DNA from: a virus
Reading direction: 5' to 3' (one strand)
Length of the DNA: 21,751 nucleotides
IMG/VR virus record: IMGVR_UViG_3300047497_000002
Coordinates: 1 to 21,751 of that record
In this document: positions 1-21,751 of the stretch, in pieces
Position numbering within the stretch: position 1 is the stretch's first letter
Layout of the letters: each line of letters starts with the position of its first letter
Program-made: the position numbers and the translations under genes
The notes under the pieces: model-generated
Told to the model about the DNA's origin: nothing
Seen by the model: only the letters and a program-made list of their open reading frames with translations
Database searches by the model: none

Positions 1-1023
1 CCAAAACGACACGCCGCCTTGGCCGCCCTGATAGTTGATCTGATTGATCGCCGGGCCGATCACGTCGAAGGCGCAATAAGGAAGCTGCCCCGCGCCGCCA
101 TGAAGCGAAAACAAACCGCCGCTGCCGGAGCCGCCGGCGCCGCCGGCCTCGTTGGCGCCGCCGGAGTTGGCGCCGCCGGTGCCGCCGCCGGCCGTGCAAT
201 AGCTGCCGAATGTCGTGTTGCCGCCATTGCCGGCGGTCGTGCCGATCGACGCGCCGCCCGAACCGCCAATGCCGCCGGCGCCGATCGTACAAGGCACGGA
301 GACAACGCCGGTCAGATCGAGCAAATAGATTTCCGTATCGCCGGCGCCGCCGCCGGAGCCGGCGTCGATCGTCGCCGAGGAACCGCCGTTAGCGCCGCCG
401 CCGGCGCCGCCGCCGGTCACGAAGGCAAGCGCCTTTCGCGCGCCCGGAGTCGGCACATAATTGCCCGACGCCGTGATGACTTGAACGCGCGGAAACGAGC
501 TCGTCGCGGCGGCGACCAGCCGATAATGCCCGCTGTCGTCGCCGACCAGCTCGATCACGTCGCCGGCGGACCATTCGCCGCCGATCAACGCGCTGCCATC
601 CTTCCGCACCACGGCCGCCGGCGTGAGCGCGTCGATCGTGATCGTCGCAGCGCCGGTCGGCGCATGCAGCGTCTTGACGTTGAAGATCTGGCCGGCGCGA
701 TAGGCCGGCTGCGGCGGCGTATTGGCGATGACAATCGCATTCGTCGTGCCGGTGTCGACGGCATAGCGCGACGTCATGACCTGGAAAATGCGCCACAGCA
801 TGTCGTCGGCGTTGTCGCCGACGATGCCGGAGCCGTCGATCGCAGTGCGGAACTGCGCCAAGAGATTGTTGAAAAAATCCGCCGTGAGCGACGTTCCGTC
901 TTGCGCAGCCTGCGACGTGCAAGGCTTGAACCAGGTGCGCGTAGAGCCGAACAGCGTCGTCAGCGACGGTCGCGTCGTAACGGCGTTTTTTGCCGAACCA
1001 GGCCCAAGGATGTCGATCGACAT
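1..1023 (-). CDS. Tail fibre / glycine-rich receptor-binding protein, C-terminus outside window
   Basis: From the ATG at 1023 the frame stays open for 341 codons to the left edge, so the C-terminus is missing. A GAGG ribosome site lies about 10 bases upstream and the gene follows gp48 by 12 bases. Residues 1-200 are an ordinary mixed sequence (beginning MSIDILGPGS, with a predicted-helical stretch around 47-85) that I take as the baseplate attachment part. Residues about 203-312 are strongly glycine-rich, with GGGAGGG, GAGGIGGSGG and GGAGGSGSGG runs separated by short hydrophobic strands such as TEIYLLDL. This is the pattern of glycine-rich phage adhesin domains, some of which fold as packed polyglycine helices (known for T-even-type gp38 adhesins). 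Its place after gp48 matches the Mu tail-fibre gene. Host-receptor binding is inferred from domain type and position. Other frames here are GC-driven shadows. Confidence 0.82.
   Translation of the reverse strand, partial: MSIDILGPGSAKNAVTTRPSLTTLFGSTRTWFKPCTSQAAQDGTSLTADFFNNLLAQFRTAIDGSGIVGDNADDMLWRIFQVMTSRYAVDTGTTNAIVIANTPPQPAYRAGQIFNVKTLHAPTGAATITIDALTPAAVVRKDGSALIGGEWSAGDVIELVGDDSGHYRLVAAATSSFPRVQVITASGNYVPTPGARKALAFVTGGGAGGGANGGSSATIDAGSGGGAGDTEIYLLDLTGVVSVPCTIGAGGIGGSGGASIGTTAGNGGNTTFGSYCTAGGGTGGANSGGANEAGGAGGSGSGGLFSLHGGAGQLPYCAFDVIGPAINQINYQGGQGGVSFW
88..417 (-). repeat. Degenerate GGC/GCC repeat coding the polyglycine domain
   Basis: Low-complexity DNA made of irregular GGCGCCGGCGGC-like units codes for the glycine-rich part of the tail fibre (about residues 203-312). 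The units vary in length and are not separated by unique spacers, so this is coding repeat rather than a CRISPR array. Such DNA is prone to recombination and slippage, which would change the length of the adhesin loops. Confidence 0.7.
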
Positions 1024-1035
1024 TCTGCGTTTTCC

Positions 1036-1854
1036 TCAATTGACGAGCTGATAAGAGACGACGATGTGCGCCGGCGCGATGCGCTCGATCAGGCATTGCA
1101 GCGGCGAAATGTCGGGATCACACGTGATCGGCATGTCGGCGAACGCGAGATCGGCAAGCGCCGGCGTCTGCGCGCCGCCCTGATAGGCCGGGCTCTCGTT
1201 TAGATGCACGATGATCTCAATGTGACTCGGAATAGCCGGGCCGCCGGCGGTCGCGTTGCCGGCGCAGCAACCGTCGGCGAGCGCGCCGCCCAACGTGTCC
1301 GGCGCGGCGTCGCCTTGCGGCTGAAACGCATCGGTAAAAACGCCGGGCGCAAAAGCGGGCTGTTGAACCGGCCAATAACCAGAGCCGGGACAGCCCTCGA
1401 CCGGCGAGCATTCAATGATCCAGCCGTTCGCCGCGCACAGTTCCTGATACAGCTCACAGCGCCGGCCGCCGAGAGCTGCGACCTTGACGCAGAGATCGGG
1501 ATAAGGATCGCAATCGTCCGGCAGGCCATACTCGGCCATCCAGAGATCGTTGGTCAGCGTTTGCGTCGCGCACCAAAATTCCAGCCGCAGCGCGCAAAGC
1601 TGCGTCTCGAGATAATTGCGCACGGCGCCGAGCGCCGCGACGAAACCCATTTGCGTAAAGCCGGGATTATCCGACCAGTCGTCGAGCGACGGGATCCCGC
1701 TCAAACTGCCGAGCCACGCCAGGAAGCGCGGCAGCATGGCGCGATCATTCGCCGGCCAGGCGCGGCCGCGCGGGAGGAGCTGCGCGGTCGCGTCGATCGA
1801 CTGCTCGAGCGTCGGGCACTCGAAAGGCCCCGGCGGCGATGCGCACGTTGTCAT
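1036..1854 (-). CDS. Mu gp48-like baseplate protein (YmfQ / DUF2313 family)
   Basis: 272 residues. Near the N-terminus it has the family's recognisable LLPRGRAWP segment (about residues 26-34) followed by a helical region containing LPRFLAWLGSL. The C-terminus includes PSHIEIIVHL and ends IAPAHIVVSYQLVN, matching the last strand typical of Mu gp48/YmfQ proteins. It sits directly after the gp47/baseplate J gene and before the fibre gene, the Mu order, and should link the baseplate wedge to the tail fibres. It is longer than Mu gp48 (about 190 residues). The extra length is mainly in the second half and is rich in cysteine: I count 14 Cys in the protein, including one CC pair, which is unusual for a baseplate protein. 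The ATG at 1854 lies 18 bases after the gp47 stop. Confidence 0.85.
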   Translation of the reverse strand: MTTCASPPGPFECPTLEQSIDATAQLLPRGRAWPANDRAMLPRFLAWLGSLSGIPSLDDWSDNPGFTQMGFVAALGAVRNYLETQLCALRLEFWCATQTLTNDLWMAEYGLPDDCDPYPDLCVKVAALGGRRCELYQELCAANGWIIECSPVEGCPGSGYWPVQQPAFAPGVFTDAFQPQGDAAPDTLGGALADGCCAGNATAGGPAIPSHIEIIVHLNESPAYQGGAQTPALADLAFADMPITCDPDISPLQCLIERIAPAHIVVSYQLVN

Positions 1855-1872
1855 GACTGCAGCTCGCGGCGC

Positions 1873-3018
1873 TTAGACGAAATTGACGTTGCCGAGAACG
1901 GGGATCTGACCCGCCGTCTGCGCGACCGCGCCGGCCGGCGCCACGAGCGTCGCTTGCTGCTCGCCGATCGCATCGTTCAATGCGCCCCACAGCCATTGTT
2001 GGGCGAAGCTTGTCGGATAGGCGAGATACGGCATCGCCGGGAAATAGACGTCGTTGCCGGCGACGCGGCCGCGGCGCCGGAACGCGGCGCGCAGCTCGGC
2101 AATCACAGCCTCTTGCGTCGCCGTCGTGTTCGGCGTCAGGCCGGAGATCGTCAGATTGACCACGAGCGGCGCCGGCGCCTGCACGGTCACGAGCGCGTCG
2201 GATGGCTGCACGGTCGCCAGATAGTCGATCACGCGCTGCACGTCGGCCGCGCCTGGCACGCCGCCGGCTGACGAATAAAGATCGTCCATCAGCGGAAACA
2301 CGCGAACGGTCCCCGGCCCTTGCCAGTTACGTTCGACAAACACGCGCGTCACGCCGATGACGTTGGTGCACCATTGCACATAGTCGGCCGGGCAGCCGCC
2401 AAAGGGCGGATTGCGCTTCCTGAAAAGAATGCGGCCGCGAAAGGTCGACAGATCCGTCGTGAACGGCTCGCCGTCCGGCTCGACGTCGAGGCCGCCGGTC
2501 AGGCCGTTGTTGTCGACCGCGACCGTCGCCGTGCCGGCGCCCGGCCCGGTCACGCCGGAAAGGATCGTCAACGGCGTGTCGGCGATCGTCGTCGTCGCCT
2601 GGCCGCCGGTCGCGGCCTCGGCCACGATCGACAGCGTGCCGGAGCCGGCGATCGACGCGCTCTGTTGCGCGACAATGATCACGCCGTCGCCGCGCGCGAA
2701 TTGCGCCGCGGCCGCGACCGTGAGCGCATCAGTCGTCGTGATCACGATATTGCCGGTCGCCGGCACGGCCGGCCGGCGCGTCAGGCCCAGCTCGGCGCCA
2801 TGCAGATCGAGATTTTCGCCGTCGGCCGTGATCGCGAATTTCTGTTTGCAGATGTAATCGGCGAAACCGAAAACCTCGTTGACCATGCCGCCCATGACCT
2901 TGGCGGACGGATTGAGATTGTTCGGCCACAGCCAGGCGTCGCTGCCCGGCAGATAGGTGCGAAACGCAGTGCGCGCGCGCTGCACCAAAGAGAGCAGCGA
3001 CGGGATCGGAAAACCCAT
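1873..3018 (-). CDS. Baseplate wedge protein, Mu gp47 / baseplate J family
   Basis: 381 residues, close to Mu gp47 (about 360). The N-terminus has the family layout: PSLLSLVQRARTAF, then LPGSDAW, then VFGFADYICKQKFAITADGENLDLHG (about residues 50-75), where a bundle of helices precedes the phrase in which the protein describes a layered beta region (GLTRRPAVPATGNI). The middle is rich in Thr, Val and Ala beta strands, and FRGRILFRKRNPPFGGCPADYVQWC (about 194-218) followed by VTRVFV matches the conserved baseplate J core. This family forms the wedge ring around the central hub in contractile tails. An AGGGG ribosome site stands about 9 bases before the ATG. It follows gp46 by 12 bases. Confidence 0.92.
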   Translation of the reverse strand: MGFPIPSLLSLVQRARTAFRTYLPGSDAWLWPNNLNPSAKVMGGMVNEVFGFADYICKQKFAITADGENLDLHGAELGLTRRPAVPATGNIVITTTDALTVAAAAQFARGDGVIIVAQQSASIAGSGTLSIVAEAATGGQATTTIADTPLTILSGVTGPGAGTATVAVDNNGLTGGLDVEPDGEPFTTDLSTFRGRILFRKRNPPFGGCPADYVQWCTNVIGVTRVFVERNWQGPGTVRVFPLMDDLYSSAGGVPGAADVQRVIDYLATVQPSDALVTVQAPAPLVVNLTISGLTPNTTATQEAVIAELRAAFRRRGRVAGNDVYFPAMPYLAYPTSFAQQWLWGALNDAIGEQQATLVAPAGAVAQTAGQIPVLGNVNFV

Positions 3019-3030
3019 TCTGCAAAACCC

Positions 3031-3618
3031 CTAGAGTAGCGGCCTGGGCGCGTTGGCAATCTGCTTCCAAAGCAGTGCAAAGCGCTGCTCGAAAGCTATT
3101 CCGCCGTCGCTGCCGAATAGCGAAACCGAAAGATCCGTGCGGCCGAATTGCTCGTTCAAAGCGGCATCGACTTGCATGCCGGCGACAGCGCCTTGCGTCA
3201 TGAGCGGCGTCAGCGCGTCGATCGCGAAACTCTGCGCCCATTGATCAATGCCGACGCCGGCGGCGACGAGCGGCGCGCGCTCGAGCAGCCAAAGCCAAGA
3301 TCCGAGCTGTTGCTCGCCGAGATCGGCGCGCACGTCGACGCCGTCGCCCCACCATCCGCGATTGTCGCCGTCGGCGAGATAGGCGAGCGGATGATCCGGC
3401 GGCACATATTTGTCGGTGAACAGCGCCAAATAAACCGCCGTGCCGAGCCCGTTGATCGCCTGCAGGCCACCAACATTGAGCGCATTGTTCGGCGCAAAGG
3501 CGAGGATCCAGTCGCAGACGAAATCGGTCCCGTCCTCGATCGAGCGATGCACGCTATCCCACAGCAAAAAGGGATCAGGCGCGCAGCCCTCGTTAGCGCG
3601 GATCAAAAGCTTTGACAT
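3031..3618 (-). CDS. Mu gp46-like baseplate protein
   Basis: 195 residues. Central motifs are the family signature: GTAVYLALFTDK (59-70), DNRGWWGD (85-92) and GSWLWLLERA (106-115), followed by a helical stretch ending in a beta-rich C-terminus. Mu gp46 is a small baseplate protein resembling the gp25/gpW wedge component that connects the baseplate to the sheath. This version carries about 50 extra residues at the N-terminus (DPFLLWDSVHRSIEDG region) before the usual start of similarity. The ATG directly follows the TAA of the upstream gene (TAAATG), suggesting translational coupling. Confidence 0.88.
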   Translation of the reverse strand: MSKLLIRANEGCAPDPFLLWDSVHRSIEDGTDFVCDWILAFAPNNALNVGGLQAINGLGTAVYLALFTDKYVPPDHPLAYLADGDNRGWWGDGVDVRADLGEQQLGSWLWLLERAPLVAAGVGIDQWAQSFAIDALTPLMTQGAVAGMQVDAALNEQFGRTDLSVSLFGSDGGIAFEQRFALLWKQIANAPRPLL

Positions 3619-4263
3619 TTACGGCCAGCCCGTCGCGACGGTCGCCGCGATAACGGCGGCCACATTGGCGCAAGCCGCGATCGTGGCCTGCCGGCTCAAA
3701 CGAATGCCCTGCAGCGTAACGCGCCGGGTGATGATCGCATAAACAAGATTTGCAACGTCAGGCGGCGAGAGCGAAACAGGCGATGTCGCGCCGATCGGCG
3801 TCCAGTTAATCGACGGCTCGAGAAAGACCGGCGCCGGCTCGGCCACGCCGGAAACCGAGCCCGGCCCGGTAAAATTCACGCCGCCGCTGCCGTCCGACGA
3901 TGCGGAGATCGTTGAAAGCGCCGTGTTCGTGCTGTTGACAACCTCGTTGATCCGCTCCGTCAGCCCGGATAGGGCGGCCGAAAATGCCGTATTCGACGCC
4001 GACCAAACGGCGAACTGCGTGGCGAGCGTCAGCGCATTGACCGTTTCGTCGCGCGCATCCCAATTGTAGGCGCCGGCGGTCACGGTCAAAGCGATCGGCG
4101 CCTGCCGCTTGGCGTGAAAGATCGCGTCGGCGAAATTCGATTTGGCGAGCTGCGCCGCCGCGAGCGTCACGCCGGCGGTGCCGAGCAGCGCGTCGATCGA
4201 GGCCTCGGCGGCCGTGAGCGCGCCGCTTGTCAGCGTCGCGGCGTTCATCGGATCAATAATCAT
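3619..4263 (-). CDS. Unknown protein between gp45 and gp46 in the baseplate cluster
   Basis: 214 residues, not recognised with confidence. The sequence is rich in Ala, Thr, Ser and Val. The first half is helical in character (ALTAAEASIDALL, LAAAQLAKSNFADAIFHAKR). Residues around 67-92 (YNWDARDETVNALTLATQFA) recall phage tail proteins in which a decorated insertion module is followed by a DUF4376-like helix pair, but I would not assign that. The C-terminus has a conserved-looking helical end (RRVTLQGIRLSRQATIAACA...). The ATG overlaps the upstream gp45 stop as ATGA and its TAA abuts the gp46 start, so it is firmly in the structural operon. Mu has no gene here. A baseplate or fibre-associated role is inferred from position only. 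Confidence 0.8.
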   Translation of the reverse strand: MIIDPMNAATLTSGALTAAEASIDALLGTAGVTLAAAQLAKSNFADAIFHAKRQAPIALTVTAGAYNWDARDETVNALTLATQFAVWSASNTAFSAALSGLTERINEVVNSTNTALSTISASSDGSGGVNFTGPGSVSGVAEPAPVFLEPSINWTPIGATSPVSLSPPDVANLVYAIITRRVTLQGIRLSRQATIAACANVAAVIAATVATGWP

Positions 4264-4838
4264 CCGATCCTCGCATAAACGTAAGGCGACGGCCCGCTTT
4301 GCGTCATGACCTGGTCGAATACGCCGCCGTTGTTCGGATTGCCGCCGAGATAGACGATCTGACCTTTCGGATCGACATAGACGTTTCCGCCGTCGACCGT
4401 GATCGTGAGATCGCCTGACTTAACCTCGAATGAGCTGGCGCTCGCGGCCGTGACCGCAACGCCGCCCTGCTTTGTCGTGACGGCAATGCCGCCGGCGCCT
4501 TTCATCCAAACGACATTGCCCTTGTCGTCATAGAGAACGGCATTCCCGCTCGGCAGATTTTTCTGACGATATTGCGGATGTTCGCCGCCGATGAATTGCG
4601 CACGATCGGAGCGGCCGCCGAGCGATTTAAGGATGCCTTCCGACTGCGCCGGCGGATTAGATGAAAAGCCGTGCGGCAGAATGCGCACCACTTTGCGCGG
4701 CATGTCGCTCGCCAGGCCCTGCAGATCGACGAGCTGTTGCGGGCCGCTATCGTCGACTTTCAGGATCGTCGCCCGGCGCAGGCCGCCGAGCGTCGCGTCC
4801 TGGTTTTCCATGGAGCGCACGAGCCAAGAGTGAGACAT
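4260..4838 (-). CDS. Mu gp45-like baseplate spike protein
   Basis: 192 residues, essentially the length of Mu gp45 (about 196). It starts with a short helix, then an OB-fold-like beta region (RRATILKVDDSGPQQLVDLQGL). The family signature follows: GGRSDRA, GGEHPQYR, KNLPSG and AVLYDDKGN (about residues 74-108). After that come alternating polar and apolar short strands (GGIAVTTKQGGVAVTA, GDLTITVDGGNVYVD), typical of the triple-stranded beta helix of a membrane-piercing spike. Mu gp45 is the trimeric spike that punctures the outer membrane. The start lies 9 bases after the gpP stop and its own stop overlaps the next gene. I did not see the His-x-His iron-binding tip found in some spikes. Confidence 0.92.
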   Translation of the reverse strand: MSHSWLVRSMENQDATLGGLRRATILKVDDSGPQQLVDLQGLASDMPRKVVRILPHGFSSNPPAQSEGILKSLGGRSDRAQFIGGEHPQYRQKNLPSGNAVLYDDKGNVVWMKGAGGIAVTTKQGGVAVTAASASSFEVKSGDLTITVDGGNVYVDPKGQIVYLGGNPNNGGVFDQVMTQSGPSPYVYARIG

Positions 4839-4847
4839 GATCGACCG

Positions 4848-5903
4848 TCACTCGCTCTTGAACTTGCTCGACCAGGCTTTGCCCGACTTGCCGGCGCTGC
4901 CGCCCTTGCCGCCGAGCGCCTGCGGATCGCACAGACTTAGATGCGCGATCGAGCCTTGCTGTCGGCTCTGCGAAAACTCGACGCGCTCGATCGCCATGTC
5001 CTGTTGCACGTCGAGAAACGGGCTGTCGACGTAGGTCAAATTACCCGGCGCCCAGAGCTGGCCGCCCTCGTCGTGAAAGCCCTGCACTTCGATATGCGCT
5101 TTCAAAGCGTGACCGGCCTCGCGCGCGAGCCGCCACTCGGCGCGATTTTGCGCGCGCGTGGCGTCGGTATCCTCGTCGATCACGACAACGGACGGCCGAT
5201 AGCGGCCGACCGCATCGTCCGTCGCTGTCTGCTCGATCTGCGTGTTCTGCGCGCCGTTGCCGCGCGCCGCCTGGCCGCGGGCGATCACATGCGAATGCCG
5301 GCCGGCCCAGTTATGGTCCGCCTCGAGGCCCTTGCAATTGTAACCCTCGAGCAGCGGCGAATTGCGCGCCTGCGACAGCCGCGTGATGTTGATCGAGCCG
5401 TCGGCCTGGCCGGTCAAGACGAGGCCTTGCTGCCGGCACAGTTTTTCGATGCAGCGAAAAACCGTCTCGCCCGGCGTGATCTGATAATGCGGGATCGGCT
5501 CGAGCGCCTGGTCGCTCTTAAAGCCGATGCCGAACTTGTCGAGCGCCTGCGCGATCTGCAGGACGTTCTGATTCTCGAAATAGCCGGTTTCGTGCACGGC
5601 CGAGGAGTCGATCGCGTCCTGCCCCTTGCCGCGGCCCGACACGTGAATGATCGCCTCGTTGTGCTCGTGCAATTTCGGCTGATAGCGATCGACATAGCCG
5701 GTCACGAGCAGATCGCCGCCGGCATAGATCGAGACTTCCGTGCCGCAGGCAAAAACCCAGGCGGTCGCGCTCGGCCCGGCGGCCGCGGCGATCGCCAGCG
5801 AGAACGAGCGCGCGGCCTCGTTGGCGCCGGCGGCGACCGCGACGTGCTCGAAAGCAGAATAACGCAGGCCGCCGGCGGCGACCGTGACCAGCTCCGGCCC
5901 CAT
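4848..5903 (-). CDS. Baseplate hub protein, Mu gpP / late control D-like
   Basis: 351 residues. The N-terminus is a split-barrel type beta domain (VTVAAGGLRYSAFEHVAV...). Features of the gpP/gpD hub family include TGYVDRYQPKLHEHNEAIIHVSGR (about residues 68-91), GETVFRCIEKLCRQQGLVL (about 144-162) and GYNCKGLEADHNWAGRHSHVIARGQ (about 187-211). Late regions contain AEWRLAREAGHALKAHIEVQGF and GQLWAPGNLTYVDSPFLDV, the usual end of the hub barrel. The hub ties the tail tube to the spike encoded next. The C-terminal tail is Gly/Ser/Lys-rich. The ATG stands 7 bases after the upstream TAG without a clear ribosome site, suggesting coupled translation. Confidence 0.9.
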   Translation of the reverse strand: MGPELVTVAAGGLRYSAFEHVAVAAGANEAARSFSLAIAAAAGPSATAWVFACGTEVSIYAGGDLLVTGYVDRYQPKLHEHNEAIIHVSGRGKGQDAIDSSAVHETGYFENQNVLQIAQALDKFGIGFKSDQALEPIPHYQITPGETVFRCIEKLCRQQGLVLTGQADGSINITRLSQARNSPLLEGYNCKGLEADHNWAGRHSHVIARGQAARGNGAQNTQIEQTATDDAVGRYRPSVVVIDEDTDATRAQNRAEWRLAREAGHALKAHIEVQGFHDEGGQLWAPGNLTYVDSPFLDVQQDMAIERVEFSQSRQQGSIAHLSLCDPQALGGKGGSAGKSGKAWSSKFKSE

Positions 5904-5910
5904 GGGTATG

Positions 5911-6240
5911 CTATCGCCGCGTTAACGGAGGCGCTGCGGTTGGCCATCCATGATGCCAGCAGAACGCGGCATAGGCCGCGACGTCGCGTGGATCGCCTTT
6001 GGCGACGTGCTCCAATAATTGGCGCTGACAATCCGCTTCCCAATTCGGATCTAGCCAGTCATCTTTGCGTCCATATTTTGCCTCGGCCGCGCGTAGTTTT
6101 TCGAGCAATGCAGCGGAAAAACGAGACACGAGATCGGCAAGAGGGTCGGTCGGGTTCTTCAATGCTCTTGCCTGGACCGGAAGCTGACGGCGCGCTTCGG
6201 CCAGCGCTTCTTTCATTATTTGCTCGGTGCCTTCACTCAT
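5911..6240 (-). CDS. Small accessory protein with KGDPRDVAAY motif, function unknown
   Basis: 109 residues from the ATG at 6240, chosen because GGGAGGGAG lies just upstream; an in-frame ATG at 6273 would add 11 Arg-rich residues and has no better site. The first half is helical and charged. The second half contains EKLRAAEAKYGRKDDW (47-62), NWEADCQRQLLEH (66-78), KGDPRDVAAYAAFCWHHGWPT (81-101). From memory, this combination occurs in small phage and prophage proteins and as a domain attached to some proteins annotated dATP/dGTP diphosphohydrolase, where it is not the catalytic part; no catalytic motif is visible here. Mu has nothing between gpN and gpP. The stretch around 6040-6240 looks more AT-rich than its neighbours, consistent with a later insertion. 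Confidence 0.78.
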   Translation of the reverse strand: MSEGTEQIMKEALAEARRQLPVQARALKNPTDPLADLVSRFSAALLEKLRAAEAKYGRKDDWLDPNWEADCQRQLLEHVAKGDPRDVAAYAAFCWHHGWPTAAPPLTRR

Positions 6241-6273
6241 CGCTCGCTCCCTCCCGCGCCCGTTTCGGCACAT

Positions 6274-7614
6274 TTACAGCGGCGTCGGCGGCCAGCCGGC
6301 CGGCAGGCCTGGCGCGTCATAGCCCGGCGCCAGCGCTTCAAACTGGCGCGGCATGAATGACGGATGACGGACCTTGTTGCGCAACACGAGATCGTAACAG
6401 CGCGTCGGATCCTGATAGATCTGCCAAGCGACGACGAGCGACGGCATTGCAAGCTGCGCCTCGATCGTCACGACCGGCGCAAGGTTTGTCATGAGCTGCG
6501 TCAGATAGTCGACGACGGCGCCCTGCAGCTCCTCGATCGCAACAAAGAGCTGCGCGAAATCCTGCCCGGGACATTCGTTCAGCTCGCGCTCGAAACGCTC
6601 GGCCGCCTCGGCGCGCGCGGTCACGGCGGACGGCCGATCGGTATAGGTGCGCGCGATCACGGCGTTCGCCCAGGCATTAAGCGCCATCAGGCGCGCGAGC
6701 TGCAGCGCGCCGGCGACGTTCGCCTCGGCCGCGGCGGCATTCGATGACAGCGCCGGCGACAGCGGCGTGACCGTTGCGAACGTATCGGCCAGGCTCGCCA
6801 TGGCATCTTGCGCGACGGCCGGATCCATCCCGTCGCCGAGCACGGTCACAGCCATATTGAGCGCGGTCGCGACCGCCGTCACGCCGTCGGCCGGCGCCGG
6901 CACAATGTCGAGCAGCGCGGCAAAATCGGTCAGATCCTGCGCAGCCGCGCCGTTCTGATCGAGCAGCGGATCGAGCGCATTATTGATCGCCTGCAGCGTG
7001 GTCGACACTTTTGCAGAGCTGTCAGTGTCGACCGGATAGGACGTGCGCACGGCGTCGATCGCGCCGATCACGGCGGCGACCTGGTCGACGGCCGCGGTCG
7101 CGACGAAATCCGGCTCGTCGAGCACGTCGATCATGACCGGCGCCGCCGCCACGATCGCATCGCCGAGCGCCGTTGCCGCGATCGCCGCGGCGTTGCCGAG
7201 ATACGGCACGGAGACGATCGCGCCGGCGAGGCCTTCGCGGACAAAGCGAACCTCGAAACAAATATAACCGTTGCGATCTTTGTCGCTCGTGCGCTTGAAA
7301 TTGACCAGGCGCACATTGACCGGGCCGGCGGTCGGAATGACCAGCACGCCCGGACCAGGCGTCACGAGAACGCGCTCGAATGCGCTCGACTGCGCGTCGG
7401 CGTCGTCGCCATGCACATAGGCGTTGCCGGAAAAATACCGCGGATCCTCGCCAAGATCCTCGTTGAACGGCTGATCACTGTTCGGAAAAACATGCGTGAC
7501 GATGCCACGGCCGCCTTGCGCCTCGTCGCGCTCAAACCAGAACGGAAAGCCCTTGTAAGACGCGCGCCAGAGCGTGCTTTGCCAGTCGCGCGCCGGCGTG
7601 TTGATCGAAGGCAT
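6274..7614 (-). CDS. Mu gpN-like tail/DNA circularisation protein
   Basis: 446 residues. Residues about 10-75 (DWQSTLWRASYKGFPFWFERDEAQGGR, then HVFPNSDQPFNEDLG and YFSGNAYVHGDD) match the N-terminal domain of the Mu gpN family, named DNA circularisation protein. In contractile tails this family forms a baseplate/tail hub ring between tape measure and gpP, and the gene order here agrees. A long Ala/Asp/Val-rich helical middle (about 130-330) follows, then a C-terminal part with conserved-looking RCYDLVLRNKVRHPSFMP. The ATG at 7614 follows the transglycosylase stop by 4 bases. The sequence shows family and position; any role in DNA circularisation is carried over from the Mu name. Confidence 0.87.
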   Translation of the reverse strand: MPSINTPARDWQSTLWRASYKGFPFWFERDEAQGGRGIVTHVFPNSDQPFNEDLGEDPRYFSGNAYVHGDDADAQSSAFERVLVTPGPGVLVIPTAGPVNVRLVNFKRTSDKDRNGYICFEVRFVREGLAGAIVSVPYLGNAAAIAATALGDAIVAAAPVMIDVLDEPDFVATAAVDQVAAVIGAIDAVRTSYPVDTDSSAKVSTTLQAINNALDPLLDQNGAAAQDLTDFAALLDIVPAPADGVTAVATALNMAVTVLGDGMDPAVAQDAMASLADTFATVTPLSPALSSNAAAAEANVAGALQLARLMALNAWANAVIARTYTDRPSAVTARAEAAERFERELNECPGQDFAQLFVAIEELQGAVVDYLTQLMTNLAPVVTIEAQLAMPSLVVAWQIYQDPTRCYDLVLRNKVRHPSFMPRQFEALAPGYDAPGLPAGWPPTPL

Positions 7615-7618
7615 GCGG

Positions 7619-8461
7619 TTACTTACCTCGCACTGCGCGACCGATGTCGCCGAGCGTGATCACGGGAGGCCTGCCGTCGCTGCGCCGCGCGAAAGCCTCT
7701 TTGCGCCGTTCCAGCTCGCGGCCCCAACCGGCCATAAAGCTGTCATGCGTCTGCGGCCCGCGCATGCCGGGATAAGGATTGCCGCCGATATTGGTCATTG
7801 CGCCGCGGGTGAAAAATCCGAGGCCTTGCTGATGGATCATGTACAGCTCGCGATCGGTCGGATCGCGGCCGTACAGCGCGCGAAAATGCGCCTTGTGGTC
7901 GGCAAACATGCGCGCGGTCGCCATGGCGTTATCGTGCGCGTTGTAAATGTCGCCGGCGCCATAGTGGCGCCACTCGTCGCGGCCTAGCTGAAAAAGCCCT
8001 TTGTATTGTGTCCGGCGCGTGCGGTTTGACGCCGGGTTCATGCTCGACTCGATCGAGGCGATGCCGCGCATCGTATTGACGTCGACGCCGGCGGCCTCCG
8101 CGGCATCGCGGATCGCGGCGTCGGTCGAGCCGTTCGCCGCGCCGTAAGGAATGCGCGGACTCGCCGGCGGCACGGCCTGCGATTTGGTCGGCGCCTTGGC
8201 GTCGTTCTGCTCGAGCGCGGCCGTGCGCTCACGCGGCGCCGGATGATAATAGGCGCCCCGGCGCGCGGCAGCATAATCGGACGCCGGCGCAACGGCGCCA
8301 GGCGCGTCGTCAGCGGCGCCAGGCGCGCCGAGATCCGACGTCGAAACCAGGCTCGCTTGCGGCACGCCGTCGCCGAGCTGGATCCGGTTATCAACGCGGC
8401 TCGAGACGGCCGACTGAAAATCGGTCGCGACGCCGACGTTAAGGCGGATATTGAGCGCCAC
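7619..8461 (-). CDS. Virion-associated lytic transglycosylase (SLT domain)
   Basis: 280 residues from a GTG at 8461, placed 9 bases after the tape-measure stop. The first 110 residues are low-complexity and probably a linker or virion anchor (Ala/Pro/Asp-rich). A lysozyme-like soluble lytic transglycosylase domain follows: AAGVDVNTMRGIASIESSMNP places the probable catalytic Glu at residue 138, with GLFQL (155-159), HDNAMATARMFADH (177-189) and ELYMIHQQGLGFF (205-217), the order seen in this fold. It would cleave the peptidoglycan glycan strand so the tube can cross the cell wall. In many phages this domain is part of the tape measure; here it is a separate gene just downstream of it. There is no signal peptide, fitting a virion part rather than a secreted lysis enzyme. 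Confidence 0.88.
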   Translation of the reverse strand: MALNIRLNVGVATDFQSAVSSRVDNRIQLGDGVPQASLVSTSDLGAPGAADDAPGAVAPASDYAAARRGAYYHPAPRERTAALEQNDAKAPTKSQAVPPASPRIPYGAANGSTDAAIRDAAEAAGVDVNTMRGIASIESSMNPASNRTRRTQYKGLFQLGRDEWRHYGAGDIYNAHDNAMATARMFADHKAHFRALYGRDPTDRELYMIHQQGLGFFTRGAMTNIGGNPYPGMRGPQTHDSFMAGWGRELERRKEAFARRSDGRPPVITLGDIGRAVRGK

Positions 8462-8470
8462 GGCTTTGCC

Positions 8471-10315
8471 CTACGGCGCCGGGCCGGCCTCCGGCATCGA
8501 AACGCCGGTCGAGCCCGCCGTGCCAGTGCCGCTAAACACGTTGATGCCGTTGCGCAGCGCCGAAACGATGCGGCTAACAAAATCTTCCGTCGGCGCGACC
8601 GTCACGTTCACATTGAGATCGGCCGAGCCCTTAACCTCGGCCGCGGGCATGCCGAGCGCCTTATGCACGTCGCCGAGCGAAAAATGCTGCGGGCCGCCGC
8701 CGAACAGCCACGGCAACAGCGGGCCGATCCCGCCGCCGGCCGTGCCGCGATCGCCGAACATGGTGCGCGAGCCACTGGCGCGCGCCGACAATTCCGTGCC
8801 GGCGACGGCCGCCATGCCGGCGCCGATCGCCGCGGTCGGAAAGACCGTCGAGGCAAGCCAGCCGGGCGCGCCGGCGGCCTGCGCGCCCTGCATGATGCGG
8901 ATCGCAGCCTCGCCGGAGAGATCCGCGGCCGCCTTGCTGCCGCCGCGGCCGAGGATCCAGCCGAGCCCGGAGCGCAGGCCCCACAAGCCCGCAGCGCCGG
9001 CGGCAGCCGCCGCGCCCGTCGCGCCCGCGACCAGGCCCGCCGCGGCACGGATCGGATGCTTGGCCGCAGCGTTTTCGAGAGCAATGATCCCGTCGGCGAT
9101 CTTATGCATCGCCGCGGCGGCAGGCTCAGCGAGCGGACTGCCGGCGACGGCGAGCAAGTTCTGAAATTGCTCCGTCACGCCCTGCCAGGCGATACCGACG
9201 TTTTTGTTAATGGCGTCGCGCGACTTGTCGGCGTCCGGCACGGACTTTTCGAGCGCAATATCCTTCTCGATGCTCTGTGCCTGCGAAATCAAAATGCCGA
9301 GGATCTGATCAGTCGTCGCTTTCGACGCGAGAACGGCGTTGATGTCGGCGAGCTGCTCTTTGCTCTTGTCGCCGCCGACTTTCGGCAGGAAAACCTTTTG
9401 CAGCCATTCGTAAGCGTTGTTCTTGAACAGATCGCTTTCGACCAGCGCGCCAGGCTGCACGCGCTTGATCAAACCGGCCTTGGTGAACTCGACCTTGCTG
9501 TTATCAAGCAGGCCGAATTTTTCCATAAGGTTCGCCGCGGCCAAGCTCATGTGACCGCCGACAAATTGCTGAAACATGGACGAGACGGCCGTGCCGGCCT
9601 GCGACCCGCCCATGTGCTGCATGAGCGTCGGACCAATAGCCAGGCGGAATTGATCGTTCATTGACTGGCCAGCGCCGCGGGAGTGCTGCGCAAATTCAAA
9701 GAAATCGTAAGGCCGCAGCGTGTCGCCAAATACGTTCATGGCGCGGCGCGTCAATTCCATATTCCGCTTGAACCGCTCGGGATCCTGACTCGCGCCGACG
9801 ATTTCCTCGCCTTTCATCAGCTTGTCGAAATCCTCGTCGAGTTCGGCGGCGCGGTTTGGATGCGCGGCAAGCACGTTCAAGCGCAGATTCAAAATCGGAT
9901 CGAGCAGCTTGGCGGCTTCCTCATAGGTGCCGACGATCGACCGCATATTGCGCAAGGCATGCAGGACCGTCGTTTGCGAGAAGGCTTGATAACGCTGCGA
10001 CAGCTCGAGCGACAGCCGGTTTGCGTCCGCCATTTCGGTCGGCGAAATGCCCGCTAGGATGTCGCGCATCTGTTCCTGCGCGCGATCGCTCGTCGCCTTG
10101 ACCGTCTCGTGAATGAGGCCCTCGAGCCCGCGAATGCCGCCGGCGCCGGCAGCGCCGGCAGCGACCGGCGCCAGCGTATAGGAGGCCGCGGCGCCGCCGA
10201 GAGAACGCATCGTTTGCGTCAGGCCTTTGACCTTGCGCGCGATCGACGCGAAGGCTTCGCCCGTTGCGTCGGTCGCTGTGATCCTGGCCTCGGCCTCAAT
10301 TATGCGCGGCGGCAT
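8471..10315 (-). CDS. Tail tape measure protein
   Basis: 614 residues from the ATG at 10315. I chose this start because TAGGAGG, a near-perfect ribosome site, lies 4 bases upstream; a longer frame from 10363 would begin with an unlike Arg-rich stretch that overlaps the chaperone extension. The N-terminus (IIEAEARITATDATGEAFASI) matches tape-measure starts of the Mu type. The rest is largely helical, with Ala-rich hydrophobic stretches at about 423-457 and 487-507 that could insert in the membrane during DNA entry. At about 0.15 nm per residue it implies a tail near 90 nm. It is short for the class, perhaps because the transglycosylase is a separate gene. It follows the chaperone genes as expected. 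Confidence 0.9.
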   Translation of the reverse strand: MPPRIIEAEARITATDATGEAFASIARKVKGLTQTMRSLGGAAASYTLAPVAAGAAGAGGIRGLEGLIHETVKATSDRAQEQMRDILAGISPTEMADANRLSLELSQRYQAFSQTTVLHALRNMRSIVGTYEEAAKLLDPILNLRLNVLAAHPNRAAELDEDFDKLMKGEEIVGASQDPERFKRNMELTRRAMNVFGDTLRPYDFFEFAQHSRGAGQSMNDQFRLAIGPTLMQHMGGSQAGTAVSSMFQQFVGGHMSLAAANLMEKFGLLDNSKVEFTKAGLIKRVQPGALVESDLFKNNAYEWLQKVFLPKVGGDKSKEQLADINAVLASKATTDQILGILISQAQSIEKDIALEKSVPDADKSRDAINKNVGIAWQGVTEQFQNLLAVAGSPLAEPAAAAMHKIADGIIALENAAAKHPIRAAAGLVAGATGAAAAAGAAGLWGLRSGLGWILGRGGSKAAADLSGEAAIRIMQGAQAAGAPGWLASTVFPTAAIGAGMAAVAGTELSARASGSRTMFGDRGTAGGGIGPLLPWLFGGGPQHFSLGDVHKALGMPAAEVKGSADLNVNVTVAPTEDFVSRIVSALRNGINVFSGTGTAGSTGVSMPEAGPAP

Positions 10316-10323
10316 AAGGCCTC

Positions 10324-10799
10324 CTATTTCAGAACGCCGGCGGACACGCCGCGGGCGATCCAATAATCAATTTCGGGAAACGTCAGGTCGGCAGCCTCTT
10401 TGAGACTGACGACGTGCAGATGGAAAACGAGCAGCTCTAGGTGTTTTTCGATTGCGCTGACGCTTCGTCGAACTTTTGCGCCGCGAGCCGTGCGGACGTA
10501 AAAAAACCGAGCACGGCGTCCTTAACGCGCAAACCGTCGGCCAGGCCGAGCTGCTCGAGCAACAGCTCGTCGACTTTCGGCCCCGGACTGTCATAGACGA
10601 CACAGGCGTCGACGTATTGTTTTACGATCTCGACGTTCTCGCTCTGAAAAACGAGCCCGTCGCGCGAGAAGGCCCGCGACCACGGATCGCCGAAACTCAT
10701 CAGCTCTCGGGCAGTCGGCTCACGCAGCCAGATTTCCTTGACCATGCCGCCATGCCCGACAATCGGCTCGAGCAGCGTGATTTTGAGTTTGTTTGCCAT
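10324..10799 (-). CDS. Tail assembly chaperone, -1 frameshift fusion product
   Basis: Reading frame 0 from 10799 through codon 100 (Phe-Phe at the T7 run), then slipping back one base, gives 158 residues ending at the TAG at 10324-10326. The 58-residue extension reads YVRTARGAKVRRSVSAIEKH, LELLVFHLHVVSLKEAADLT, FPEIDYWIARGVSAGVLK. It has protein-like composition, whereas the region after the frame-0 stop is otherwise a 121-base gap before the tape-measure ATG at 10315. No ATG, GTG or TTG was found in the extension frame after the slippery site, which argues against an independent gene. In Mu, P2 and lambda tails the chaperone pair is made by frameshifting at this same place, upstream of the tape measure, and guides tube polymerisation around it. 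Coordinates span both frames. Confidence 0.8.
10437..10799 (-). CDS. Tail assembly chaperone, unshifted product (Mu gp41-like)
   Basis: 120 residues in frame 0 ending at the TAG at 10437-10439. The N-terminal half has the family segment EIWLREPTARELMSFGDP (22-39), typical of the Mu gp41 / P2 gpE tail assembly chaperone. The middle is helical, and residues 95-104 (AVLGFFTSAR) contain the frameshift point. This short form should be the major product and a cytoplasmic assembly factor absent from the finished virion. It lies between the tube gene and the tape measure, as in Mu. Confidence 0.88.
   Translation of the reverse strand: MANKLKITLLEPIVGHGGMVKEIWLREPTARELMSFGDPWSRAFSRDGLVFQSENVEIVKQYVDACVVYDSPGPKVDELLLEQLGLADGLRVKDAVLGFFTSARLAAQKFDEASAQSKNT
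10500..10506 (-). promoter_or_regulatory. T_TTT_TTT programmed -1 frameshift site
   Basis: Seven T on the minus strand in exactly the X_XXY_YYZ phase (codons GGT TTT TTT of the chaperone). An AAGGA Shine-Dalgarno-like sequence lies 12 bases upstream (10519-10523), a position that stimulates -1 frameshifting in known bacterial cases. A weak CCGC/GCGG stem could form just downstream, but it is small. Phage P2 uses a similar T-rich slip site in its chaperone gene. Confidence 0.78.
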
Positions 10800-10835
10800 T
10801 GGTCGCCTCGCTCTATTTTTTTATCATGCCGAGAA

Positions 10836-10861
10836 CGCGCGCAGTTTTAGGACTGCGCGCG
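10836..10861 (-). other. Hairpin over the tail-tube stop codon
   Basis: A perfect 10-bp GC-rich stem (CGCGCGCAGT with its complement) and 6-base loop. The tube gene's TAA lies at the loop edge. No T tract follows, so a factor-independent terminator is unlikely; an RNA 3'-end stabiliser or a barrier to the next gene is possible. The gap to the next gene is 47 bases. Confidence 0.6.
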
Positions 10862-11233
10862 GAACTGATAGGTGCCGCCGGCGATGCGCAGGCCGGAGAC
10901 GTCGCCGGTCGAAATGTCGACCGACGGTTTGCCGATAAAGCGCGTGCCGGTGAACAGATGCGTGCGACCGTTGGTCTGCTCGACGATCGTCACGTTGCCG
11001 TACTGCTGATTGAGCAGCGACCAGTTGATGTCGCCGACATTGCGCAGCGTCATTTCGGCGCCGACCAGCTCCGGTTTGGACTCGTAAGCCGCCGAACCGT
11101 CCTGGTTTGCCTTGGCCGAGACTTCGGCGGTCGCGGGATCGAGTTTGATCGCGGCCTCGGTCGCGACGAGCTTGAGCGAGCCGAACGCGATCGTCACGCG
11201 GCCGCCGAATGAACCTTGAATCTCTGCGCCCAT
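10847..11233 (-). CDS. Tail tube protein, Mu gpM-like
   Basis: 128 residues, near Mu gpM (about 118). It is a compact beta-rich protein: GGRVTIAFGSLKLVATEAAIKL at the start, PELVGAEMTLRNVGDINWSLL in the middle and GRTHLFTGTRFIGKPSVDISTGDVSGLRIAG near the end, where the final loop plus strand is typical of the tube fold. Its place between sheath and chaperone fits the Mu order sheath-tube-chaperone-tape measure. Hexamers would stack into the inner tube and be expelled when the sheath contracts. Hairpins lie on both sides, consistent with a separately tuned, high-copy product. Confidence 0.9.
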   Translation of the reverse strand: MGAEIQGSFGGRVTIAFGSLKLVATEAAIKLDPATAEVSAKANQDGSAAYESKPELVGAEMTLRNVGDINWSLLNQQYGNVTIVEQTNGRTHLFTGTRFIGKPSVDISTGDVSGLRIAGGTYQFRAQS

Positions 11234-11272
11234 TTTTCAGATCTCCGGTTTTGAGCGGGTGAAAGGGAAAGG

Positions 11273-11294
11273 CGGCCCGCATTGCTGCGGGCCG
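11273..11294 (-). terminator. Hairpin after the sheath gene, weak terminator
   Basis: 8-bp perfect GC stem (CGGCCCGC with its complement), loop AGCAAT, followed on the minus strand by CCTTTCCCTTTC. The interrupted T tract makes a leaky terminator or RNA-stabilising hairpin more likely than a strong stop. It lies 14 bases after the sheath stop and about 40 before the tube start. Confidence 0.55.
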
Positions 11295-11308
11295 ACGTCG
11301 CGTTTTTC

Positions 11309-13144
11309 TTAGCCCTGCGACTGGAAGCCAGGCGCGGACGGTACAAGCGGGCCGCCGCCCGGCGACGTGTAGGAGCGGAACGCGGTAACGTTCGCCGCGA
11401 AAACCCGCAATTGCCCGACCACGTTCTCGGGGATGTAGGCGTCGCAGCGATCGGGATCGAGATCGTTGCGCTTGGTGACGACGTATTGCTGAAACAGCTC
11501 GGGATGCTGCGCGACGCCGAGCTTGCACAGATCCTGATAAGCGAAAATCAGCGTGTTCGCGATCTTCGCCGGCGTCGCGACATTCGGATCGTCGTTCGGA
11601 TCCTCGTCGGCAAACGCCGCGCGGCCCCATTGGTCGGTGACCTGAGTGCGGAAGTAGCGCATGGAGTACATGCCTTGCGCCATCGTCTCGACGTCGAGGA
11701 ACGTCTGATCGGGCGTGCCGGCCGCGGTCTTTTGATACATCGTGACCATGCGGTCGATCTGGCAGACATTCGCCGGCCCGACCTTGCCGGCGGCAATGCC
11801 GTCGGTATAGAGCGCCTGACGCTCGGCCGTAGTCCACCATGTCGTCTGGTCGCGCGGCGGCAACACGCCAGGCAGCGCGAGCGTCTGCAGCGGCCGCGAC
11901 AGCTCCGGCGGATCCGCCAGGTGCAGAACCTCGATCCCGCACAACGAGGCGGCGACCTCCCATGGCGGGGTTGGCGACGCGCCGGACCCGAACCCGCCGA
12001 ACGTGGTCACGTGCTGCGAGTTTTGGGAGTTGCCGAACGTGACCAGCGTCGACAGCGTCTGGCCGAGATAGGCCGTCGTGTAATGACCATAGAGCTGTTG
12101 CGCCGGCGACCAGCGGCCGTCGTTGTCAGACAGAAAATCGGCAATCGCGGCGATCGACTGCGCGTCGGCGTAGGGCGCGGCAATCCAGTCGTATTCGATC
12201 GAGCCGAGCGTCGCCAAGGGCGCGACCAGCGACGGCACGCCGGAGCCGCCGGTCATGGCATTGACGAAAGCGACCTTGGCCGTCGCGGTCACGGCCGTTC
12301 CCGCGCTCGACGACGTGATCGCGCTACCGCCGACAGTCGCGGCTAGTTCAAACGTGCCGGCGCTGCCATTGACGGCGACGGCGTAATAGGTGGTCCCGGC
12401 CGTGAAGCCGCCAGGCGCCGTCGTGCCGCCGAGCACGACCGGCGTGCCGTTGGCAAACCAGCTCGGTAAGCCGCCGGCCATGGTGAACACGCCAGGCGCC
12501 GCGACCGTGACCGTGACATTTCCGGTCACGCCCGCATTGAGCACGTTCGGCTGATCGGTCGCGACGAGAACCTCGACGCCGTTGCCGAGCGCGCCGACAT
12601 GCGCAAAGGTCAAGTCGGCCTTTGCCGTGTTGGTGCCGTCGATCGCGGCGACCATCGGCACATTCGAGCCGACCGGCGCATTCGCAGCCGACAGCGCATT
12701 GATCGCGGCGACAGCATTGGAGCACACCATCGCCGACGTGTCGGACGAATTGACCTGGAATGTGACCTCGCGGCCCATGACGTACAGGACGCCGACGCCG
12801 GTCACGCCAGGCGCCGAGAAAATGATGCTGCCGGTCGCGGCCGCGCCGGCGGGATCGGCGAGCGGCAGCGACCAAAACGGTTGCAGCGGCGCCGCCTTGA
12901 CGGCGGCGTCATACATGCCGACCAGCATGGAATTTGCGCCGAACTGCGCGACCGCGTCGGCGTGCGACATGATCGGGCCGTAAACCTGGCCGGCGGTCGC
13001 AGCGCCGGCGGACGTCTTTTGCCCGACGAGCAGCGGCCGCGGGAAATTCTCATAGACCGAGCCGCCGGAATTGAACTCGCCCCAAAAGAACGGGACCAGG
13101 ATATTCGACGGGACTTGATTGAAAGGAACCTCGGAGAGACTCAT
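11309..13144 (-). CDS. Contractile tail sheath protein, Mu gpL-like, with inserted domain
   Basis: 611 residues from the ATG at 13144, preceded by GGAG at 9 bases; an upstream TTG at 13159 is less likely. The N-terminus (PFNQVPSNILVPFFWGEFNSG, then PRPLLVGQK) matches Mu-type sheaths, and SIEYDWIAAPYAD (about 315-327) begins the conserved central domain. The C-terminal half contains PGVLPPRDQTTW, YMVTMYQKTAAGTPDQTFLDVET-like residues (about 460-485) and a final conserved helix-strand region. The protein is over 100 residues longer than Mu gpL (495). Extra length lies mostly at residues about 215-288, where LPSWFANGTPVVLGG, TTYYAVAV and GTFELAAT form a module I recall from unrelated phage structural proteins. 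It should form the contractile outer layer of the tail. Confidence 0.92.
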   Translation of the reverse strand: MSLSEVPFNQVPSNILVPFFWGEFNSGGSVYENFPRPLLVGQKTSAGAATAGQVYGPIMSHADAVAQFGANSMLVGMYDAAVKAAPLQPFWSLPLADPAGAAATGSIIFSAPGVTGVGVLYVMGREVTFQVNSSDTSAMVCSNAVAAINALSAANAPVGSNVPMVAAIDGTNTAKADLTFAHVGALGNGVEVLVATDQPNVLNAGVTGNVTVTVAAPGVFTMAGGLPSWFANGTPVVLGGTTAPGGFTAGTTYYAVAVNGSAGTFELAATVGGSAITSSSAGTAVTATAKVAFVNAMTGGSGVPSLVAPLATLGSIEYDWIAAPYADAQSIAAIADFLSDNDGRWSPAQQLYGHYTTAYLGQTLSTLVTFGNSQNSQHVTTFGGFGSGASPTPPWEVAASLCGIEVLHLADPPELSRPLQTLALPGVLPPRDQTTWWTTAERQALYTDGIAAGKVGPANVCQIDRMVTMYQKTAAGTPDQTFLDVETMAQGMYSMRYFRTQVTDQWGRAAFADEDPNDDPNVATPAKIANTLIFAYQDLCKLGVAQHPELFQQYVVTKRNDLDPDRCDAYIPENVVGQLRVFAANVTAFRSYTSPGGGPLVPSAPGFQSQG

Positions 13145-13161
13145 TGCGGCGTGCTCCAAAT

Positions 13162-13190
13162 AAAAACGGCCGCCTCAGAGGGCGGCCGTT
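13162..13190 (-). terminator. Intrinsic terminator upstream of the sheath gene
   Basis: 10-bp perfect stem AACGGCCGCC with its complement, 6-base loop, then TTTTTATTTG on the minus strand. This is a convincing rho-independent terminator shape. It ends about 18 bases before the sheath start codon, leaving only the ribosome site between them. Confidence 0.8.
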
Positions 13191-13224
13191 GCGGGACGGA
13201 TCGGGTTTGTTTGATGCGCGAGCG

Positions 13225-13494
13225 CTACTTGCTCTTGCTTGATGCAGGCGCCGGCGGCGTCGGATCTGACGGTCCTGATGACGCGGCAGCGGCAGGCTTG
13301 TCGTCCGGCGCCGAGACGGGCGCGGACTGCGCTTTCATCTGTTCCTGCGTCGCGTCAATCACGTCGCCCTGCATAATGCGCCGAATCCAGAACAGATTGC
13401 CCGGCTTCCATTCGCCGCTTTCGGCCAGCGGCTTTTTCGTGATCGGATCGCGCTGCAGCATGCCAGCCCGCGCTTTGACAAAGACGTTAGCCAT
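13225..13494 (-). CDS. DUF2635 family small protein, Mu gp38-like
   Basis: 89 residues. The N-terminal half has the family pattern: VFVKARAGMLQRDPITKKPLAESG followed by NLFWIRRIMQGDVID (residues 4-46), as in the small Mu gp38 proteins just upstream of the sheath gene. The C-terminal half is a Pro/Ala/Ser tail, probably disordered. The ATG overlaps the preceding gene's stop by 8 bases (ATGGCTAA) and has GGAG 8 bases upstream. Function of the family is not established, though position suggests a tail assembly or neck role. Confidence 0.82.
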   Translation of the reverse strand: MANVFVKARAGMLQRDPITKKPLAESGEWKPGNLFWIRRIMQGDVIDATQEQMKAQSAPVSAPDDKPAAAASSGPSDPTPPAPASSKSK

Positions 13495-14335
13495 TTTGAT
13501 AGCTCCACAACGGAAAGCCGATTTGCGCGCTCACGTTCTCCGTCCCGGTTTGCGCCTGGCCGGGCGGAATGATCTCTGCATTGACGTTGATACCGGCGAG
13601 CTGCGGCAGCGGCGGCGACACGACCATGCCGGCGGCGAGCCCCTCGAGCAGCGGCTTGTAAGTTTCTGAAACCTCGATCAGCTCTTTGCCGACCCACCGC
13701 AGCGGATTAGGCAGCGTGTCGAGTGGATCGGGATTCGCCGGCGGCGGCCCGATGCATGTCGGAAAATGATCGTCGTCGACCTGTATTTTCCAGGTCATTG
13801 TGCGCATCGCCAGGCGCGCATTTTCTTCCGACGTCCGATGCGGCGCCGAGCGCGGATCCGTGATCATTTCGCCGGTCAGCGCGCGCCAGATTGACTTTCT
13901 GATCGAGCCCACCTTGACGGTCGGCACGTCGGCGCCCTGCGCAAACATGAGCCGGTAATAAATCTGCCACTCGATCAGATCTAACTCGGCCTCTAGCTCG
14001 CGATCGGTATAGGGCACGCCGGCGATATAAACCGTAGGATCGGCGTCGCTCGGCGCGGAGGCAATTTGCGAGATCTCGAAAACGAGATCGACCTCCTGGC
14101 GAAACGGCGGGCCGCCTCGTTTTTGGCCGCCGTACCCCATAGTCGCCTCGGTATAAACGACGATCGCCGCCTTATGCATCGCCGGCGTAATGTCGGCGAT
14201 CGGATCAATGCGCGAGTCAAAGACGCGCCATTGCGCGAGCGTCGGCCAAGCGGCGCCGACCGGCGCGCCGAGCAGCGCGGTCGGCCGCAGCGCCTCGATC
14301 GTGGCAAGGCGCAACGCTGTCCGATAAAGGCCCAT
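13487..14335 (-). CDS. Probable tail terminator/completion protein, divergent
   Basis: 282 residues, no sure family match by eye. The N-terminus (GLYRTALRLATIEAL, then an AIVVYTEA strand at about 57-64 and a beta-rich EVDLVFEIS) with RELEAELDLIEWQIYYRL (about 112-129) resembles the tail terminator fold of gpU/Mu gp37: strand, loop and long amphipathic helix. It stands between the head-tail connector and the sheath block, where lambda has Z/U and Mu has gp36-gp37. At 282 residues it is about twice a normal terminator, so the C-terminal half (Pro-rich, PPPANPDPLDTLPNP) may be an added domain. Its ATG starts 4 bases after the FII stop, without a clear ribosome site. Function is inferred from place and rough shape. 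Confidence 0.75.
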   Translation of the reverse strand: MGLYRTALRLATIEALRPTALLGAPVGAAWPTLAQWRVFDSRIDPIADITPAMHKAAIVVYTEATMGYGGQKRGGPPFRQEVDLVFEISQIASAPSDADPTVYIAGVPYTDRELEAELDLIEWQIYYRLMFAQGADVPTVKVGSIRKSIWRALTGEMITDPRSAPHRTSEENARLAMRTMTWKIQVDDDHFPTCIGPPPANPDPLDTLPNPLRWVGKELIEVSETYKPLLEGLAAGMVVSPPLPQLAGINVNAEIIPPGQAQTGTENVSAQIGFPLWSYQNG

Positions 14336-14339
14336 ACGC

Positions 14340-14741
14340 TTACAGCTCGTTTAGATCGACGCGCATGCGCGAGCCGGCCGGCAGCGGCTTAACTTCGGCG
14401 ACGCGATAGATCTTGCTTGTCGTGCAGCGTTTGACCTGGTCGCCGGCGCGCAGCGCATACGGCAGATTGCGGGCATCGAAATTGATCTGCGGACGCGACG
14501 AGGTATGTCCTGGCCGCTCGTTTTTCACGCCCTGCACGCGCGTCTCGCCGGAATGGCCGCGCGCATACGGATCAACGAAAAACGCGGGAAATTCTTGCGA
14601 CGGCCGATCCGGATCCGGCGCCGGCCGACCGTTCACGTCGCCATTTGCCGCGGCATAGGGAATGCAAAGCCAGCTCTCGGCAAAGGTTTCGTCGATCTGC
14701 GGCGAGGCGGCGGCAAGCGCATCCTCGAAAGGACTGCCCAT
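14340..14741 (-). CDS. Head-tail connector, lambda gpFII-like
   Basis: 133 residues from the ATG at 14741, with GGAG 8 bases upstream; longer frames reaching 15323 overlap the capsid gene and are shadows. The N-terminus (SPFEDALAAASPQIDETFAES) resembles lambda FII (DNLFDAAIARADETI). The C-terminal region, LRAGDQVKR then IYRVAEVKPLPAGSRMRVDL, resembles FII's LRRGDTLTI and WVDRVSPDD strand pair. gpFII closes the portal ring and provides the site for tail docking, consistent with its position between capsid and tail terminator. Here it has an extra central loop around residues 30-80. Similarity is judged by eye, so the assignment is fairly but not fully sure. Confidence 0.75.
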   Translation of the reverse strand: MGSPFEDALAAASPQIDETFAESWLCIPYAAANGDVNGRPAPDPDRPSQEFPAFFVDPYARGHSGETRVQGVKNERPGHTSSRPQINFDARNLPYALRAGDQVKRCTTSKIYRVAEVKPLPAGSRMRVDLNEL

Positions 14742-14764
14742 AGCCGCCGCTCCGATTTTGTTTG

Positions 14765-14794
14765 AAAAAAAAGCGGGCGCGACCAGGCGCCCGC
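14765..14794 (-). terminator. Intrinsic terminator after the major capsid gene
   Basis: Perfect 8-bp stem GCGGGCGC with its complement, loop CTGGTC, then eight T on the minus strand. It begins 6 bases after the capsid stop and ends 23 bases before the FII start. It is the strongest terminator in the window. Confidence 0.88.
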
Positions 14795-14800
14795 ATTGCC

Positions 14801-15862
14801 TTAGTTGCTCGAAAAGACCTTCACGACGGCCTCGGGACGGCGGCAGATCGGCAGCGGATTGCTTTCCGATTTGAGCTCGATCCCTTCGCCGTGGTCTTTG
14901 ATCTTCGGCGAGATATAGATCTGCTGGCCGCGCTGATTGACGAAGCGCAGATCGTGCGCCGGCGCATAATAGGTGCGGAACATTTTGCGCGTGCCGGTCG
15001 GAAAGGCCGAGCCGGTCTTGCTCGACCAAAACGACGTGTTGGTGAGCGTCGTCGCGGTCGGCGACGACTTGATCGGCGCCGTGCCGTAATATTCGCGGAA
15101 CAGAATGTTGCCGAACTTGAACTGCCGGCCCCACATATTGCCGGCGCTTTCCTTGCGCACAAGCTGCGCCAGCATGAGCGCCTGCTCGGCGTTCACATAG
15201 AACGCCTGCACGTTCGGATGCGTGATCAACGCCTCGAAAAACACAGGATCGACGATGCACTCGATCCCGTTCATGACTTCGCCCTGCAGATTTGTCGTCA
15301 CGGCCTGCCACACGGCGGCGCACTTCGACTGAATGTCAGTCCCGCTCGTGCCGAGGGCGAAATCAACCGTGGTTTGATTGACGCCGAGCGCAGTATAAAG
15401 ATTGATCAGCGTCTGCGAATTGCCGTCGACGATCGTGCCCTGCAGAGCGCCGCAGCGCAGCCATTCGAGCGTGACGTCGTGGTTCGCCTTGATGTCGACA
15501 AGACGCTTGCTGACTTCCTCGTCAACCGTCGTGAGGCGCTTGACGTCGTCCGTGACGATCAGAATGTCCTGAATGTCCTGCGGCGTGATCAGATCCAGCT
15601 CGGGGAAATGCGGGATCTCGATAAAGATCGACTGCGCCGTGCGCGGAAGCTGCGGCGTGGCAGGCGCGCCGCGCTCTTTGGCCGGCAGAACGCGCAGCGT
15701 GTGGTTTTCGTAAGTCAGCTCGACGATGCGGCTGACGCTGCCCTGCACGGGAAACAGATTCAGCTCGTTAACCAGGCCATAAAGGTTCGGGATCCGGTCG
15801 ACGCGCTCCGTCAGTTGCGTGTAGGTGTACGGAAAAATAAGGCTCAGATCTTCACCAGACAT
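14801..15862 (-). CDS. Major capsid protein, lambda gpE family
   Basis: 353 residues, near lambda gpE (341). Early residues LSLIFPYTYTQLTERVDRIPNLYG and ENHTLRVLPAKERGAP, then FIEIPHFPELDLITPQDIQ (about 80-98), are the standard start of this family, with the E-loop and N-arm in the HK97 fold. The middle has the spine helix region DIKANHDVTLEWLRCGALQGTIVD. The end reads GQQIYISPKIKDHGEGIELKSESNPLPICRRPEAVVKV, the usual C-terminal P-domain strand. It forms the icosahedral shell around the Nu3-like scaffold and is then locked by gpD. GGAG sits about 7-10 bases upstream. The gene has a hairpin on its 5' side and a terminator on its 3' side. Confidence 0.95.
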   Translation of the reverse strand: MSGEDLSLIFPYTYTQLTERVDRIPNLYGLVNELNLFPVQGSVSRIVELTYENHTLRVLPAKERGAPATPQLPRTAQSIFIEIPHFPELDLITPQDIQDILIVTDDVKRLTTVDEEVSKRLVDIKANHDVTLEWLRCGALQGTIVDGNSQTLINLYTALGVNQTTVDFALGTSGTDIQSKCAAVWQAVTTNLQGEVMNGIECIVDPVFFEALITHPNVQAFYVNAEQALMLAQLVRKESAGNMWGRQFKFGNILFREYYGTAPIKSSPTATTLTNTSFWSSKTGSAFPTGTRKMFRTYYAPAHDLRFVNQRGQQIYISPKIKDHGEGIELKSESNPLPICRRPEAVVKVFSSN

Positions 15863-15894
15863 TGGACTCTCCGTATGGCGCGCGACCGCGGCCC

Positions 15895-15912
15895 CGTTTG
15901 CTCACGCAAACG
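15895..15912 (-). other. Hairpin in the leader of the capsid gene
   Basis: Perfect 7-bp stem CGTTTGC with its complement and a 4-base loop, about 33 bases before the capsid start, in the largest non-coding gap of the window (142 bases). No sigma-70-like promoter is evident there. It could protect or modulate the capsid mRNA. Confidence 0.5.
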
Positions 15913-15970
15913 AGGCGATCGGAGCGGCGGCTTTCGGTTTCAGGGATTGCGGTTGCGCGGGTTTGTTTGG

Positions 15971-15999
15971 TGAGGCGGCGCCGCGCGCGCGCCGCCTCA
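15971..15999 (-). other. GC-rich hairpin after the decoration protein gene
   Basis: An 11-bp perfect stem (TGAGGCGGCGC with its complement) around a 7-base CG loop, just after the decoration gene stop. On the minus strand it is followed by ACCAAACAAACCC, not a T tract, so it is not a typical intrinsic terminator. Possible RNA stabiliser or pause. Confidence 0.55.
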
Positions 16000-16004
16000 A
16001 TTCG

Positions 16005-16682
16005 TTACGACGGGCGGCAGATAATGCCGGCGGCGGCGAGCTGCGCGAGCGCGGCGGCTTGCTGCGTTCCGGTAATGCCCGACGGCCAGATCAGGCCATC
16101 GGTCAAAAGCACGGCCTGGCGCTCGACCAGAAGCACGGAGGCGTCGCTACCGGACGGCACGGTCGTCTGCTTCACGACGACGCCCATCGCCACGGCCGAG
16201 CCGTCGGTCGCCGTCGGATTGAGCGGCACGACCTTGCCACTGCCCGCAGCGACCACGATCGTAAAGCCGTCGCCGGCAGCAAAGGCCGTGCCGCCGGCGG
16301 TAATGGTAAAGCCGAGCTGATTGGCGAACGCCGTGCCGGTCGCCCCTTCGCCGACGATCTTGCCGCTCGGATCAATGACATTGTACTTCGTCGCGGCGAG
16401 GAACTCGATCGAATAGGTGCCGTTCTGGATCCCGGCTTGCGCCGTCACCGCGCCAACGGTGCCGTTGCCGGTGTTGCCGGCGTTGGCAGTCGCCGAGCCT
16501 GGCGTGCCGGCGGTCTGCTTGCCCATGACGGTGCCGACGTCGAGCAGCCCGGCGATCGCCTGACTGGCGGCGCAATTGGCAAGGGCGGTTTCCTGCTCGA
16601 AAGAAAATTCCTCGGCCGGAAACCATTTCAGGACTGCGGTCTGCAGCGTCTGACGATTGACGGTTTTCGTATAGAGAGTCAT
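16005..16682 (-). CDS. Head decoration protein, lambda gpD-like, with inserted domain
   Basis: 225 residues, twice lambda gpD (110). The outer parts fit gpD: EEFSFEQETALAN, AGLLDVGTVMGK (about 45-56) and, after the extra piece, VVPLNPTATDGSAVAMGVVVKQT with ASVLLVERQAVL and a final helix ending GIICRPS. Residues about 58-150 form a Gly/Thr-rich insert (GNTGNGTVGAVTAQAG, GTYSIEF, TGTAFANQLGFTITAGG, AAGDGFTIVVAAGSG), a beta module I recall from other phage structural proteins. gpD binds threefold sites and stabilises the expanded capsid, so the insert would face outward. AGGAG lies about 10 bases before the ATG. A GC hairpin follows the gene. Confidence 0.85.
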   Translation of the reverse strand: MTLYTKTVNRQTLQTAVLKWFPAEEFSFEQETALANCAASQAIAGLLDVGTVMGKQTAGTPGSATANAGNTGNGTVGAVTAQAGIQNGTYSIEFLAATKYNVIDPSGKIVGEGATGTAFANQLGFTITAGGTAFAAGDGFTIVVAAGSGKVVPLNPTATDGSAVAMGVVVKQTTVPSGSDASVLLVERQAVLLTDGLIWPSGITGTQQAAALAQLAAAGIICRPS

Positions 16683-16758
16683 GGCGGATCAGCTCCTAGT
16701 GCAGCTCGAGCGGATCACGCGCGAGCGGGTTTAACGAACGTGCGGGAGAACGGGCGCT

Positions 16759-17247
16759 TTACTTGCGCAGCGACTTTTCGCCGTTTGTGGTGCGGCTCAC
16801 TTCGCGCTCGAGCGCGGCGTCGAGGCCGGCGAGCCGGCTTTTCTCGGCGTCACCACTTGCGCTTTCGACAGCGTCGACTTTCGGCGCGTGATTGGTCATG
16901 AGCGCATCGAGCCGCGACGTCGGCGCGGCCTCGGCCTTTGGCGCCGCGGCGAGAATGCCGATCGCGGCCTCGGCCGTCATGTCCGTGTCGAATGCAAGAT
17001 GCTGCGCGAGCGCTTCGCGGCCCTTGGCGTGCTCGCTGCCGAGAATTGCCTTGGCGCGAGCGCGCTCGTCGGCCTTTGCATTGCCGGCAGGCTCTGCGGC
17101 GGGCGCGGCAGCCGGCGCTGCAGGCGCGGCGGCGGCCGGAGCTGCAGGCGCCGGAGCTGCAGGCGCGGCGGCGGCGGCCGGAGCTGCAGCGGCAGCCGGA
17201 GTGAGGGCAGCCGCGTGCACGGCGGCGAGTCCGCTTTCTTTCGACAT
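16759..17247 (-). CDS. Capsid scaffold protein (Nu3-like), separate from the protease
   Basis: 162 residues from the ATG at 17247, with GGAG 8 bases upstream. Residues 12-54 are nearly all Ala and Pro, probably a disordered linker. Residues about 57-103 (KADERARAKAILGSEHAKGR, EALAQHLAFDTDMTAEAAIG) match the C-terminal domain I recall on S49-type prohead proteases of alphaproteobacterial phages, and a charged helical end follows (LDAALEREV). In lambda the scaffold Nu3 is translated from an internal start in the protease gene. Here it follows the protease in the same frame after one UGA. It should fill the procapsid and be removed by the protease. Confidence 0.78.
   Translation of the reverse strand: MSKESGLAAVHAAALTPAAAAAPAAAAAPAAPAPAAPAAAAPAAPAAAPAAEPAGNAKADERARAKAILGSEHAKGREALAQHLAFDTDMTAEAAIGILAAAPKAEAAPTSRLDALMTNHAPKVDAVESASGDAEKSRLAGLDAALEREVSRTTNGEKSLRK
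17086..17214 (-). repeat. Ala/Pro-coding low-complexity repeat in the scaffold gene
   Basis: Imperfect direct repeats of a unit like GCGCCTGCAGCTCCGG coding PAAPAAAAP blocks, with CTGCAG recurring four times. The region is likely to vary in length by slippage. It codes for the linker between the scaffold start and its conserved C-terminal domain. Confidence 0.7.
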
Positions 17248-17280
17248 TGGATTTTCTCCGATTAGCTTGAGGAAGGATCA
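17248..17280 (-). other. In-frame UGA junction between protease and scaffold
   Basis: From the protease stop TGA at 17278-17280 to the scaffold ATG there are ten sense codons (SFLKLIGENP) and no other stop, in the same reading frame (18198 minus 17247 is divisible by 3). The GGAG ribosome site falls inside this short stretch. Reading through would give a 479-residue protease-scaffold fusion. Confidence 0.9.
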
Positions 17281-18198
17281 GCCGACGCGCGCCAAAAATT
17301 CATTGAACGCGAGTTGCGGCCGGACAACGCCGTCAGCGAGCCCAGCCTCGACGGCAGCGTCGCCGCGGAAAACGTCGGCCTCGGTTTCGAGCGCGGCTTT
17401 TTTCGACAGCCGGCGCCCGCGAAAGCGGGCGACCGTGCCGGCGAACAGATCGCGGGCCGCGTCAATGTCGCGCTGGAAGCGCGCCGCGACGTCCGCGGAT
17501 AACGGTTTGAACGGAGAGCCGTCGGCCTTGCGATCGCCCGACGTGATCACGGTCACGCGCATGCCGTCATTTTCGATCGCGCGCGAGAAATCGACGTGCA
17601 TGGTGATGACGCCGATCGAGCCGGCATAGCCGGTCGCAGGCAGCACGATCTGACGCGCTGCCGAGGCGAGCAAATAACCGGCCGAAAGCGCATTGTCCGT
17701 CAGGATCGCGATCGTCGGCTTGGCGGCAGACAGCTCGCCGATCATTTCGGCCGTATCGAAAGCGCCGGAAACCTCGCCGCCGAAACTGTCGATCTCAAAC
17801 ACGACGCCGGCGACGCTCGGATCCGCCATAGCGGCGGCGACTTGCGCTTGAATGCCTTGATACGACGTTTCGCCGGAAAAACTGCCAATCCAGCCGCCCT
17901 TATGCACGAGCGAGCCCTCGATCGCGATCACGGCGACCGAGCCGATCCGCGTCAAGATCTGATCGCGCGTCACGCCGCGCGCCTCGAGCCGCTTATCGTA
18001 GCCAAGGACGCCCATGTTTTCAGACGGCCGCCCCTCGGCGAACGCGACATGATCGAGCGCCGGCGGCCCGTCGATCACGAGCTGACCGTCGACCAGGCGG
18101 CCGCCCAGGCCGGCGACAATCGCGACGGCCTTGCCGGCGTCGACCATCAGCGGCGTGTTAAAGACGCGCGCGGCAATGTGAGGCAAAAGAACGTTCAT
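17278..18198 (-). CDS. Prohead protease, S49 family (lambda gpC-like)
   Basis: 306 residues from the ATG at 18198, with AGGAG 8 bases upstream. The fold and catalytic residues of the S49/SppA family are visible: DSFGGEV (137-143), LSAGYLLASAA with probable nucleophile Ser172, YAGSIGVITMHVD (191-203), and GDRKADG with the probable general base Lys224. It cleaves the scaffold and portal N-terminus during procapsid maturation. Lambda gpC is 439 residues because the scaffold domain is fused to it. Here the frame stops at an UGA after the catalytic domain and the scaffold is a separate gene directly downstream in the same frame. The portal gene ends 11 bases upstream, as in lambda. Confidence 0.92.
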   Translation of the reverse strand: MNVLLPHIAARVFNTPLMVDAGKAVAIVAGLGGRLVDGQLVIDGPPALDHVAFAEGRPSENMGVLGYDKRLEARGVTRDQILTRIGSVAVIAIEGSLVHKGGWIGSFSGETSYQGIQAQVAAAMADPSVAGVVFEIDSFGGEVSGAFDTAEMIGELSAAKPTIAILTDNALSAGYLLASAARQIVLPATGYAGSIGVITMHVDFSRAIENDGMRVTVITSGDRKADGSPFKPLSADVAARFQRDIDAARDLFAGTVARFRGRRLSKKAALETEADVFRGDAAVEAGLADGVVRPQLAFNEFLARVG

Positions 18199-18209
18199 CG
18201 CCGTAGCTC

Positions 18210-19967
18210 CTAAATAGGCCGTCGAGCAGCAATGTTCTGCTCGATCGCGCGCAAGCGGCTCTCGAATGATGCGATCGTTGCGTCGACCTCGGCCTTTTCG
18301 CCGCCGTCCGGCTTACCGCCGCCCGGCAGTTCCTCGGGCGCCTCGACGCCGGCGGGATCGTCGGACGGATCTGTCGCAATCCGTCCAGGCGCCGAAACAG
18401 CGCGAACCAGGCCGCGCGCGGCCAGCTCGTCTTTCTCGATCGCAGCCTGATCGAGAACATCCTCCCAATCCTCGCCGCCAAGGGCGCACTCTTCCTCGAG
18501 CGTCGACGTGAGCTGATCCATTCGGATGCCGGCCGATTGCGCTTCCTTGACCGGATCGACATAGCCGCGCCCCGGCCCGATCCAACGCGCCTCGAGATAG
18601 GCGCCCGGCATCGTCCAAAAATCAGGCGCGCCGGCCGGCGTTTTCAGAAAGCCGCGATCAAAACTTTCCTCGACGACGGCGTAATAGATCGGGACGATCA
18701 CTTGCTCGACGAAAACGGAAAACTCGGCCTCAATGTGCCGCCACACTTCATTGAGTGCAGCGCGCGCCGACGAATAATTCGTCCGCGACCAATCCATCGC
18801 GAGCTGCTCATAGGAAATGCCAAGCGCAGCCGCGATCGACTGCAAAAATGCAGTCTGAAAATGCTGAAAAGCATTCGTTTGCCGCGGCGAAGCGTTGATC
18901 TTGATCTCGTCGCCGATCGGCAAAACCGGAATGCGAACGCCATTGAGGCGTGCCGGGTTTTCCCGCCAGTGCGCATTGCGCTTGTCGGCGAACGTCGAGG
19001 CCTGCGGCGTGAACGCCTGCGTCGCCTCGGCGATCGGCAAATTGGAATGAACAAAAGCGGCGAACAGCGCATTGACGGTCGCGCTTGCCAATTCGGCGTC
19101 CGCAAATTTCGTGATCATGCGCAGCCGCGTCATGAGCGCGGCGAACGGCGTCACCGATCGGGACTGATCCTCGCGGTCCGGTTCCATCGCGTGAATGAAA
19201 ACGGGCCGGCCCCATTCCGTCACGCGCGGGATCGTCGTCCATTTGAGCTGTTGCGCGTAACGGAAATAATCGGACGGATGGCCGTTGCGCACGTGATAAG
19301 CGAGCGGCGTGCCATCCTCGTCGTATGAGATCCCGCCGCGCATCGTCAGCGTGTCCGCCTGCCCCATTGGATTGCACAGGCGATCAGGATCAATCACGCG
19401 CAGGCATGTCGCGTAACGGGCAAGCGGATCCTTGCGCCAGGTCAAATAGGCCGTCGTCTCGCCGCGGCGCTTCCACGTGCGCGCCATCAGGCGCAATTGC
19501 GTATTGAGCCCATAGCGCCGCTGCGCGTCATTGAACTTGCGCGGATCGTTGGCAAAGAGCTGCCATTCGCTTTTGAGCTGTTGCGCGAGATCTTTCAGCC
19601 TGGCGCGGCCATCCTTGCTCGAGGAGTCAATACCGAGCGCGCGGGCGTTCGGCCGTGGCGACAAGCGCACGCCGGCGCCGACAAGCATGTCGACCAGGCG
19701 AGTGACCGCGGCGCGCGCGTGCGGATCATTACGATAAAGATCATCCGCGCGCGCGTTTGCCCAGACACGATCGTAAAGTGTCGAGCTTTCGCCCGACGTG
19801 AGCGGCGGACGCCAAGCATAGGTTTCCTGAGTGTCCAGGCTCGCGCCCTTGTAGGACGTCGGAAACTGCCGGCCGTCGCCGCGATACTCTGTCGGCGACC
19901 ACAACGTATCGGCCAAATGCTGCAGCGGCGATGACGCCATCGCCCGCAGCTCGCGCAAAATCGGCAT
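18210..19967 (-). CDS. Portal protein, lambda gpB family
   Basis: 585 residues, slightly longer than lambda gpB (533). Family segments appear in order: RAAVTRLVDMLVGAGVRLSP (about 85-104), CLRVIDPDRLCNP (about 188-200), AYHVRNGHPSDYF and WGRPVFIHAMEPDREDQSRSVTPFAALMTRL (about 250-283). The C-terminal third has the helical AFQHFQTAFLQSIAAALGISYEQL region, and the tail is acidic and Pro/Gly-rich. Twelve copies form the channel vertex for packaging and tail joining. The ATG directly follows the TAA of the small upstream gene; the ribosome site is weak, suggesting coupled translation. An Arg-rich end (IAARRPI) comes just before the protease gene. Confidence 0.95.
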   Translation of the reverse strand: MPILRELRAMASSPLQHLADTLWSPTEYRGDGRQFPTSYKGASLDTQETYAWRPPLTSGESSTLYDRVWANARADDLYRNDPHARAAVTRLVDMLVGAGVRLSPRPNARALGIDSSSKDGRARLKDLAQQLKSEWQLFANDPRKFNDAQRRYGLNTQLRLMARTWKRRGETTAYLTWRKDPLARYATCLRVIDPDRLCNPMGQADTLTMRGGISYDEDGTPLAYHVRNGHPSDYFRYAQQLKWTTIPRVTEWGRPVFIHAMEPDREDQSRSVTPFAALMTRLRMITKFADAELASATVNALFAAFVHSNLPIAEATQAFTPQASTFADKRNAHWRENPARLNGVRIPVLPIGDEIKINASPRQTNAFQHFQTAFLQSIAAALGISYEQLAMDWSRTNYSSARAALNEVWRHIEAEFSVFVEQVIVPIYYAVVEESFDRGFLKTPAGAPDFWTMPGAYLEARWIGPGRGYVDPVKEAQSAGIRMDQLTSTLEEECALGGEDWEDVLDQAAIEKDELAARGLVRAVSAPGRIATDPSDDPAGVEAPEELPGGGKPDGGEKAEVDATIASFESRLRAIEQNIAARRPI

Positions 19968-20150
19968 TTATTTGTTCACCAGGTCGCCGGCAGCGTTAAA
20001 AACGCGACGGCTGAAACCGAGCGCGCCGATCGGGCGCTGCGCCACCTTTTCGGCGACGTTTTTCTCGATCTCGGCCGGCGACAATTCCGGCGCGTGCTGC
20101 TCGATCTTGCGACGCTCGGCGTCGGCAGCGCGGCGATCCTTGCGGGACAT
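19968..20150 (-). CDS. Small unknown protein between gpW and portal
   Basis: 60 residues from the ATG at 20150, chosen because AGGAG lies 7 bases upstream; a GTG at 20156 would be only 1 base from that site. The sequence (MSRKDRRAADAERRKIEQHA, then ELSPAEIEKNVAEKVAQRPI) is highly charged and helical, ending in FSRRVFNAAGDLVNK. I do not recognise a family. Lambda has portal directly after gpW, so this is an additional gene. Its stop abuts the portal start. It could be a portal or packaging cofactor, but only position supports that. Confidence 0.75.
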   Translation of the reverse strand: MSRKDRRAADAERRKIEQHAPELSPAEIEKNVAEKVAQRPIGALGFSRRVFNAAGDLVNK

Positions 20151-20160
20151 GGTCACGCTC

Positions 20161-20388
20161 CTAAAAAATGATCCCGATGGCGCCGCGCTGATGCCGCATC
20201 AGGCCGGCGGCCTCACGCTCGAGCTGCTCGACGTAACCTTTTAGCTCGTTGATCTTCGCCGGCGTGAACTCGGATTCAGATCCGTCAGACAGACGGATCC
20301 GCACAACGCGCGTACCGATTTGCAAGCGATGTAGTGCGATGCGCGCCTCGGCGAGCATTTGGTCGATCGACAGGCAGGAATCGGTCAT
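20161..20388 (-). CDS. Head-tail joining protein, lambda gpW family
   Basis: 75 residues, close to lambda gpW (68). It matches that protein well: LAEARIALHRLQIGTRVVRI (lambda AAARAALHDLMTGKRVATV), then SEFTPAKINELKGYVEQLE (lambda VEFTATSVSDLKKYIAELE) and LMRHQRGAIGIIF (lambda TQRRRGPAGFYV). gpW plugs the portal after packaging and prepares for FII and tail attachment. It starts 3 bases after the terminase stop and is followed by the 60-residue gene. The gene order terminase-gpW agrees with lambda. An internal ATG at 20358 is a less likely start. Confidence 0.9.
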   Translation of the reverse strand: MTDSCLSIDQMLAEARIALHRLQIGTRVVRIRLSDGSESEFTPAKINELKGYVEQLEREAAGLMRHQRGAIGIIF

Positions 20389-20391
20389 CGG

Positions 20392-21751
20392 TCACCACAC
20401 ATCGCGGTTAATGTCGGCAAGCGAGCTGAAAAGTTTATCGACGCCGCTCGAGGCCGGCGCGACAGCGGGCGCGCCGGCCTCGAGACTGCCCCCGGCGGGA
20501 GTCGTGTCATGAACCGAGGGCGACGCATGAAGCTGGCGCGGCGTAAACAGATCCGGCGTCTGCAGATCAGCCGGCACATGACGCTCGCGCGCGCGTTCCG
20601 CCCATCCGGCCGCCGTCGTGCCGACAAACCAGGAATGCGCGGCCGCAAGGTTGAGAACTCGACAGTCGAAAAAATGATTTTCGCGATGCGATCGCTGTTT
20701 CCATTTTTTCTCGACGCGGCCGCGCTTGACCTCATCCTCGACGTATTCAGACGTGATCTGCTTGAAATAATTTTCGTCGAGGAAGCGGCCGAAATGGCAA
20801 AAGCCCGGCGGATAGATCAGCGCGGCGCCCTGCACGATCGGCATCAGCGCGGCATAGGTATAAAACTTCGATTTGAGCGGCCACGTGCCGACCAGGCGCA
20901 ATTTTGCGCCGCCCTTGATGCGCCGGCCGCGATAATCGACGTCCTGATCGGTCGCCGTTCCGAGCGGCACCTTATTCCAGCCATCGACGCCTTTGGTCGC
21001 TTTGGTGCCGTGATGCCGCCGCGTCCAGTCGTAAACGACGTCGGTGCGATAACCGGAGTCGACGAGCAGCTCGTCGAGACGAAACGTGTGGCCGAACTCG
21101 TCGGGCCACTCCCGCGCATAGATTTTCGTCAGCTCGGCGAAAGCGCCGGAGTCCGATTCCGTGGTTGCGCCGTCGAGATAGTCGGCAAAGATCGTCCAGC
21201 TCTGTTGATCCGGCGCCCAGGCGACAACCTCGACATAAATGCCGCGCATCTGCACGTCGGCGCCGGCGGTCAAGAGCAGCGCGCCGGCGGGAATGACGCC
21301 CTCTTTGTAATCCTCACGCCGCTGCATAAGCAGATCGTGATCGGGCGCGTCGCCGGCTATATCGAACGGCAGGCCGAGAAAGAGATTCCAGAACGTCTTT
21401 AGCTTGTTCGGATCGTCGCCGGCCTCGACAAACTCTTTTGCGATCGCGTCCCACGGCACAAAGGGCGATGCCAGCGCGTCAAAGTGATAGCTCGGATATT
21501 TGCCCGGCGCCGACGCGGTCGCGATCCATTGTCCGGTGCGATAGACGGCGACCTTTTGCCAGCCCTCAATGATGCCGCCGCAGCATTGGGTGACGTAATG
21601 CGCCTCGTATGGATAGGCGTTCTTAAATTTCAGGCCGTGCGTCGAAGGATCTTCCGGCGCGTGCCACTCAAAAACGATCCGCTCGCCGCAATGCGGACAG
21701 GCGACGTGCCAGCGCCGCTTATCGCCGGCCTCATAGATCTGCTCGATCTTT
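20392..21751 (-). CDS. Terminase large subunit (lambda GpA family), N-terminus outside window
   Basis: The frame is open from the right edge to the TGA at 20392, giving 452 visible residues; the ATPase domain lies beyond the window. The first visible part has a CPHCG zinc-ribbon-like pair (residues 18-21), with a CC pair about 35 residues later, as in GpA. The C-terminal nuclease domain shows LTAGADVQMRGIYVEVVAW (acidic Asp in GADVQ), ELLVDSGYRTDVVYDW, and NHFFDCRVLNLAAAHSW, the three acidic positions of the family. It cuts cos and drives packaging with the small subunit, which should lie to the right of the window. The last 55 residues are Pro/Ser/Ala-rich and probably form the prohead-binding tail. 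gpW follows after 3 bases. Confidence 0.93.
   Translation of the reverse strand, partial: KIEQIYEAGDKRRWHVACPHCGERIVFEWHAPEDPSTHGLKFKNAYPYEAHYVTQCCGGIIEGWQKVAVYRTGQWIATASAPGKYPSYHFDALASPFVPWDAIAKEFVEAGDDPNKLKTFWNLFLGLPFDIAGDAPDHDLLMQRREDYKEGVIPAGALLLTAGADVQMRGIYVEVVAWAPDQQSWTIFADYLDGATTESDSGAFAELTKIYAREWPDEFGHTFRLDELLVDSGYRTDVVYDWTRRHHGTKATKGVDGWNKVPLGTATDQDVDYRGRRIKGGAKLRLVGTWPLKSKFYTYAALMPIVQGAALIYPPGFCHFGRFLDENYFKQITSEYVEDEVKRGRVEKKWKQRSHRENHFFDCRVLNLAAAHSWFVGTTAAGWAERARERHVPADLQTPDLFTPRQLHASPSVHDTTPAGGSLEAGAPAVAPASSGVDKLFSSLADINRDVW

Follow-up and report, generated by a model that had tools for sequence, protein, structure and literature searches.

The tail assembly chaperone gene of this viral DNA very probably belongs, judging from its sequence, to the G/GT (P2 E/E+E′) kind with programmed −1 ribosomal frameshifting. 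The window, by which we mean the whole stretch that was analysed, is an entire IMG/VR virus record of 21751 bases, and the gene lies on its minus strand. The slip site, its phase, its conservation and the coding selection on the extension are directly supported. Most ribosomes would translate positions 10799–10437 and produce a chaperone of 120 residues. A minority would slip back one base in tandem, with tRNA-Phe in both the P and A sites on T_TTT_TTT, and read 58 more codons, giving a 158-residue fusion whose end lies in the tape-measure ribosome site. If the system works as in lambda, the part common to both products would bind the tape measure protein, and the tail tube protein would be recruited by the extension, in a fixed proportion. 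That slippage takes place, its rate and these binding roles are what we infer.

The 0 frame of the gene occupies 10437–10799 (minus strand; ATG at 10799, stop codon ending at 10437) and encodes 120 amino acids, 100 before the slip site and 20 from codons unique to the unshifted product. It is flanked by the genes for the major tail protein and the tape measure protein, as in chaperones of the G/GT type. The tail tube protein is encoded at 10847–11233 (PF10618, E = 1.3e-6) and the tail sheath protein at 11309–13159 (phrog_165, 2.3e-114; the listed open reading frame begins at TTG and its start is assumed), both on the minus strand. The tape measure protein (8471–10315, minus strand, ATG at 10315) was assigned by position and length, and a Pfam search with it gave no match with an E value below 0.05. 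Its ribosome site, read from the sequence, is AGGAGG at 10320–10325 on the same strand. The order of genes in the chaperone/tape-measure region is matched in Mu, SfV and Rhizobium phage PPF1.

Against a chaperone profile made from relatives, with the window excluded, the 0 frame scores E = 2.8e-25, and it matches the tail protein family phrog_166 at 1.7e-7. For PF10109 (Phage_TAC_7), the chaperone reaches 24.2 bits with a cut-off of 25 and the fusion 22.6 bits; 32 of 55 alignment members match this family (E up to 0.01), the best at 2.7e-18. The fold predicted for the chaperone part has a mean pLDDT of 92.2. Solved structures searched by sequence gave a single match at E = 0.61, and a search of the PDB by fold gave none at E = 0.001 or below. 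In BFVD, fold matches have probabilities of 0.99–1.00 but E values of about 0.01, none reaching 0.001; they include a Burkholderia phage tape measure chaperone, Mu FS-gp41 and a Bacillus phage tail assembly chaperone.

The earlier note had placed seven T in the correct slippery phase at 10500–10506, and this is borne out: the run (10506–10500, minus strand) opens on the last base of a Gly codon and reads GGT TTT TTT, an all-T X_XXY_YYZ heptamer. Since the −1 frame is open only downstream of a TAA at 10524, a slip must fall between that TAA and the 0-frame stop, and the T run is the sole in-phase X_XXY_YYZ heptamer in this interval. The slip-site sequence is GGTTTTTTT, for which GGCTTCTTC would be a suitable altered control. 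Window genes, counted without the sheath gene (whose assumed start is out of frame), use GGT for 31 of 486 Gly codons and TTT for 94 of 194 Phe codons, so that GGT TTT TTT would arise by chance at about 1.5% of Gly-Phe-Phe sites. The heptamer alone is not diagnostic, as other window genes carry in-phase TTTTTTC (20674), GGGTTTT (3016) and GGGTTTC (1648). The TTTTTTC at 20674 (minus strand) sits in the terminase gene and is followed by a −1 frame of 33 codons, probably by chance.

Used as a query, the chaperone finds few relatives (four loci among viral contigs, none confirmed among genome contigs, one phage record and one plasmid). Because it is so poorly conserved, we recruited relatives through the sheath, which is independent of the slip site, from viral contigs and genomes (among them Bradyrhizobium, Rhodopseudomonas and Afipia). 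Nine of the 115 loci numbered L020–L134 were dropped, their contigs ending within about 200 bases past the sheath match (L031, L039, L058, L093, L107, L110, L111, L119 and L125). The 106 kept, the window and L003, L004, L009, L010 and L015–L019 make up 116 loci. Profiles of 68 distinct chaperone parts and 64 distinct extensions were derived from 96 loci, the window not among them.

Both parts are present in 113 of the 116 loci, and in all 113 the extension lies in the −1 frame. Those short of one or both are L045 (no extension match), L100 (truncated) and L015, which is Mu (no chaperone match and a weak, out-of-family extension match at E = 1.6). The −1 relation is partly built in for the training loci; among the 19 loci outside training, 16 carry both parts, and the frame is −1 in 16/16, the window included. 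An in-phase canonical heptamer stands at the junction in 109 of the 113 loci and beyond it in L072. The overlap contains no canonical heptamer in L057, L132 or L017, although each of them has a −1 extension; it is just 10 bases long in L017, which is Paraburkholderia phage IPK (an UNVERIFIED record). Conservation of the slip site in relatives makes a chance origin untenable.

Since the 116 loci include near-duplicate contigs, the 110 that bear a heptamer were reduced to 64 representatives at 80% chaperone identity. Alignments A5, A6 and A7 hold the window with 41 (distant and enteric ones omitted), 54 and 48 of the other 63, respectively. The heptamer is TTTTTTC in 32 representatives, TTTTTTT in 26, GGGAAAC in 3, AAAAAAC in 2 and TTTTTTG in 1. 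In L040, L042 and L108 (GGGAAAC) and in L041 and L064 (AAAAAAC), other canonical −1 heptamers thus occupy the same junction; in the latter two, the 0-frame stop TGA directly follows the heptamer. In all 59 T-type representatives, an NNT codon precedes Phe-Phe, where per-locus codon usage predicts 14.0, and the first Phe codon is TTT, where 16.1 of 59 are expected. The residue before Phe varies (Gly 32, Asp 12, Ser 9, Arg 3, Ala 2, Val 1). Although T-type representatives were picked for carrying a heptamer, this choice does not account for the codon excess, since the overlap lacks any heptamer in just 3 of 113 loci.

The make-up of these sites also bears on transcriptional slippage, in which RNA polymerase would add or drop U residues on the T run, leaving some mRNAs in frame with no ribosomal slip. 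The homopolymer of seven T in the window, and of eight in L003 and L013, would suit such a process. In 33 of the 64 representatives, however, the run stops at six T before a C or G, in three it is GGGAAAC and in two AAAAAAC, all short for polymerase slippage, and the X_XXY_YYZ phase is perfect. A hairpin 3–7 nt past the site in many relatives moreover fits ribosomal stimulation. Since so many relatives have six T or another heptamer, we favor ribosomal over transcriptional slippage, consider the latter improbable and reject it as the main route.

In this family, 60-mers beginning 5 nt past the heptamer are more stably folded than their shuffled versions, with a mean folding z score of −1.23 and 21 of 64 below −2; sheath-coding controls have a mean of −0.12 with 13 of 252 below −2. 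Within the 45 bases that follow the heptamer, strong hairpins beginning 3–7 nt past the slip site occur in L037, L040, L116, L118 and L021, long-stem placement in relatives being the best of three and hence favored. Downstream of the window's own site, we find no hairpin: folding is no better than in shuffles (z = +1.24, +0.97 and +1.1), and a stimulatory hairpin there is rejected. The earlier note had also pointed to an AAGGA 12 bases upstream of the heptamer. The Shine-Dalgarno-like motif is indeed at that position (10519–10523, minus strand), but its strength is no better than that of synonymous codons (−4.5 kcal/mol, where synonymous shuffles average −3.9 and 70% of them do as well; p = 0.7). 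Averaged across 59 representatives, the strength is −5.3 versus −4.55 kcal/mol for synonymous sequences, a small difference among related sequences. Strengths of the Shine-Dalgarno-like site and of the hairpin are uncorrelated across the 64 representatives (rho = −0.06, p = 0.66). Chaperones of the G/GT type do not depend on either stimulator. One possible if doubtful account is that the lineage keeps the slip site near-invariant while stimulators are interchangeable, a hairpin in many members and a Shine-Dalgarno-like site in some; with neither clearly selected in the window, U7 alone would set its product ratio.

A −1 slip on the T run would join 100 residues to the 58 codons of the extension (10324–10500, minus strand); the translation agrees with the 158-residue product previously proposed, which would end at a TAG (10326–10324) before the tape-measure ATG at 10315. 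The proposed overlap with the tape-measure ribosome site holds as well, the TAG falling within its Shine-Dalgarno sequence. Against a profile of 64 distinct extensions that excludes the window, the −1 frame scores E = 4.1e-9, pointing to real coding sequence. Between related extensions (25 pairs, 1286 codons), changes at −1 frame positions 1, 2 and 3 number 215, 171 and 488, and between the window and L020 they number 19, 10 and 31 over 49 codons, with 27 identical residues. Such a third-position excess indicates protein-level selection on the extension. Its conserved core consists of a D.LVF stretch and a T.SE..YW..RA motif. On its own, the window extension matched no Pfam or PHROG family, PF06528 (Phage_P2_GpE) included; 11 of 42 extensions match PF06528 at E up to 1, the best at 4.7e-4. 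The search for homologues proposed earlier thus found them in related phages, in the −1 frame and behind a slip site conserved at the nucleotide level. A lack of homologues would have spoken against the frameshift; with homologues in this frame, a conserved site and apparent protein-level selection, that objection fails, and the frameshift reading of the gene is supported. In L003 (1344–1616), the −1 extension continues 109 bases beyond the tape-measure start, unlike in most relatives. In L009, 242 bases separate the end of the extension from the next long open reading frame, and the gap between chaperone and tape measure may hold something else.

Alternatively, the extension could be a separate small gene with its own start, or one reached by reinitiation past the chaperone stop. 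It had been described as free of ATG, GTG and TTG; ATG and TTG are absent, but there is one in-frame GTG at 10347. This is codon 52 of 58, only 7 codons from the end, and would yield 7 residues. Non-standard in-frame codons (ATC at 10452, CTG at 10434 and others) could also be invoked, but by eye no Shine-Dalgarno-like sequence precedes the ATC and CTG codons. As a separate gene would also leave the synonymous conservation of the heptamer unexplained, we reject this reading, which we regard as scarcely credible. Just as implausible is that one ordinary gene was split by a mutated or misread T run, with nothing programmed about it: homopolymers are prone to such errors and the window is an IMG/VR virus record, but the −1 relation in 113/113 loci, including the Bradyrhizobium sp. 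BTAi1 genome (L128), SfV (L016) and PPF1 (L018), refutes this at the level of the family.

Lambda, P2 and many other phages are known to use −1 frameshifting in their tail chaperone genes, and Mu a −2 shift (PMC5009743); of the three precedents originally invoked, P2 and lambda therefore apply in direction and Mu does not. P2 E/E+E′ is like the window in its location between tail tube and tape measure, its −1 direction and six or more T after GG. The P2 record annotates the −1 site, and P2 carries the closely similar GGTTTTTTG. The P2 slip site is T_TTT_TTG, whereas that of the window is T_TTT_TTT; slippage at TTTTTTG with no hairpin is described for P2 in PMC3091744, and the window shares the lack of a downstream hairpin. 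The extension cores are similar (hhalign probability of 83.8 for the extension profile versus P2 E′), whereas the chaperone parts have low overall sequence similarity (hhalign probability 71.8). Mu gp41/FS-gp41 resembles the window in gene order, tail sheath homology and predicted chaperone fold. It differs by its −2 shift (PMC5009743) and by a junction lacking an in-phase T run; a Mu-like −2 shift in the window is rejected because the conserved extension lies in the −1 frame.

SfV, PPF1 and a prophage-like Mesorhizobium plasmid each have TTTTTTC or TTTTTTT in phase, followed by a −1 extension that stays open as far as the tape-measure start and that their records leave unannotated. Unlike the window, lambda has a non-contractile tail and a different slip site. 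Lambda G/GT, a chaperone with a −1 extended form (PMC5009743), is like the window gene in logic. In PaMx73, a Pseudomonas Mu-like phage, a −1 slip is predicted on T_TTT_TTC (PMC4378225), and its tail is that of a siphophage, unlike the window's. For two tail chaperone genes from another cluster, measured frameshifting amounted to 6% and 7% (PMC3711429), and frameshifting tail chaperone genes were used to train PRFect (PMC10885494). No title or opening of an abstract in the literature searched treats the slip site of this phage group. The mechanism is already known in phages, to which this gene adds one more clear, unexceptional example that leaves the understanding of frameshifting unchanged. 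The finding corrects the annotation of the window gene and of relatives with a blank extension (PPF1, SfV and the Mesorhizobium plasmid among them), and the 64 representative sites, with their natural heptamer and hairpin swaps, are usable to measure the determinants of frameshift efficiency.

Further neighbors of the gene are a transglycosylase-like protein, a DNA_circ_N/baseplate hub protein, a Gp44-like hub, a Mu gp45-like spike and baseplate J, and the tail genes are predicted to encode a contractile tail of the Mu/SfV type. The head genes are lambda-like (GpA terminase, Phage_portal_2, S49 protease, HDPD and Phage_cap_E). The window is thus a mosaic of a lambda-like head gene set (14801–21459) and a Mu/SfV-type contractile tail gene set (1036–13494).

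Follow-up and report, generated by a model that had tools for sequence, protein, structure and literature searches.

A head protease and scaffold in one reading frame: probable separate genes in a lambda-like phage head module

Head module and the protease/scaffold junction

When a phage head protease and its scaffold lie in one reading frame and are parted by a single stop codon, are they the halves of a broken gene or two genes that happen to be in register? The question is raised by a stretch of viral DNA of 21,751 nt (IMG/VR record IMGVR_UViG_3300047497_000002, positions 1 to 21,751; hereafter the window). Its minus strand, on which all features below are found, carries a lambda-like head module of terminase, head-tail adaptor, portal, S49 protease, scaffold, D and E. 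The portal protein (18210..19967; Pfam Phage_portal_2, 4.1e-92) is of the lambda family. It is followed by an S49-type head maturation protease of 306 aa (17278..18198), which matched Peptidase_S49 (PF01343, 6.3e-25) above the Pfam gathering score and the PHROG head maturation protease family phrog_53 (9.3e-93). Candidate catalytic residues Ser172 and Lys224 are both invariant in the protease alignment, and we take them to be the putative catalytic pair by analogy to SppA. Beyond the 162-aa scaffold gene (16759..17247) lie head decoration protein D (16005..16682; Pfam HDPD, 1.3e-16) and a major capsid protein of the E family (14801..15862; Pfam Phage_cap_E, 1.4e-74).

PHROG profiles matched by the scaffold were phrog_17040 (4.5e-12), phrog_6382 (9.4e-12) and the C-terminal part of phrog_53 (5.1e-7). 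Its core domain (KGREALAQHLAF...; 16810..17082, residues 56-146 by the phrog_17040 match) is homologous to lambda Nu3 and the C-terminal gpC region, and the same motif is found in the C-termini of lambda, N15 and 21; this homology to fused C-termini is drawn from the PHROG matches and from visible motifs, including KGRE...LA. The scaffold also has an N-terminal hydrophobic motif, GLAAVHAAA (residues 6-14; 17206..17232). The linker (17097-17205) is an extreme Ala/Pro-rich low-complexity run, and its DNA is repetitive and GC-rich.

Translation of 18198-16759 yields the protease, one stop, ten sense codons (SFLKLIGENP) and the scaffold in frame, exactly the arrangement that the initial annotation had described. 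The stop is a UGA (17278..17280), and the 30-nt intergenic spacer (17248..17277) contains a Shine-Dalgarno (SD) sequence, GGAGA (17255..17259), about 8 nt upstream of the scaffold ATG (17247-17245). The chance that two genes share a frame is 1 in 3, and 60% of shuffled versions of the spacer are open. Given separate genes, a shared frame without interruption is therefore expected in about 1 in 5 cases (~20%, one third multiplied by 0.60).

Split and fused relatives

A protease match was obtained at 444 loci when genome contigs, viral contigs and phage records were scanned. In a first census, 211 unique proteases were classed by how far the stop lies beyond the protease domain. The values formed two clearly separate classes, 0-9 residues (split) and more than about 120 residues (fused), with 74 split and 131 fused proteases and a few truncated contigs. 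The fused form occurs in more distant Rhodobacteraceae prophages, lambda, 21, N15, FoX4 and others, and the statement in the initial annotation that related proteases carry a homologous scaffold domain as a fusion was correct. Named phages with the split form are PPF1, phi2LM21, phiNP and BZS1. A search of the open-licence literature, in which older work may be missed, returned no paper on a split protease and scaffold in this family.

The relatives nearest to the window are split. All 13 contigs at 58-80% protease identity in the first viral scan belong to this class; the protease stops at the same place and is followed by the scaffold's own SD and ATG, also in other frames. This is the pattern that the initial annotation had itself set against its proposals. 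Down to about 51% identity, L217 is the sole fused locus among the relatives, with L219 unclear. Within the split clade, L217 (2084-3832) is a natural in-frame protease-scaffold fusion that reads through the same junction and retains an AAAGGA-ATG; its scaffold part is without the N-terminal motif. The protease of L219 has a long unrelated C-terminal extension, with no visible scaffold and no capsid genes seen just downstream, and the locus was set aside. A phylogenetic tree places the window deep inside the well-supported split clade, and the fused or split state changes three times on the careful tree.

These relatives also bear on the earlier suggestion that a sequencing or assembly error had converted a sense codon to UGA. 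Such an error is conceivable in a single virus contig such as the window, but in at least 13 contigs from close relatives the protease stop is at this position as well, and we regard the probability of an error as negligible.

Drift of the junction

Start, SD, stop and frame were counted in a curated set of 67 split loci. The scaffold start is ATG in 67/67 and is preceded by an SD of at least four bases in 64/67. The features in between are not conserved: the stop at this place is UGA in 32 loci, UAA in 18 and UAG in 17, and the scaffold is distributed 20/31/16 across the three frames, with 20 in frame with the protease. The spacer, when the earliest ATG is taken, ranges from 1 to 61 nt (median 26), and the frame counts are unchanged by this choice. 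On the careful tree the frame changes at least 23 times and the stop codon 19 times. In the extreme case, a single spacer A accounts for the difference in frame between two loci (L088 and L089) whose identity is 99.86% over 1460 bp, and each type of spacer is present in several contigs. These comparisons establish that the split in this clade is an old one, with free drift of frame, spacer and stop codon.

Programmed read-through of the UGA, giving a low-level protease-scaffold fusion, had been proposed for the window, where the frame is open on either side of the single stop. All 20 in-frame split loci are likewise open across the spacer; however, in the other frame classes the scaffold frame is likewise uninterrupted as far back as the protease stop in 29/31 and 14/16 loci, so an open frame does not set the in-frame loci apart. 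The frame, stop and openness counts from the 67 loci give no sign of selection for read-through. The frame across the stop, which would be conserved at a read-through site, is instead spread over all three classes and switched by a single base between near-identical contigs, and the base following the UGA varies among relatives. With frame, stop codon and spacer length all varying freely, the proposal was abandoned, and we consider read-through very improbable.

The in-frame fraction (20/67) shows no excess over chance. We conclude that protease and scaffold are, very probably, separate genes whose shared frame is coincidental, a two-gene version of the lambda C/Nu3 pair. The protease would terminate at an ordinary UGA, and the scaffold would be translated separately from its own GGAGA-ATG. 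This removes a tempting false positive, since chance alone would place a single in-frame stop between two related genes in about one of five such pairs.

Origin of the split and of the scaffold start

The fused genes indicate where the scaffold start may have come from. Among those sampled, 120/131 have an in-frame SD-ATG 14-19 codons past the protease domain, and the junction ATG has an SD of at least 4 in 128/131, compared with 55/375 control in-frame ATGs of the protease domain; these counts refer to a junction ATG picked as the best in a window of positions, and most of the fused rows are Rhodobacteraceae. An SD-ATG near the junction is also present in lambda, 21, N15, AhaSv and AcaML1, and the scaffold genes of N15 and 21 are annotated at exactly this ATG. 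In lambda (NC_001416; L183), AGGAGG followed by ATG at 5342 is the conserved junction start, and nu3 is annotated at 5132. Because fused relatives carry an SD-ATG at the equivalent junction, the scaffold start is probably common to fused and split forms and predates the split. The GGAG ribosome site is thus probably not new, contrary to what had been supposed.

The fused state is likely the deep ancestor, with the direction from fused to split taken from fused outgroups on an unrooted tree. The two genes may have arisen through a stop gained in the linker of a fused gene that already had an internal start for the scaffold. To this extent the initial suggestion of an ancestral fusion broken by one nonsense change holds at depth, but not for this UGA, since the relatives are split as well. 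The idea of a recent break in this phage, in which a new ribosome site was also acquired, draws on the single stop within a shared frame, the existence of homologous fused genes, and the in-clade fusion that reads through the same junction (L217). The window nevertheless falls within a well-supported split clade. At 58-80% identity, its relatives carry a stop and an SD-ATG at the matching position, in other frames, and the junction SD-ATG is present in fused relatives too. A recent event is accordingly highly unlikely, and as an origin for the window UGA it is refuted by the close relatives split in different frames.

The N-terminal scaffold motif

Nearly all split scaffolds share a layout of Met and a few residues, a short hydrophobic segment, a low-complexity linker and the core. 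Variants of the segment include, besides the GLAAVHAAA of the window, LIATIRGI, VLAAISG and FAHLLG. A loose motif pattern matched 147/175 split N-termini and 2/152 fused sequences after the internal Met, with most of the 28 split misses being near-variants by eye, and a strict pattern was rarely matched by shuffled N-termini; as both patterns were written after viewing the sequences, these counts describe the motif and are not a blind test. One split scaffold (L440) has no recognisable motif. N-terminal hydrophobicity differs strongly between split and fused forms, but the sequences are related. By independent pairs the link between motif and split was not significant (two to three contrasts, none opposite), because there are only about three fused/split changes on the trees.

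The motif also follows the protease when the rest of the head is exchanged. In twenty loci, of which 16 are in the reduced set, the scaffold core is of another type (PGHEKLI). The three capsids tested from these loci are all of the Mu gpT type (PF10124), and the capsid and decoration proteins of these loci gave no BLAST match to those of the window. Their portal is about 28% identical to that of the window, versus about 50-74% in most window-type relatives. The protease, in turn, is 51-61% identical, and the motif is kept in all. The motif thus stays with the protease even though the other head parts (portal, capsid, decoration protein and scaffold core) have all been exchanged, which suggests that it works with the protease. 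Genomic adjacency could be a partial alternative explanation for this co-travel. In these loci (L194, L202, L205, L213, L214, L220, L229, L232 and others) the head module has been swapped, and one junction of the swap falls within the scaffold gene.

We tentatively propose, at somewhat below even confidence, that the hydrophobic motif at the scaffold start recruits or engages the protease non-covalently and replaces the lost covalent tether. A protease engaged in this way would still enter the procapsid despite the loss of the fusion. About evenly balanced is the alternative that the motif has another role: it may be a site of cleavage, serve in autoinhibition, act as a nucleation or membrane element, or hitchhike with the protease gene beside it. 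Were it a substrate site of the protease, it would likewise track the protease, and the motif adjoins the protease gene, so that linkage alone would give co-travel. Hitchhiking alone, however, leaves unexplained the strong conservation of the motif beside a divergent linker and across 51-61% protease identity, and binding to portal or capsid is disfavoured, as both partners differ between the groups.

AlphaFold2 modelling of the window chain read through the UGA predicted a confident protease and confident scaffold-core helices joined by a disordered linker, with the motif as a short low-confidence helix (residues 323-331). In the two read-through chains modelled, of which the one from the second lineage was poorer, the motif did not dock in cis, which is in keeping with another role; the models are of single chains from shallow alignments and neither support nor exclude docking between chains.

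Some split scaffolds may be made in two lengths. A second SD-ATG at scaffold residues 32-51, which bypasses the motif, is present in 14 loci (PPF1, L220, L221, L225, L228, L229 and others), whereas an SD of this kind occurs at 2/498 later ATGs used as a control. The window scaffold has no such second start. The predicted pair of scaffolds resembles the long and short products of lambda. A fuller scenario, which we hold slightly less firmly than recruitment itself, is that a docking peptide replaced the lambda tether, that peptide and protease formed a cassette that moved between heads of the lambda and Mu types, and that in some lineages the nested start recreates the long/short scheme. Protease recruitment by the motif is offered as a hypothesis for how an unfused head protease might be packaged. 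If real, the motif could be a small portable tag for loading the protease or other cargo into phage procapsids.

Comparison with known systems

The closest known parallel is lambda C/Nu3, together with gp5/gp6 of phages 21 and N15. These have a homologous S49 protease and scaffold core, the same gene order (portal-protease-scaffold-D-E) and a scaffold SD-ATG at the junction, all as in the window. Lambda makes its scaffold in frame from within the protease gene, whereas in the window a stop separates two genes: one ORF does not span both domains (UGA, 17280-17278), and the scaffold start, rather than being nested in the protease gene, is an ATG 30 nt past its stop. The window scaffold also has the added N-terminal motif, which lambda C/Nu3 is without.

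Rhizobium phage PPF1 and Sinorhizobium phage phi2LM21 have the same split head arrangement, with SD-ATG scaffold genes that are annotated as murein transglycosylase or hypothetical. PPF1 differs from the window in its additional internal SD-ATG that bypasses the motif. The PPF1 gene PPF1_06 (L162 3929-4474), annotated as a putative lytic murein transglycosylase, is a scaffold by position and motif. Citrobacter phage phiNP and Serratia phage BZS1 also have a split protease and scaffold, with their own hydrophobic N-terminal motif (FAHLLG), and form a separate split lineage on the tree with a different linker and a spacer of 1-3 nt. The scaffolds of phi2LM21 and BZS1-like phages match phrog_6382, a family of unknown function, at 1.5e-50 and 3.6e-57. 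The comparison thus puts a label on an unannotated scaffold family, phrog_6382, as well as on the PPF1 gene called a murein transglycosylase.

In HK97 the gp4 protease is encapsidated without covalent attachment to a scaffold (PMC8508860, PMC10275583). In that phage a domain (delta) of the major capsid protein serves as the scaffold, whereas the window encodes a free scaffold of the lambda type.
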